Origin: an uncultured Alphaproteobacteria bacterium
GTDB taxonomy: Bacteria; Pseudomonadota; Alphaproteobacteria; Rhizobiales; Ancalomicrobiaceae
Length of the DNA: 51,043 nucleotides
Assembly: GCA_937864925.1 (NCBI GenBank)
Contig: CALMFH010000080.1
Location: forward strand, 1-51,043
Direction: 5' to 3'
This document shows positions 1 to 51,043 of this stretch, piece after piece. The notes beneath the pieces were generated by a model. It saw only the letters and a program-made list of their open reading frames with translations, was not told the DNA's origin and did no database searches. The translations under genes were made by a program, and so were the position numbers. Numbering within the stretch: the first letter of the stretch is position 1; every line of letters begins with the position of its first letter.

Positions 1-9
1 ATGAGTTGA

Positions 10-55
10 TTGGCGACCCCGGCACGATTCGAACGTGCGACCAACAGCTTAGAAG
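10..55. repeat. attL: 46-bp direct repeat (tRNA-Arg 3' half)
   Basis: Identical over 46 bp to 12678-12723. It corresponds to nucleotides 32-76 of the tRNA-Arg(TCT), from the first base of the anticodon loop to the encoded CCA, plus one flanking T. The match stops abruptly at both sides (base 9 versus 12677, base 56 versus 12724). This is the displaced 3' end of the original host tRNA gene, left behind when the element inserted. Confidence 0.93.
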
Positions 56-259
56 TCAAATTGGTCTATAGGACACGATCGGACACCGCCGGCCGCCAGC
101 ATCCGCTATATACCATTGATACTGAATACTTTCTACGGGATGTCCCGCACTGTCCTAGACAGTTGTGGACGGTCCAAGCCACCTCGAGTATGCTACCCCC
201 ATGTTACCCCGATCGACCAACAGAAACGGCGCTCGGTTTCAATATGAGGGTTTCTTGCA
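56..259. promoter_or_regulatory. attL-integrase interval with a palindrome
   Basis: A 204-bp stretch without a supported gene between attL and the integrase. It is less GC-rich than its surroundings. It holds a 6-bp inverted repeat, ACTGTC-cta-GACAGT, at 149-163, and a short direct repeat GGACAC at 71-76 and 81-86. Such sites next to an integrase are often arm-type integrase or excisionase binding sites, or the integrase promoter. That role is inferred only from position. Confidence 0.35.
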
Positions 260-1555
260 ATGGCGAAGGCCCTGACCGTCAAAGCCATCGATGCCGTCAA
301 ACCCGGCTCGGCGCGTCGCGAGATACCCGATGGGCTGCTCGTCGGGCTCTACCTCGTGTGCCAGCCCTCCGGCGCGTTGAGTTGGGCTGTCCGCTATCGC
401 GTGGCCGGCGTTCCGAAGAAGCTCACGCTCGGGACCTACCCGGCGATCAGCCTCGCCTCAGCTCGCCAACTCGCGGGGCAGGCCCTGACCGCAGTGGCCG
501 AAGGCAGAGACCCCGGCGCCGAGAAGAAATCGGCTCGCCGGGCAGCGCTCGAGGCGCCGAAGGATGACGTCGCGGCGATCGTGGATCTCTACCTGGAGCG
601 TTACGCCAAGACCAACCTTCGGGAGAGTTCGCGGAAAGAGGCCGAACGCCTTCTCAAGAAGGAAGTGGTCGCCGCGTGGCGGGGCCGATCTATCAAGTCC
701 ATAGCGCGCCGGGACGTCGTCGACCTACTCGACGGGATCATCGACCGAGGGGCCGCAGTGACCGCCAACCGTGTTCTTGCGGCGGTACGGCGGCTTTTCA
801 ACTGGTGCATCGACCGAGGCGTGATCGAGGTTTCGCCGATCTCTGGCATGAAAGCACCGACCGTCGAGAAGAGCCGGGATCGGGTCCTCGCAGATGACGA
901 ATTGCGCCGCATCCTGAGGGCCGCAGACGGCCTCGGGTGGCCCTTCGGCCCCTTCGTCCGCCTCCTCACGCTCACCGGCCAACGGCTTTCCGAAGTCGGC
1001 GAAATGACATGGGAGGAGATCGACCGCGACAAGGCCGTATGGGTAATCCCGGCGCACCGCGCGAAGAACGGCGTTGCTCACGTCGTCCACCTCTCGCCGC
1101 AGGCACTCGCGGTCTTCGACGCACTCCCGAGGATCGCGAACGGCGCCAAAGAGTCGCCCCTGGTGTTCACAACAACAGGGCGTACGCCCGTCAGCGGGTG
1201 GTCGAACGCGAAGGACAAGATCAACGCCCTCGTCCTCGCCGAGTTGAAGGAAGAGGCTGTGGCGGCCGGCCTCGATCCGGAAGACGTTCGCCCCCTCCCC
1301 GACTGGCGGTTCCACGACCTCCGCCGAACGATGGCGAGCGGCATGGCCCGCCTCGGCGTGCAGATCCACGTCGTCGAGAAGGTGCTGAACCACGTATCCG
1401 GGTCTTTCGCCGGCATCGTGGGCGTCTACCAGCGGCACGATTTCGACGCCGAGAAGAAGGCCGCGCTCCTTGCGTGGGGTCGTCATGTCGCTTCGCTCGA
1501 AGCGATCGAGGAAACGAACGTCGTCGAGATGCGGGGACGGCGCGATGGTCAGTAA
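260..1555 (+). CDS. int: Tyrosine recombinase / phage integrase (P4-type)
   Basis: A 431-aa site-specific recombinase that would insert and excise the element at the tRNA-Arg gene. The N-terminus (about residues 1-90) is the DUF4102 arm-binding domain typical of P4-like integrases. A core-binding region follows at about 100-200, then the catalytic domain with R242 (in TGQRLSEVG), H352 and R355 (HDLRR), H378 and the nucleophile Y390 (GVYQRHDF). All key catalytic residues are present, so it should be active. It starts about 200 bp from attL and reads inward. Its 3' end overlaps the next gene by 11 bp. Full family length. Confidence 0.96.
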   Translation: MAKALTVKAIDAVKPGSARREIPDGLLVGLYLVCQPSGALSWAVRYRVAGVPKKLTLGTYPAISLASARQLAGQALTAVAEGRDPGAEKKSARRAALEAPKDDVAAIVDLYLERYAKTNLRESSRKEAERLLKKEVVAAWRGRSIKSIARRDVVDLLDGIIDRGAAVTANRVLAAVRRLFNWCIDRGVIEVSPISGMKAPTVEKSRDRVLADDELRRILRAADGLGWPFGPFVRLLTLTGQRLSEVGEMTWEEIDRDKAVWVIPAHRAKNGVAHVVHLSPQALAVFDALPRIANGAKESPLVFTTTGRTPVSGWSNAKDKINALVLAELKEEAVAAGLDPEDVRPLPDWRFHDLRRTMASGMARLGVQIHVVEKVLNHVSGSFAGIVGVYQRHDFDAEKKAALLAWGRHVASLEAIEETNVVEMRGRRDGQ

Positions 1556-2198
1556 GCCAACCGGGCGCCCTCGTGGCAGGCCCAAGAAGGCTCATGAGGT
1601 AGCCGCAGAACGACGCGAGAAACGTCGTATCGGACGTCCAACCGTGCACTTCCGGGAAGACCCAGATCGATTCTTGGTAGCATTGATCGACGCACTGATG
1701 CTCGCGAACGGATGGAGTGAACGTCGCGCATCGGTCGAGGTCGCGAAGCTGCAGGTTGGGCGCCCACTGACAAAGAGCGAGATAGACCAACTTTGGCCAG
1801 GGGCGCGTCTTGCGGCTCCGGACGGATGGGTGTTGACGGCCTACGGCCCGCCGATCAGCTCGTTTGGCGGCGCAAACGGACGCCTCTCGTCGAATACGCG
1901 CGTCGGCTCCCGATCTGGAACAATTGAGGGTCGCGCGGCGACGTTGCGCCAGAAGGCCCGGGAGTGGGAATCGGACATCGAAGCCAAACGCTGGCGCATC
2001 GCGATGGGCGCGGCGGCGCGGGTGGCAATCGCTCCCATCCCCGAGATGGCTAGCGCCAACGGCTTCGCCCACGCGCGGGTATTCATCAACGATTGTGTAG
2101 TGGCCGCCGGTGAATCGCGATCCACCGCGGACCATCTGATCGCCATGGCGGCACACTCGATCGGCGTGCGATCGCTGCCCGACTTTTCGCAAATTTAG
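1545..2198 (+). CDS. Hypothetical protein with basic AT-hook-like N-terminus
   Basis: A 217-aa protein starting at an ATG inside the last codons of the integrase gene (11-bp overlap), so translation is probably coupled. The N-terminus contains GRPRGRPKK, a motif resembling an AT-hook, followed by a charged stretch and a second GRP sequence, which suggests contact with nucleic acid. The rest has no motif I recognise. A longer reading from 1470 would overlap the integrase more and lacks support. By position it may help control integration or be an accessory gene of the element. Confidence 0.6.
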   Translation: MVSKPTGRPRGRPKKAHEVAAERREKRRIGRPTVHFREDPDRFLVALIDALMLANGWSERRASVEVAKLQVGRPLTKSEIDQLWPGARLAAPDGWVLTAYGPPISSFGGANGRLSSNTRVGSRSGTIEGRAATLRQKAREWESDIEAKRWRIAMGAAARVAIAPIPEMASANGFAHARVFINDCVVAAGESRSTADHLIAMAAHSIGVRSLPDFSQI

Positions 2199-2262
2199 CA
2201 TCCGGGCCGGTTTGCCCGGCATCTGGCTTTCCTTGTCTCGTCAGCAACAGACGAGGCACGAC

Positions 2263-2520
2263 ATGGCCCCCAATCGAAACCTGATTCCCCTCTCCCGCCC
2301 CGAACTGATCGGACTCGGCGTCGGCCGCCGCACTCTCGGCCGTTACATCACCAACCCGCCGCCCGGGTTCCCGACGCCGATCTACCAGAACGGCCGCATT
2401 TACTTCGCGTCGGACGAACTCGACGCCTACAAGGCGCAACTCGTCGCGACCGCGAACAGTGGCCAGCGGCGACAGCAGCCCGGTAGCGCCTCTCCGGCAT
2501 CGGAGGTGCACGATGGCTAA
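2263..2520 (+). CDS. AlpA-like helix-turn-helix protein (excisionase/regulator candidate)
   Basis: An 85-aa protein beginning at an ATG preceded by GACGAGG. The sequence LSRPELIGLGVGRRTLGRYI followed by a proline-rich turn and YFASDELDAY resembles the MerR/AlpA-type winged helix found in excisionases and AlpA activators next to P4-type integrases. Expected role: DNA binding to promote excision or to switch on element genes. The reading frame can be extended upstream to 2212, but the ATG at 2263 has the better ribosome site. It overlaps the following gene by 8 bp. Confidence 0.65.
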   Translation: MAPNRNLIPLSRPELIGLGVGRRTLGRYITNPPPGFPTPIYQNGRIYFASDELDAYKAQLVATANSGQRRQQPGSASPASEVHDG

Positions 2521-2722
2521 GCGCTCAGTGCGCCGCCCCCGCTCTCCCCAGCTCGACGCAACCATTTGCGACGGCCGCGAGACCGTTGGCAGGCTTATTT
2601 TCTTGGGCGCCGGCTGGCGAGCCGAAGGCCCGGATGGGAAGTCGCTCGGCGTCTACGAGAGCCGCGCCGAGGCCCGCGAAGCAATTTCGGAGGCGCGCAG
2701 CGGATGCGAGACAACCACCTGA
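2513..2722 (+). CDS. Small hypothetical protein
   Basis: A 69-aa basic protein. It starts at an ATG overlapping the end of the AlpA-like gene by 8 bp. The sequence has an Arg-rich N-terminus and a C-terminal segment (WRAEGPDGKSLGVYESRAEA) that looks like a small beta-alpha fold. No family recognised. The dense overlap with genes on both sides supports its being real. Confidence 0.5.
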   Translation: MAKRSVRRPRSPQLDATICDGRETVGRLIFLGAGWRAEGPDGKSLGVYESRAEAREAISEARSGCETTT

Positions 2723-2937
2723 TCGACCCAATCGAAAGCGCCCTCGACGCTTACGGACACGAGGTCGCGAGGGCGTTGGTTCGCCACGCCGGCTTCTCCC
2801 CGGCCCGGTCGTACGACGTCATGGGGGAAGCTCGCCGTTGCGTGATTTCTCACGTTGAAGCCGAAGAAGACCGCAGGGCGCGGCTTGCTGCCGTCGAAGC
2901 GGCTCACCGGTTGAAGGAGGAGCGCCGATATGCGTGA
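2704..2937 (+). CDS. Small hypothetical protein
   Basis: A 77-aa predicted all-helical, charged protein (IDPIESALDAYGHEVARALV and a C-terminus rich in Glu/Arg). It overlaps the preceding gene by 19 bp and the following one by 8 bp. It lies in the early module between the AlpA-like gene and the nuclease. No family recognised. Confidence 0.5.
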   Translation: MRDNHLIDPIESALDAYGHEVARALVRHAGFSPARSYDVMGEARRCVISHVEAEEDRRARLAAVEAAHRLKEERRYA

Positions 2938-3289
2938 TGCCTCCCGCAAGACCGGTGGCCGCCGCTCACGCGACAAGGGAAACCGCGTCGAACGTCACCT
3001 CGTGCGGTTCTTTCAAGACGCGGGCTTTGCCGCAGAACGCGTCCCGCTCTCCGGCTCGGCCGGTGGCTCCTACCTTGGCGACCTCACGGTGCCGTTGCTC
3101 GGTATCGATAGGGTCGTCGAGGTCAAGGCGCGCGCCGACGGCTTCCGCGAACTCTACGCGTGGCTCGAACGCCGGGATGTTCTGATCGTCAAGGCCGACC
3201 GCCGCGAACCGCTCGTCGTGGTCCCCCTGCGCTTGGCCGTGGCAGTCATGGCGGCCGCCGAGCACGGCAAGAATGGGGGCGCTCGATGA
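2930..3289 (+). CDS. PD-(D/E)XK nuclease, Holliday junction resolvase-like
   Basis: A 119-aa protein. It has the layout of small archaeal Hjc/phage resolvases: a basic N-terminus with E21 (GNRVERHLV), the loop LSGSAGGSYLGDL with D51, then E64 and K66 in VEVKA, completing the PD-(D/E)XK active site. It probably cleaves branched DNA arising during element replication or recombination. The stop overlaps the start of the ATPase gene by 4 bp, tying it to the replication module. The family fold assignment is firm; the exact substrate is inferred. Confidence 0.75.
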   Translation: MRDASRKTGGRRSRDKGNRVERHLVRFFQDAGFAAERVPLSGSAGGSYLGDLTVPLLGIDRVVEVKARADGFRELYAWLERRDVLIVKADRREPLVVVPLRLAVAVMAAAEHGKNGGAR

Positions 3290-4467
3290 ACGCTCCTCAC
3301 GATCCGGACAGAGGGGCGAAGCCACCCTCGATCGTTGCACGCCCTTTCGTCTGGCGAGATCCGGCGACGCTCCCGGCGCGGGCATGGGTCTATCCGTGGC
3401 ACTACATCCGGAAGTTCGTTTCGGTCACCGTCGCCCCCGGCGGGGTCGGCAAGTCCTCTCTCGTCATCGCCGAGGCCCTCGCCTTGGTTACAGACCGTAA
3501 CCTGCTCGGAACGAATCCCGCGGCGCCAGTGAGGGTGTGGTTGTGGAACGGCGAGGACCCCCGCGACGAGCTTCAGCGTCGTGTCACGGCTGCGATGGTC
3601 CATCACGGCATTGCCCCGGCCGAGATCGAGGGGCGCTTGTTCCTCAACTCCGGCCGCGAGGACGTGATCTGCATCGCAGTGCAGGACCGTCTCGGCGTAC
3701 GCGTCGCGGAGCCCAACGTCGACGCGATCACCCGGACAATCCGCGAGAACGCGATCGACGTCGTGATCATTGACCCGTTCGTCAGTTCTCACGCGGTCAC
3801 CGAAAACGACAACAACGCGATCGACCGGGTTGCCAAGACGTGGGCACGCATCGCCGATGCCACGAACACCGCGATCGAGTTGGTTCATCACTCGCGCAAG
3901 AATGGCGGATCCGAGACCACGGTCGAAGACGGGCGAGGCGCCGTTGCCCTCCTCGCCGCGGCCCGCGCGGCGCGCGTTCTCAACGTGATGACCAAGGAGG
4001 AGGCAGAGAGAGCCGGTGTCGAGCGCCACCACGAGTACGTCCGCATCGACGACGGCAAAGCCAACCTCACCCCCATGTCGGAAGCCTCCCAATGGTTCCG
4101 AAAGGTCGGGGTCCATCTGTGGAACGGTCCCGGCGGCACGGGTGGAGACAGCGTCGGCGTCGCGACCGCCTGGAGTTGGCCAGATCCGTTTGACGATCTG
4201 TCGGCCCGCGACCTTCGGGCCGTTCAGGTCGCAGTATCACGAGGACGCTGGCGGAAGGACGCACAAGCCAAGGATTGGGTGGGACATCCGATCGCCGAGA
4301 CCCTCGGCATCGACATTGCCGACAAGTCAGGCAAGTCCCGCGTAAAGGCATTGCAGCGGGTATGGACCGATACCGGCGTTTTGATCGAAGTCATCGAAAA
4401 GGACGAGCGGCGGATGGAAAGGACCTATGTCCGAGCGTCCGCCCAGGACCAAGGTGAGGCGCCATGA
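3286..4467 (+). CDS. RepA-like AAA/RecA-fold ATPase (replication helicase candidate)
   Basis: A 393-aa protein starting at ATG 3286, in a 4-bp overlap with the resolvase-like gene. Walker A is GGVGKS at residues 52-57, the LWNGEDP motif around 86-92 is typical of RepA/RSF1010-type hexameric helicases (AAA_25), and Walker B is VVIIDPF with D163. A C-terminal winged-helix-like tail follows (about 310-380). It probably drives element replication. It is followed at once by an iteron-like repeat region, as expected for a replication initiator or helicase next to its origin. Confidence 0.82.
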   Translation: MNAPHDPDRGAKPPSIVARPFVWRDPATLPARAWVYPWHYIRKFVSVTVAPGGVGKSSLVIAEALALVTDRNLLGTNPAAPVRVWLWNGEDPRDELQRRVTAAMVHHGIAPAEIEGRLFLNSGREDVICIAVQDRLGVRVAEPNVDAITRTIRENAIDVVIIDPFVSSHAVTENDNNAIDRVAKTWARIADATNTAIELVHHSRKNGGSETTVEDGRGAVALLAAARAARVLNVMTKEEAERAGVERHHEYVRIDDGKANLTPMSEASQWFRKVGVHLWNGPGGTGGDSVGVATAWSWPDPFDDLSARDLRAVQVAVSRGRWRKDAQAKDWVGHPIAETLGIDIADKSGKSRVKALQRVWTDTGVLIEVIEKDERRMERTYVRASAQDQGEAP

Positions 4468-4490
4468 TCCCCTGCCCCACCGCCCCACCA

Positions 4491-4599
4491 CCTCACCTTC
4501 CTATAAGAAGGTGAGGCAGGTGAGGCAGTGAGGCAAACGCGGTTTTGCGCCGAACCGCCGAACCTCGCTGCGCCGAACCTTTTCGTGGTGAGGCACCAC
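4491..4599. repeat. Iteron-like GTGAGGCA repeats and hairpin (putative origin or control site)
   Basis: Directly after the ATPase gene is a perfect 10-bp inverted repeat, CCTCACCTTC (4491-4500) and GAAGGTGAGG (4507-4516), with loop CTATAA. Exact copies of GTGAGGCA follow at 4511, 4520, 4528 and 4588, and GTGAGGCG sits at 4454 inside the gene. The 4588 copy lies in a palindrome, GTGGTG-agg-CACCAC. Clustered short repeats with a hairpin beside a RepA-like gene suggest a replication origin. The alternative is a transcription terminator or operator for the module boundary. The hairpin is not followed by a T-run. Confidence 0.55.
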
Positions 4600-4885
4600 T
4601 AACGCGAGGACAAGCGACGACTGGACGCGCGAACGAGAGCATCGTCCTTTCATCACCGCCAAAATCGCCCATTTTTTCGGGGCGACGTACGACCGATCAG
4701 ACGACCACTTCCGACCGCATGAAATTGGCTCCGGCACCGGCGGCCGATCTCTTCGCGCCTACATCTGTTCTACAAGCTGTTGGTTATGTCCAAGAGTGTC
4801 TTTGTTTGTCGATATTTACGCCATTTCTGCGTCTTGATATCCTAATCGGGTAACGCATGGGTATTGAGCGGAGCGATTTCCGAGC
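4600..4885 (+). promoter_or_regulatory. AT-richer leader before the packaging genes
   Basis: This gap of nearly 300 bp has no convincing gene. A hairpin TCGCCC...GGGCGA brackets a T-run around 4664-4685. The stretch 4780-4855 is strikingly AT-rich for this DNA, which fits a promoter for the packaging/morphogenesis operon. I cannot define -35/-10 boxes with confidence. An open frame at 4545-4853 crosses it but has no ribosome site and no recognisable protein features. Confidence 0.35.
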
Positions 4886-5299
4886 ATGTCGGACGCTACA
4901 ACGACCATAGTCATCGACAAGAGGAAAGGCCGGTCGCGCCTGTCGAACGGTCTCGCCCGCCTGTCCGATGTCGACGGCCGTTCGATGTGGGCGCGGCGTC
5001 TTCGGGACGTGGTCGCGGCGCACATAGCGGACCTCGGCGGCGAGGCGGCGACCTCTGAGGCCGAGCGGTCGATCATCCGGCGGGCGGCGACGCTGACCAC
5101 TGAACTCGAGAGGCTCGAGGCTCGGTTTGCGTCTGCAGGTGAAGCCGCTCCGGCGGACCTGGACCTGTACCAGCGCACCGCCGGCAACCTTCGCCGCCTC
5201 CTCGAGAGCGTCGGCCTCAAGCGCGTGCCGAAGGACGTGACGCCGGACTTGAAGACCTACATCGACGCCAAGGGCTCCAAACGCGAGGGCGGCCGATGA
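4886..5299 (+). CDS. terS: Terminase small subunit-like protein
   Basis: A 137-aa protein immediately upstream of, and overlapping by 4 bp, the large terminase gene. It has a basic N-terminus (DKRKGRSRLSNG), a long helical middle with a coiled-coil-like stretch (residues about 60-110) and a basic C-terminal tail ending KREGGR. Size and position fit a phage small terminase that selects element DNA for packaging. Sequence motifs in this family are weak, so the call rests mainly on context. Confidence 0.65.
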   Translation: MSDATTTIVIDKRKGRSRLSNGLARLSDVDGRSMWARRLRDVVAAHIADLGGEAATSEAERSIIRRAATLTTELERLEARFASAGEAAPADLDLYQRTAGNLRRLLESVGLKRVPKDVTPDLKTYIDAKGSKREGGR

Positions 5300-6702
5300 A
5301 CATTCTCGAGGCCCTTGACGACGACCACCTCTTCCGCGGCGCCATCCGAAACCATTCGACATGGCAGGCATGGCGGGCTTTCCTGGCAGCTCTGTTCGGG
5401 CTCCCGATGTCCGATACCGAGGCCGACGTCTACCGGGCTTGTACGGGCCGCGAAACGCTTCCTCAGCGCTCTTTCGAAGAGGCATGGCTCGTCTGCGGTC
5501 GCCGCGCCGGCAAGTCGTTCACGATGGCGCTCACGGCGGTCTTCCTCGCCTGTTTCCGGGAGTACGGCGAGTACCTCGCCCGAGGCGAGCGCGCGACTAT
5601 CATGGTGATTGCGGCCGATCGGAAGCAAGCCCGCGTGATCATGCGCTATGTCCGCGGGCTGCTGACCATTCCCATGCTCGCCCGACTGATCGAACGCGAA
5701 ACCTCCGACGGATTCGATCTCACGGGCTCCGTGACGATCGAGGTAGGCACGGCATCGCACCGCGCGGTTCGCGGTTACACGATCGCCGCCATCCTTGCTG
5801 ACGAGATCGCCTTCTGGCCGACCGACGAGGGGAGCGCGTCGCCCGATACCGAGATCCTCGCGGCCCTTCGTCCGGCGATGGCGACAATTCCGGGCGCGAT
5901 GCTGATCGCCGCTTCCTCGCCGTACGCCAAGCGCGGAGCGATGTGGGAGGCGTTCCGCCGGTATTTCGGGAAAGACGGGGCGCCGGTCCTCGTCTGGCGA
6001 GCGTCGACGCGGACGATGAACCCGACGGTGCCGCAATCGGTCATCGACGAGGCCATGGAGCGCGACACCGCGTCGGCGAGTGCCGAGTATCTCGCCGAGT
6101 TCCGCTCCGACATCGAGAGCTTCATTGCCCGCGAGGTCGTCGATGCCGTGACCATCCCCGGTCGCTTTGAATTGCCGCCCATGGCGGCGGCGAACTACGT
6201 CGCGTTCGTCGACCCGTCCGGCGGATCGGCGGACTCGATGACGCTGGCGATTGCGCACACCGAGGGCGAGGTCGCAGTCCTCGATGCGGTGCGCGAGGTC
6301 AAGCCTCCCTTCTCGCCGGATGGTGTGGTTCAGGACTTCGCCGCGCTACTGAGGCTCTACCGGGTCCATCGGATCACGGGCGACAGGTACGCCGGTGAAT
6401 GGCCTCGGGAACGATTCCGCGCCGCTGGCATCGCCTACGAGCCGAGCGAGCGAGCGAAGAGCGAAATCTACGGCGCGTTCCTACCGCTCGCGAACTCCCG
6501 TCGGGTCGAATTGCTCGACCTTCCCCGCATCTCGTCGCAGTTGACCGGCCTCGAGCGTCGCACGGCCCGTGGGGGCCGCGACACGATCGACCACGGCCCC
6601 GGGCAACACGACGATCTCGCGAACGCCGTGGCGGGCGCCCTGGTGCTCGCCGACGTCCCCCAACCGACCTCTTCGGTCGAACCTCTGAGGATCTGGGCAT
6701 GA
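5296..6702 (+). CDS. terL: Phage terminase large subunit (packaging ATPase/nuclease)
   Basis: A 468-aa DNA-packaging motor. The ATPase domain has the Walker A-like CGRRAGKS (residues 67-74), a segment IMVIAADRKQAR (102-113), Walker B ILADE (166-170) and a coupling SSPY (207-210). The RNase H-like nuclease domain follows, with D306 (VDPSGG), a GDRYAGEW segment and QHDDLANA near the end as the last acidic motif. The protein appears complete and of normal family length. It would translocate element DNA into a prohead, yet no portal or capsid gene is nearby. Confidence 0.92.
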   Translation: MNILEALDDDHLFRGAIRNHSTWQAWRAFLAALFGLPMSDTEADVYRACTGRETLPQRSFEEAWLVCGRRAGKSFTMALTAVFLACFREYGEYLARGERATIMVIAADRKQARVIMRYVRGLLTIPMLARLIERETSDGFDLTGSVTIEVGTASHRAVRGYTIAAILADEIAFWPTDEGSASPDTEILAALRPAMATIPGAMLIAASSPYAKRGAMWEAFRRYFGKDGAPVLVWRASTRTMNPTVPQSVIDEAMERDTASASAEYLAEFRSDIESFIAREVVDAVTIPGRFELPPMAAANYVAFVDPSGGSADSMTLAIAHTEGEVAVLDAVREVKPPFSPDGVVQDFAALLRLYRVHRITGDRYAGEWPRERFRAAGIAYEPSERAKSEIYGAFLPLANSRRVELLDLPRISSQLTGLERRTARGGRDTIDHGPGQHDDLANAVAGALVLADVPQPTSSVEPLRIWA

Positions 6703-6986
6703 CCCCGCTCGAAACGTTGCAATCCAAACAGACCGCGGCCGGCGACCGCTATGCGAAGGCCGTCGCCGAACTTCGCGAGGCGTTCATCGATCTCGCCGCC
6801 ATCGATCGGGCGATCGGAAATCGGAACGTCTCCGATCGGCATGTCGCGACCTTCACCGACATGCCGTCGGTGCCCTGCTTCCTCTCCCATCCGGTCTTCG
6901 CGCCGCTCCCGCCGAGCGAACTTCGGTGGGATCACGAGATCGCCGCCGTTCACGAAACCTACGTCTCGAGCGTCACCAACGCCTGA
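6699..6986 (+). CDS. Hypothetical protein after terminase
   Basis: A 95-aa protein whose ATG overlaps the terL stop by 4 bp. The first half is a single long helix (LESLQ-type, KAVAELREAFIDLAAIDRAI), the second is rich in Pro and Phe. No family recognised. In a normal prophage this slot holds the portal gene, but this protein is far too small to be one. Confidence 0.6.
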   Translation: MTPLETLQSKQTAAGDRYAKAVAELREAFIDLAAIDRAIGNRNVSDRHVATFTDMPSVPCFLSHPVFAPLPPSELRWDHEIAAVHETYVSSVTNA

Positions 6987-6997
6987 GGAGGTGCCGA

Positions 6998-7636
6998 ATG
7001 TCCTTCCATCACAAAGCAAATCAGTTCCTGGAGCGCATGCCGGCCGGCACGTTCGACCATGTACGCGAGAGCGTCACGACGGCCTTCGGCGTTGCGGCCG
7101 GTTTCAAGGAGAAGGTCGAGAAGATCGTCGCCGACAAGCGGCTCTCCGACACCGGGCACAAGGAGAAGATCGTCGATGTCCTCCGCGGCGGCCCGATCTC
7201 TCACCTCAAGCAGTTGCGCCGGATCGCTGGGGAGCGGCTCAAGGCTCTCGAAGAGACCCGGGCGAAGTGTCAGCCGGTCCTCGACAAGTCCGACATGTTC
7301 GCCGAGGTCCAGCGTCAGGAGATCCGGGCGTGGCTTCGCGGTATGCCCGAGGCGGAGCGGCTCCGTGTCGCCTATGAAACGCCGGATCGGATGGTGCGGG
7401 AGGCGATCGCCTTCGCGATCCCGGCACTGTCCGGCCTCAACGACGAGGCGAAGGCGTTCGTCGTCTCCGCGATGATCCAGGACGCACACGGCGAACGTCT
7501 CGCCGAGATCAATCACCTCTCGGAGATCTACGAGGCCGAGACGCTGGCGATCGACGAGGCCACCGCGGACTTGCGCCGCGCGAGCGGGCTCGAACAGGCA
7601 GCGTTCTCGCGAGTGTGGGAGACAACGGCCGAATGA
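6998..7636 (+). CDS. Hypothetical all-helical protein
   Basis: A 212-aa protein with a good ribosome site (GAGGAGG, 6986-6992). The sequence is predicted almost entirely alpha-helical, with charged segments (FKEKVEKIVADKRL, LKALEETRAK). No transmembrane segment or catalytic motif. It sits between the terminase and the tail assembly genes and overlaps the next gene by 4 bp. It could be a scaffold-like, head-tail or tail accessory protein. No family recognised. Confidence 0.65.
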   Translation: MSFHHKANQFLERMPAGTFDHVRESVTTAFGVAAGFKEKVEKIVADKRLSDTGHKEKIVDVLRGGPISHLKQLRRIAGERLKALEETRAKCQPVLDKSDMFAEVQRQEIRAWLRGMPEAERLRVAYETPDRMVREAIAFAIPALSGLNDEAKAFVVSAMIQDAHGERLAEINHLSEIYEAETLAIDEATADLRRASGLEQAAFSRVWETTAE

Positions 7637-7779
7637 CCTTCCTCGACCAATTCCTTCGCCGAGCGGTCGCCATAGACGGAGGCGCGGTCCTTCGTCTGAT
7701 GGCTGCGCCGAAACTTCCGATGCCGGGAGCGCCCCCGCGTCCCCTGTCCACCGCCCCCACCAATCGAGGTGATGCATGA
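7633..7779 (+). CDS. 48-aa hypothetical microprotein
   Basis: A 48-codon frame linked by ATGA overlaps at both ends (7633-7636 with the upstream stop, 7776-7779 with the downstream start). The protein starts MTFLDQFLRRAVAIDGGAVL and ends in a Pro-rich tail (PKLPMPGAPPRPLSTAPTN). The perfect double overlap suggests it is translated, perhaps chiefly to couple its neighbours. Function unknown. Confidence 0.55.
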   Translation: MTFLDQFLRRAVAIDGGAVLRLMAAPKLPMPGAPPRPLSTAPTNRGDA

Positions 7780-8117
7780 CCCCGTCCGACGAAATCCTCT
7801 CCCGCTATGCTCGTGTCGAGCGCGCCACCGACGCCCTCGGGCGCGTCATCGGCGTCAAGAAGCTCCGTCCGATCGATCAGGCGAAGGCCATCGACTTCGC
7901 CGGCACCGGGCCGGACAGTTTCATGGCCAGCCTGTACCTCGCCGCCATGGCCGTGTGCGAAATCGACGGAGATCCGATTCCGTCGGCCAAGAGTTCCGAA
8001 GAGCTGGCGACCATCGTCAACATCCTCGACGAGGAAGGACTTTCGGCCATCCGAGAGGGCCTCTCTCGCTTCCAGCCCAAGACGCCCGAGGAGGTCGTCG
8101 CCAAGGCGGGGGAATGA
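7776..8117 (+). CDS. Tail assembly chaperone-like protein (lambda gpG position)
   Basis: A 113-aa acidic protein in the place that lambda gpG occupies, two genes before the tape measure protein. Features are an N-terminal helix (SDEILSRYARVERATDALGR), a segment FMASLYLAAMAVCEIDG and a Glu-rich C-terminus. Such chaperones coat the tape measure protein before the tail tube forms. Its stop overlaps the next start by 4 bp, and the next gene lies in the -1 frame, as in the lambda G-T arrangement. The call is from position and composition. Confidence 0.55.
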   Translation: MTPSDEILSRYARVERATDALGRVIGVKKLRPIDQAKAIDFAGTGPDSFMASLYLAAMAVCEIDGDPIPSAKSSEELATIVNILDEEGLSAIREGLSRFQPKTPEEVVAKAGE

Positions 8118-8287
8118 GCCGGGACCCGGTGACGCGAGGGGCACTCGCCCTCGTGATGCACGGGGTCCCGTTCGATGTGGCCTTCGCGCTCGATCCCGCC
8201 GAGATGCTCGCTTGGACCGTGATCATCGGCGAGGCGAACGGCGGTCGGTTCGATTGGGACGCGATGACGTGGCGGCACGACGATTGA
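8114..8287 (+). CDS. Small tail accessory protein (gpT-like position)
   Basis: A 57-aa protein in the -1 frame relative to the chaperone-like gene, overlapping its stop by 4 bp (ATGA at 8114). The sequence VTRGALALVMHGVPFDVAFA and a Trp-rich end (WDAMTWRHDD) resemble the short second chaperone ORF found before tape measure genes in many alphaproteobacterial phages. It may be made alone or as a frameshift extension of the upstream protein: the upstream gene ends GCG GGG GAA TGA, with a run of five Gs. Confidence 0.55.
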   Translation: MSRDPVTRGALALVMHGVPFDVAFALDPAEMLAWTVIIGEANGGRFDWDAMTWRHDD

Positions 8288-8315
8288 GCCGCCGGCCCGA
8301 TCTGGGGGAAATGCA

Positions 8316-10022
8316 ATGTCCGGCATCTACGACGTGCTCGTGAAGATTTCGATGGTGAACGGCGTCTCGCCCGTGATCGCCGTCATCGCGAGGGACCTCC
8401 TCGGCCTCCATGGGTCCGTCAACAGCCTCAGCCGGACCTTGAAGACGGCATTCGGCGCCACCGTGATCGGGACCGGCCTCGCGGCCCTCGGCTTCAAGGA
8501 GGTCATCCATCACGCCAAGGGCCTGAGCCATGAGCTGACGCAACTCCAGAAGCTCGGCATCGGTGATCTCCAACTCTCCGAGGCCCGAGCGTCGGCCCTC
8601 GAAACCACCAGGGCCGTCCGCGGCGTAACCGAGGTGGAAGCGCTCAAGACCTACGGAGCGACCTACTCGATCTTCGGGCACGAGGGCGCGCTCAAGCTCA
8701 TGAAGCCGCTCGCCGAGTTCGCCCAGGTCGTCGGCAACAACTCCGAGAGCTACGATCGAGCCGTCGAGAACGTCTACAAGATGGTGCGCGCCGGCGACCT
8801 CATGGGCAAGTTCGTCAACGAGGCGACGCACAAGGTCGACCCCGACAAGCTGCAGCACTTCCTCGACCTCGGCGCGAAGGTGGTCTCCTCCACCCACGGC
8901 TACGTCAACGAAAACACCTGGCTGGCGATGGCGCAGCAGGGCGGCCCGGCCCTGTCCGGGATGTCGGATCGCGGTCTCATCACCATGGCGCTCCTGTCGC
9001 AGGCGATGGGCGGCTATCGTGCCGGCACCGCCATGATGTCGGAGTTTCAGCAGCTCGTCGGCGGGCGCATGCCGCAGTACGCCGGCAAGCGGCTGCATGA
9101 ACTCGGGCTCGTCGGTGACTACACCGTCGGTCGCGGCGGGCACCTGATCTGGAACGAGGGCGCGCTCGATACCGAGTTCATCCGCCTGCTCAAGGACGAC
9201 CAACTCAAGGGCGTCGAGTTCCTCATGGGCCGGCTCAAGGAGCGTGGTTACGACACCACCGACAAGATGGTGCCGGTCCTCTTCGAGATCTTCGGTCGCC
9301 AGACGACGGTTCGGGCCATCCACGACATGGTGCGGAACTTCCCGCAGATGATGGGCGAGGTTCCGCGTATCGAAGCCGGTATGGGGGTGAAGGACGCGAA
9401 GAAGGCCGCGGACGAGAACGACATCGTCCAGGCCGAACGGAACTTTCACGCCGCTTGGACGAACATGATGGTCGCCATCGCAGGACCGCAGTCGAAGAAC
9501 GCCATAGCCGTCCTCGACAAGCTGGCGGAGTTCTTCCGGTGGATCGGCGAGAAGGTCCGCACGATCGATTTCTCGACGTTCAAAGGCATCATCGAGAGAC
9601 TCGTCGACACGGTTCGTGGAATATTCGGTCAAATCGCCGCGGGATGGGCCATGATCTCGGAAGGTCTTTCTCGGCTCTATAAGCTGGCTACGGATGCCGC
9701 CCAAGGGATTATCGACCTCGCCAATGCGATTGCAGAGCTACCCGGAAAGATCAAAGCGGCAATCCTCGGCATGTCGCAACTGCCGGGCGACTACAATAGC
9801 AGAGGCCCCCTCGGGCGACATGATGACGGAAGCCGTTACGGACCCGATGGAGCTCGAATCCCGCCCATCCCCGGCAAGCAATCGAACCTCACCATCCACA
9901 ACCACACCTATCTCGACGGCAGGCAGGTGGCGTATTCGGTCGAACGGCATCTCGTCGACCATCACCAGTACCCGACCAGGGCGCCGGGCGGCGACGGGTT
10001 CGCCATGCCGGCGTACGGGTGA
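8316..10022 (+). CDS. Phage tail tape measure protein
   Basis: A 568-aa protein. It begins with the typical TMP pattern: a short beta-like start (IYDVLVKISMVNGVSPVIAV), a helix with linker, then a hydrophobic GATVIGTGLAALGF segment. A long helical middle holds glycine-containing hydrophobic stretches (AWTNMMVAIAGP, IAAGWAMISEG). The C-terminus ends with a beta segment LTIHNHTYLDGRQVAYSVER common in tape measure proteins. It sets tail length. At about 0.15 nm per helical residue, 568 residues would specify roughly 85 nm. Ribosome site is weak (GGGGGAA). Confidence 0.8.
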   Translation: MSGIYDVLVKISMVNGVSPVIAVIARDLLGLHGSVNSLSRTLKTAFGATVIGTGLAALGFKEVIHHAKGLSHELTQLQKLGIGDLQLSEARASALETTRAVRGVTEVEALKTYGATYSIFGHEGALKLMKPLAEFAQVVGNNSESYDRAVENVYKMVRAGDLMGKFVNEATHKVDPDKLQHFLDLGAKVVSSTHGYVNENTWLAMAQQGGPALSGMSDRGLITMALLSQAMGGYRAGTAMMSEFQQLVGGRMPQYAGKRLHELGLVGDYTVGRGGHLIWNEGALDTEFIRLLKDDQLKGVEFLMGRLKERGYDTTDKMVPVLFEIFGRQTTVRAIHDMVRNFPQMMGEVPRIEAGMGVKDAKKAADENDIVQAERNFHAAWTNMMVAIAGPQSKNAIAVLDKLAEFFRWIGEKVRTIDFSTFKGIIERLVDTVRGIFGQIAAGWAMISEGLSRLYKLATDAAQGIIDLANAIAELPGKIKAAILGMSQLPGDYNSRGPLGRHDDGSRYGPDGARIPPIPGKQSNLTIHNHTYLDGRQVAYSVERHLVDHHQYPTRAPGGDGFAMPAYG

Positions 10023-10211
10023 TCGGATCTACGCCGACTGCCGGATTATCAGCACGCCGTGGCTCGCCACAACGAGGTGCCCCCACATCCGTCGAACGGC
10101 TACTATGTTTAGACAGGTGTTCGGTTCGCGCAACGTTTGCCGGTGTCCGCTTAGGTGCGGAAGAAGCCGGTAGAGGTAGCGGCGCGCGCGATTTCAATGC
10201 CCGCGTGCGCA
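10023..10211. other. Intergenic stretch after tape measure gene
   Basis: A 189-bp gap between the converging tape measure and XRE repressor genes. I see no gene, no clear hairpin with a T-run and no RNA motif here. Confidence 0.4.
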
Positions 10212-10454
10212 TCACGCCTTCCTCAGCCTCACGCCCGCGCCTTCGCCATTCTCCGGAACGAAGATGACGCCGGCCTCTTCGAGGGCGCGCTGAACCGCGG
10301 CGACGTTAGGGGCTGTCATATTGACGATGCCATCGATGAGTTCTGCTCGCCGTATCGTCGCGACTCCGACACCAGAGGCTTTGGCTAGGTCATCGGCCGT
10401 CCATCGGATTAATGCCCTGGCTGCTCGGATTTGAGACCCGGTGATATTCGGCAT
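10212..10454 (-). CDS. XRE-family helix-turn-helix transcriptional regulator
   Basis: An 80-aa regulator with a full HTH: ITGSQIRAARALIRWTADDL, then AKASGVGVATIRRAEL as turn and recognition helix, and a C-terminal segment AVQRALEEAGVIFVPENG typical of small XRE proteins in alphaproteobacteria. It is the only gene on the minus strand in the middle of the element and is divergent from 10541. It probably represses the element. The direct repeats over its start are likely operators. Confidence 0.85.
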   Translation of the reverse strand: MPNITGSQIRAARALIRWTADDLAKASGVGVATIRRAELIDGIVNMTAPNVAAVQRALEEAGVIFVPENGEGAGVRLRKA

Positions 10455-10513
10455 ATCAAACGATCTTCCATTGACATGATGCGCATCGAATGATAGCCCT
10501 CATATCACACGAT
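10452..10513. promoter_or_regulatory. Divergent promoter region with paired operator-like repeats
   Basis: Two 13-bp direct repeats, CATATCAAACGAT (10452-10464) and CATATCACACGAT (10501-10513), differ at one base and lie 49 bp apart. The first overlaps the ATG of the XRE gene, the second lies just upstream of the gene at 10541. Between them is a perfect TTGACA (10471-10476), a plus-strand -35 candidate, with weak -10 options GATAGC/TGATAG. The layout fits an autoregulated switch. Binding is inferred. Confidence 0.5.
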
Positions 10514-10540
10514 GGTTGAGAGATCAAAGGAGATCCCCAG

Positions 10541-10747
10541 ATGACCACCGTCCCGCTCGCCACTCTCTTCCGCTCCGCCGCCCTTCGCGAGGCCTTCGCC
10601 AAAGGCGCCGCGGACGCCATGGACGCCTTCCTCGTTCCGGTGGGCATCACCCCGCGGAAGCCGCTCTCGACCGCCGTGGAGGCCCGCAGGCCTCGCCCCG
10701 TGCTCGCCGGTGGCGCCGCCGCCGTCCGTAATCTCGAACTCGCGTGA
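10541..10747 (+). CDS. Small hypothetical protein
   Basis: A 68-aa protein with a strong ribosome site (AAAGGAGAT, 10526-10534) before the ATG. The first half (LATLFRSAALREAFAKGAAD) looks helical, the second is basic and Pro/Ala-rich. It is the first gene of the rightward unit controlled by the divergent promoter. No family recognised. Confidence 0.55.
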   Translation: MTTVPLATLFRSAALREAFAKGAADAMDAFLVPVGITPRKPLSTAVEARRPRPVLAGGAAAVRNLELA

Positions 10748-10756
10748 GGTGCTTCG

Positions 10757-11245
10757 ATGACGAACCGTGAGGACTTGCGATCCTATTCGCTTTCTCACCA
10801 CGGGCGCTCGATCACGATCGACGTCGACCGGCTGCGGTCATACTCGATCGGTGAACTTGCGGCGCTCTCCGATGCGATGTTTGCGGCGGGCGATGCCCTC
10901 GCCGGCTTCTATCACCACGCCGGGCTGAACTTACCGATCGACGATCCGCGCCTTGCGGCTATCGGCGTTACCGATTGGACGCCGGCCGGCAAGTTCTTCG
11001 ACGAGGTGGTCTCATGGACCGGATGCCTCCGCGATCTCGCCATCACGGCGCTCCGCGAGAAGGTGCCGCGCGATCAGTTGGAAGCGAAGACCAAGGGCTT
11101 CGCCGTCATGCGCTACCTCGGCTCGCTCGAGGACGATGAGGAGGAGGTGATCCACGTCGTCGCCGAGATGGCCCAGGCGATGCGAGATTTCGACGCCACC
11201 GAACGGCAGACACGGCAGACTTTGAACAGGGAGATCGCCAGATGA
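10757..11245 (+). CDS. Hypothetical protein
   Basis: A 162-aa soluble protein, second gene of the rightward accessory unit. It starts 9 bp after the previous stop, with GAGGTG as ribosome site. Helical segments include GELAALSDAMFAAGDALAGF and a Glu-rich C-terminal part (DDEEEVIHVVAEMAQAM). No motif recognised. Its stop overlaps the next ATG by 4 bp. Confidence 0.6.
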   Translation: MTNREDLRSYSLSHHGRSITIDVDRLRSYSIGELAALSDAMFAAGDALAGFYHHAGLNLPIDDPRLAAIGVTDWTPAGKFFDEVVSWTGCLRDLAITALREKVPRDQLEAKTKGFAVMRYLGSLEDDEEEVIHVVAEMAQAMRDFDATERQTRQTLNREIAR

Positions 11246-11559
11246 CCCACGCCAACACCGCTACCGGCGGGCCGCCGGAAATCCGGGATTTCGAACTCGG
11301 CAGGCTCTTCAAGGCCGCGTCCGGGATGGAAGACCCGATCGCCACGTTGCGGGATCTTCTGCGGGCGATCTTCGCCGTCGTGAACGGCGATGGTGCCATG
11401 CCCGACGAGCGCGACGTTCTTGCCGTGATGTGCCTGACTCGGCTCTGCGAGCGCACCATCAACGAAATCGAGGGCGCGCGCGGCGAACTCTTCGAAGGGC
11501 TGCACCCCTACGCCTATGGCCCTGAGGTCCCGGAAGAGAACGCCGGGGGTACCCCGTAG
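11242..11559 (+). CDS. Hypothetical protein
   Basis: A 105-aa protein joined to the preceding gene by a 4-bp overlap. It is mostly helical (PIATLRDLLRAIFAVVNGDG; LCERTINEIEGARGELFEGL) with a Pro-rich end. No family recognised. Length, overlap and codon use support a real gene in the accessory unit of the element. Confidence 0.55.
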   Translation: MTHANTATGGPPEIRDFELGRLFKAASGMEDPIATLRDLLRAIFAVVNGDGAMPDERDVLAVMCLTRLCERTINEIEGARGELFEGLHPYAYGPEVPEENAGGTP

Positions 11560-11635
11560 ACCCTTGGCGTCCATCAATTCCGCTGTATATTCGAACCATT
11601 CATATCAGCGTGGTTGATGCGAAAGGCGGTGTCCG

Positions 11636-12136
11636 ATGGCAGAGAACGCGCGTTCCGCTCACGAAGTCTGCGCCGACCTCGGGATCGAGATCATTCGGCC
11701 CGGCCGGCGCACCGCGGCCGACGTCCTGCAGACTTGCGCCGAGCGAAGAATCGAAAAGATGCTCATCGAGCACGGCGAAGGGCACGTCATCTTCACGCTG
11801 CGGACCATCGCCGAGACGGAAGGAAACTCCGGTGAGCTGGTCGCCTTCACGATCGAGGCCGTCTCGCGGCTCGTGCGAGATCATCCTCGTTGGACAGACC
11901 TCGGGACCAAATGGCTCGAAGCATTCGACAAGATCGACCTTCCGGCGATCCGCAACCTGTGCCGACAGAACCGCGCGATCGTGCCCATGGCAGACGGGAT
12001 AACCACGCTCGTGTTCGATCGACTCCTCGACCTCCTCGGCGATCCCTCACCCCCAGGGAAGTGCAAGGGACGGGGGAAGCCCCGCGGGCGTCGGAAGATA
12101 CCGGCGACGGTGGAAGCTGCCTCTATGGCCCTCTGA
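11636..12136 (+). CDS. Hypothetical protein
   Basis: A 166-aa protein following a 76-bp gap, where a separate weak promoter could lie. It has an alpha/beta-looking N-terminal half (VLQTCAERRIEKMLIEHGEGHVIFTLRTIAET), a helical middle and a basic tail (KCKGRGKPRGRRKIP) that may touch nucleic acid. Its 3' end overlaps the converging KilA-N gene by 14 bp. No family recognised. Confidence 0.6.
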   Translation: MAENARSAHEVCADLGIEIIRPGRRTAADVLQTCAERRIEKMLIEHGEGHVIFTLRTIAETEGNSGELVAFTIEAVSRLVRDHPRWTDLGTKWLEAFDKIDLPAIRNLCRQNRAIVPMADGITTLVFDRLLDLLGDPSPPGKCKGRGKPRGRRKIPATVEAASMAL

Positions 12137-12632
12137 GATCCACAACGAGGCCGGTGGCTTCGGGTGGCGCGGCGGCCGGGAGGCTTGGCGGCCTCCCGGC
12201 CAACCTCTCGGTCACGCCGAGATGTGGCCGACGCGCTTTTTGGGGAAGGGGATTCGTCGACCCAATTGGAAGCGCCATCCTCGCGGCACGGCCGGGGAAG
12301 GGCAACCCCTGGAACTCGGGCGAGCGGTACTTCGCGTAGGCAAGGGCGATCTGCCAGTGGGCGAAGGTTACGCCGCCGATGCCGCGGCCGCCACGTTTTG
12401 CTTGGACCCCAGAATTTCCGGGTTCCATGAGATCGAGAGCGTCAACGAAGCGACGAGCATCCGCGGAACCAAGCCAGTTGGATGGCTGGCGGGCCGGATC
12501 TGAGCCGTGGGACTTCCACATGTCGGTGAGCGAGAGCATGTCGCCGCGGTCGTGGATCGCAGCGCCTGAGGTGGGAGTTTCCACGACGCCAACGTTACCC
12601 GTGGCGTTACCCCGGAGACAGAATCCAGCCAC
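12123..12632 (-). CDS. KilA-N domain protein
   Basis: A protein of up to 169 aa (GTG start at 12632; the true start may be further in). It contains the KilA-N signature: LSLTDMWKSHGSD, then PSNWLGSADARRFVDAL, and FAHWQIALAYAKYRSPEF. KilA-N proteins are phage-encoded DNA-binding regulators. The C-terminus after the domain is short and basic, without the second domain often found, so it may be a minimal form or a 3' truncation. It is the last gene before attR and reads back into the element. Confidence 0.75.
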   Translation of the reverse strand: MAGFCLRGNATGNVGVVETPTSGAAIHDRGDMLSLTDMWKSHGSDPARQPSNWLGSADARRFVDALDLMEPGNSGVQAKRGGRGIGGVTFAHWQIALAYAKYRSPEFQGLPFPGRAARMALPIGSTNPLPQKARRPHLGVTERLAGRPPSLPAAAPPEATGLVVDLRGP

Positions 12633-12677
12633 CGCAGCAAAGTCAAGGCGAGGATGACATTGATTTAAAACGATAAT

Positions 12678-12723
12678 TTGGCGACCCCGGCACGATTCGA
12701 ACGTGCGACCAACAGCTTAGAAG
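12678..12723. repeat. attR: 46-bp direct repeat
   Basis: Exact copy of 10-55. Here it forms the 3' 45 nt of the functional tRNA-Arg gene, so the element rebuilt the tRNA on insertion. The identity block starts at the first base of the anticodon loop, which marks the region where strand exchange must have occurred. Confidence 0.93.
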
Positions 12724-12754
12724 GCTGTCGCTCTATCCCCTGAGCTACGGGGCC
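12679..12754 (-). tRNA. tRNA-Arg (anticodon TCT)
   Basis: A 76-nt cloverleaf on the minus strand. The acceptor stem GGCCCCG pairs with CGGGGTC (one G-U), discriminator G and encoded CCA. The anticodon stem is ACAGC/GCTGT with loop CTTCTAA, giving anticodon TCT. The T-stem GCACG/CGTGC has loop TTCGAAT. All arms are intact although its 3' half is supplied by the integrated element. Confidence 0.97.
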
Positions 12755-12884
12755 GCGAGCGCGGACGGGTGGCCGCGCGGCCGCCGCGGTGAGGCGGCGG
12801 AACTCGCTGGCGCCGCCGACGCGGCGACAGTCCCGGCAAGGCCGACCCACCCGGCCCCGCACCGACCACGGGCGACGACCGACC

Positions 12885-13190
12885 TCAGTGGGTCCAGGTG
12901 CCGACGCGGCCGTATTTGAAATTGTCGGAGTAGGACGTCGTCTTCGCCGTCTTCTCCTTCGGCTCGACCACCCGGTAGGCGATCCCCTTGCGCTCGGCGT
13001 AGGCGATCGCCTCTTCCTTGGTGGCGAACCACAGCCGGATCTGGGCGGCCGCATCGGAGGTCGACGTCCACCCCATCAGCGGGTCGACTGTCTTCGGCGC
13101 CGTCGGCTCGTAGTCGAGCAGCCACCGCTGCGACTTGCCCTGACCCGACTGCATGACGTTCTTGGCCGGTCGAGAGATGCGCGCCACCAT
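12885..13190 (-). CDS. NADH dehydrogenase accessory subunit, NDUFS4-like
   Basis: A 101-aa protein of the ETC complex I NDUFS4/18-kDa family. Recognisable features are the N-terminal ARISRPAKNVMQSG, the middle DPLMGWTSTSD and RLWFATKEEAIAYAERKGI, and the C-terminal YSDNFKYGRVGTWTH, which is highly conserved from alphaproteobacteria to mitochondria. It is an accessory subunit of respiratory complex I on the cytoplasmic side. It stands alone here, between two tRNA genes, as is usual in this group. Full length. Confidence 0.92.
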   Translation of the reverse strand: MVARISRPAKNVMQSGQGKSQRWLLDYEPTAPKTVDPLMGWTSTSDAAAQIRLWFATKEEAIAYAERKGIAYRVVEPKEKTAKTTSYSDNFKYGRVGTWTH

Positions 13191-13300
13191 GTCGTCCGTC
13201 GTCCTCGTCTGTCGACGGGGCTCGCGCCCCGTCCGGTGTCTGTCGACGGGCCCGATGCCCGCCCGCTCGTTCGTCCCCCGCGCGAGACCCGCAGGCGGTT

Positions 13301-13377
13301 TGGTCGGGGTAGTCAGATTCGAACTGACGACCTGAAGTACCCAAAACTTCCGCGCTACCAGGCTGCGCTATACCCCG
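13301..13377 (-). tRNA. tRNA-Pro (anticodon TGG)
   Basis: A 77-nt cloverleaf on the minus strand. The acceptor stem CGGGGTA/TACCCCG is perfect, with discriminator A and encoded CCA. The D-arm contains AGCGCAGCCTGGTAGCGC. The anticodon stem GAAGT/ACTTC has loop TTTGGGT, anticodon TGG. The T-loop is TTCGAAT. All positions fit tRNA-Pro(TGG). Confidence 0.97.
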
Positions 13378-13535
13378 CCGTCGATCCGACCGTCGCCCAC
13401 CGCCGCACGCTGACGCGCCGCTTCCGCGGACGATCCGCCGGAGCGGATCTTATGCGACCCGGAATACACGTCTCGACCGTCACCGGCAAGCGCGGCGCCG
13501 TCATCGGTTCGACGCACCACCCGGCGATCGAACCC

Positions 13536-14066
13536 TCACTCCGCTCGCCGCATCGACGGGTGGACGATGCGGTCGCCGGGTACGATGGCGAGCCGCTTCG
13601 ACGTGCCCGCCACCACCTCGAAGACGAAGCGCACCGGGCCGCCGGACGGCACCGTCGCCTCCGACAGCGGCGTGGTGTTCTCGGCGATCGACAGGATGGT
13701 GCCGTCCGCCTTCACGAAGATCATGTCGAGCGACAGATAGGTGTTCTTCATCCAGAACCACACCGGCTGCTCGCGCTTGAAATCGAAGAGCATGCCGTGA
13801 TCCGGCGCCATCTGGGTGCGGAACATCAGGCCGTCGGCGCGCTTGGCGTCGGTATCGGCGATCTCGACGGTGAAGGTGTGGGTCGCCCTGGCGGTGCGGA
13901 TCTCCAGTCGGTTCGCCGCGACCGGGGTCTCGGCGCGGCCGGGAAGCGGCGCGACCACCGCCGCCGCCGCGAAGACCGTCGCCATGGCGAGCACGGTGGC
14001 GACCAGCGCCGCATGTCGGGTGCGCCACACACCGCCCCGCCCCCCCCGTCGCACGACCTCGATCAC
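13536..14066 (-). CDS. DUF192 family secreted protein
   Basis: A 176-aa protein starting at a GTG preceded by GAGGGGG. The N-terminus has a signal peptide: VRRGGRGG, then ALVATVLAMATVFAAAAVVA and a likely cleavage after GRA. The mature part is the DUF192 beta-rich domain: FTVEIADTDAKRADGLMFRT, HGMLFDF, PVWFWMKNTYLSLDMIFV and a C-terminal VVAGTSKRLAIVPGD. Periplasmic, function not established. A longer frame upstream to 14153 has no ribosome site and would bury the signal peptide. Confidence 0.88.
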   Translation of the reverse strand: MIEVVRRGGRGGVWRTRHAALVATVLAMATVFAAAAVVAPLPGRAETPVAANRLEIRTARATHTFTVEIADTDAKRADGLMFRTQMAPDHGMLFDFKREQPVWFWMKNTYLSLDMIFVKADGTILSIAENTTPLSEATVPSGGPVRFVFEVVAGTSKRLAIVPGDRIVHPSMRRAE

Positions 14067-14202
14067 ATCCCCCTCCCCTCGTCCTCGGCACCGCCGCCGG
14101 TCGGCACGGATCCCCGTCCCATCGACCACGACGACATGGCGAGAACACGGCATCTCGACATCACGCGCCGGTTCCGCGATCGGCGCGCCCGACGACGTCG
14201 GC

Positions 14203-14781
14203 TCAGTGGGAGGCGGGTACGTGGTGCGTGCCGTCCGGACGGATCTCAGCCGCCATCAGGCCCTTCGGCCCGTCGCCGTAGCGGACCCATACCACCTGGC
14301 CGGGACGCAACTCGGCGAGGCCGTAGCGGCGCAGCGTCTCCATGTGGACGAAGATGTCCTCCGTCCCCTCGCCCCGGGTGACGAAGCCGAAGCCTTTGAC
14401 CCGGTTGAACCACTTCACCGTCGCCCGCTCCAGCCCGCTGGTCGGCGTGATCTGGACATGGGTGCGCGACGGCGGCAGTTGCGAGGGATGGATCGCCGTC
14501 GTTTCGTCCATGTGGAGGATGCGCAACGCCTGCAGGCCGCGCGGTCGATCGAGCACCTCGACGACGACGCGGGCGCCCTCGTAGGCGGTCTGATAGCCGT
14601 CGCGACGCAGGCAGGTGACATGGAGCAGAACGTCGGGCAGACCGTTCTCCGGCAGGATGAAGCCGTAGCCCTTGGCGACGTCGAACCACTTGATCGTCCC
14701 GACCACCTCGAGCACATCGACCGCACTCTCTTCGCGGATGTCCGTCGCGACCCGGGCGTCGGTTTCGAACTTGCCCCCCAT
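14203..14781 (-). CDS. Double cold-shock domain protein
   Basis: A 192-aa protein with two cold-shock domains. The first (about residues 25-95) has [15 protein letters not shown] and DVLLHV. The second (about 118-188) has [15 protein letters not shown] and DIFVHMETL. These are the RNP1/RNP2 nucleic-acid binding motifs. A Pro-rich linker separates them. Two-domain cold-shock proteins are common in Hyphomicrobiales and act as RNA chaperones. The ATG at 14781 was chosen over 14889 because the upstream extension is low-complexity Arg-rich sequence and the domains begin shortly after. Confidence 0.92.
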
Positions 14782-15004
14782 ACCGGTTGCCCCCCGTCGT
14801 CCCACGCGCCCTCGACCCGCCCCCACCGATGCTCGCCGAGATGCTGCGGACGACCGATGCCGAACACCGGGACGCATCCGCCGCCACACGAGGAGAGCTC
14901 GAATCGGGACGTCGATTCCACCTGACGGAAAGATAGCATCGGCCCTTCGCGCGCAAACGGGGTTTTCCGCCGATCACCGCGATTATCCCCGGCGCCGGAG
15001 TTGA

Positions 15005-15760
15005 TCACAGGGCGGAGAACACCTTGCCGATCGGACCACGCAGCACGTGGTCGGCGATGGCGTCGAGCGGCGTCGGATCGGCGTTGACGATGACCAGATT
15101 GGAGCCCGAATACTTCGCCGCCATCGGCAGGCTCGCCGCCGGCTGCACCTGCAGGGAGGAGCCGACCGCGACGAAGAGATCGGAGCGTTGGATGGCGTGC
15201 TCGGCCCGCATCATGGCACGCACCGGCATCGCCTGACCGAAGGAGATCACCGCCGCCTTCACCAACCCGCCGCAGGTGCGGCACAGCGGTGCCCGACCGG
15301 TGCGGCCGATCTCGGCCTCGACCTCGGCGAGGTCGTGGTGTTCGTCGCATTCGAGGCAGGCGGCACGGGTGGCGTTGCCGTGAATCTCGATCAGGTATTC
15401 GGAGGGCACTCCGGCGCGCTGGTGCAGGCCGTCGATGTTCTGGGTGATGACCGCCGTCACCTTGCCGCCGGCGACGAGCTTGGCGATGGCGCGATGGGCG
15501 ATGTTGGGTTCGGCGGCGGCGACCTCGCGATTGAAGTGGAAGCGGCGGCGCCAATCCTCCAGCCGCGCGTCCTCCGACGCCACGAAGTCGTCGTAGTAGA
15601 TCGGCTCCATCTTCTTCCACACCGCGCTCGGCCCGCGGAAGTCGGGGATGCCCGATTCGGTGGAGATGCCCGCCCCGGTGAAGATCACCACGCGATGCGC
15701 CGCGCCGATCAGATCGGCGAGCAGGAGACTTCCCTCGGTCGTGTCGCGGACGATATTCAT
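15005..15760 (-). CDS. Sir2-family NAD-dependent protein deacylase
   Basis: A 251-aa sirtuin. It removes acyl groups from lysine side chains using NAD+. It shows the NAD-binding GAGIS (residues 29-33), PDFRGP (39-44), [12 protein letters not shown] (106-117) with catalytic H127 in IEIHGN, and the zinc-binding cysteines C135, C138, C160 and C163. A conserved GSSLQVQPA lies near the C-terminus. Full-length bacterial sirtuin. The bacterial deacylase is often called cobB, but that name would clash with cobyrinate amidase, so no symbol is given. Divergent from the glyoxalase gene. Confidence 0.95.
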
Positions 15761-15787
15761 GGGGCGATCATAGCGGCTCGGAGGAAC

Positions 15788-16252
15788 ATGAGAATGCGCT
15801 ATCTGCACACGATGGTGCGAGTTCGCGATCTCGAGGCCAGCCTCGCGTTCTGGTGCACCCATCTCGGACTCGAGGAGTTCCGGCGGCACGAGAGTCCGCA
15901 GGGACGTTTCACGCTCGCCTTCCTCTGCGCGCCCGAGGATCGCGCCGCAGCCGAAGCGGCGATGGCGAGCGGCCGGCGCGACGCCCCGATGGTCGAACTC
16001 ACGTACAATTGGGACCCGGAGGACTATGGCTCGGCCCGCAACTTCGGCCACCTCGCCTACGAGGTCGACGACATCCACGCCACCTGTGCCCGCCTGATGG
16101 CGGCGGGGGTGACGATCGCGCGGCCGCCGCGCGATGGCCGCATGGCCTTCGTCCGCTCGCCCGATCTGATCTCGATCGAACTGCTGCAGAAGGGCGAGGC
16201 GCTCGAACCGGTCGAGCCGTGGCTGTCGATGCCGAACACCGGGACGTGGTGA
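15788..16252 (+). CDS. gloA: Lactoylglutathione lyase (glyoxalase I)
   Basis: A 154-aa VOC-fold enzyme that converts the methylglyoxal-glutathione hemithioacetal to S-lactoylglutathione. The four metal ligands are visible: H7 (YLHTMVRV), E70 (MVELTYNW), H88 (NFGHLAYEV) and E131 (SIELLQ). The ELTYNW and GHLAYEVDD motifs are characteristic of glyoxalase I. The ATG at 15788 is preceded by CGGAGGAAC. It is divergent from the sirtuin gene with only 27 bp between starts, so the promoters must overlap. Confidence 0.93.
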
Positions 16253-16265
16253 GGCGCCGCCACGA

Positions 16266-16990
<725 letters not shown>

Positions 16991-16994
<4 letters not shown>

Positions 16995-18277
16995 TCGTAC
17001 CTCAGCGCTTCGACCGGATCGAGCTTGGCCGCCTTCCACGCCGGGTAGAGAGTGGCGAGCAACGACAGGGTGAGGGCGAAGAGCACCGTCGCGGTGGTCT
17101 CGCCCGATTGGACGTCGGCCTTCATCCGCGACAGGAAGAACACTTCCGGCGGCATCAGTTGGGTGTTGAGCAGCCAGGAGAGCGCCTGACGCACCTCCTC
17201 GATGTTCTGGCAGATGAACAGGCCGAGCAGCAGGCCGGCGAAGGTGCCGGTGGTGCCGATCGCCGCGCCGGTGATGAAGAACACCCGCAGGATGGCGCCA
17301 CGGGTCGCTCCCATCGTCCTCAGGATCGCCACGTCGCGCGCCTTGTCCTTCACCAGCATGGTCATGCCGGAGACGATGTTGAGCGCCGCCACCAGCACGA
17401 TCAACATGAGGATGAGGAACATCACGTTGCGTTCCACCTCGAGCGCCGAGAAGAAGGTGACGTTGCGCTGGCGCCAGTCGGTGACGTAGACTGACCGCTC
17501 CGCCGCCTGTTCGATCGGGGCGCGCAGCTCGCCGACCCTGTCGGGATCGGCGACGTAGATCTCCACCGCACTCGCCCGGCCGTCGAGGTTGAAATAGCTC
17601 TGCGCCTCCTGGAACGGCATGAAGACGAAGCTGGCGTCGTACTCCGACATACCGACCGAGAAGATCGCCGTGACCGGGAAGGCCTTGACCCGCGGCGTCA
17701 CCCCCATCGGCGTGACGTTGCCACGCGGCGAGACGATGGTGACCGGATCGCCGATACCGACGCCGAGATTCTGCGCGAGGCGCGAGCCGATGGCGACGCC
17801 CTTGCCCGCGGCGTAGTCGTCGAGGCTGCCGAGCTTCACGTTGGCCGAAACCAGAGCGATCTTGTCGAGATCCACCTTCTCCAGACCGCGCACCAGCGCG
17901 CCCGAAGCGCCGGCCGGACCGGAGGCGAGCGCCTGGCCCTCGATGAAGGGCATGGCGTGGCGCACCCCCTTCACCTTGCCGAGCCGCTCCGCCACCTCGA
18001 GATAGTCGGTGAAGGGCGAAGCGGTCGCCTGCACCAGCATGTGGCCGTTGAGGCCGAGGATCTTGCCGACCAGTTCGGTGCGGAAGCCGTTCATCACCGC
18101 CATGACGGTGATCAGCGTCGCCACCCCGAGCATGATGCCGAGGAAGGAGAAGCCGGCGATGATCGAGATGAAGGTCTCGCGACGGCGCGAGCGCAGATAG
18201 CGCCACGCCAGCATCCATTCGAACCCTGCGAAGGGCCGCGTCCCCGAAGGCTGTCGATCGTTCGCCACCGCGCTCAT
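16991..18277 (-). CDS. lolC: Lipoprotein-releasing ABC transporter permease LolC/LolE
   Basis: A 428-aa membrane protein. The N-terminal transmembrane helix follows [20 protein letters not shown]; a large periplasmic domain (about residues 60-265) follows, then three C-terminal helices ([19 protein letters not shown]; an [20 protein letters not shown] stretch; [20 protein letters not shown]) ending [11 protein letters not shown], the classic LolC/E and FtsX-superfamily end. Alphaproteobacteria have a single permease that works as a homodimer, so no second gene is expected. ATG 18277 has GGAG upstream; an in-frame start at 18331 is possible. Confidence 0.93.
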
Positions 18278-18421
18278 GCCCGGGCTGTTCTCCGTCTCGT
18301 GCCATCGAACATTTCGAATGGTCGATGGCATCCTTCACGCGACGTTCTCATGCCACCGATGCGGATGAGAAGATCGCGTCCCTTCGGCGCTCGGACGCGT
18401 CGGCGTCCTCGAGCGTCGACG

Positions 18422-19741
18422 TCACTTCGCGCCGAGGCGGGCGAGCGCCGCCTCGATGGTGAGGAGTTCGCGTTCGCCGGTCGCTCGACGCTTGAGCTCG
18501 ACCTTGCCCTCGGCCAGCGACTTCGGACCGACGATCAACTGCCAGGGCAGACCGATCAGATCCATGGTGGCGAACTTGGCACCGGCGCGGGTGTCGGTGT
18601 CGTCCATCAGCACGTCGACACCGGCCCTGCCGAGGTCGGCGTAGAGCCGCTCGCAGGCGCCGTCGACGGCCGCATCGCCGGGCTTCATGTTGATCAGCCC
18701 GACCCGGAACGGCGCGACGGAATCCGGCCAGATGATCCCGGCCTCGTCGTGGCTCGCCTCGATGATGGCGCCGACCAGTCGCGACACGCCGACGCCGTAG
18801 GACCCCATGTGGACCGGCCGCACCACGCCGTCCGGACCGGCGACCTTGGCGCCCATCGGCTCGGAGTACTTGGTGCCGAAATAGAAGATGTGGCCGACCT
18901 CGATGCCGCGGGCCGACACCTGCTTGTCGGCGGGAACCGCAGCGAAGGCGGCTTCGTCGTGCTTCTCGTCGGTGGCGGCATAGAACGACGTCCACTGATC
19001 GACGATCGGCTTGAGGTCGCCGCGGAAGTCGGTGTCCTCGGCCGGGATCGGCAGATCGAGCACGTCCTTGTGGCAGAACACCTGGCTCTCGCCGGTCGAC
19101 GCGAGGATGATGAACTCGTGGCTCATGTCGCCGCCGATCGGGCCCGAGTCGGCGCGCATCGGGATGGCGGTCAGCCCCATCCGCGCGTAGGTGCGCAGAT
19201 AGGCGACGAACATGCGGTGATAGGCCTCGCGCGCCCGATCCTGATCGACGTCGAAGGAATAGGCGTCCTTCATCAGGAACTCGCGACCGCGCATCACGCC
19301 GAAGCGCGGACGCCGCTCGTCACGGAACTTCCACTGGATGTGGTAGAGGTTGAGCGGCAGATCCTTGTAGGAGTGGACGTAGGAGCGGAAGATCTCGGTG
19401 ATCATCTCCTCGTTGGTCGGACCGTAGAGGAGATCGCGCTTGTTGCGATCCTTGATGCGCAGCATCTCCTCGCCGTAGTCGTCGTAACGGCCGCTCTCGC
19501 GCCACAGATCGGCCGACTGCAGCGTCGGCATCAGCACCTCGATGGCTCCGGCGCGGTTCTGCTCCTCGCGGACGATGTCGCCGATCTTGTCGAGCACCTT
19601 GAGACCCAGCGGCAGCCACGAATAGATGCCGGCCGACTGCTGGCGGATCATGCCGGCGCGCAGCATGAGGCGGTGGGAGACGATCTCCGCCTCCTTGGGG
19701 GTTTCTTTCAGGATCGGCAGGAAGTAACGCGAAAGACGCAT
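18422..19741 (-). CDS. proS: Prolyl-tRNA synthetase
   Basis: A 439-aa class II aminoacyl-tRNA synthetase that charges tRNA-Pro. It begins [20 protein letters not shown] and has class II motifs: motif 2 [19 protein letters not shown] and motif 3 [14 protein letters not shown]. The C-terminal anticodon-binding domain spans about residues 340-435. It lacks the large editing insertion, giving the short alphaproteobacterial/mitochondrial type of ProS. The ATG at 19741 coincides with the conserved start. Confidence 0.96.
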
Positions 19742-19879
19742 GACCGGAAACCTCGCGGGGGAAGCCGGAATCGCTCGCCCCCGGCAGGCGCCACGGGAGC
19801 ACGAGAATCCCGGCGAAAAGAAGATCGCCGGCGCCACTGGTGAACGAGCGAGGCGGAAAAGACAAGGGTCCGGCGGCGC

Positions 19880-21556
19880 TCATCCGCTGCGATCGGCGGC
19901 AGGCGGCTGATGCACGCCGAGGCCCGGCGAGGACGGAGCGACCGTGCAGGCGCCGTCGGTGCAGGCCGTCGCGCAGCGCGGGACCAGGGCCATCACCTTC
20001 TCGAGCGCATCGAGATCGAGCGTCGCCTCGGCCCTGAAGGCGCCGGCATAGGCGAGGTGTTCCTGCTTCAGCTCGTAGCAGGTGGCCCCGACGATATCCA
20101 TCAGCACCGCGTCCATGCCGGCATCGCGGAAGGCGGCATGGCGCTTGAGGAAGAAGTCCGAGCAGCACATGCCGACGTAGGAGGTCACGCCGCGCGCCCG
20201 CATCGCCTCGAGCGTCTCGGAGAGGTGCTCGAAGTTGGTGATGGTGGTGACGTCGAGGCCGCGATCGCGGGCCAGCCGATAGGCGTCGCCGACCTCGCAA
20301 TGGCCGCAGTCGATACAGTCCGGCGTCGGCCGGAGCGCGCACCACGCCGGCTTGGCGCAGTAGGGCACCAGCACCACCTCGGCGCGCGACAACGCCTCCA
20401 CCGCATCTCGCGCCCCGCCGGCGAGCATCAGACCTGAGGTCTGGACCGGGTCGAGACCGATCGCGGCGGCGAGCTTCGCCTTGGCCACCGCGCGCTCGGC
20501 GAGGCGGACGAGATCACCCGGGGCGAAACCGACGAGGTGCTTCGGATCGAGCCCCGCCGCGAACCTCGCGACCCGCGCCGGCATCTCCACCACCGTCGCA
20601 CCGTCGAGCGCGGCGGCGAGGCCGGCGGCGACATCGTGCGGTGCGGCGGCGGCATCGGTGGCGAGACGGGCGGCGACGATCCGCGTCTCGGTCGCATCGA
20701 GTTCGAGCCGCAGCCGCAACGTCGCCTGGCCGGTCTTGTCCTCGGTCTCGAAGCCGTGGTCGGGCGGCGGGCCCCAGGGATCGACGAGGTCGAGGAGGTT
20801 TTCGAGCGGGAGTCCGACCGCCGCCATCGCGTCCCCCGGCACGGCACGTGCGGCGAGCCCTTCGGCGAAGGCGGCGACGATCGCCGCGTCGACCTCGTCC
20901 GGCTCCGGCCTCCGGCCGTTGAGCTGCACCAGTGTCGCCACGCGCTCGCGGGCGTGTTCGAGTCCGGTGACCGTGAGCTTCTCGGTCGGCACCAGCAGCG
21001 CCGTCAGCGCCGCCCGGACGTCGAAGTCGACGATGAGCGTGGCGAAGAGGAGCGTCGCCGCCCCCTCCTCCGCCACGAAGAGCGAGGCGATCTTGGCGCC
21101 GCCGACGACCTCGAGATCGTTCGGCGGACGGAACCGCGTCTCCACCCCGAGCCGTCGGACCGCCGCCGCCAGGAGGGCGGCGCCACGTTCGAGCCGTGCA
21201 CCGGGGGTGGCACCGAGCCGAACCGAAGGCGCGACGAGCGACACCACCACCTGATCGGCGTCGAGCCACAGAGCCCCGCCCCCGGTCGGGCGCCGCACCA
21301 CCGGGATCGATTCGGCGCGGCAATGCGAAATCCTGACCTCGCGGGCGAGCGCCTGATCGCGCCCGATGGTCACCGCCGGCTCGGGTCGGCGGATCGCCAG
21401 CCGCATCCCCCCGTCGGCCGTACCGCCGCAGCTTTCGAGCGCCGCCCGGTCCTCGGCGAAACAGGCGGCGGCGGCGCGAGGGCGGGTTTCACGGACGACG
21501 TGAAGGATCGCCGCGGCGAGACTGCCCGCGTCGCACGCCTTCGCGCTGCCCATCAT
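19880..21556 (-). CDS. Lipoate-protein ligase-like / DUF116 fusion protein
   Basis: A 558-aa fusion. Residues about 10-250 are a LplA/BPL-type ligase: RRPTGGGAL (88-96) is the lipoate ligase glycine loop and K155 in NDLEVVGGAKIASL matches the catalytic lysine. The region from about 345 to the end resembles DUF116, with many cysteines: YCAKPAWC, CIDCGHC, VGMCCSD, ATCYELKQ and CATACTDGAC. DUF116 function is unknown; the cysteines could hold metal or an iron-sulfur cluster. Start ATG at 21556 (a second ATG is at 21553) has GGGGG upstream. It may attach lipoate to a special acceptor, but this is inference. Confidence 0.8.
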   Translation of the reverse strand: MMGSAKACDAGSLAAAILHVVRETRPRAAAACFAEDRAALESCGGTADGGMRLAIRRPEPAVTIGRDQALAREVRISHCRAESIPVVRRPTGGGALWLDADQVVVSLVAPSVRLGATPGARLERGAALLAAAVRRLGVETRFRPPNDLEVVGGAKIASLFVAEEGAATLLFATLIVDFDVRAALTALLVPTEKLTVTGLEHARERVATLVQLNGRRPEPDEVDAAIVAAFAEGLAARAVPGDAMAAVGLPLENLLDLVDPWGPPPDHGFETEDKTGQATLRLRLELDATETRIVAARLATDAAAAPHDVAAGLAAALDGATVVEMPARVARFAAGLDPKHLVGFAPGDLVRLAERAVAKAKLAAAIGLDPVQTSGLMLAGGARDAVEALSRAEVVLVPYCAKPAWCALRPTPDCIDCGHCEVGDAYRLARDRGLDVTTITNFEHLSETLEAMRARGVTSYVGMCCSDFFLKRHAAFRDAGMDAVLMDIVGATCYELKQEHLAYAGAFRAEATLDLDALEKVMALVPRCATACTDGACTVAPSSPGLGVHQPPAADRSG

Positions 21557-21770
21557 CGGCAAGCCCCCTTCGTACCCGACGATCCGCGTCCACTCGGCTT
21601 CCCCGCTCCGCGGAGCCGGCGCGACGGTCGCACGTCCTCGACCAGAGGCAAGTACGCGATCATCCGCAACTCGTCCATCGCCCGGATCGGCACCATCGAC
21701 GAGTCGAAATCGGCGGTTTTCCGCCGATTCACGGGTGTGGTGAAAAAATGGCACGATCGCACACAAAAAC

Positions 21771-21799
21771 GTGACAAACCGATTTAGTTCCGCTATGGT
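21771..21799 (+). promoter_or_regulatory. Strong sigma70-type promoter
   Basis: Plus-strand -35 GTGACA (21771-21776) and -10 TATGGT (21794-21799) with an ideal 17-bp spacer. No protein gene on this strand follows, but a clear terminator lies 200 bp downstream. Predicted transcription start about 21806. Confidence 0.6.
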
Positions 21800-21805
21800 C
21801 CCCGC

Positions 21806-22023
21806 CATCAGAAGAGGGCAGGCGAAGACCGGAACGGTACGCTACAAGCCCCCCGAAAATCGCGGTCTAAGTCTCGGGAGGAAAACCCCGGGCGCCCGCA
21901 TCGGCCCGACAGGGTCGACGGAGCAGCCACTCGAGCCGACGCTATCGGGAGCGTGGGAGCGAGGTCAGGGGTCGGACGCGTAACTGTCGGAAAGCAAGGC
22001 TCCGCAAGGCGCCTTGCTTTTTT
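21806..22023 (+). ncRNA. Candidate small RNA of about 218 nt, unidentified
   Basis: An independent transcription unit on the plus strand between two minus-strand genes, with a good promoter and a textbook terminator. Internal structure includes CCCCCCGA pairing with TCGGGAGG and several GC-rich hairpins. I checked for tmRNA, RNase P RNA, SRP RNA and cobalamin riboswitch landmarks and do not see them. 6S RNA is possible in size but I cannot confirm it. An open frame at 21795-21983 (62 codons) lacks a ribosome site, and its ATG lies in the -10 box, so coding seems unlikely. Confidence 0.55.
21991..22023 (+). terminator. Rho-independent terminator
   Basis: Perfect 10-bp stem AAAGCAAGGC (21991-22000) and GCCTTGCTTT (22011-22020) with loop TCCGCAAGGC, ending in six Ts (22018-22023) on the plus strand. 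No comparable T-run follows on the minus strand, so it terminates a rightward transcript. Confidence 0.88.
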
Positions 22024-22083
22024 ATTCGCCGGACCGCTCGACATCTACCGAAGCACCGTCGCGAAGACCGACGTGGACGCGAA

Positions 22084-22113
22084 GAGCCCGACCGTCGGGT
22101 GACGGCCGGGCTC
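22084..22113 (-). terminator. Hairpin downstream of ndk, possible terminator
   Basis: A 7-bp stem GAGCCCG/CGGGCTC extended inward by CCGTC/GACGG, 27 bp beyond the ndk stop. The minus strand continues with only TTC after the stem, so it is a weak terminator at best. Confidence 0.45.
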
Positions 22114-22140
22114 CCGGAAAGTTCGCGGACTCGCCTCGGT

Positions 22141-22563
22141 TCAGCCGACGATCTCGAGGCCGGAGAAGAAGAAGGCGATCTCTTCCGCCGCCGTCTCGGG
22201 GGCATCGGAGCCGTGCACCGAGTTCTCACCGATCGACAGGGCGAAGTCCTTGCGGATGGTACCCTCGGCGGCGTTGGCCGGATTGGTGGCGCCCATCACT
22301 TCGCGGTTCTTGGCGATCGCGCCTTCGCCCTCGAGCACCTGGGCGACGATCGGCCCCGACGACATGAACTCGGTCAGTTCGCCGAAGAACGGACGCGCCG
22401 CATGGACGGCGTAGAACTGCTCGGCCTGACGCTTCGACAGCCACAGCCGCTTGGAGGCGACGACGCGCAGGCCGGCGGCTTCGAAGCGCGCCACGATCTG
22501 GCCGGTGAGGTTGCGCTTGGTGGCGTCGGGCTTGATCATCGAGAAGGTGCGTTCGATCGCCAT
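22141..22563 (-). CDS. ndk: Nucleoside diphosphate kinase
   Basis: A 140-aa enzyme that transfers the gamma phosphate between nucleoside tri- and diphosphates. It begins [21 protein letters not shown], contains [15 protein letters not shown], and has the active-site histidine in [13 protein letters not shown]. Full family length. Ribosome site AGGAAC upstream of the ATG. Confidence 0.97.
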
Positions 22564-22701
22564 CTGAGGAGTTCCTCTTCTGTCTGCAGTCGGGAAACGG
22601 CCGATGTCTCGGCGGGTGGCGCGCTCTTAGCACCGCGCGCGGTCCCCGCCAAGGCGGCGGCCGAGAAATCGCCGGCGCCGGGTGACGGCAGGGGTGGCGC
22701 G

Positions 22702-23472
22702 TCACGGCCGCTCGCCGCCCCCCCGGCCGGGCACATAGATGTAACCGGCGCCGCGCACGGTGCGGATGAAGGTCGGCTCGCTCGGGTCGGGCTCGATCTT
22801 GCGGCGGATCCGGGTGATGCGCACGTCGATCGCCCGGTCGAAGGCTTCCGGATCGCGGGCGTTGGCGAGATCGAGCAGGCGTTCGCGCGACAGCACCCGG
22901 TTGGGGTGATCGAGGAACGCCTTGATCAACAGGAACTCCGAGGCGTGCAGGACGGTTTCGACGCCGGTGGACCGATCGATCAGGCGGCGGCTGGCGAGAT
23001 CGAGAACGCGGTCGCCGAAGGCGACGGTCTCGGCCGCGGGCGAGGTGACCGGTGCGGTAGGCGGCACGGACGGGTGCGCCGTGGCGGGCGGTGGCGGAGC
23101 GGCGACCCGCCGCAGCACCGAGCGGACGCGCGCCACCAGTTCACGTAGCTCGGCCGGCTTGGCGAGATAGTCGTCGGCGCCGAGTTCGAGGCCGACGACG
23201 CGATCGATCGGGCTCGCCGTCGAGGTCAGCATGATCACCGGTACCCCCCCGCGCACCTCTTTCAGCCAGCGCAGCACCGAGAGACCGTTCTCGCCCGGCA
23301 TGTGCAGGTCGAGGACCACCAGATCGGGAATGCGGCCCTCCATCTCGGCGCGCAACGCCGCCCCGCCGTCGAGCGCGACCACCTCGAAGTCGTGGAGCGC
23401 GAGGTAGTCGGCGACGGTCTCGCGGGTGTGGGGATCGTCGTCGACGACGGCGATCAGCGCTTCGGTCGTCAT
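22702..23472 (-). CDS. OmpR-family response regulator
   Basis: A 256-aa two-component regulator. The receiver domain (about 5-120) has the acidic pair VDDDP, the phosphoacceptor D in LVVLDLHMPG and the conserved lysine in YLAKPAE. A Pro/Ala linker leads to a winged-helix DNA-binding domain (about 155-248) with SEFLLIKAFLDHPNRVLSRE and RAIDVRITRIRRKIEP. It is the last gene of a three-gene operon and overlaps the hybrid kinase gene by 4 bp, so that kinase is its probable partner. Confidence 0.93.
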   Translation of the reverse strand: MTTEALIAVVDDDPHTRETVADYLALHDFEVVALDGGAALRAEMEGRIPDLVVLDLHMPGENGLSVLRWLKEVRGGVPVIMLTSTASPIDRVVGLELGADDYLAKPAELRELVARVRSVLRRVAAPPPPATAHPSVPPTAPVTSPAAETVAFGDRVLDLASRRLIDRSTGVETVLHASEFLLIKAFLDHPNRVLSRERLLDLANARDPEAFDRAIDVRITRIRRKIEPDPSEPTFIRTVRGAGYIYVPGRGGGERP

Positions 23473-25235
23473 CGTCCCTCCTCCACGGCCGCCGGCACGA
23501 TCGCCGGCAAGATGATCTCGAAGACGGCGCCGGCGCCACCTTCGGCGTTGAGCGCGCCGATGTGGCCGTCGTGCAGGCGGACGATCTCGTGGGCGATCGA
23601 CAGGCCGAGGCCGGTCGAACCCTCGCCGCCGGTCGGCTGGGCCGAGAGCCGCTGGAAGCGTCCGAAGAGCCGGCCGAAATCCTCCGGCGACAGGCCGGGT
23701 CCCTGGTCGGCGACCGTGACCACCGCCCTGTCGGCGACGGACCGCACCACCACCTCGGTGGTGCCACCGATCGGACCGTATTTGACCGCGTTGGAGACGA
23801 CGTTCTCGACGGCGTCGCGCAGGCGATCGGGGTCGCCGACGATCGACACCGAGGTGTCGGCGCGCCCGATCAACGTCTGCGACTTACGGGCGGCCAGCGG
23901 CCGCAGGTGATCGACGACGTCGAGGACGAGGTCGGCGAGGTCGAAGCGGACCTTCCGGATGGTGATCTCCAGCGCGTCGGTGGCGGCCTGCCCGACGAGA
24001 TCGCCGATCATCCGGTTCATCGCCTCGGCCGGCGCGCGGATCTTGCCGACCTCGGTCTTCAGCCGCACCGTGTCGATGCCGGGTTTGTCGAGCAGTTCGC
24101 CCAGGATCTCGGCACGGCCCAGAATGGCGGCGATCGGGTTCTTGAGGTCGTGGGCGACCATGCCGAGCAACTCGATCTTGAACTCGTTGGCCCGGCGCAG
24201 GATCTCTCGCTGCTCGGCGAGACGCCTCGCGGCCTCGCTCAATTCCCGCGTCCGCGCCTCGACCCGGCCCTCCAGCTCGAGATTGGCGACCTGCAACTGC
24301 TCGAACAGCCGGACGTTCTCGAAGGCCACCGACAGCTTGCCGCAGAACACCTCGACCAGTGCCCGATCGGTCGGCGACAGATGCTTGGCGACATCGAGGA
24401 CGACGGCGATCTCGCGGCCGCTCGTCGTCCGGATGTAGAGCACCGACAGGCGATCGAAGAAGCAGTGATGACGTTCGGCGAAGGCGGCGTCGATGGCCGA
24501 GCGGGTGTCGCGGTCGAGGCCGCCGCCGGTACCGGTGACCGTCAGGGCGGAGAAGACGCCGGATCCGGCGATCACCGCCAGATCGCCGTCGCCCGGTCCC
24601 TCGGGGCGATCGCGGATCACCAGCATCCCGGCGCAGTCGACCTCGAGCAAGGAGGCGACCTGGGTCAGCACGCCCTCGGCGAAGCGCTGCATCGAGCGCG
24701 TGTCGAAGAGCGCCGTCGCCGCGTCGATGATGATCTCCAGACCGCGCCGCGTCTCCTCCATGCGCAGGAGCTGCTGATGGGCGCGGATGGCCGAGGTCAG
24801 CGCGGTGAACAGCTTGTCGGCGGTGAGTTCGGTCTTCGCCTTGTAGTCGTTGATGTCGTAGTCGACGATGACCCGGCGTTCCGGCGCCTGACCGGGTTGG
24901 CCGGTGCGCAGGATGATGCGGACGAGTTCGTTGCGCAGCTCGCGGCGGACGAAGCCGACGAGATCGAGACCGGCGGTCTCCGTCTCCATCACCACGTCGA
25001 GCAGGATCACCGCCAGATCGGGATGGGCACGGATCAGCTCGCGACCTTCCGCCGCCGAGTGAGCGGAGAGGATCTCGAGGCCCTGACCGGCGAGCGCATA
25101 GTCGTAGAGGGCGAAGCGCGTTCCGTCGTGCACCGCCGGATCGTCGTCGATCACCGCGATCTTCCAGGTGCGCGTCGGCCGTTCCGCCTCGCTCTCGCCC
25201 TCTTCGGCGAAGACCACCAGGTCCTCGTCGTTCAT
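23469..25235 (-). CDS. Hybrid sensor: receiver-DUF3369-histidine kinase
   Basis: A 588-aa cytoplasmic kinase. It has an N-terminal receiver (VIDDDP; D in VILLDVVMET; K in NDYKAKTE) and a DUF3369 GAF-like domain (about 160-310), which can bind a small ligand. A coiled coil leads to HisKA with the phosphoacceptor in GMVAHDLKNPIAA and HATPase_c with N (NVVSNAVKYGP), DQGPGLS and GSTGLGLSIAHEI. There are no membrane segments. It overlaps both neighbours by 4 bp. The receiver at the N-terminus could accept phosphate from the upstream membrane kinase, making a relay. Confidence 0.9.
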   Translation of the reverse strand: MNDEDLVVFAEEGESEAERPTRTWKIAVIDDDPAVHDGTRFALYDYALAGQGLEILSAHSAAEGRELIRAHPDLAVILLDVVMETETAGLDLVGFVRRELRNELVRIILRTGQPGQAPERRVIVDYDINDYKAKTELTADKLFTALTSAIRAHQQLLRMEETRRGLEIIIDAATALFDTRSMQRFAEGVLTQVASLLEVDCAGMLVIRDRPEGPGDGDLAVIAGSGVFSALTVTGTGGGLDRDTRSAIDAAFAERHHCFFDRLSVLYIRTTSGREIAVVLDVAKHLSPTDRALVEVFCGKLSVAFENVRLFEQLQVANLELEGRVEARTRELSEAARRLAEQREILRRANEFKIELLGMVAHDLKNPIAAILGRAEILGELLDKPGIDTVRLKTEVGKIRAPAEAMNRMIGDLVGQAATDALEITIRKVRFDLADLVLDVVDHLRPLAARKSQTLIGRADTSVSIVGDPDRLRDAVENVVSNAVKYGPIGGTTEVVVRSVADRAVVTVADQGPGLSPEDFGRLFGRFQRLSAQPTGGEGSTGLGLSIAHEIVRLHDGHIGALNAEGGAGAVFEIILPAIVPAAVEEGR

Positions 25236-27655
25236 GCGATGCCCTCCTTCGTCCGGTCGCGCCCCGGCTCCGCCTCGTCCGCGGGCGCGCTCGTCGGCAG
25301 GGTGATCCGGAAACGACACCCTCTCCCGGGCGCCGTCTCCAGCGCGATCCGCCCACCCAGGCGGTGCGTGACGATGTTGTAGACGATGTGCAGCCCCAAT
25401 CCACTCCCCCCGGCGCCGCGGCGGGTGGTGAAGAACGGTTCGAAGGCGCGGCGCGACACTTCGGCGCTCATGCCCACCCCGTCGTCGGCGAAGTCGATCG
25501 CGACCCGGTCACCGTCGAGACGGCGGGCGGTGAGCATCATGTGGCCGGCGGGGGTCCCCTCCGGCCAGGCGTGGGTCACGGCATTGACGAAGAGATTGGT
25601 GACCACCTGCCCCCAGGCACCGGGATAGCTGTCGAGAACGAGGCCCGCGGGGATGTCGAGGTCGAAACCGATGCCGCTCGGCTTCAGGCTCGGCCGCAGG
25701 CTCGAGGCGATCTGGGCGGTGGCGTCGGCGAGATCGAAGGCACGGCGCTCCGAATGGGTGCGATCGACCGCCACCTGTTTGAACGATTGCACCAGCTCTC
25801 CGGCGCGGGTCAGGTTGGCGACCAGTTGGCGGGCGGCGTCGCGGGCACCGGCGACGAACTCGTCGAGACGCGACCGCCGGACCTGCCCGCTCGCCACGTC
25901 CGCTTCGAACTGTGCGACGCGGCGTTCGAGGCTCGAAGCGACGGTGAGGCCGATACCGACCGGGTTGTTGACCTCGTGGGCGACGCCGGCGACGAGACCG
26001 CCGATGGCGGCGAGTTTCTCGGCTTCGATCAGGTTGCGCTGGGCCTCGGCCAGCTCGGCGAGCGCCCGCTCGGCCGCCTCCTTGGCGCGGCGCATGTCGT
26101 CTTCGGCGGCGCGCCGGGCGGTGACGTCGTAGATCCAGAAGACATGGGCGGAGCGCCCGGCGAATTCGATCGACCGCACCTCGACGAGGCCCCACCAGGT
26201 CGAACCGTCGCGGCGGCGCATCAGCGCCTGCCAGCCCGAGACGCCGCCGCCCCGCAGCACCGCATCGGAGAGCCTGACGGCATCCTCCGGGTCGGCGAAA
26301 TGGTCGCGCGGACGTGGCGGTTCGGCGCCGGCGCCGCCGGGAAGGCCGAAGAGCTCGTCGTAGCGGTGGTTCCGGAAGGCCGGACGGCTGTCGCCGGCGG
26401 CGAGGATGGCGATGCCGATCGGACTCGTCTCCAGCATTCCGTACCAGCGACGCTCCTCGGCGGCATGCTCCTCCTCGAGACGCCGGAAGCGGGCGACCTC
26501 CTGACGGAACACCTCGACGGAGCGCGACATGGCGCCGATCTCGTCGGCGGCCGTGAGGCCGGGGACGCGACGTTGCACGTCGCCGGCCACGACCGCCGCC
26601 ATGGCGTCGCCGACGGAGGCCAGCGGCACGCGGATCGAATGGGCGACGACGAGCGAAGCGGCGAGACTGAGGGCGGCGAAGGCTCCCGCCAGCAGAACGA
26701 AATGCCCGGCGGCGCCGGCGAGCAGCCGGTCGAAACGGCGGATGGCGTCGCGCTCGAATTCGGTCTGGCGATCGACAGCGGCGACGAGCAGCGCGATCAT
26801 CTCGGCACGGTTGGCTTCGAGCAGGCCGCTGAGCCAACGGGCGCGGCGATCGGCGATGTCCTCGAGCCGTCCGAAGATGGCGTCCATGGTGACGATCTCG
26901 GGCAGGAACCGTTCGACCGCATAGCCGCGCGCGTCGGGAGACGGCGAGCGTCCGATCTCCCGCAGTGTCGCGGCGAAGATGTCGCGGGCGCGGCGTGCCG
27001 CCTGGAGCTGCTCCCCGCGCCGATCGTGGCGATAGGCGACGAGGTTGACCCGGAATTCGGCGAAGCCGTCGTAGGCGACGGCGACCAGCGGCCGCAACAC
27101 CAGATCGCCGGGGCGAATGGCGAGATCGAGAGCATCGAGGCGCGCGCGCACCGACGGAACGAGGTCGGCGAACTCGGTCTCGTAGAGCAGGCGGATATCG
27201 ATCTCCAGACCGCGCAGGTCGTCGTAGGCGAAGAGATAGCGGCGCGCCAGTTCGGCGAACTCGGCGAGGTCGCCACCTCCGGCAGCGCGGATGTCGCCGA
27301 GGCTGCGCAACAGAACCGCGGTGAATCGCGCCTTGGATGCCTCGACGTCGGCGCGATGCTGTTCGTCCGGGCGATCGAGGAAGGCCCGGACCTCGCGGTG
27401 CAGGGCATGGACGGCGCGTTCGAGGTCGAACAGGGCTTCGTCGATCGCGTGCGCGGCCCGCAGGTCCGCCCAGGCATGGCGCAACTCCCCGCCCGACCAG
27501 CCCATCGCGGCGGCCAGCGCCACCAGTGCCACGACGTTGACGACGACGACGAGGGCGATGCGACGGCCGATCGAGGTGCGACGCAGGAGGTCGACGGCGG
27601 CGGAGACCCCCGCCCGCCGCGGTAGCGACCGTGGATCGACGGATCCCATGGTCAT
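25232..27655 (-). CDS. Membrane-bound PAS sensor histidine kinase
   Basis: An 807-aa kinase. TM1 is near residues 30-50 (ALVVVVNVVALVALAAAMG). A periplasmic helical sensor of about 270 residues follows, then TM2 (FVLLAGAFAALSLAASLVVA), a HAMP domain and a PAS domain (ETSPIGIAILAAGDSR, with the YDVTARR end). The kinase core has the H box VAGVAHEVNNPVG, NLFVNAVTHAW, DDGVGMS and GGSGLGLHIVYNI. It is first in the operon. Start ATG 27655 was chosen (GGGA upstream); 27649 and 27676 are alternatives. Confidence 0.9.
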   Translation of the reverse strand: MTMGSVDPRSLPRRAGVSAAVDLLRRTSIGRRIALVVVVNVVALVALAAAMGWSGGELRHAWADLRAAHAIDEALFDLERAVHALHREVRAFLDRPDEQHRADVEASKARFTAVLLRSLGDIRAAGGGDLAEFAELARRYLFAYDDLRGLEIDIRLLYETEFADLVPSVRARLDALDLAIRPGDLVLRPLVAVAYDGFAEFRVNLVAYRHDRRGEQLQAARRARDIFAATLREIGRSPSPDARGYAVERFLPEIVTMDAIFGRLEDIADRRARWLSGLLEANRAEMIALLVAAVDRQTEFERDAIRRFDRLLAGAAGHFVLLAGAFAALSLAASLVVAHSIRVPLASVGDAMAAVVAGDVQRRVPGLTAADEIGAMSRSVEVFRQEVARFRRLEEEHAAEERRWYGMLETSPIGIAILAAGDSRPAFRNHRYDELFGLPGGAGAEPPRPRDHFADPEDAVRLSDAVLRGGGVSGWQALMRRRDGSTWWGLVEVRSIEFAGRSAHVFWIYDVTARRAAEDDMRRAKEAAERALAELAEAQRNLIEAEKLAAIGGLVAGVAHEVNNPVGIGLTVASSLERRVAQFEADVASGQVRRSRLDEFVAGARDAARQLVANLTRAGELVQSFKQVAVDRTHSERRAFDLADATAQIASSLRPSLKPSGIGFDLDIPAGLVLDSYPGAWGQVVTNLFVNAVTHAWPEGTPAGHMMLTARRLDGDRVAIDFADDGVGMSAEVSRRAFEPFFTTRRGAGGSGLGLHIVYNIVTHRLGGRIALETAPGRGCRFRITLPTSAPADEAEPGRDRTKEGIA

Positions 27656-27788
27656 CCCGACGTCGCTCCCTCGCATCGATCGCGGTCGACCGCGACGTCG
27701 GGACCTGCCGTTACGGTCTCGACGAGGCGAGTGAACCGCTCGGCTCGCAGGGCGTCAACCATCCCCGGCTTCGTCCGGTCGGCGATCC

Positions 27789-28742
27789 TCACTTCGCCCG
27801 GAAATCGCGGAAGCCGATGTCGGGAGCCGAGGTGTTGTGAGTGGAGGGCACCGTGCGGGTGAAGGCGACGTCCGCCGCCTTGCCGTCCTTGTAGTCGACG
27901 ACCACGGTCGAGGTCGGGGCGCCGCCCGGCGCGACGCGCACCACCGTCTCGGCGGTATCGGCGTTGCCCGGCGCGACATACATCGAGCGCAGGCCGGCGA
28001 AGGGCAACTTCGAGAGATCGACGCCGTCGAAGCCGACCTCGACCGCGGCGGTACCGACCTCGATCCGCTTCAACGCCACCGTGGCCTTGCCGCCGGCGGC
28101 GAATTCGATGGTGAAGGCCACCGTCTTCGGATCGAAGGCGACCGACTTGTAGGCGACGAAGGGCCGGGTGCTCTCTTCGACCGGGCCGAACAGGAACGAC
28201 GAGCCGTAGGCGACTTCGCGCATGCGGAACGGCGGCAGCGCCTTGAGGCGCCAGTAGCCGTCCTGCGGATAGAACACCAGGAACTCGATCGGCCCGGCCG
28301 GCGTCTTGCGCCACAGCTGGACGAGATGGAGGAAGTTCTGGGTGAGCTTGCCGACCTTCACCGGCACCACCGTCGGGCGCCAGAAGTCGGGATAGACCAC
28401 GCCCTTGAGGACGTATTCGTCGTCTTCCCACAGCGTCGCCGTCGGCGGGGTGTAGTGCGAGCCGTCGGCGCCGCCCGAATGGCCGAAGGTGCAGCCGGAG
28501 AAATCCGGCGCGGTGCTGTCGCGCACGATCGTGTCGACGTAGGCCGGCGTCTTGGCCTCGACGGTGAAGCGGGCGACCTCGTTCGAGGTCAGCGTGTAAT
28601 AGACGTTGTCCTCCTCGGCGCAGGGGGTCTTGTAGGAGCGGTTGTGGACGTCGACCGCGATGGGGTCGCCGGCCGCCGCAACGCTCGCCGCCGACATCGC
28701 CATCGCGAAGGCCCACGCACCGGCCCATCTCCTCATCGCCAT
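27789..28742 (-). CDS. Secreted protein of unknown function
   Basis: A 317-aa protein with a clear signal peptide (MAMRRWAGAWAFAMAMSAA, cleavage near VAAAG) and ribosome site GGGAGAG. The mature part is beta-rich, with TVEAKTPAYVDTIVRD, a central block LHLVQLWRKTPAGPIEFLVF and VEVGFDGVDLSKLP. It has two cysteines (C in YKTPCAEE and SGCTFGH) that could form a disulfide. Expected in the periplasm. No family recognised. It lies downstream of no operon and is divergent from the membrane protein gene at 28901. Confidence 0.75.
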   Translation of the reverse strand: MAMRRWAGAWAFAMAMSAASVAAAGDPIAVDVHNRSYKTPCAEEDNVYYTLTSNEVARFTVEAKTPAYVDTIVRDSTAPDFSGCTFGHSGGADGSHYTPPTATLWEDDEYVLKGVVYPDFWRPTVVPVKVGKLTQNFLHLVQLWRKTPAGPIEFLVFYPQDGYWRLKALPPFRMREVAYGSSFLFGPVEESTRPFVAYKSVAFDPKTVAFTIEFAAGGKATVALKRIEVGTAAVEVGFDGVDLSKLPFAGLRSMYVAPGNADTAETVVRVAPGGAPTSTVVVDYKDGKAADVAFTRTVPSTHNTSAPDIGFRDFRAK

Positions 28743-28900
28743 AGTCGCTCTCCCGCAGGTGCGGTCCGTCGGCGACGGACCCGTTCGTCGTGGTGGTAGC
28801 GGTGACCGGGATTCTCGGCAAGAGCAAGGCCTCTGCCCTCGCATCGCCATGGTCGCACACCCATCTGGAAGGTTCCCGACCCGCGCCCCAGGAGAGTTCT

Positions 28901-29521
28901 TTGGCCGATCCGGACCCGACCCGTAGCGGCGCGCCGCGCCACCCTCTGATCCGTGCACTGCTGCGACTGCCGCTCCTTCTCGCCGCGACGATCTACTTCC
29001 TGATCGACGACGTGGTGCTCGCCGCCGTCCGGCCGATCGTCGCCTGGGCCTCGCGGTTGCGCCTCTTCGCCCGGCTGGGCGAGGCGATCCACCGGTTGCC
29101 GCCCTATCCGACACTGGTTCTCTTCCTGGTGCCCTTCGTCGTACTGGAACCGTTCAAACTGTGGGCGCTGTGGCTGATCGGCACCGGCCGCTTCGGCCCC
29201 GGCGCAGTGATGTTGGCCACTTCGCACCTCGTCTCGATCGTATTGGTCGAGCGCCTGTTCCACGCCACCCGCGACAAACTCCTCGCCATCGGCTGGTTCG
29301 CCCGCATCCACGGCTGGGTCATGACCCTCTACGACCTGTCGCTCGGTCGGCTCCGGGCGACGGCGGCATGGCGGATCGCTTCGGCCATCCTCGGTCGTGT
29401 CCGCGCCGCGGTTCGCAGGGGCGTCCTGCCGCTGCGGGTGGCGGTGCGCGCGATCGCACGCCGGCTCCGGCAGGCGTTCGCCGCGCTCCGCGCCTGGGCC
29501 GCACACGCGGCGGACCGCTGA
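28901..29521 (+). CDS. Hypothetical inner-membrane protein
   Basis: A 206-aa protein starting at TTG 28901, with GGAGAG 5 bases upstream. At least two hydrophobic helices (LIRALLRLPLLLAATIYFLI; TLVLFLVPFVVLEPFKLWAL) and a third weaker one (GAVMLATSHLVSIVLVERLF) are followed by an Arg-rich amphipathic cytoplasmic tail. Upstream ATG/GTG codons would add a Ser/Pro-rich stretch without function. The gene ends exactly where the convergent transporter gene ends. Function unknown. Confidence 0.75.
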   Translation: MADPDPTRSGAPRHPLIRALLRLPLLLAATIYFLIDDVVLAAVRPIVAWASRLRLFARLGEAIHRLPPYPTLVLFLVPFVVLEPFKLWALWLIGTGRFGPGAVMLATSHLVSIVLVERLFHATRDKLLAIGWFARIHGWVMTLYDLSLGRLRATAAWRIASAILGRVRAAVRRGVLPLRVAVRAIARRLRQAFAALRAWAAHAADR

Positions 29522-30985
29522 TCAGGCGGCCTCGCCCGGTGGCGGGGTCCGTCCGGCGAGCGGACGTTCTTCCAGGAAGAGGAAGATGACGAATCCGGCG
29601 AGCTGGCCGACCGCTGCGGCGGCGAAGATCGCCCGGAAGGTCTCACCGGCGAGTTGCGCGTGAGCCGCGTCGACCGAGTGGTGGCCGCCGGCCTCGATCG
29701 CCGCGCCGAGGCCGGAGGAGAGGAAGATCGCCCCGAGCGCGGCGACCACCACCACCGTGCCGAGCGACCGGAAGAACGCGTGGGTGGCGGTGGCGATACC
29801 GAGATCGCGCCGCTCGACGGCGTTCTGCACCGCCACGGTGGAGAGCGGGAAGAGCATCCCGATTCCGAGCCCGGCGGCCCCGAGCAGCCCCTCCGCCGCC
29901 CAGAACGGCAACACCGCCGCCCCCGCCGCCAAGCCCGCCACGGCGACGATGCCGAGGGCCGAGCCGACCAGCATCAGCCGCTTGTAACGCGGCACCCGCA
30001 AGAGCGCCCGGCCACCGACGTTGGCGCCCGTCACCGTCCCGAGGGTGAGCGCGATCAGGCCGAAACCGGCGTTCGCGGCGCCGAAGCCGTGCACCTGCTC
30101 GAGCCAGATCGGCACCCACACGGTGAGCGACAGCCACGATCCCATGACGAAGAACATCGCCGACGTGGTCACTGCGATCACCGGGTTGCGGAATACCGCG
30201 AGCGGGATCAACGCATCTTCGGATCGCACCATCTGCAGGCCGAACAGGCCGAAACAGACGACCGCCGCCGCCGCCAGACCGAGGATGGTCGGCGAGGCCC
30301 ACGGCAGACTGCCGCCACCCCAGGTCAGCGCCAGCATCAGCGCCACCGTTCCGACGACGATCAGCGCCGCGCCGTACCAGTCGAGACGTTGCGGCCGATG
30401 CACGTCGGGGAGATGGCGCATGGCGCGGTGGATCATCGTCACCGCCACCGCCGCCACCGGCAGGTTGATCCAGAAGATCAGCGACCAGTGCAGATGCTGG
30501 GCGAAGACGCCGCCGATGATCGGGCCCGAGACGCTCGCCGTCGCCCAGACGAGCGAGATCCACCCCATGAAGCGGCCGCGCTCGCGCGGCGGCACCACGT
30601 CGCCGATCACCGTCTGGACGAGACTGATCAGCCCGCCGCCGCCGAGCCCCTGCACCGCCCGGCCGAGCACCAGCAGCGTCATGTTCGGCGCCGCGGCGCA
30701 AAGGATCGATCCGAGGGTGAAGACGCCGACGGCGGTGTAGAGCGTCGGCCGCCGGCCGCGCAGGTCGGCGAGCTTGCCGTAGAGCGGGGTGACGGCGGTC
30801 GAAGTCAGGAAGTAGGCCGAGACCACCCAGGAGAGATAGTCGACGTCACCGAGAGCGGTCCCGATGGTCGGCAGCGCCGGCGCGACGATGGTCTGGTCGA
30901 GCGCCGCCAACATGAGCACGGTGAGCGCACCGAGGACGATCGACAGGCGCTCGCGCTCGCCGAGCGTGGGAGTGGCGTCCGACAT
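29522..30985 (-). CDS. MFS drug exporter, DHA2 (14-TMS) family
   Basis: A 487-aa transporter. Motif C and D1-like elements of DHA2 exporters are visible: LDQTIVAPALPTI in TM1, WVVSAYFLTSTAVTPLYGKL with GKLADLRGRRP as motif A, RAVQGLGGGGLISLVQTVIG and TASVSGPIIGGVF (antiporter motif C). About 14 hydrophobic helices. It exports drugs or other small amphiphiles in exchange for protons. No dedicated regulator is adjacent. Start ATG 30985; an upstream extension to 31084 lacks support. Confidence 0.93.
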   Translation of the reverse strand: MSDATPTLGERERLSIVLGALTVLMLAALDQTIVAPALPTIGTALGDVDYLSWVVSAYFLTSTAVTPLYGKLADLRGRRPTLYTAVGVFTLGSILCAAAPNMTLLVLGRAVQGLGGGGLISLVQTVIGDVVPPRERGRFMGWISLVWATASVSGPIIGGVFAQHLHWSLIFWINLPVAAVAVTMIHRAMRHLPDVHRPQRLDWYGAALIVVGTVALMLALTWGGGSLPWASPTILGLAAAAVVCFGLFGLQMVRSEDALIPLAVFRNPVIAVTTSAMFFVMGSWLSLTVWVPIWLEQVHGFGAANAGFGLIALTLGTVTGANVGGRALLRVPRYKRLMLVGSALGIVAVAGLAAGAAVLPFWAAEGLLGAAGLGIGMLFPLSTVAVQNAVERRDLGIATATHAFFRSLGTVVVVAALGAIFLSSGLGAAIEAGGHHSVDAAHAQLAGETFRAIFAAAAVGQLAGFVIFLFLEERPLAGRTPPPGEAA

Positions 30986-31185
30986 GGGACCGTCCGTGAT
31001 GAGGCCGCCGAGGCGGCCGGCCGGGAAAACCGGCCCCTCGACGACCGCCCCCGGCCGCCGGCTCCGCCGGAAAGATGCGCGCACTCTAGAGCCGATTCGT
31101 CCGGCCGGATACGCGGATCACCGTATGTGCGCCATGCGGCGTACGCCGGTCGCAGCGCGATGGCACGGCGTGACGGGTCGGCTCG

Positions 31186-32304
31186 TCAGCCCTTCGCTCG
31201 GGCGTCGGCCAGCGCCCCGGGCATCGCCGTGGCGAGCAGGTCGAGGTCGGCGTCGGTGCCGGCTGAGAGGCGGATGCAGCGGTCCATCGGCGCCAGCCAT
31301 GGCTTGCGGACGAAGAGATCGCGGGCGATCAACCCGTCGAGCACGGCCCGCGCGAAGGCACCGTCGCGCCCACAGTCGACGGCGACGAAGTTGGTGGCCG
31401 ACGGCAGCGAGCTCAGGCCGTTGTCGACGGCGATCGCCGCGATCCGTGCCTTGGACCGGCTCACGCTGGTGACGACGTGGTCGAGCCACGCGCCGTCTGC
31501 GAGCGCCGCGAGCGCCCCGGCCTGGGCGATGCGGTTGACGCCGAAGTGGTTGCGGATCTTGTCGAAGGCCTTCGCCACCTCCGGCGCGGCGATGCCGTAG
31601 GCGACCCTGAGGCCGGCCATGCCGTAGGCCTTGGAGAAGGTGCGGAAACGGATGATGCGCGGATCGTCCGGATCGATGGTGGTGGGCAGGGTGCCCTCCG
31701 GCGCGAACTCGCCATAGGCCTCGTCGAGGATGAAGAGCGCGCCCTCCGGCACCCGGTCGAGCTCGCGCGCCACCTCCTCGCCCCACCACCACGTCGCCAT
31801 CGGATTGTCCGGGTTGGCGAAGTATCCGAGCGGCGCGTCCTCGGCGATCAGCGCGTCGACGAGACCCGGCAGGTTCTCCCGGTCGTCGACGTAAGGTACC
31901 CGCACGAAGCGAGCTCCGTGGCCGGCGATGTGATAGTCGAAGGTCGGGTAGCCGCCCTGCGAGGTGACGATCGGCGTGCCCGGATCGGCCATCAGCCGCA
32001 CGGTGAGGCCGAGCAGCCCGTCGATGCCCTCGCCGACCACGATGTTCTCCGGCCGCACCCCGACGTGTTTCGCCAGCGCCGCCTTGAGATCGTGGTTCTC
32101 GGGGTCGCCGTAGAGCCAGGATTCGGTCGCGGCCGCCGCCCGCATCGCCGCGATCGCCTTCGGGCTCGGGCCGAAGACACTCTCGTTGGCGCCGATACGA
32201 GCCGCGAAGAGCCGTCCGCGCGTCCGCTCGATCGCCTCGGCACCGACGAAGGGCACGGTCGACGGCAGGCTCGCCATCAGCGGCGTGAAACGGGGCGATG
32301 TCAT
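31186..32304 (-). CDS. HisC-like aminotransferase (class I/II, PLP)
   Basis: A 372-aa PLP enzyme related to histidinol-phosphate aminotransferase. Features: GANESVFGPSPKA, substrate region SQGGYPTFDYHI, NPDNPMA, LDEAYGEFAPEG, the PLP lysine in RFRTFSKAYGMAGLRVAYG and the C-terminal RLSAGTDADLD. The NPDNPM motif (in place of NPNNPTG) and FNPxG-like sequences place it in the HisC/CobD group, and a related Hyphomicrobiales enzyme is annotated as pyridoxal phosphate-dependent aminotransferase. The exact amino donor is unknown. No his genes nearby. Confidence 0.85.
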   Translation of the reverse strand: MTSPRFTPLMASLPSTVPFVGAEAIERTRGRLFAARIGANESVFGPSPKAIAAMRAAAATESWLYGDPENHDLKAALAKHVGVRPENIVVGEGIDGLLGLTVRLMADPGTPIVTSQGGYPTFDYHIAGHGARFVRVPYVDDRENLPGLVDALIAEDAPLGYFANPDNPMATWWWGEEVARELDRVPEGALFILDEAYGEFAPEGTLPTTIDPDDPRIIRFRTFSKAYGMAGLRVAYGIAAPEVAKAFDKIRNHFGVNRIAQAGALAALADGAWLDHVVTSVSRSKARIAAIAVDNGLSSLPSATNFVAVDCGRDGAFARAVLDGLIARDLFVRKPWLAPMDRCIRLSAGTDADLDLLATAMPGALADARAKG

Positions 32305-32689
32305 CTCGGGCGCGTCCTCTCGGGCTCGCGGCAGTCGTCCGCGGCGGGTGTTTCCCTTCCATAGCGCGACGGCGCGGCGCCGCGGAAGTCGATTTCGTGC
32401 CGCTGCCGCCTTGATCCGAACACGAACTTCGGGCAGAAGGCGCTCGCGACGTCGTCGAAGCTCGGGTTCATCCCGCCGACGAAGGTCGGGAGATGCGTGA
32501 CGGACGCCACGCGCGGCACGGACGGACGAAGATCCGTCGGGCTCGCGGATCGTGTCCTCTCCCCGACCGTTCGATCGCTCTGCACCCGACAAGCCCCATT
32601 CACGCGGGGATCGTCATCCGATCCCGACGCGCGCCCCCTCGTCCCGAGGCCGCGGCGCGCGGTGGCTTTTCGCATATGAAAGACCCGAT
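32305..32689. other. Divergent intergenic region without a gene
   Basis: A 385-bp gap between the divergent aminotransferase and DEAD-box genes. Frames crossing it are short and Arg-rich shadows. A short ATG frame at 32676 ends after five codons, at a stop overlapping the helicase start. Promoters for both genes must lie here, but I see no box I can support and no RNA element. Confidence 0.4.
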
Positions 32690-34324
32690 TTGACCAGGTT
32701 CACCGATTTCGGCCTCGCCGAACCCATCCTCGCCGCGCTCACCACCGCCGGTTACGAGACCCCCACCCCGATCCAGGCGCAGGCCGTCCCGGTCGTCATG
32801 ACCGGCCGCGACCTTCTCGGCATCGCCCAGACCGGCACCGGCAAGACCGCCGCCTTCGCCCTGCCGACCATCCACCGGCTTTCCGCCGAGCGTCGCCGTC
32901 CCGGCCCGCACGGCTGCCGGTCGCTGGTGCTCGCCCCCACCCGCGAACTCGCCTCGCAGATCGCCGAGAGCTTCCGCACTTATGCGGCGAACCTGCCGCT
33001 CACCGTCGAGGTCGTCTTCGGCGGCGTCTCGATCGGCCGCCAGGAGCGCGCTCTCCAGCGCGGCGTCGACGTTCTCGTCGCCACGCCCGGCCGCCTGCTC
33101 GATCTCGTCGATCGCGGCACCTGCCGCCTCGACGCGGTCGAAGTGCTGGTTCTCGACGAGGCCGACCAGATGCTCGACCTCGGCTTCATCCACGCCCTGA
33201 AGCGCATCGCCAAGCTGGTGCCGAAGAAGCGCCAGTCGCTGTTCTTCTCCGCCACCATGCCGCAGGCGATCGCCAGCCTCGCCGCCAACTACCTGACCGA
33301 TCCGGTCGAGGTCGCGGTGGCGCCGGTCGCCTCGACCGTCGACCGCGTCACGCAGGGCGTCTACTTCTGCGAGACGCGCGAGAAGCAGGTGCTGCTGCAG
33401 GATCTCCTCTCCGATCCGGCCTTCGACCGGGTCATCGTCTTCACCCGTACCAAGCACGGTGCCGACCGGGTGGTGAAGAATCTCGCCCGCGCCGGCATCG
33501 AGGCCGCCGCCATCCACGGCAACAAGAGCCAACCGCAGCGCGAGAAGGCGCTCGCCGCCTTCCGCGACGGCGAGATCGGCGTGCTGATCGCCACCGACAT
33601 CGCCGCCCGCGGCATCGACATCGACGGCATCTCCCACGTCGTCAACTTCGACCTGCCCAACATCCCGGAGAGCTATGTCCATCGCATCGGCCGCACCGCG
33701 CGCGCCGGCGCCGGAGGCTCGGCCGTCTCCTTCTGCGACACCGAGGAGCGGGCATATCTGAAGTCGATCGAGCGGCTCATCCGCCGCACCGTGGCGAAGC
33801 TCACCCTGCCGGCGAACCTCGCCGCCCGCGCCGCCGTCCAGGCCAAGGAGAGTCGCCGCGAGATCGACGACGACGTCCTCGCCCCGCGTGGCCACCATCA
33901 CGCCGGCCGGCCGCGCGACGACCGCCGTGGCGGTGACAAGCGTCCCGCCAAGGCCGAGACGCAGGCCCGCGAAGCCGCGCCGCGCGGCCGCCGTGGCCCG
34001 CGCGAGGAGTTCCGCGCCCGCGACGAGCATCATCGGTCGCGTGACGAGGCCCACCGGCCGCGCGAGGAGAACCGCCGCCGCGACGAGCCGCGCCGCCGCG
34101 ACGAGGCTCCGGCGAAGTCGATGCGCGACACCCGCCACGGTGAGCCGGTCGGCAACCGCGGCGGTCACGCCACCCCGCGCGACCACGTCCACCGCGATCG
34201 CCCGTCCCAGGGCGAGGCGCGACGCGACGGCGGCCGGGGCGGCGATCGGCCGATGACCCGCCGCGACGACGGTCGGGCACAGTCGCGTGGCGATCGGCCG
34301 CGCGGGCCCCGTCGCGACGGCTGA
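32690..34324 (+). CDS. DEAD-box ATP-dependent RNA helicase
   Basis: A 544-aa helicase of the RhlE type, starting at TTG 32690 (MTRFTDFGLAEPIL). All motifs are present: Q motif PTPIQAQAV, Walker A AQTGTGKT, PTRELA, TPGRLLDL, DEAD in LVLDEADQMLD, SAT in FFSATMP, and motif VI HRIGRTARAG. The last roughly 150 residues are low complexity, rich in Arg, Asp, Glu, His and Gly (repeats such as RRRDEPRRRDE), giving a disordered RNA-binding tail. Acts in rRNA or mRNA remodelling. The next in-frame ATGs are inside the helicase core, so the TTG is firm. Confidence 0.93.
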   Translation: MTRFTDFGLAEPILAALTTAGYETPTPIQAQAVPVVMTGRDLLGIAQTGTGKTAAFALPTIHRLSAERRRPGPHGCRSLVLAPTRELASQIAESFRTYAANLPLTVEVVFGGVSIGRQERALQRGVDVLVATPGRLLDLVDRGTCRLDAVEVLVLDEADQMLDLGFIHALKRIAKLVPKKRQSLFFSATMPQAIASLAANYLTDPVEVAVAPVASTVDRVTQGVYFCETREKQVLLQDLLSDPAFDRVIVFTRTKHGADRVVKNLARAGIEAAAIHGNKSQPQREKALAAFRDGEIGVLIATDIAARGIDIDGISHVVNFDLPNIPESYVHRIGRTARAGAGGSAVSFCDTEERAYLKSIERLIRRTVAKLTLPANLAARAAVQAKESRREIDDDVLAPRGHHHAGRPRDDRRGGDKRPAKAETQAREAAPRGRRGPREEFRARDEHHRSRDEAHRPREENRRRDEPRRRDEAPAKSMRDTRHGEPVGNRGGHATPRDHVHRDRPSQGEARRDGGRGGDRPMTRRDDGRAQSRGDRPRGPRRDG

Positions 34325-34352
34325 TCGGATCGTGCACGATACCAACTCCGGA

Positions 34353-34381
34353 GCCCCGGTGTGGCCCTGCCGCTCCGGGGC
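34353..34381. terminator. GC-rich hairpin downstream of the helicase gene
   Basis: A perfect 7-bp stem GCCCCGG (34353-34359) and CCGGGGC (34375-34381) with a 15-nt loop, 29 bp beyond the helicase stop. No T-run follows. A possible weak terminator separating the helicase from the cobalamin operon. Confidence 0.35.
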
Positions 34382-34480
34382 GTCACCCGTCTGGGGTCCG
34401 CGCCGGCGGCGGCCCTCGACGCCGTCGTCTTCACCGCTTCGATTGACTTCTCCGCGGCCCGGCCCTTATGTCGAGCCCAC

Positions 34481-34649
34481 GACGGTCTTCCGATGCCGAT
34501 CGGAAGTGAAAAGGGAACGCGGTCCCGTCAGGGGATGCCGCGGCTGCCCCCGCAACTGTGAGCGGTGAGCGACGCGCCGAAGTGCCACTGGGGAGCTCCC
34601 CGGGAAGGCGGCGCCGAGCCGAGATCCGCGAGCCAGGAGACCTGCCGTC
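34481..34649 (+). ncRNA. Cobalamin riboswitch
   Basis: A typical adenosylcobalamin riboswitch of about 170 nt. P1 is GACGG (34481-34485) pairing with CCGTC (34645-34649). Conserved core elements are AAAAGGGAACGCGGT, CGGCTGCCCCCGCAACTGTGA, the AGTGCCACTG B12-box region and the 3' GCGAGCCAGGAGACCTGCCG. It lies 48 bp upstream of the GTG of the first cob operon gene and should turn the operon down when the coenzyme is plentiful, probably by masking the ribosome site. Confidence 0.95.
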
Positions 34650-34697
34650 GCGTGGCCCATCCCCGATCCGCCGGTGGGGCGGAGAAAGAGGACCGAC

Positions 34698-35138
34698 GTG
34701 ACCGCATCCCCGCTTCCCCCGGCTCCGGCCGACGCCGTTCCCGCCCCCGTACCACGCGGCGGGGCGCCGACGACCGTGCTCGTCTGCGTCACCTGTCGCC
34801 GCGCCGAGGACACGCCCGACGCCCCGCGCGCCGGCGCCCGCCTCGCCGAGGCGCTGACCGCCGCCGCCGAGACCCGCGGCAACGTCCGCGTCGTCCCCGT
34901 CGAGTGCCTGTCGGTGTGCAAGCGGCCGGTGACCGTCGGCTTCGGCGCGGCCGAGAAATGGACCTACGTCTACGGCGACTTCGCCGCCGACGCCGCGCCC
35001 ACCATCCTCGATGCCGCCGCCCTCTACGGCGCCGCACACGACGGCCTCATCCCGTGGAAGAGCCGCCCGGACGCCCTCAAGAAAGGCGTGGTGGCTCGCA
35101 TTCCGCCCCTCTTCGCGCCGACCGAGGCCCAGCCATGA
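34698..35138 (+). CDS. DUF1636 family protein, cobalamin-operon associated
   Basis: A 146-aa protein with GTG start (GAGG upstream at 34689). DUF1636 signature: TTVLVCVTCRRAED near the N-terminus with CxxC, then ECLSVCKRPVTVGF and AEKWTYVYGDF. The cysteines resemble a thioredoxin-like ferredoxin site that may bind metal or an iron-sulfur cluster. DUF1636 genes are regularly found beside cobW/cobN, so a role in cobalt handling or redox supply for cobalamin synthesis is likely but unproven. It overlaps cobW by 4 bp. Confidence 0.85.
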   Translation: MTASPLPPAPADAVPAPVPRGGAPTTVLVCVTCRRAEDTPDAPRAGARLAEALTAAAETRGNVRVVPVECLSVCKRPVTVGFGAAEKWTYVYGDFAADAAPTILDAAALYGAAHDGLIPWKSRPDALKKGVVARIPPLFAPTEAQP

Positions 35139-36169
35139 CCCCCTATTCCAAGATCCCGGTCACCATCGTCACCGGCTTCCTCGGCGCCGGCAAGACGACG
35201 CTGATCCGCCACCTGATCGAGAACGCCCGCGGCCGCCGTCTGGCGCTGGTGATCAACGAATTCGGCGACGTCGGCGTCGACGGCGAGATCCTGAAGTCCT
35301 GCGAGAGCGACGCCTGCGAACCGCGAGCGATCGTCGAACTCGCCAACGGCTGCCTCTGCTGCACCGTCGCCGACGACTTCCTGCCCGCCATCGAAGGACT
35401 GCTGGCGCTGCCGAACCGCCCCGACCACATCGTCGTCGAGACCTCCGGCCTCGCGCTCCCCAAGCCGCTGATCAAGGCCTTCGACTGGCCGGAGATCCGG
35501 GCGAAGCTCACCGTCGACGGCGTCGTCGCGGTGGTCGACGGCCGCGCCGTGATCGACGGCCGTTTCGCCGACGATCCCGACGCGGTGCTGGCCCAGCGCG
35601 CCGAGGATGCCTCGATCGATCACGACAACCCGCTGGAGGAGGTCTACGAGGACCAGTTGCTGGCCGCCGACCTCGTCGTGGTCAACAAGGCCGATCTCCT
35701 CGCCGAGGCCGATCTCACGGCGATCGAGGCCGAGATCCGCAAGGCGATCCCGCGCGCCGTCAAGGTGGTGACCGCCGCCGAGGGCCGGGTCGATCCGGCG
35801 GTGGCGCTCGGCCTCTTCGCCGCCGCCGAGGACGACCTCGCCGCCCGCCCGTCGCATCACGAGATCGAGGGCGACCACGACCACGACGACTTCGACACCT
35901 TCGTGGTGGACGTCGCCCCGGCGCGCGATCCGGCTTCGCTGGTGGAGCGGCTGATGGCCGTCGCCGAGAGCCACGACGTGTTGCGCATCAAGGGCTTCGT
36001 CGCGGTCGAGGGCAAGCCGATGCGCCTCCTCGTCCAGGGGGTGGGCACCCGCTTCCGCCACCAGTTCGATCGTCCCTGGGCCCCGGGCGAGCCCCGCGCC
36101 GGCCGCCTCGTGGTGATCGCCGAGAAGGGCCTCGACGAAGCCGCCGTCCGCGCCGCGCTGGCGGCGTGA
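35135..36169 (+). CDS. cobW: CobW, GTP-dependent metallochaperone for cobalt
   Basis: A 344-aa G3E GTPase. Walker A GFLGAGKTT (residues 14-22), the metal-binding CxCC in NGCLCCTV, the ETSG motif (VVETSGLALPKP) and the guanine-specificity NKAD (VVNKADLL). A His-rich stretch (SHHEIEGDHDHDDFD) precedes the C-terminal CobW_C domain. It is thought to deliver Co(II) to cobaltochelatase, whose large subunit is the next gene. Confidence 0.95.
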   Translation: MTPYSKIPVTIVTGFLGAGKTTLIRHLIENARGRRLALVINEFGDVGVDGEILKSCESDACEPRAIVELANGCLCCTVADDFLPAIEGLLALPNRPDHIVVETSGLALPKPLIKAFDWPEIRAKLTVDGVVAVVDGRAVIDGRFADDPDAVLAQRAEDASIDHDNPLEEVYEDQLLAADLVVVNKADLLAEADLTAIEAEIRKAIPRAVKVVTAAEGRVDPAVALGLFAAAEDDLAARPSHHEIEGDHDHDDFDTFVVDVAPARDPASLVERLMAVAESHDVLRIKGFVAVEGKPMRLLVQGVGTRFRHQFDRPWAPGEPRAGRLVVIAEKGLDEAAVRAALAA

Positions 36170-36191
36170 GGCGGAGCCACGGGAGCCGTCG

Positions 36192-39100
36192 ATGCACCTC
36201 GTCGCCGACACGATCCGCTCGCTGGACGACACCGTCCAGGCGGTCGATCTCGGCCAGACGCCGGGCGAGGTGGCGTTCCTCTCCTTCTCCGACTCGGACC
36301 TCGGCCTCGTCGCCGCCGTCCATGCCGGCCGGGCGGATCTGCCGAGCCTGCGCCTCGCCTCGCTCGCCGACCTGCGCCATCCCTATTCGGTCGACCTGTG
36401 GCTCGACGCGGTCGGGCGGAAGGCGCGCTTCGTCCTCGTCCGCCTCCTCGGCGGGCTCGACTACTGGCGCTACGGCGTCGACGAACTCGCCGCCGCCGCC
36501 CGCGCGCGCGGCTTCGATTTCGCCGTCGTGCCGGGCGACGCCCGCGACGACATGCGCCTCGACGCCGCCGCGACCCTGCCGGTCGACGATCTGCGCCGTC
36601 TGTGGCGCTGGTTCCAGGAGGGCGGCCCGGAGAACGTCGCCTCGGCGCTCGGCTGGATCGCCGTCCGCCTCGGCCGCGCCGCACCCTGGGAGGAGCCGAC
36701 GCCGCTCCCCGCCCACGGCCGCTTCGCCCCGGCCTGCCGCGAGGGCGACGGGCCGTTGGCGCTGGTCACCTTCTACCGCTCCTTCGTCACCGCCGCCGAC
36801 ACCGCCCCGATCGAAGCGCTGGCGGAAGCACTCGCCGCCCGCGGCTTCGCCGTCCGCGCCGAATACGTCACCTCGCTCAAGGACGGCCGCGTCGTCGAGG
36901 GACTGGGGAGGCTGATCGACGACCTCGCCCCGGCGATCGTGATCAACACGACCGCCTTCTCCGCCCGGCTCGACGACGGCTCCTCGGTGTTGGAGCGCGC
37001 CGGCGTGCCCGTCCTCCAGGCGGTGCTCGCCACCTGTGAGCGCCCGGCCTGGGAGGCGTCGTCGCGCGGCCTCGGGGCGAGCGATCTCGCGATGAACCTC
37101 GTCCTCCCCGAGATCGACGGCCGCATCGCGACGCGCGCCATCTCCTTCAAGGGCCGCGAGGAGCGTTCGGAAGCGCATCAGTTCGCCCGCGCCGTCCATG
37201 TGCCGGACGAGGGCGGCATCATCGCGGTGGCCGATCTCGCCCGCGCCTGGGTCGACCTCGCCGCCGAACCTCGCGCCGAGCGCCGCCTCGCGGTGGTCGT
37301 CTCCGACTACCCCGCCAAGGGCGGCCGCACCGCCTACGCCGTCGGCCTCGACACCCCGGCGAGCCTCGCCGCCATCGCCGAGGACCTGCGCGAGGCGGGA
37401 TATGCGGTGGGCGACGTGCCGGAGCCGGACGCCCTGATGCGGGCGCTGGAGGGGCGGAGCGCCCTCGACAGGCCCAGCCCCCCCTCCCTGTCCCTCCCCC
37501 TCCAGGGGCGAGGGGACGATGCGGAACCGACCGTCGTTTCGCAGATGCCCGAGCCCGCGGGAAAGGCGGCGGATCTCCGCGAAAGCTTCACCATCGAGAG
37601 AACGGATCCGTCGTATCGGATATCCGCGTCGCCACGCCGAACGACGTCGGAACCGTCTTCGCCGCTCGCCGCGACCATCCCCTCCCCCCTGGAGGGGGAC
37701 GGCCAGGGAGGGGGGGCTGAACGTCGCGACGATCGCAGCGCCGAGTGGGGTACCCTCCCCCTTGCTGCCTACCGCCCCCTCTTCGCCACCCTCCCCGAAC
37801 CCTTTTGCGCCTCCGTCCTCGCCGCCTGGGGCGACCCCGCGTCCGATCCCGACGTCGCCGACGATGCCTTCCACTTCGCCGCGCTCGATCTCGGGGCGCT
37901 GACCGTCGCCGTCCAGCCCGATCGCGGCCGCGAGCACGACCGCAAGGCCGAGTATCACGACACCTCGATCCCACCGCGCCACGGCTACGTCGCCTTCTAT
38001 CTGTGGCTTCGCGAGATCGTCGGCATCGACGCGATGATCCATCTCGGCACCCACGGGACGCTCGAATGGCTGCCGGGCAAGGCCGCCGCGCCCTCCCCGG
38101 CCTGCGCTCCCGCCGCGGTGCTCGGGGCCGTGCCGGTCGTCTACCCCTTCGTCGTCAACAATCCTGGCGAAGCGGCACAGGCGAAGCGCCGGATCTCCGC
38201 CGTCACCGTCGGCCACATGACGCCACCGCTCACCCGCGCCGGCTCCCACGGCGCCGCGGCCGAGATCGAGGCGCTGCTCGACGAATTCTCCCAGGCCCAG
38301 ACCCTCGACGCCCGTCGTGCCAAACTGCTCGCCGCGACCATTCTGGAGAAGGCACGTGACACCGGGCTGGCCGCCGAGAGCGGCGTCACCACGGCCACCG
38401 ACGAGGCCGAGGCCTTGACCCGGCTCGACGCCTGGCTCTGCGACCTCAAGGACGCCCGCATCGGCGACGGACTGCACATCTTCGCCCGCCCGCCCGCCCC
38501 GGCCCTGCGCGCCGCCTCGATCGAGGCCCTCTCCGAAGGGCAGACGGCGGAGGCGGTCGCCGGTCTCGAGGCGCGATTGGAAGCCTGCGCCGAGGCCGAG
38601 CGGCGCGGCCTGATCGCCGCCCTCGACGGACGTTTCCTCGCCCCCGGCCCGGCCGGCGCCCCGTCGCGTGGCCGTCTCGACGTTCTGCCCACCGGCCGTA
38701 ATCTCTACGCCGTCGACCCGCGCGGCGTGCCGACCCGCACCGCCTGGGAGATCGGCAGACGCACCGCCGACGAGGTCATCGCCGCCTACGTCCAGGATCA
38801 CGGCGACTGGCCGCGCCGCATCGTCCTCGACCTGTGGGGCTCGGCGACCATGCGCACCGGCGGCGACGATCTCGCCCAGGCCTTCGCGCTGATGGGCGTG
38901 CGCCCCGTCTGGGACGCCGCGACCGCCCGCGTCTCCGGCTTCGAGATCCAGGTGCCGGCGAAGCTCGGCCGACCGCGCGTCGACGTGACGCTTCGCGTCT
39001 CCGGCCTCTTCCGCGACGTCTTCCCGGCCCAGATCGCCCTCTTCGACGAGGCGGTCCGCGCCGTCGCCGCCCTCGACGAAGCGGACGAGGACAATTCGCT

Positions 39101-39842
39101 GGCGGAAACCCGCCGCGCCGGCGCCACCCGCGACGAGGACGCCTTCCGCGTCTTCGGCACCGCGCCGGGCGCCTACGGCGTCGGCCTGTCGACCACGGTG
39201 GCGACCGGCGCCTGGGAGTGCCGCGACGAACTCGGCGCCCGGTATCTCGCCGCCTCGAGCCACGCCTACGGCCGCGACGCCGAAGGCATCGCCGCACCGG
39301 CCGCCTTCGCCGCCCGCGTCGCCGGGGCCGATGCCTTCGTCCACGTCCAGGACACAGCCGAGCAGGACGTGCTCGATTCCGATGCCTTCGCCGAGCACGA
39401 GGGCGGTTTCGCCGCCGCCGCCGCCCGCCTCGGCAATCGTCCCGCGCTCTACCACGCCGACACGACGCGGCTGACACGGTCGAAGGTGCGGACGCTGGCG
39501 CAGGAGATCCAACGGGTGGTGCGCTCGCGCGCCACAAATCCACGCTGGCTCGATGGCCAGATGCGCCACGGCCACCGCGGCGCCGCCGAGATCGCCGAGA
39601 CCGTCGGCAACCTCCTCGCCTTCGCCGCGACCACCGACGTGGTGGCGCCGACCGCCTTCGATCTGGTATTCGACGCCACCCTCGGCGACGAGCGGGTGCG
39701 CGACTTCATGGTCAAGTCCAACCCATCCGCCGCCGCGGCCACGGCGCGCGCCTTCGACGAGGCGATCCGGCGCGGACTGTGGGTGACCCGGCGCAATTCG
39801 GTGGCGGGCCGCATCGCCGAAACCCTGGAGGCGACACGATGA
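36192..39842 (+). CDS. cobN: Cobaltochelatase large subunit CobN, with in-frame insertion
   Basis: A 1216-aa protein that inserts cobalt into hydrogenobyrinic acid a,c-diamide, with CobS and CobT (not in this window). Family landmarks: the N-terminal ADTIRSLDDTVQAV, STHGTLEWLPGK-type sequence IHLGTHGTLEWLPGKAAA, PVVYPFVVNNPGEAAQAKRR, YGVGLSTTVATGAW and DTAEQDVLDSDAFAEHEGG. Codons 429-509 are exactly replaced/added by a 243-bp inverted-repeat element in the linker before the AYRPLFATLPEPF domain. The frame is kept, so the protein may still work. It overlaps cobG by 4 bp. Confidence 0.95.
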   Translation: MHLVADTIRSLDDTVQAVDLGQTPGEVAFLSFSDSDLGLVAAVHAGRADLPSLRLASLADLRHPYSVDLWLDAVGRKARFVLVRLLGGLDYWRYGVDELAAAARARGFDFAVVPGDARDDMRLDAAATLPVDDLRRLWRWFQEGGPENVASALGWIAVRLGRAAPWEEPTPLPAHGRFAPACREGDGPLALVTFYRSFVTAADTAPIEALAEALAARGFAVRAEYVTSLKDGRVVEGLGRLIDDLAPAIVINTTAFSARLDDGSSVLERAGVPVLQAVLATCERPAWEASSRGLGASDLAMNLVLPEIDGRIATRAISFKGREERSEAHQFARAVHVPDEGGIIAVADLARAWVDLAAEPRAERRLAVVVSDYPAKGGRTAYAVGLDTPASLAAIAEDLREAGYAVGDVPEPDALMRALEGRSALDRPSPPSLSLPLQGRGDDAEPTVVSQMPEPAGKAADLRESFTIERTDPSYRISASPRRTTSEPSSPLAATIPSPLEGDGQGGGAERRDDRSAEWGTLPLAAYRPLFATLPEPFCASVLAAWGDPASDPDVADDAFHFAALDLGALTVAVQPDRGREHDRKAEYHDTSIPPRHGYVAFYLWLREIVGIDAMIHLGTHGTLEWLPGKAAAPSPACAPAAVLGAVPVVYPFVVNNPGEAAQAKRRISAVTVGHMTPPLTRAGSHGAAAEIEALLDEFSQAQTLDARRAKLLAATILEKARDTGLAAESGVTTATDEAEALTRLDAWLCDLKDARIGDGLHIFARPPAPALRAASIEALSEGQTAEAVAGLEARLEACAEAERRGLIAALDGRFLAPGPAGAPSRGRLDVLPTGRNLYAVDPRGVPTRTAWEIGRRTADEVIAAYVQDHGDWPRRIVLDLWGSATMRTGGDDLAQAFALMGVRPVWDAATARVSGFEIQVPAKLGRPRVDVTLRVSGLFRDVFPAQIALFDEAVRAVAALDEADEDNSLAETRRAGATRDEDAFRVFGTAPGAYGVGLSTTVATGAWECRDELGARYLAASSHAYGRDAEGIAAPAAFAARVAGADAFVHVQDTAEQDVLDSDAFAEHEGGFAAAAARLGNRPALYHADTTRLTRSKVRTLAQEIQRVVRSRATNPRWLDGQMRHGHRGAAEIAETVGNLLAFAATTDVVAPTAFDLVFDATLGDERVRDFMVKSNPSAAAATARAFDEAIRRGLWVTRRNSVAGRIAETLEATR
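37476..37718. repeat. 243-bp inverted-repeat (palindromic) element inside cobN
   Basis: Left arm 37476-37516 and right arm 37678-37718 are 41-bp inverted repeats matching at 38 positions, each with an inner palindrome (CCCCTCCAGGGG). The arms are extreme in composition (C/T-rich on one strand, A/G-rich on the other), unlike the rest of cobN. The unit is exactly 81 codons and starts and ends on codon boundaries, adding a Pro/Ser/Gly-rich peptide. It resembles REP/palindromic or MITE-like elements in alphaproteobacteria. No transposase is encoded and I see no clear target duplication. Confidence 0.82.
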
Positions 39843-41152
39843 GCCGGCCCGACAAGCCGAATCCCGGTCTGGTCAAAGGCTGGTGCCCCGGCGCGCGCCG
39901 GCCGATGGCGACCGGTGACGGACTTCTGGTGCGGCTCCGCATCACCGCCGGCATCGTCTCGGCCGACCTCGCCGGCGAGATCGCCGACCTCTCGCGCCGC
40001 TTCGGCAACGAGCTGATCGACCTCTCGCAACGCGCCAATCTCCAGATCCGTGGTGTAGAGCCGCAGAATCTCGACGAGTTGCTCGGGCATCTCGACCGGC
40101 TCGGCCTCCTCGACCCCTCGGCCGAGGCGGAAGCGGTGCGCAACATCGTTCCCTCGCCGCTCGCCGGGCTCGACCCGTCGGCGGCGATCGACGGCCGCAC
40201 CTTGGCGCGTGCGCTCGAAGCACGGCTCGCCGGTGACCCGACACTCCACGCCCTGCCGGGCAAGTTCGGCTTCGTCGTCGATGAAGGCGGGCGGCTTTCG
40301 CTCGACGATGTCGCAGTCGACGTCAAACTCTCCGGTATCGGGACCGCGGAGGGGCCGCGCGTGCTGGTCGCGATCGCGACGCGGCCGGCGCATTGGCAGG
40401 CGATCGCGCTGGTGACGCCGGAGGAGGCGCCGGACCGCGCCGCCGATCTCGCCCGTGCCGTGGTGAAACTGCGCGCCGCCCTACCCGACGCACCCCGGCG
40501 GATGCACGAGATCGTGGCCAGGACCGGCATCGCCGCGCTCTTCCGTGCGAGCGGCTTCGGCGAGATCTCCGCCGAGGTGGCGAGCCTCAGGCCGCGGCGG
40601 TCCGGCGCCGAGGCGGTGCTCGGCGATCACACCCACGAGCCCGGCGGCTGCATCGGCATCGGCGCGCCCTACGGCCGCTTCACCGCCGATCAACTGGCGC
40701 TGCTGGGCGAACTCGCCGGCGAGCGCGCGGCGGGCGAGATCCGCCTGACGCCGTGGCGCACCGTGCTCATCCCCGGCGTCGGGCCCGAGAAGATGCCGCG
40801 CATCCGGCCGTGGATCGCCGCGGCGCGCCTCGTCTTCGCCGCCGACGATCCACGCCTCGCCGTCGTCACCTGCGCCGGCTCGACCGGCTGCCGCAACGCC
40901 ACCCGCGACACCCGCGCCGATGCCGAGCATCTGGCGGCCGTCGCCCGTCGCCTCGCGCGGTCCGGCACCACCCTGCACGTCTCCGGCTGCGAAAAGGGTT
41001 GCGCCCATCCCGGCCCCGCACCGTTCACCCTGACCGCACGCGGCGGCGCCTACGATCTCGTCCGTGACGGCCGCGCCTGGGACGTGCCGATCATCTCCCG
41101 CCTGACGCTCGACGAGGCCGCCGCCGCCCTCGCCGACCACACCCTGCCGTGA
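39839..41152 (+). CDS. cobG: Precorrin-3B synthase CobG
   Basis: A 437-aa enzyme of the nitrite/sulfite reductase fold that uses oxygen to make precorrin-3B, marking the aerobic pathway. It has two sulfite reductase-like ferredoxin half-domains (LLVRLRITAGIVSAD and GRFTADQLALLGELAGERA) and the iron-sulfur cysteines in CAGSTGC and VSGCEKGCAHPGPAPFTL. ATG overlaps the cobN stop by 4 bp. Confidence 0.93.
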   Translation: MSRPDKPNPGLVKGWCPGARRPMATGDGLLVRLRITAGIVSADLAGEIADLSRRFGNELIDLSQRANLQIRGVEPQNLDELLGHLDRLGLLDPSAEAEAVRNIVPSPLAGLDPSAAIDGRTLARALEARLAGDPTLHALPGKFGFVVDEGGRLSLDDVAVDVKLSGIGTAEGPRVLVAIATRPAHWQAIALVTPEEAPDRAADLARAVVKLRAALPDAPRRMHEIVARTGIAALFRASGFGEISAEVASLRPRRSGAEAVLGDHTHEPGGCIGIGAPYGRFTADQLALLGELAGERAAGEIRLTPWRTVLIPGVGPEKMPRIRPWIAAARLVFAADDPRLAVVTCAGSTGCRNATRDTRADAEHLAAVARRLARSGTTLHVSGCEKGCAHPGPAPFTLTARGGAYDLVRDGRAWDVPIISRLTLDEAAAALADHTLP

Positions 41153-41166
41153 CCCGGAGAACCACC

Positions 41167-41811
41167 TTGGCCGACGCGCCGACCCGACACGACTACATCC
41201 GCGACGGAGCGGCGATCTACGAACGCTCCTTCCGCATCATTCGCGCGGAAGCGGACCTCTCCCGTTTCGCGACCCCCGTCGAGGAACGCACCGCGGTGCG
41301 CATCATCCACGCCTGCGGCATGGTCGAGGTCGCCGCCGACATCGCCTTCGCCCCCGGCGCCTGCGCGGCGGCGGAAGCCGCACTGAAGGCCGGCGCCCCG
41401 ATCCTCTGCGACGCCGAAATGGTGGCGCGCGGCGTCACCCGCGCGCGGTTGCCGGCGGTGAACGAAGTGATCTGCACCCTGCAGGACCCGCGCGTCCCGA
41501 CGCTGGCCGCCGAGATGGGCACCACCCGTTCGGCCGCGGCGATGGAGCTGTGGAAGCCGCATCTGAAGGGGGCCGTGGTGGCGATCGGCAATGCGCCCAC
41601 CTCGCTCTTTCGGCTTCTGGAGATGTTCGACGCGGGCTGCGAGCTGCCGGCCGCGGTGATCGGCATGCCGGTCGGCTTCGTCGGTGCGGCGGAATCGAAG
41701 GAAGCGCTCGCCGCCGACGGCCGGGTGCCGTGGCTGGTGGTGCGCGGCCGCAAAGGCGGCTCGGCGATGACGGCCGCCGCGATCAATGCCCTCGCCAGCG
41801 CGAAGGAATGA
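41167..41811 (+). CDS. cobH: Precorrin-8X methylmutase CobH
   Basis: A 214-aa enzyme that moves the C-11 methyl to C-12, giving hydrogenobyrinic acid. Signatures: YERSFRIIRAEADLSRF, the catalytic histidine in VRIIHACGMVEVA, GAPILCDAEMVARGV, IGNAPTSLFRLLEM and GMPVGFVGAAESKEAL. I chose TTG 41167 because GGAGA (41156-41160) lies 6 bases upstream; a GTG at 41149 overlapping the cobG stop is the alternative. The stop overlaps cobI. Confidence 0.93.
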   Translation: MADAPTRHDYIRDGAAIYERSFRIIRAEADLSRFATPVEERTAVRIIHACGMVEVAADIAFAPGACAAAEAALKAGAPILCDAEMVARGVTRARLPAVNEVICTLQDPRVPTLAAEMGTTRSAAAMELWKPHLKGAVVAIGNAPTSLFRLLEMFDAGCELPAAVIGMPVGFVGAAESKEALAADGRVPWLVVRGRKGGSAMTAAAINALASAKE

Positions 41812-42545
41812 TGCCGATGACCAGAGGAACCTTCCACGGCGTCGGTCTCGGCCCGGGCGATCCGGAACTCCTCACCGTCAAGGCGGTGCGACTGATCGGC
41901 GACTGCGGGGCGCTCGCCTGGTTCGCCAAGGCGGGACGGCGCGGCAACGCCCGCACCATCGTCGACCGCTGGGTGGCGGAGGGAACGCCCGAGCTGCCCC
42001 TCTACTACCCGATGACCACCGAGACGCATTTCGGCGAGGAGGCCTACATCGCCGCCCTCTCCGGCTTCTACGAGGAGAGCGTCGCGCGCATCGCGGAGGT
42101 GTTGGACCAGGGCCGCGACGTGGTGCTCGCCTGCGAGGGCGATCCGATGTTCTACGGCTCTTTCATGCATCTCTACATCCGCTTGAAGGACCGCTACCCG
42201 ACCAGGATCACCCCCGGCGTCACCGGCATGGCCGGCTGCTGGGGCGCGGCGGGTCTGCCGATGACCTGGGGTGACGACGTCCTGACCGTCGTCCCCGGCA
42301 CCCTCGACGAGGACGCCCTCGTCGCGAAGCTCGCCGCCACCGACGCGGCCGTGATCATGAAACTCGGCTCGAATTTCGCGAAGGTCCGTCGTGCCATCGA
42401 GCGCGCCGGCCTGCTCGCACGGGCGACCTACGTCGAACGCGGCACCATGGCGGGCGAGCACGTCTCCCCGCTGGCGCTGGTCGGCGAATGCGGTGCGCCC
42501 TATTTCTCGCTCATCCTCATCCCCGGCGAAGGACGGCGGCCATGA
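41808..42545 (+). CDS. cobI: Precorrin-2 C20-methyltransferase CobI
   Basis: A 245-aa SAM-dependent tetrapyrrole methylase that methylates precorrin-2 at C-20. Features: GVGLGPGDPELLTVKAVRLI, LACEGDPMFYGSFMHLY, TPGVTGMAGCWGAAGLPMTWGDD, TDAAVIMKLGSNFAKVR and TYVERGTMAGE. The first of tandem ATGs (41808, 41811, 41817) overlaps the cobH stop. It overlaps cobJ by 4 bp. Confidence 0.94.
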   Translation: MMPMTRGTFHGVGLGPGDPELLTVKAVRLIGDCGALAWFAKAGRRGNARTIVDRWVAEGTPELPLYYPMTTETHFGEEAYIAALSGFYEESVARIAEVLDQGRDVVLACEGDPMFYGSFMHLYIRLKDRYPTRITPGVTGMAGCWGAAGLPMTWGDDVLTVVPGTLDEDALVAKLAATDAAVIMKLGSNFAKVRRAIERAGLLARATYVERGTMAGEHVSPLALVGECGAPYFSLILIPGEGRRP

Positions 42546-43315
42546 GCGAGACGCCGAACGGCCGACTGTGGGTGATCGGCACCGGGCCGGGGCCGGACCA
42601 CTGGATGACGCCGGAGACCACGGCGATCCTCGAAGCCGCCACCGATCTCGTCGGTTACCTTCCCTATGTCTCCCGCTGCCCGGAACGGCCGGGCCAGATC
42701 CGCCACGCCTCCGACAACCGCGTCGAACTCGATCGCGCTCGCCACGCCCTCGAGATGGCGGCGGCGGGGCACCGGGTGGCGGTGGTTTCCGGCGGCGATC
42801 CCGGCGTCTTCGCCATGGCAGCGGCGGTGATGGAAGCGATCGATCACGGCCCGGCCACTTGGCGCGTCCTCGACGTCACCGTCCATCCCGGCGTCTCGGC
42901 GATGCAGGCGGCGGCGGCCCGTCTCGGCGCACCGCTCGGCGCGGATTTCTGTGCGATCTCGCTCTCCGACAATCTCAAGCCCTGGGAGGTCGTCGCCCGA
43001 CGGCTCGAGGTGGCGGCGATGGTCGACTTCGTCATCGCTCTCTACAACCCCGCCTCCGAGGCGCGGCCGCGGCAGATCTACGACGCCTTCGCGCTGCTGC
43101 GCGGCATCAAGGCACCGGACACGGTGGTGATCTTCGCCCGCGCCGTCGGCCGCCCCGACGAGCGCATCACCGTGACGACACTCGCCGACGCCGATCCGAG
43201 GCTCGTCGACATGGCCACCTGCGTCATCATCGGCAATTCGGCGACGCGGAGGATCGAGCGTCGCGGAGGACAGGAACCCTGGGTCTACTCTCCGCGATCG
43301 ATCGCGGCCGACTGA
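42542..43315 (+). CDS. cobJ: Precorrin-3B C17-methyltransferase CobJ
   Basis: A 257-aa SAM-dependent methylase that causes ring contraction of precorrin-3B. Features: LWVIGTGPGPDHWMTPE, LVGYLPYVSR, VSGGDPGVFAMAAAV, TVHPGVSAMQAAAARLGAPLG, DFCAISLSDNLKPWEV, FVIALYNPASEARP and IIGNSATRRIE. It is the last cob gene in the operon visible here; cobK, cobL and cobM do not follow. Confidence 0.95.
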   Translation: MSETPNGRLWVIGTGPGPDHWMTPETTAILEAATDLVGYLPYVSRCPERPGQIRHASDNRVELDRARHALEMAAAGHRVAVVSGGDPGVFAMAAAVMEAIDHGPATWRVLDVTVHPGVSAMQAAAARLGAPLGADFCAISLSDNLKPWEVVARRLEVAAMVDFVIALYNPASEARPRQIYDAFALLRGIKAPDTVVIFARAVGRPDERITVTTLADADPRLVDMATCVIIGNSATRRIERRGGQEPWVYSPRSIAAD

Positions 43316-43505
43316 AGACGGCTCACCGTCACCGACGAAGCCGTCGGCGGAGCTCGTGTGCGACCCTCGACGCGACCGATCCGACTTCACCCGAGCCTCT
43401 CACCCGCCGCCGCCATCGGGGAGAGCGCTCTGTGCCGGCGAACCACATTGCCGCACGCCGTCTCGCGTGGGATCCTTTTCACCCTCGAACCGAGGAAGAA
43501 CGACC

Positions 43506-44087
43506 ATGACTCCGCGTTCCGCCCTTCTCCTCGCCGCCTGTCTCGCCCTCGCCCCCCTCGCTGCCCCGCCCGCTCTCGCCGGCGACCTCGTCCCGCTGGC
43601 GGAGAAGGCCGAGAAGGCACTGGCTGCCGGCAAGGCGACCGAAGCGGTCGATGCGCTCGAAGCCGCGATCGGCGCGGTGTGGAAGGCGACGCCCCTCACC
43701 TTCCGCAAGACGCTCTTCGTCACCGAACCGCCGACCGGGTTCGGGGCCTATGTTCCGCGCGCCGACGCCGTCTTCGCCGCCGGTGAACCGCTGCGGGTCT
43801 ACGCCGAACCGATCGGTTTCGCCTGGAAACAGGACGGCGACATGCTCGCCTGCGATCTGATCATCGACGTGGCACTCCGCGACAGGTCCGGAACGGTGAT
43901 CTTCGAGAAGCGCGAAATGGGTCGGATGCAGTTGAAGAGCCACGCCCGGAACCACGAGTTCATGATGAAACTCGACCTCAATCTGCGCGGCCTCCCCGCC
44001 GGTGATTACACACTCGACACGGTGATGCGCGACGAGATCTCCCAGAAATGGGGCCGATTCTCGCTACCCTTCACCATGAAAGGATGA
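43506..44087 (+). CDS. Secreted hypothetical protein
   Basis: A 193-aa protein with a signal peptide (MTPRSALLLAACLALAPLAA, cleavage near ALAG) and a GAGGAAG ribosome site. The mature N-terminus is helical (LAEKAEKALAAGKATEAVDAL), the rest a beta-rich domain (EPLRVYAEPIGFAWKQDGDM; RGLPAGDYTLDTVMRDE). Predicted periplasmic. No family recognised. A similar layout occurs in uncharacterised alphaproteobacterial proteins. The 190-bp gap before it holds no element I can support. Confidence 0.75.
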   Translation: MTPRSALLLAACLALAPLAAPPALAGDLVPLAEKAEKALAAGKATEAVDALEAAIGAVWKATPLTFRKTLFVTEPPTGFGAYVPRADAVFAAGEPLRVYAEPIGFAWKQDGDMLACDLIIDVALRDRSGTVIFEKREMGRMQLKSHARNHEFMMKLDLNLRGLPAGDYTLDTVMRDEISQKWGRFSLPFTMKG

Positions 44088-44309
44088 CCGGCCGCAACGA
44101 GGCTGCGGATCCGTAGGGTGCCGCTGCCCCGCCGATTGTTGCAATTCGTCGACACGGTGGCAGGATTTTCGCAAATTCGGCGACCGCCCCGACGGCGTGC
44201 TGCACCGCGATCTTGACAGGAGTGGGAGGTGCATGGCCTGTGGAAGACCGGCCATCGCTCCGGAACGCGACGTCGTCCCGGGCCCGAAGGTGGCGCGTGG
44301 GAGCAGGGT

Positions 44310-44651
44310 GTGACGATCGAAGCGCGGATGAAGGTCGCCAGATACGGCATCGGACAGGTGGTTCGCCACCGCGTCTTCCCGTTCCGCGGCGTGATCTTCG
44401 ATGTCGATCCGGTCTTCGCCAACACCGAAGAATGGTGGCAGGCGATCCCCGAGGAGGTGCGTCCCTCCAAGGACCAGCCGTTCTACCATCTCTACGCCGA
44501 AAACGCCGAAACCGAATACGTCGCCTATGTTTCGGAGCAGAACCTCTTGCCCGACGAGAGCGGTCTGCCGTTGCGCCACCCGCAGATCGACGAGGCCTTC
44601 GTCCGCACCGAGGACGGCCACTTCGTCGCCCGCCACCACGCGGTGAACTGA
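44310..44651 (+). CDS. hspQ: Heat shock protein HspQ
   Basis: A 113-aa protein of the HspQ/YccV family, which binds hemimethylated DNA in vitro and modulates Lon proteolysis. The family core is clear: KVARYGIGQVVRHRVFPFRG, VIFDVDPVFANTEEWW, KDQPFYHLYAENAETEYVAY and VSEQNLLPDESG. GTG 44310 has GGGAG 6 bases upstream; the ATG at 44328 is the alternative. A TTGACA at 44213 may be part of its promoter. Confidence 0.9.
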   Translation: MTIEARMKVARYGIGQVVRHRVFPFRGVIFDVDPVFANTEEWWQAIPEEVRPSKDQPFYHLYAENAETEYVAYVSEQNLLPDESGLPLRHPQIDEAFVRTEDGHFVARHHAVN

Positions 44652-44679
44652 CGCCCCGGCCGACACCGACCACGGCGCC

Positions 44680-45474
44680 TCACCGCCACAGCGTCTCGCG
44701 CACCACGATGTAGGTGGCGACCACCACCAGGAAGACGGCGAAGCCCTTGCGGGTATTGTCCGGGCTCATCCGGTGCGACAGCGTGCCCCCGAGGAAGCTG
44801 CCGACCACCGCCACCGCGGTGAAGATCCCCATCAGGCTGTAGTCGATCGCCACCGCGCCGAGATAGCCGGCGAACCCGGCGAAGGACTTGGCCGCCACCA
44901 CCATCAGCGACGTGCCCACCGCCTGCTTCATCGGCAGACCCGACAACAGCACCAGCGCCGGCACGATCAGAAAGCCGCCGCCGACCCCGACCATGCCGGT
45001 CAGCACCCCGACGACGATCCCGTGGACGGCGACGTGCCCCGAGGCGTGGAGGTCGAGGCAGACCATGCGGCCCGCCCCGCCACCGTCGAGACGCATGAGG
45101 CCGGTGGTCCGCGGTTCGATCGTCCGCGGAGTGAGCATACGGAAGGCGGCGGTGTACATGGTGCCGGCGAAGAGCAGCAGTTGGGCCAGCGCCGGCATGT
45201 GGACGCCGATCCGCGCTCCGACATAGGTGCCGATCACCCCGAACAGGCCGAAGACCGTCGCCACCGGCACGTCGACGTTGCCGCGCCGCCAATGTGTCGC
45301 CACCGAGATCGCCGCCGTCACCCCGACGATGCCGAGGCTCATGGCGATCGCCGGCTTGGTCTCCACCCCGACGAGATAGATCAGCGCCGGCAGCGTGATG
45401 ATCGATCCGCCGGAGCCGAACAGGCCGAGCATGAAGCCGGTGGCGAGGCCGGCGAGGAGGGCGATGACGGACAC
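44680..45474 (-). CDS. TauE/SafE family sulfite exporter/permease
   Basis: A 264-aa inner-membrane protein with two TauE/SafE repeats: GFMLGLFGSGGSIITLPALI in the first half and GVLTGMVGVGGGFLIVPALV in the second, about 8 hydrophobic helices in total. These proteins export sulfite, sulfoacetate or related anions. Starts at GTG 45474. A palindrome 7 bp upstream suggests regulation by an ArsR/BigR-type repressor, though no such gene is adjacent. Confidence 0.88.
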   Translation of the reverse strand: MSVIALLAGLATGFMLGLFGSGGSIITLPALIYLVGVETKPAIAMSLGIVGVTAAISVATHWRRGNVDVPVATVFGLFGVIGTYVGARIGVHMPALAQLLLFAGTMYTAAFRMLTPRTIEPRTTGLMRLDGGGAGRMVCLDLHASGHVAVHGIVVGVLTGMVGVGGGFLIVPALVLLSGLPMKQAVGTSLMVVAAKSFAGFAGYLGAVAIDYSLMGIFTAVAVVGSFLGGTLSHRMSPDNTRKGFAVFLVVVATYIVVRETLWR

Positions 45475-45480
45475 GGCGGG

Positions 45481-45504
45481 ATATATCTCGATCTACTGAT
45501 ATAT
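45481..45504. promoter_or_regulatory. Palindromic operator candidate
   Basis: ATATATC (45481-45487) and GATATAT (45498-45504), a perfect 7-bp inverted repeat with a 10-bp spacer, AT-rich in otherwise GC-rich DNA. It lies 6 bp upstream of the TauE/SafE start. The form resembles operators of ArsR-family sulfide sensors such as BigR, which control genes of this type. The regulator is not seen here. Confidence 0.5.
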
Positions 45505-45570
45505 GCGCGCCGATAGAGCACGTTCGCCGCCGCTTGGCCAGAGGGGATGCACGAATGAAACGTCGCGCCT

Positions 45571-46488
45571 TCAGCCGATCGCCTTCAGCGCCATCACCGC
45601 GGCCGACGCCCGGTTTTCCACCCCGAGCTTCGAATAGACCTGCTCGAGGTGTTTGTTCACGGTGCGGGGCGAGAGGCCGAGGATGTCGCCGATGTCGCGG
45701 TTCGACTTGCCGCGGGCGATCCACAACAGCACCTCCGCCTCACGGCCGGTGAGCGAAAAGCGCCGCCGGAGTGCCGCCTCTTCGCCGCCGACCTCGTCGG
45801 CGGTCAGACGGAACAAGAGTTCGTCGTCGCCGGCTCGGCCGAGGAAAGCGAGGGTGACGCGCCGCTGGCCGTTCGCCGGCAGCGTGATCGCCCCCTCCCC
45901 TTCGCCCCGCGCTCGGCGACCGATCTCGGCGCGCACTCCCGCCGGCAACGCCGTCTCCCCGGCCGCGCCTCCCGTCACCTCGGCGATCAACCGCGCCGCC
46001 TGTGGTGTCGCCCAGGCGACGGCGCCGGACGCGTCGGTGGCCAGGAGGAAGCGCCCGGCGGTGTCGAGCGCCATCCGCGCCGAGCGCTCGCGCCGGGCGT
46101 TGACGAGATGGACGCGGATGCGGGCGGTCAGTTCGTCGAGCACGATCGGCTTGGTCACGTAGTCGACGCCACCGGCCGACAGGCCTTCCACGATGTGCTC
46201 GGTCTCGCTGAGTCCGGTCATGAAGATGATCGGCACGTCGGTGGTGGCGGAGAGCCGCTTCAGTCGCCGACAGGTCTCGAACCCGTCCATCCCCGGCATC
46301 ACCGCGTCCATCAGCACGACGTCCGGGGTGATGCGTTCGACGATGGCCAGCGCCTGCTCGCCCCCCGTCGCCACCAGCACCATCGCGCCGCCCGCCTCCA
46401 GTGCCTCGGTCAGGAAGCCGAGCGTGTCGGGGTTGTCGTCGACGACCAGGACGATGTCGCGGGTCGATGACGTGTCAGACGTCGACAT
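45571..46488 (-). CDS. LuxR-family response regulator
   Basis: A 305-aa regulator with a receiver domain (VVDDNPD; phosphoacceptor D in VVLMDAVMPGMDG; K in YVTKPIV), a PAS-like middle (about 140-220) and a LuxR helix-turn-helix at the C-terminus (SLTGREAEVLLWIARGKSNR, DIGDILGLSPRTVNKHLEQV). It overlaps the upstream permease-kinase gene by 14 bp, so it is very probably the output of that sensor and likely acts on the urea transporter operon. Confidence 0.93.
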   Translation of the reverse strand: MSTSDTSSTRDIVLVVDDNPDTLGFLTEALEAGGAMVLVATGGEQALAIVERITPDVVLMDAVMPGMDGFETCRRLKRLSATTDVPIIFMTGLSETEHIVEGLSAGGVDYVTKPIVLDELTARIRVHLVNARRERSARMALDTAGRFLLATDASGAVAWATPQAARLIAEVTGGAAGETALPAGVRAEIGRRARGEGEGAITLPANGQRRVTLAFLGRAGDDELLFRLTADEVGGEEAALRRRFSLTGREAEVLLWIARGKSNRDIGDILGLSPRTVNKHLEQVYSKLGVENRASAAVMALKAIG

Positions 46489-49400
46489 CGAAACTCTCCA
46501 GTTCGCTCACCACCCGCGTCATGTCGAAATCCGCCAAGGCCCGCCGCAGTTCGACGAGGCGCGGATGCGGCGCGCCGCCGGCCTCCCCGATCCGAATCTC
46601 GACCGCGGAGAGCTTCTGATCCAGCCCACGGGCATAGCCGATACGGGCGAGTTGCAACATTTCGACGATCTCGCCCGGCTCCGGGGCGATCACCGCTCCG
46701 CCGTTTCCCGCGCCGACCACCGGCGGCACAGCGGCCGCCGTCGCCACACCCACCGGACGTACCCCGGCGATCGTCGGATCGGGTCCCGGAACTTCGCCGT
46801 CGAGCCACTCGAGGCCGAGCTGCACCTGTAGGATGTCGAACAGCCGTCGCAGATCGAAGGGCTTGGCGAGCGCGTCGTCGTGCGCCGTCTCGGCACCGTT
46901 CGGCGGCGTCGAATCGCCGATGTTGGCGGAGAGAATGACGATCCGCGTCGCCGTGTGTCCCGCCTCGCGCAAACGCCGCGCCACCTCCCAGCCGGTCATC
47001 CCGGGCATCGAGATGTCGAGGAGGAACAGGTCGGGGCGGACCGTCGCGGCGGCGGCGAGCGCGCTCGCCCCGTCCTCCGCCTCGGCGATGACGAAGCCTA
47101 GCGGTTCCAGCGCCGCCCGGATCACACCGCGATGGTCGGGATCGTCGTCGACCACCATGACGGTGCGCCGCGGCCCGGCATAACCACGCTGTGGCGGCGG
47201 CGAGGGCGCCGCGGTCGCCTCGGTACGCACCCCGAGATGGACGCGGACGCGGAAGCGGCTGCCCTCTCCGACCGTACTGTCGACGCGGATGTCGCCGCCC
47301 ATCAGCGTCACCAGCATCTTCGAGATGGTCAGACCGAGGCCGAGGCCGGGCGCCGCCTTCGCCGCCCCGCCGCGCTCGAAGGGCTCGAAGATGCGAACGA
47401 GATCGGCTTCGGCGATGCCTCGCCCGCTGTCGGTGACGGTGAAGGTGGCGATCTCGTGCCGCATGTTGAGGTCGAGCGTGACCGACCCGCGGTCGGTGAA
47501 CTTGACCGCATTGGACAGCACGTTGACCAGGATCTGCCGAAGCCGTTTCTCGTCGGTGACCACCACCTCCGGCAGCCGCGACGGTCGGGTGAAGCGGAAG
47601 GCGAGGCCCTTGGCCTGCGCCTGCAGGCGGAACATGTCGACGAGCTGGTCGATGAAATCGACGAGGCGGATCTCGTTGCGGGCGAGGTCGAGACGTCCCG
47701 CCTCGATGCGGCTGATGTCGAGGAGACCGTCGATCAGGCCGGAGAGATGCTCGGCCGAGCGGCGGATGACCCTGACCGCGTCGGACCGGGTCGGCGGCAT
47801 CGCCGGATCGCGCTCCAGCACCTGGGCATAGCCGAGCACCGCGTTGAGCGGCGTTCGTAGTTCGTGGCTGAGGCCGACGAGATAGCGGCTCTTGGCGAAA
47901 TTCGCCGCCTCCGCCGCCTCCTTCGCCTTCTGCAGTTCCGCGTCGGTGCGCTCGTGCGCGGCGATCTCGTCGAGGAGGAGCCCGGTCTGACGCACCGATT
48001 CCTCCTGCGCCACCCGCCGGCTCTCGTGGGCGAGGACGAAGAACCACGCCACCACCCCGGCGACGATGAGCAGCACGAAGAACGCCGACCACAGCGCTCG
48101 CGTCGTCGCCACCCGCGCCTCCGCCGGCCCGACCGCCGAGGACGCGTGGATGGCGAAGAGGACGAGGCCGATCGCCGCGGTGATCGCCGCCAGGATGGCG
48201 AGGTACTCGACCAGCCGTGGCCGGAACAGCCGGCCGATACGTTCGGGCAACAACGCCGCGACGGCACCACGCACCTGCGCCGAGACCCGCCCCTGCGGTT
48301 TGCACAGGTCGCGGCAGCGCGCGTCGAGCGAACAGCACAGCGAACAGATCGGCGCGTCGTAGGCCGGGCAATGTGCCGTGTCCTCGTGTTCGAACGGATG
48401 CTCGCACACCGAACAGCGGATCGCCGAATGGAGGTGCCAGTCGCTCTTCGGCCGCCGCGCCAGATACCAGCGGCCGTCAGTCGCCCAGGCGATGAGCGGT
48501 GCGGCGACGAGCGCCGTCGTCAGCGCCACGAAGGGCGCGAAGGCACGAGCGATCTCGCCGAAGAGCCCCGCTGCCGCCGCCAATGCCGCCGCCGTGGCGA
48601 TCGCCATCGCTCCGACCCCGACCGGGTTCACGTCGTAGAGATGGGCCCGCATGAACTCGATGCCGGGCGGGGCGAGGCCGAGCGGCTTGTTGATCGCGAG
48701 ATCGGCGGTGATCGCGCCGAGCCACGCCACCGCGACGATGGCGAAGAGCCCCAGCGTCTTCTCCAGCGCCTCGTAGATGCCGAGCTCCATCAGGAGGAGC
48801 GCGATCGACACGTTGAACACCAGCCACACCACCCGGCCGGGGTGGGAATGGGTCAGCCGCGAGAAGAAATTCGACCACGCCAGCGACCCGGCATAGGCGT
48901 TCATCACGTTGATCTTGAGCTGCGACACCACCACGAATGCGGCGGTGAGCACCGTCGCCGCCTCCCGCGACGGCAACATGTAGGAGAAGGCCACCTGGAA
49001 CATGTACGCCGGTTCGCCGGCATGGCTCGCCGGCACCCCCCACCTGAGCGCGATCACCGCCAGCAGCGACCCGGCGAAGAGCTTCGGCAGCCCCAGCACC
49101 ACCCACCCCGCACCGGCGAAGAAGGTGGCGAGCCGCTGACCGAGCCGCGCCAGACCGGCGCCGAACCCGCCGTCACGCCGCCCCTCGCCCGCCGGCAGGA
49201 AGCGCAGGAAGTCGACCTGTTCGCCGATCTGCGGCATCAGCGCCAGGATCACCGACGAGGCGAGGCCGAAGCGAACGAGATCGAACTCCTCGAAGAACGT
49301 TCCCGGCACGCCGCCGCGCGTCACTCCGCCGAACTGCCACCACGCCGCGAACTGCGCCGGATCCTTCCAGGCGATGAAGGCGAAGGGGGCGATGTTGAGG

Positions 49401-49951
49401 ACGATCCAGAACGGCTGCGTCCACAGCTGGAAGCGCGAGATCGCGGTGATGCCGTAGATCACCAACGGAATCACCGCCAGGGCCGACAGGATGTAGGAGA
49501 GCCACAGCGGAATGCCGAAGGCGAGCTCCAGCGCCCCCGACATGATCGACGCCTCGATGGCGAAGAGGATGAAGGTGAAGGCCGCGTAGATCAGCGAGGT
49601 GACCGTCGAGCCGATGTAGCCGAAGCCGGCGCCGCGGGTGAGAAGATCGATGTCGACCCCGTATTTCGCCGCCGTCCGCGCGATCGGCAGGCCGGTGACC
49701 AGCAGGATCACCGACACCGCGAGGATGGCGGCCGTGGCGTTGACCACCCCGTGCGCCAGAGTGATCGCCGCGCCTATGGCTTCGAGCGCCAGGAACGAGA
49801 TCGCCCCGATGGCCGTCTGGGCGACGCGCGGCGCCGACCACTTGCGCGCGCTCTTGGCGGTGAAGCGCAGCGCATAGTCCTCGAGCGTCTGGTTCGCGAC
49901 CCACCGATTGTACTCGCGTCGGACGGGAAGAATGCGCTGACGGCCGGCCAC
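46475..49951 (-). CDS. NCS1-type permease-histidine kinase-receiver fusion
   Basis: A 1158-aa sensor beginning at GTG 49951. Residues about 20-500 are an NCS1 (purine/cytosine) permease-like domain with about 12 helices. A module with eight cysteines (513, 516, 528, 536, 539, 540, 546, 550) follows, then two helices (587-602, 620-640), HisKA with H696 (GLSHELRTPLN), HATPase_c (NVLSNAVKFTD; DSGRGIAE; GLGLGLTISKML) and a receiver (VVDDDPD; LLDISMPG; ALAKPFD). Such fusions beside urt genes are thought to sense urea or related nitrogen compounds. A start further upstream (50095) lacks support. Confidence 0.92.
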   Translation of the reverse strand: MAGRQRILPVRREYNRWVANQTLEDYALRFTAKSARKWSAPRVAQTAIGAISFLALEAIGAAITLAHGVVNATAAILAVSVILLVTGLPIARTAAKYGVDIDLLTRGAGFGYIGSTVTSLIYAAFTFILFAIEASIMSGALELAFGIPLWLSYILSALAVIPLVIYGITAISRFQLWTQPFWIVLNIAPFAFIAWKDPAQFAAWWQFGGVTRGGVPGTFFEEFDLVRFGLASSVILALMPQIGEQVDFLRFLPAGEGRRDGGFGAGLARLGQRLATFFAGAGWVVLGLPKLFAGSLLAVIALRWGVPASHAGEPAYMFQVAFSYMLPSREAATVLTAAFVVVSQLKINVMNAYAGSLAWSNFFSRLTHSHPGRVVWLVFNVSIALLLMELGIYEALEKTLGLFAIVAVAWLGAITADLAINKPLGLAPPGIEFMRAHLYDVNPVGVGAMAIATAAALAAAAGLFGEIARAFAPFVALTTALVAAPLIAWATDGRWYLARRPKSDWHLHSAIRCSVCEHPFEHEDTAHCPAYDAPICSLCCSLDARCRDLCKPQGRVSAQVRGAVAALLPERIGRLFRPRLVEYLAILAAITAAIGLVLFAIHASSAVGPAEARVATTRALWSAFFVLLIVAGVVAWFFVLAHESRRVAQEESVRQTGLLLDEIAAHERTDAELQKAKEAAEAANFAKSRYLVGLSHELRTPLNAVLGYAQVLERDPAMPPTRSDAVRVIRRSAEHLSGLIDGLLDISRIEAGRLDLARNEIRLVDFIDQLVDMFRLQAQAKGLAFRFTRPSRLPEVVVTDEKRLRQILVNVLSNAVKFTDRGSVTLDLNMRHEIATFTVTDSGRGIAEADLVRIFEPFERGGAAKAAPGLGLGLTISKMLVTLMGGDIRVDSTVGEGSRFRVRVHLGVRTEATAAPSPPPQRGYAGPRRTVMVVDDDPDHRGVIRAALEPLGFVIAEAEDGASALAAAATVRPDLFLLDISMPGMTGWEVARRLREAGHTATRIVILSANIGDSTPPNGAETAHDDALAKPFDLRRLFDILQVQLGLEWLDGEVPGPDPTIAGVRPVGVATAAAVPPVVGAGNGGAVIAPEPGEIVEMLQLARIGYARGLDQKLSAVEIRIGEAGGAPHPRLVELRRALADFDMTRVVSELESFDVDV

Positions 49952-50099
49952 GGCGGGAGGATCTCCTGTTGCGCCCGAGATGCAGCAAGATCCGTGCAAG
50001 CCGCTCGGACGCGGAATCGCAGCGGTCCGCGGCAGATCGCCCATCTTTCGAGCAGTACATTGCCCGCTTCTCGAGCACGCCGCCGCATTGCACACAACC

Positions 50100-50115
50100 T
50101 ACGTCAGACGACGTA
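50100..50115. promoter_or_regulatory. Palindrome in the kinase-urtA divergent region
   Basis: TACGTC (50100-50105), 4-bp spacer AGAC, GACGTA (50110-50115), lying in the 257-bp region between the divergent kinase and urtA genes, about 94 bp upstream of urtA. A possible operator for the LuxR-type regulator of this cluster. No -24/-12 sigma54 promoter was found. Confidence 0.4.
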
Positions 50116-50208
50116 TATGGCGCCGCGCAACATGGCCCCAGGCTCCCCGCCAACGAGTTCGAACCCGAGCTCGTGAGATCGAGATCAACGCTCTGGGGGA
50201 GTGTTTCC

Positions 50209-51043
50209 ATGTCGAAATTCGTTGCCGATGCCATGTCCCGCCGCGCCTTCGGCGCTCTTGTCGGCGCCGTGATCGCCTCCGGCGCCTTCGCCGGTTCCGC
50301 CGCCGCGCAGGAGACCATCAAGGTCGGCATCCTGCACTCGCTCTCCGGCACCATGGCGATCTCGGAGACGACGCTGAGGGACACGATGCTGTTCCTCATC
50401 GAGGAGCAGAACAAGAAGGGCGGCGTCCTCGGCAAGAAGCTCGAGGCGGTCGTCGTCGACCCGGCCTCCAACTGGCCGCTGTTCGCCGAGAAGGCCCGCG
50501 AGCTGATCACCAAGGACAAGGTCTCGGCCGTGTTCGGCTGCTGGACCTCGGTGTCGCGCAAGTCCGTGCTGCCGGTCTTCAAGGAGCTCAACAACATCCT
50601 CTTCTACCCCGTGCAGTACGAGGGTGAAGAGTCCGAGCGCAACGTCTTCTACACCGGCGCCGCGCCGAACCAGCAGGCGATCCCGGCCGTCGACTACCTG
50701 ATGTCGAAGGACGGCGGCGAAGTGAAGCGTTGGGTGCTCGCCGGCACCGACTACGTCTATCCGCGCACCACCAACAAGATCCTCGAGGCCTACCTCAAGG
50801 CCAAGGGCGTCGCCGCGGAAGACATCATGATCAACTACACGCCGTTCGGTCATTCCGATTGGCAGACGATCGTCTCCGACATCAAGAAGTTCGGCTCGGC
50901 CGGCAAGAAGACTGCCGTCGTGTCGACCATCAACGGCGACGCCAACGTGCCGTTCTACAAGGAACTCGGCAACCAGGGCATCAAGGCGACCGACATCCCG
51001 GTCGTCGCCTTCTCGGTCGGTGAAGAGGAACTCGCCGGCATCG
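50209..51043 (+). CDS. urtA: Urea ABC transporter substrate-binding protein UrtA (partial, 3' end beyond window)
   Basis: The first 278 codons are present; the gene runs off the window. ATG preceded by GGGGGAG (50195-50201). A signal peptide with twin arginine (MSRRAFGALVGAVIASGAFA, cleavage near AAAQ) is followed by a type I periplasmic-binding fold: ETIKVGILHSLSGTMAISET, DPASNWPLFAEKARELI, VFGCWTSVSRKSVLPVFKEL, LFYPVQYEGEE and GTDYVYPRTTNKI, all typical of UrtA/AmiC-like urea-binding proteins. It delivers urea to UrtBCDE. Confidence 0.93.
   Translation, partial: MSKFVADAMSRRAFGALVGAVIASGAFAGSAAAQETIKVGILHSLSGTMAISETTLRDTMLFLIEEQNKKGGVLGKKLEAVVVDPASNWPLFAEKARELITKDKVSAVFGCWTSVSRKSVLPVFKELNNILFYPVQYEGEESERNVFYTGAAPNQQAIPAVDYLMSKDGGEVKRWVLAGTDYVYPRTTNKILEAYLKAKGVAAEDIMINYTPFGHSDWQTIVSDIKKFGSAGKKTAVVSTINGDANVPFYKELGNQGIKATDIPVVAFSVGEEELAGI

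What the first reader, a model, noticed from the sequence alone, without database searches (positions are those of the whole stretch)
10..12723. Compact satellite-like element with terminase and tape measure but no capsid genes
Seen: intact 46-bp att repeats, integrase with all catalytic residues, RepA-like ATPase, TerS/TerL, tail chaperone-like genes and a tape measure protein in one overlapping gene array, yet no portal, capsid, protease or tail tube. Known satellites usually borrow helper virions, and the capsid-forming ones carry head genes. Here the opposite set is kept: packaging motor plus tail-length ruler. Inference: the element may package itself into helper heads and redirect tail length (about 85 nm from 568 residues).
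Basis: partly seen in the sequence, partly recalled or inferred. Interest (0 to 1): 0.85.

Follow-up and report, generated by a model that had tools for sequence, protein, structure and literature searches.

The report
Phage satellite with motor and tail-ruler
A 12.7-kb integrated element carries its own DNA-packaging motor and a tail-length ruler protein but no detected shell or tube parts; it belongs to a widespread, apparently unnamed family of phage satellites that seem to borrow the bricks of a helper phage and supply some of the tools that arrange them.

Summary
The element is real: a perfect 46-bp repeat brackets 12.7 kb, one copy forming the 3' end of a tRNA-Arg gene, and a same-genus genome holds the empty site. 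Integrase, Hjc-type nuclease, RepA-like ATPase, TerL (motifs intact) and a 568-aa tape measure protein (TMP) are supported; TerS and chaperone genes rest on position only. No portal, capsid, protease or tube was detected. It is not a fresh deletion remnant: its TerL lies among portal-less elements, and 36 elements (window included) bracketed by exact repeats, 9-18 kb, 29 at tRNA genes, share integrase and TerL. None has a detected portal; 34 have a TerS-like gene, 11 a TMP, 8 a head protease, 2 a capsid protein, 13 a helical protein (g236) not found in phage records. Best reading: a satellite with its own packaging motor that builds chimeric virions from helper parts, as V. cholerae PLEs do with TMP and hub (Nature 2026). 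Tail-length change is not shown: two relatives have TMPs about as long as a related phage's. No helper was identified; in the host genome the only portal and HK97-type capsid hits belong to a GTA-like cluster.

The parts
10..55 (.). attL, left copy of the 46-bp direct repeat
   Evidence: exact repeat; window 1-55 equals the last 55 bases of own-genome contig C279 reversed, i.e. the left host flank
260..1555 (+). tyrosine integrase (431 aa)
   Evidence: PF00589, PF13356, phrog_1; motifs
1497..2198 (+). ORF of unknown function after int
   Evidence: only a weak AT-hook hit, E 0.084; no PHROG
2212..2520 (+). excisionase-like HTH protein (102 aa)
   Evidence: phrog_66, E 7e-5
2930..3289 (+). Holliday-junction-resolvase-like nuclease (119 aa)
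   Evidence: phrog_244, E 1.5e-15; Hjc PF01870, E 2e-5
3286..4467 (+). RepA-like AAA ATPase, probable replication protein (start at ATG 3286 is my choice; the open frame begins at 3160)
   Evidence: PF13481, E 6.8e-37; phrog_25693; GGVGKS and VVIID
4886..5299 (+). putative small terminase TerS (137 aa)
   Evidence: position only: homologue within 200 nt of called terL start in 83 of 92 loci; no HMM or fold support
5296..6702 (+). large terminase TerL (468 aa)
   Evidence: phrog_2, E 7e-27; motifs; invariant columns in an alignment of 15 sequences, window included; profile match to T4 gp17, E 0.0055
6699..6986 (+). ORF of unknown function (95 aa), start overlapping terL stop
   Evidence: sequence; no Pfam or PHROG hit
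6998..7636 (+). g236: all-helical satellite protein, candidate head-assembly factor (start at ATG 6998 is my choice; open frame from GTG 6926)
   Evidence: homologues downstream of TerL in 13 of 36 complete elements, window included; AF2 pLDDT 91, all helix; no fold match at E<=0.001; no phage record by tblastn
7776..8117 (+). 113-aa ORF before tmp, possible tail assembly chaperone
   Evidence: phrog_20383, unknown function; no Pfam at E<=0.05; position only
8114..8287 (+). 57-aa ORF overlapping the previous stop in the -1 frame, possible chaperone T-like part
   Evidence: sequence; no hit
8316..10022 (+). tape measure protein (568 aa)
   Evidence: tblastn to TMPs of P2-like Burkholderia phages, best E 5e-9; phrog_305, E 1e-4; homologues in L054, L085, L108
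10212..10454 (-). small HTH-like regulator (80 aa), homologues in several relatives
   Evidence: tblastn hits in L001, L004, L005, L006, L018; weak HTH hits below cut-off
10757..11245 (+). ORF of unknown function (162 aa)
   Evidence: no Pfam or PHROG hit
11242..11559 (+). ORF of unknown function (105 aa)
   Evidence: no Pfam or PHROG hit
11636..12136 (+). g166, unknown, in 6 of 36 complete elements, window included
   Evidence: phrog_22699, unknown function
12123..12632 (-). KilA-N domain regulator (169 aa)
   Evidence: PF04383, E 3e-7, over its cut-off; phrog_129, E 5e-16
12678..12723 (.). attR, right copy of the repeat, inside tRNA-Arg
12679..12754 (-). tRNA-Arg(tct), integration target
   Evidence: ARAGORN

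Best explanation
It is an integrated phage satellite of a family that carries its own large terminase. Shown from sequence: integration at tRNA-Arg, own replication-type ATPase, large terminase with intact motifs, a TMP, no detected head or tube genes, and many other repeat-bracketed elements with integrase and this TerL. Inferred: on infection or induction by a helper it excises and replicates; its terminase loads its DNA into heads made of helper portal and capsid protein; g236 adapts head assembly (perhaps to a smaller head); and its TMP, perhaps with chaperone-like partners, replaces the helper's TMP inside a tail built from helper tube and baseplate proteins, as shown for V. cholerae PLEs. 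The result is a chimeric virion selective for the satellite.
For: Exact att in tRNA-Arg and an empty site in same-genus genome G282 (942 bp at 87% across the junction). TerL motifs intact. 36 elements, window included, with exact repeats bracketing TerL, 29 of them at a tRNA, median 12.6 kb; 0 of 36 with a hit to portal HMMs made from phage relatives. PF04860 portals occur in 14 of 31 genomes that hold 34 of these loci, none inside an element: most differ by coordinates, and the 4 places whose numbers fall in an element's range do not read there (3-12 stops in frame). The window TerL sits in a supported set of 33 rows (13 of them bracketed elements) without a portal-bearing row (SH-aLRT 96). 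TMP in 11 of 36. L064 and L082 carry homologues of several assembly genes of one Rhizobium phage genus (protease-scaffold, TMP, gpV-like and neck in L064; TMP, neck and a small ORF in L082) while no ORF of the 36 elements hits that phage's portal, capsid or the genes I take for sheath and tube (E<=1e-3). The window's g236 has no match in 50,697 phage records; a profile finds it in 16 of 397 genomes of the order. Precedent: PLE TMP and hub found in virions, tails about 10 nm shorter (PMC12987554, passages).
Against: No helper, no packaged DNA and no induction data. TerS and chaperones unproved. The TMP's PHROG scores are weak and the query also draws coiled-coil artefacts. 25 of 36 complete elements have no TMP by my clusters, and two repeat-bracketed elements with a TMP or TMP-like protein lack this TerL, so motor plus ruler is not a fixed unit. 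My replication clusters label only 16 of 36 elements. L060 and L125 carry a capsid protein. Portal detection used local HMMs and PF04860 only; some long ORFs in other elements stay unidentified. Six of the 36 rest on repeats of 15-18 bp.
Confidence: 0.7

Rival explanations
1. Deletion remnant: a former prophage that lost its head and tube genes.
For: TerL is shared with portal-bearing phages (12 loci, all viral contigs), and portal-bearing and other TerLs intermix at depth (4 changes for 9 phage rows).
Against: Exact att, open ORFs and intact motifs, 85% coding; many elements of similar size with integrase and TerL and no detected portal in many genera; no portal-bearing row in the supported set of 33 that holds the window.
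Confidence: 0.06
2. Same kind of satellite, but the TMP matters for DNA ejection or entry, or for escaping tail-targeting defences, not for tail length (a variant of the best explanation, not exclusive of it).
For: L082 and L064 TMPs are about as long as those of the related Rhizobium phages. PLE11 TMP lets it escape Rta, which targets the helper TMP (PMC12987554).
Against: TMP homologues of the window differ in the middle while the ends are kept (413-494 in the window against 429-758 in L054), which fits a length change; PLE tails did shorten.
Confidence: 0.3
3. The TMP (and g236) are decoys that poison helper tail or head assembly, an interference or defence device rather than virion parts.
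For: Proteins that target TMP are known defences (Tab, PMC10884400 passages; Rta).
Against: Those are TMP-targeting proteins, not TMPs; a TMP-sized protein with conserved N- and C-terminal blocks fits a working part; PLE TMP was found in virions.
Confidence: 0.08
4. The helper is the resident gene transfer agent, whose heads the satellite terminase hijacks.
For: The only PF04860 portal and PF05065 capsid hits in the host genome lie in a GTA-like cluster.
Against: The TMP resembles P2-like phage TMPs; the GTA portal frame has an in-frame stop; GTA heads are thought too small for 12.7 kb (recalled); the family also lives in gammaproteobacteria.
Confidence: 0.02

Closest known systems
Vibrio cholerae PLE satellites
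   Same: Integrated satellite encoding a TMP; PLE11 also a tail chaperone and a baseplate hub. Relatives of the window (L001, L006, L018) carry hub-family genes (phrog_196), and L001 a chaperone (phrog_1688).
   Different: The window has its own TerL; the PLE paper has no mention of terminase in its main text. Shared genes were not tested. Hosts differ. No hub found in the window.
Capsid-forming PICIs (cf-PICIs)
   Same: Own small and large terminase; depend on helper tails; some carry putative tmp genes (ED Fig. 10 legend).
   Different: cf-PICIs encode portal, capsid, protease and connectors (PMC10690885 passage); the window has none detected.
Streptomyces satellites MulchRoom and MiniFlayer
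   Same: Satellites with TerS and TerL.
   Different: They encode portal, capsid and scaffold and lack known primases.
Pseudomonas AH14b
   Same: 16.8-kb satellite thought to use a helper's capsid, with its own primase.
   Different: No terminase found by its authors.

Membership tests
Phage satellite (general) | Compact integrated element with integrase and replication genes | tested here: met
Phage satellite (general) | Lacks genes for a full virion | tested here: met
   no portal, capsid, tube, sheath or fibre hits in scanned ORFs
Phage satellite (general) | Mobilised in virions of a helper phage | not testable with these tools
   needs induction or infection and particle sequencing
cf-PICI | Own portal and major capsid protein | tested here: not met
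   no Pfam or PHROG hit in the window; local portal and capsid HMMs none in the window
cf-PICI | Own large and small terminase | tested here: inconclusive
   TerL met; TerS by position only
PLE | TMP gene | tested here: met
PLE | Tail assembly chaperone gene | tested here: inconclusive
   position only
PLE | Homology to V. cholerae PLE genes | not tested
   no PLE sequence was compared
P4-like / classical PICI | Sid, Psu, Rpp or CpmAB-type helper-redirecting genes | not tested
   no such profile was run on its own; no hit of these names appeared
Gene transfer agent | GTA structural cluster in the element | tested here: not met
   no structural hit other than TMP in the element; the GTA-like cluster is on another contig, C186

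The most novel reading that the evidence does not exclude
A widespread, unnamed class of satellites whose strategy is to encode the arranging tools of virion assembly (packaging motor; scaffold, protease or g236; chaperone; ruler; hub; neck) while taking the bricks (portal, most often capsid, tube) from a helper, so that head, tail and packaging are reprogrammed by swapping tools rather than bricks.
Probability: 0.35. Interest if true: 0.85.

Novelty: new variant of a known kind. Interest (0 to 1): 0.7.

Why it matters
Satellites were known to remodel heads; [quoted passage not shown] Here TMP genes turn up in a separate TerL-bearing satellite lineage, several in named strains (Methylobacterium sp. 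UNC378MF, Sinorhizobium fredii USDA 205, Shinella fusca DSM 21319). That makes it directly testable whether tail reprogramming is general, and whether the benefit is length, entry or escape. g236 is a new candidate head-assembly factor.

Tried and rejected
Deletion remnant: disfavoured. General tail shortening: not upheld, as L082 and L064 TMPs match the phage length. A co-resident P2-like or sheath-bearing helper: none by PF04860, PF05065, PF04984 outside the GTA-like cluster. A canonical X XXY YYZ slippery site before tmp: none found in the window by the script; the ATGA overlap may mean coupled translation instead. TerS by profile or fold: inconclusive. g236 fold: no match at E<=0.001. g236 against scaffold-like c70, protease c7, c9, c60, c247, c213, c94, c93 by hhalign: no clear relation; c193 relates, E 1e-7. 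TMP relatives in viral contigs by back-translated patterns: none. DNA match of the element to phages: none. One of the four TMP genome hits, G052, is a chemotaxis receptor, so it was set aside as an artefact; L134's 900-aa protein has no PHROG hit and stays only TMP-like. L098 contig ends share 51 bp, of which 18 bp recur in L110 and L112; it may be a circular form, not settled. g236 and protease never co-occur (13 and 8 of 36, chance 0.016, not corrected for relatedness).

Rows dropped before counts: L032 (the window itself) from element and tree counts; L026 and L065 had no TerL called and loci with under 4 kb after TerL were not listed; TerL rows under 380 aa left out of the tree. TerL rows of L002 and L064, L004 and L073, L016 and L036, L022 and L025, L035 and L045 are the same by branch length; of these L064 and L073 are among the 36. 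The repeat search needed a called integrase, so complete elements may be missed; the 36 are the loci its listing printed. Seven of the 36 have no tRNA at the repeat: L062, L070, L084, L098, L107, L117, L119.

Changed on checking: window ORFs first left unscanned were scanned, which added a KilA-N regulator; the claim that all elements share replication and TerS genes was cut to what bear; the portal places were checked against the elements; the coiled-coil artefacts were added.
Full report
What is there. The element spans 10-12723. Its ends are an exact 46-bp repeat, the right copy lying in tRNA-Arg(tct). Window bases 1-55 equal the end of contig C279 of the same genome, which is therefore the left flank. 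Host flanks joined without the element align over 942 bp at 87% to same-genus genome G282, across the junction: an empty site. The genome has 4.15 Mb in 290 contigs.

Genes. Integrase, excisionase-like protein, Hjc-type nuclease and an AAA_25 ATPase come first. TerL follows a putative TerS. TerL motifs are intact and many columns are invariant in an alignment of 15 sequences. After TerL come a 95-aa ORF, g236, small ORFs and the TMP; a KilA-N regulator lies at the right end on the other strand. The TMP matches TMPs of P2-like Burkholderia phages by tblastn (13 records in all, 10 of them Burkholderia, best E 5e-9); KL3's T protein has 1075 aa against 568 here. No portal, capsid, protease, tube or sheath was found in the ORFs scanned by Pfam and/or PHROGs. 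TerS and the chaperone-like ORFs are placed by position only.

Relatives. TerL relatives: 31 viral contigs; 11 of 397 genomes of the order, the window's included; and 181 loci in the species-genome collection, of which the best 80 were fetched. Portal HMMs built from the phage relatives hit 12 loci, all viral contigs, and none of the 80 genome-contig loci (flanks up to 10 kb, often less). The phages share the TerL, so the family has roots in phages, but the window TerL lies in a supported set of 33 rows with no portal-bearing row. TMP clusters occur in 29 of the 126 sequences examined, window included.

Complete elements. 36 sequences, the window included, have exact repeats of 15-58 bp that bracket TerL and lie near the integrase or a tRNA, 29 of them at a tRNA; lengths 8973-18107, median 12567. 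By local profiles: TerS-like 34, g236 13, head protease 8, TMP 11, capsid protein 2, neck 2, portal 0. A labelled replication cluster is in 16; a number of the others have unlabelled large ORFs in that place. Representatives were named by PHROGs: TMP, baseplate hub phrog_196, chaperone phrog_1688, ClpP-like head protease phrog_530 and 2229, capsid phrog_10, neck phrog_222. PF04860 portals occur in 14 of the 31 genomes that hold 34 of these loci. None lies inside an element: coordinates differ, and the four places whose numbers fall in an element's range (L054, L091, L119, L115) carry 3-12 stops when read there, so they lie on other contigs.

Whose tools? In L064 the protease, a scaffold-like ORF, TMP, gpV-like protein and neck protein, and in L082 the TMP, neck and a small ORF, match one Rhizobium phage genus, Kleczkowskavirus, at 28-60% identity; L060's TMP and L115's protease match it too. 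No ORF of the 36 elements matched that phage's portal, capsid or the structural genes I take for sheath and tube (E<=1e-3). That points to capture of arranging genes and to a possible helper type (inference). The TMPs of L082 and L064 are about as long as the phage's, against a general tail-shortening role.

TMP without TerL. In the window's bacterial family, G027 holds a 10.96-kb element with a 45-bp repeat in the same tRNA-Arg and a TMP of 793 aa (phrog_28, E 1.6e-11); G165 holds an 11.2-kb element with a 47-bp repeat at tRNA-Lys and a 900-aa protein similar to the window TMP but without a PHROG hit. Neither genome gave a match to this TerL. By the window TMP alone, 4 of 397 genomes of the order gave hits, the window's included; one of them, G052, is a chemotaxis receptor and an artefact.

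g236. Modelled as all-helical (pLDDT 91), without fold matches at E<=0.001. The window's g236 finds nothing in 50,697 phage records by tblastn at E<=0.01 (the family is divergent, so sensitivity is limited). A profile finds it in 16 of 397 genomes, the window's included; 8 of these also have this TerL, and in all 8 the two lie side by side by coordinates. It never shares a complete element with the protease. I propose a head-assembly factor; this is inference.

Helper. In the own genome the only PF04860 and PF05065 hits lie in a GTA-like cluster, and no PF04984 sheath was found. A virulent or absent helper, or one with other families, remains possible.

Literature. [quoted passage not shown] PMC10690885 (passages) lists what cf-PICIs encode. 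PMC4936722 (passages), PMC10884400 (passages), PMC11364771 (two passages in its reference list) and PMC12597102 (two passages) were also seen. I saw no description of this family in nine searches of the held library, as listings; that library lacks most subscription papers and bioRxiv, and the satellite survey I looked for was not held.

Verdict. A real satellite-type element with motor and ruler; member of a broad family; tail chimera likely by analogy, tail-length change unproved.

Noticed in passing
own-genome contig C279 (L146), about 6078-6110: A second, one-mismatch copy of the att core lies about 6 kb left of the element, suggesting repeated island insertion at this tRNA-Arg.
   Followed up: partly
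own-genome contig C186 (L132): A GTA-like cluster (GTA_TIM, DUF2460, portal, capsid); its portal frame contains one in-frame TAG.
   Followed up: partly
L148 3492-14493 (G027): A different element with a 793-aa TMP, an HTH protein 51% identical to the window's, and none of this TerL occupies the same tRNA-Arg in another genome of the family.
   Followed up: partly
L099 9648-12641; L125 4150-13810: Two gammaproteobacterial loci carry TerS-like, TerL and a major capsid protein with no detected portal; in L125 these sit in a 9.6-kb repeat-bracketed element.
   Followed up: partly
L084, L091, L119: Three elements of the family come from one MAG (G412), a Beijerinckiaceae bacterium.
   Followed up: no
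L098 1-51 and 14118-14168: Acetobacter pomorum contig with 51-bp identical ends near the integrase: possible circular form.
   Followed up: partly
G238:C6:1730547-1732808 (L042, L044): TerL is matched in two pieces with a gap of about 850 bases between them, next to g236: perhaps interrupted.
   Followed up: no
L060 15914-17293, L101 18042-19148, L115 14611-15885, L062 15955-16998: Distal ORFs hold T5orf172/DUF4041, HNH or DUF6602 domains, perhaps cargo.
   Followed up: no
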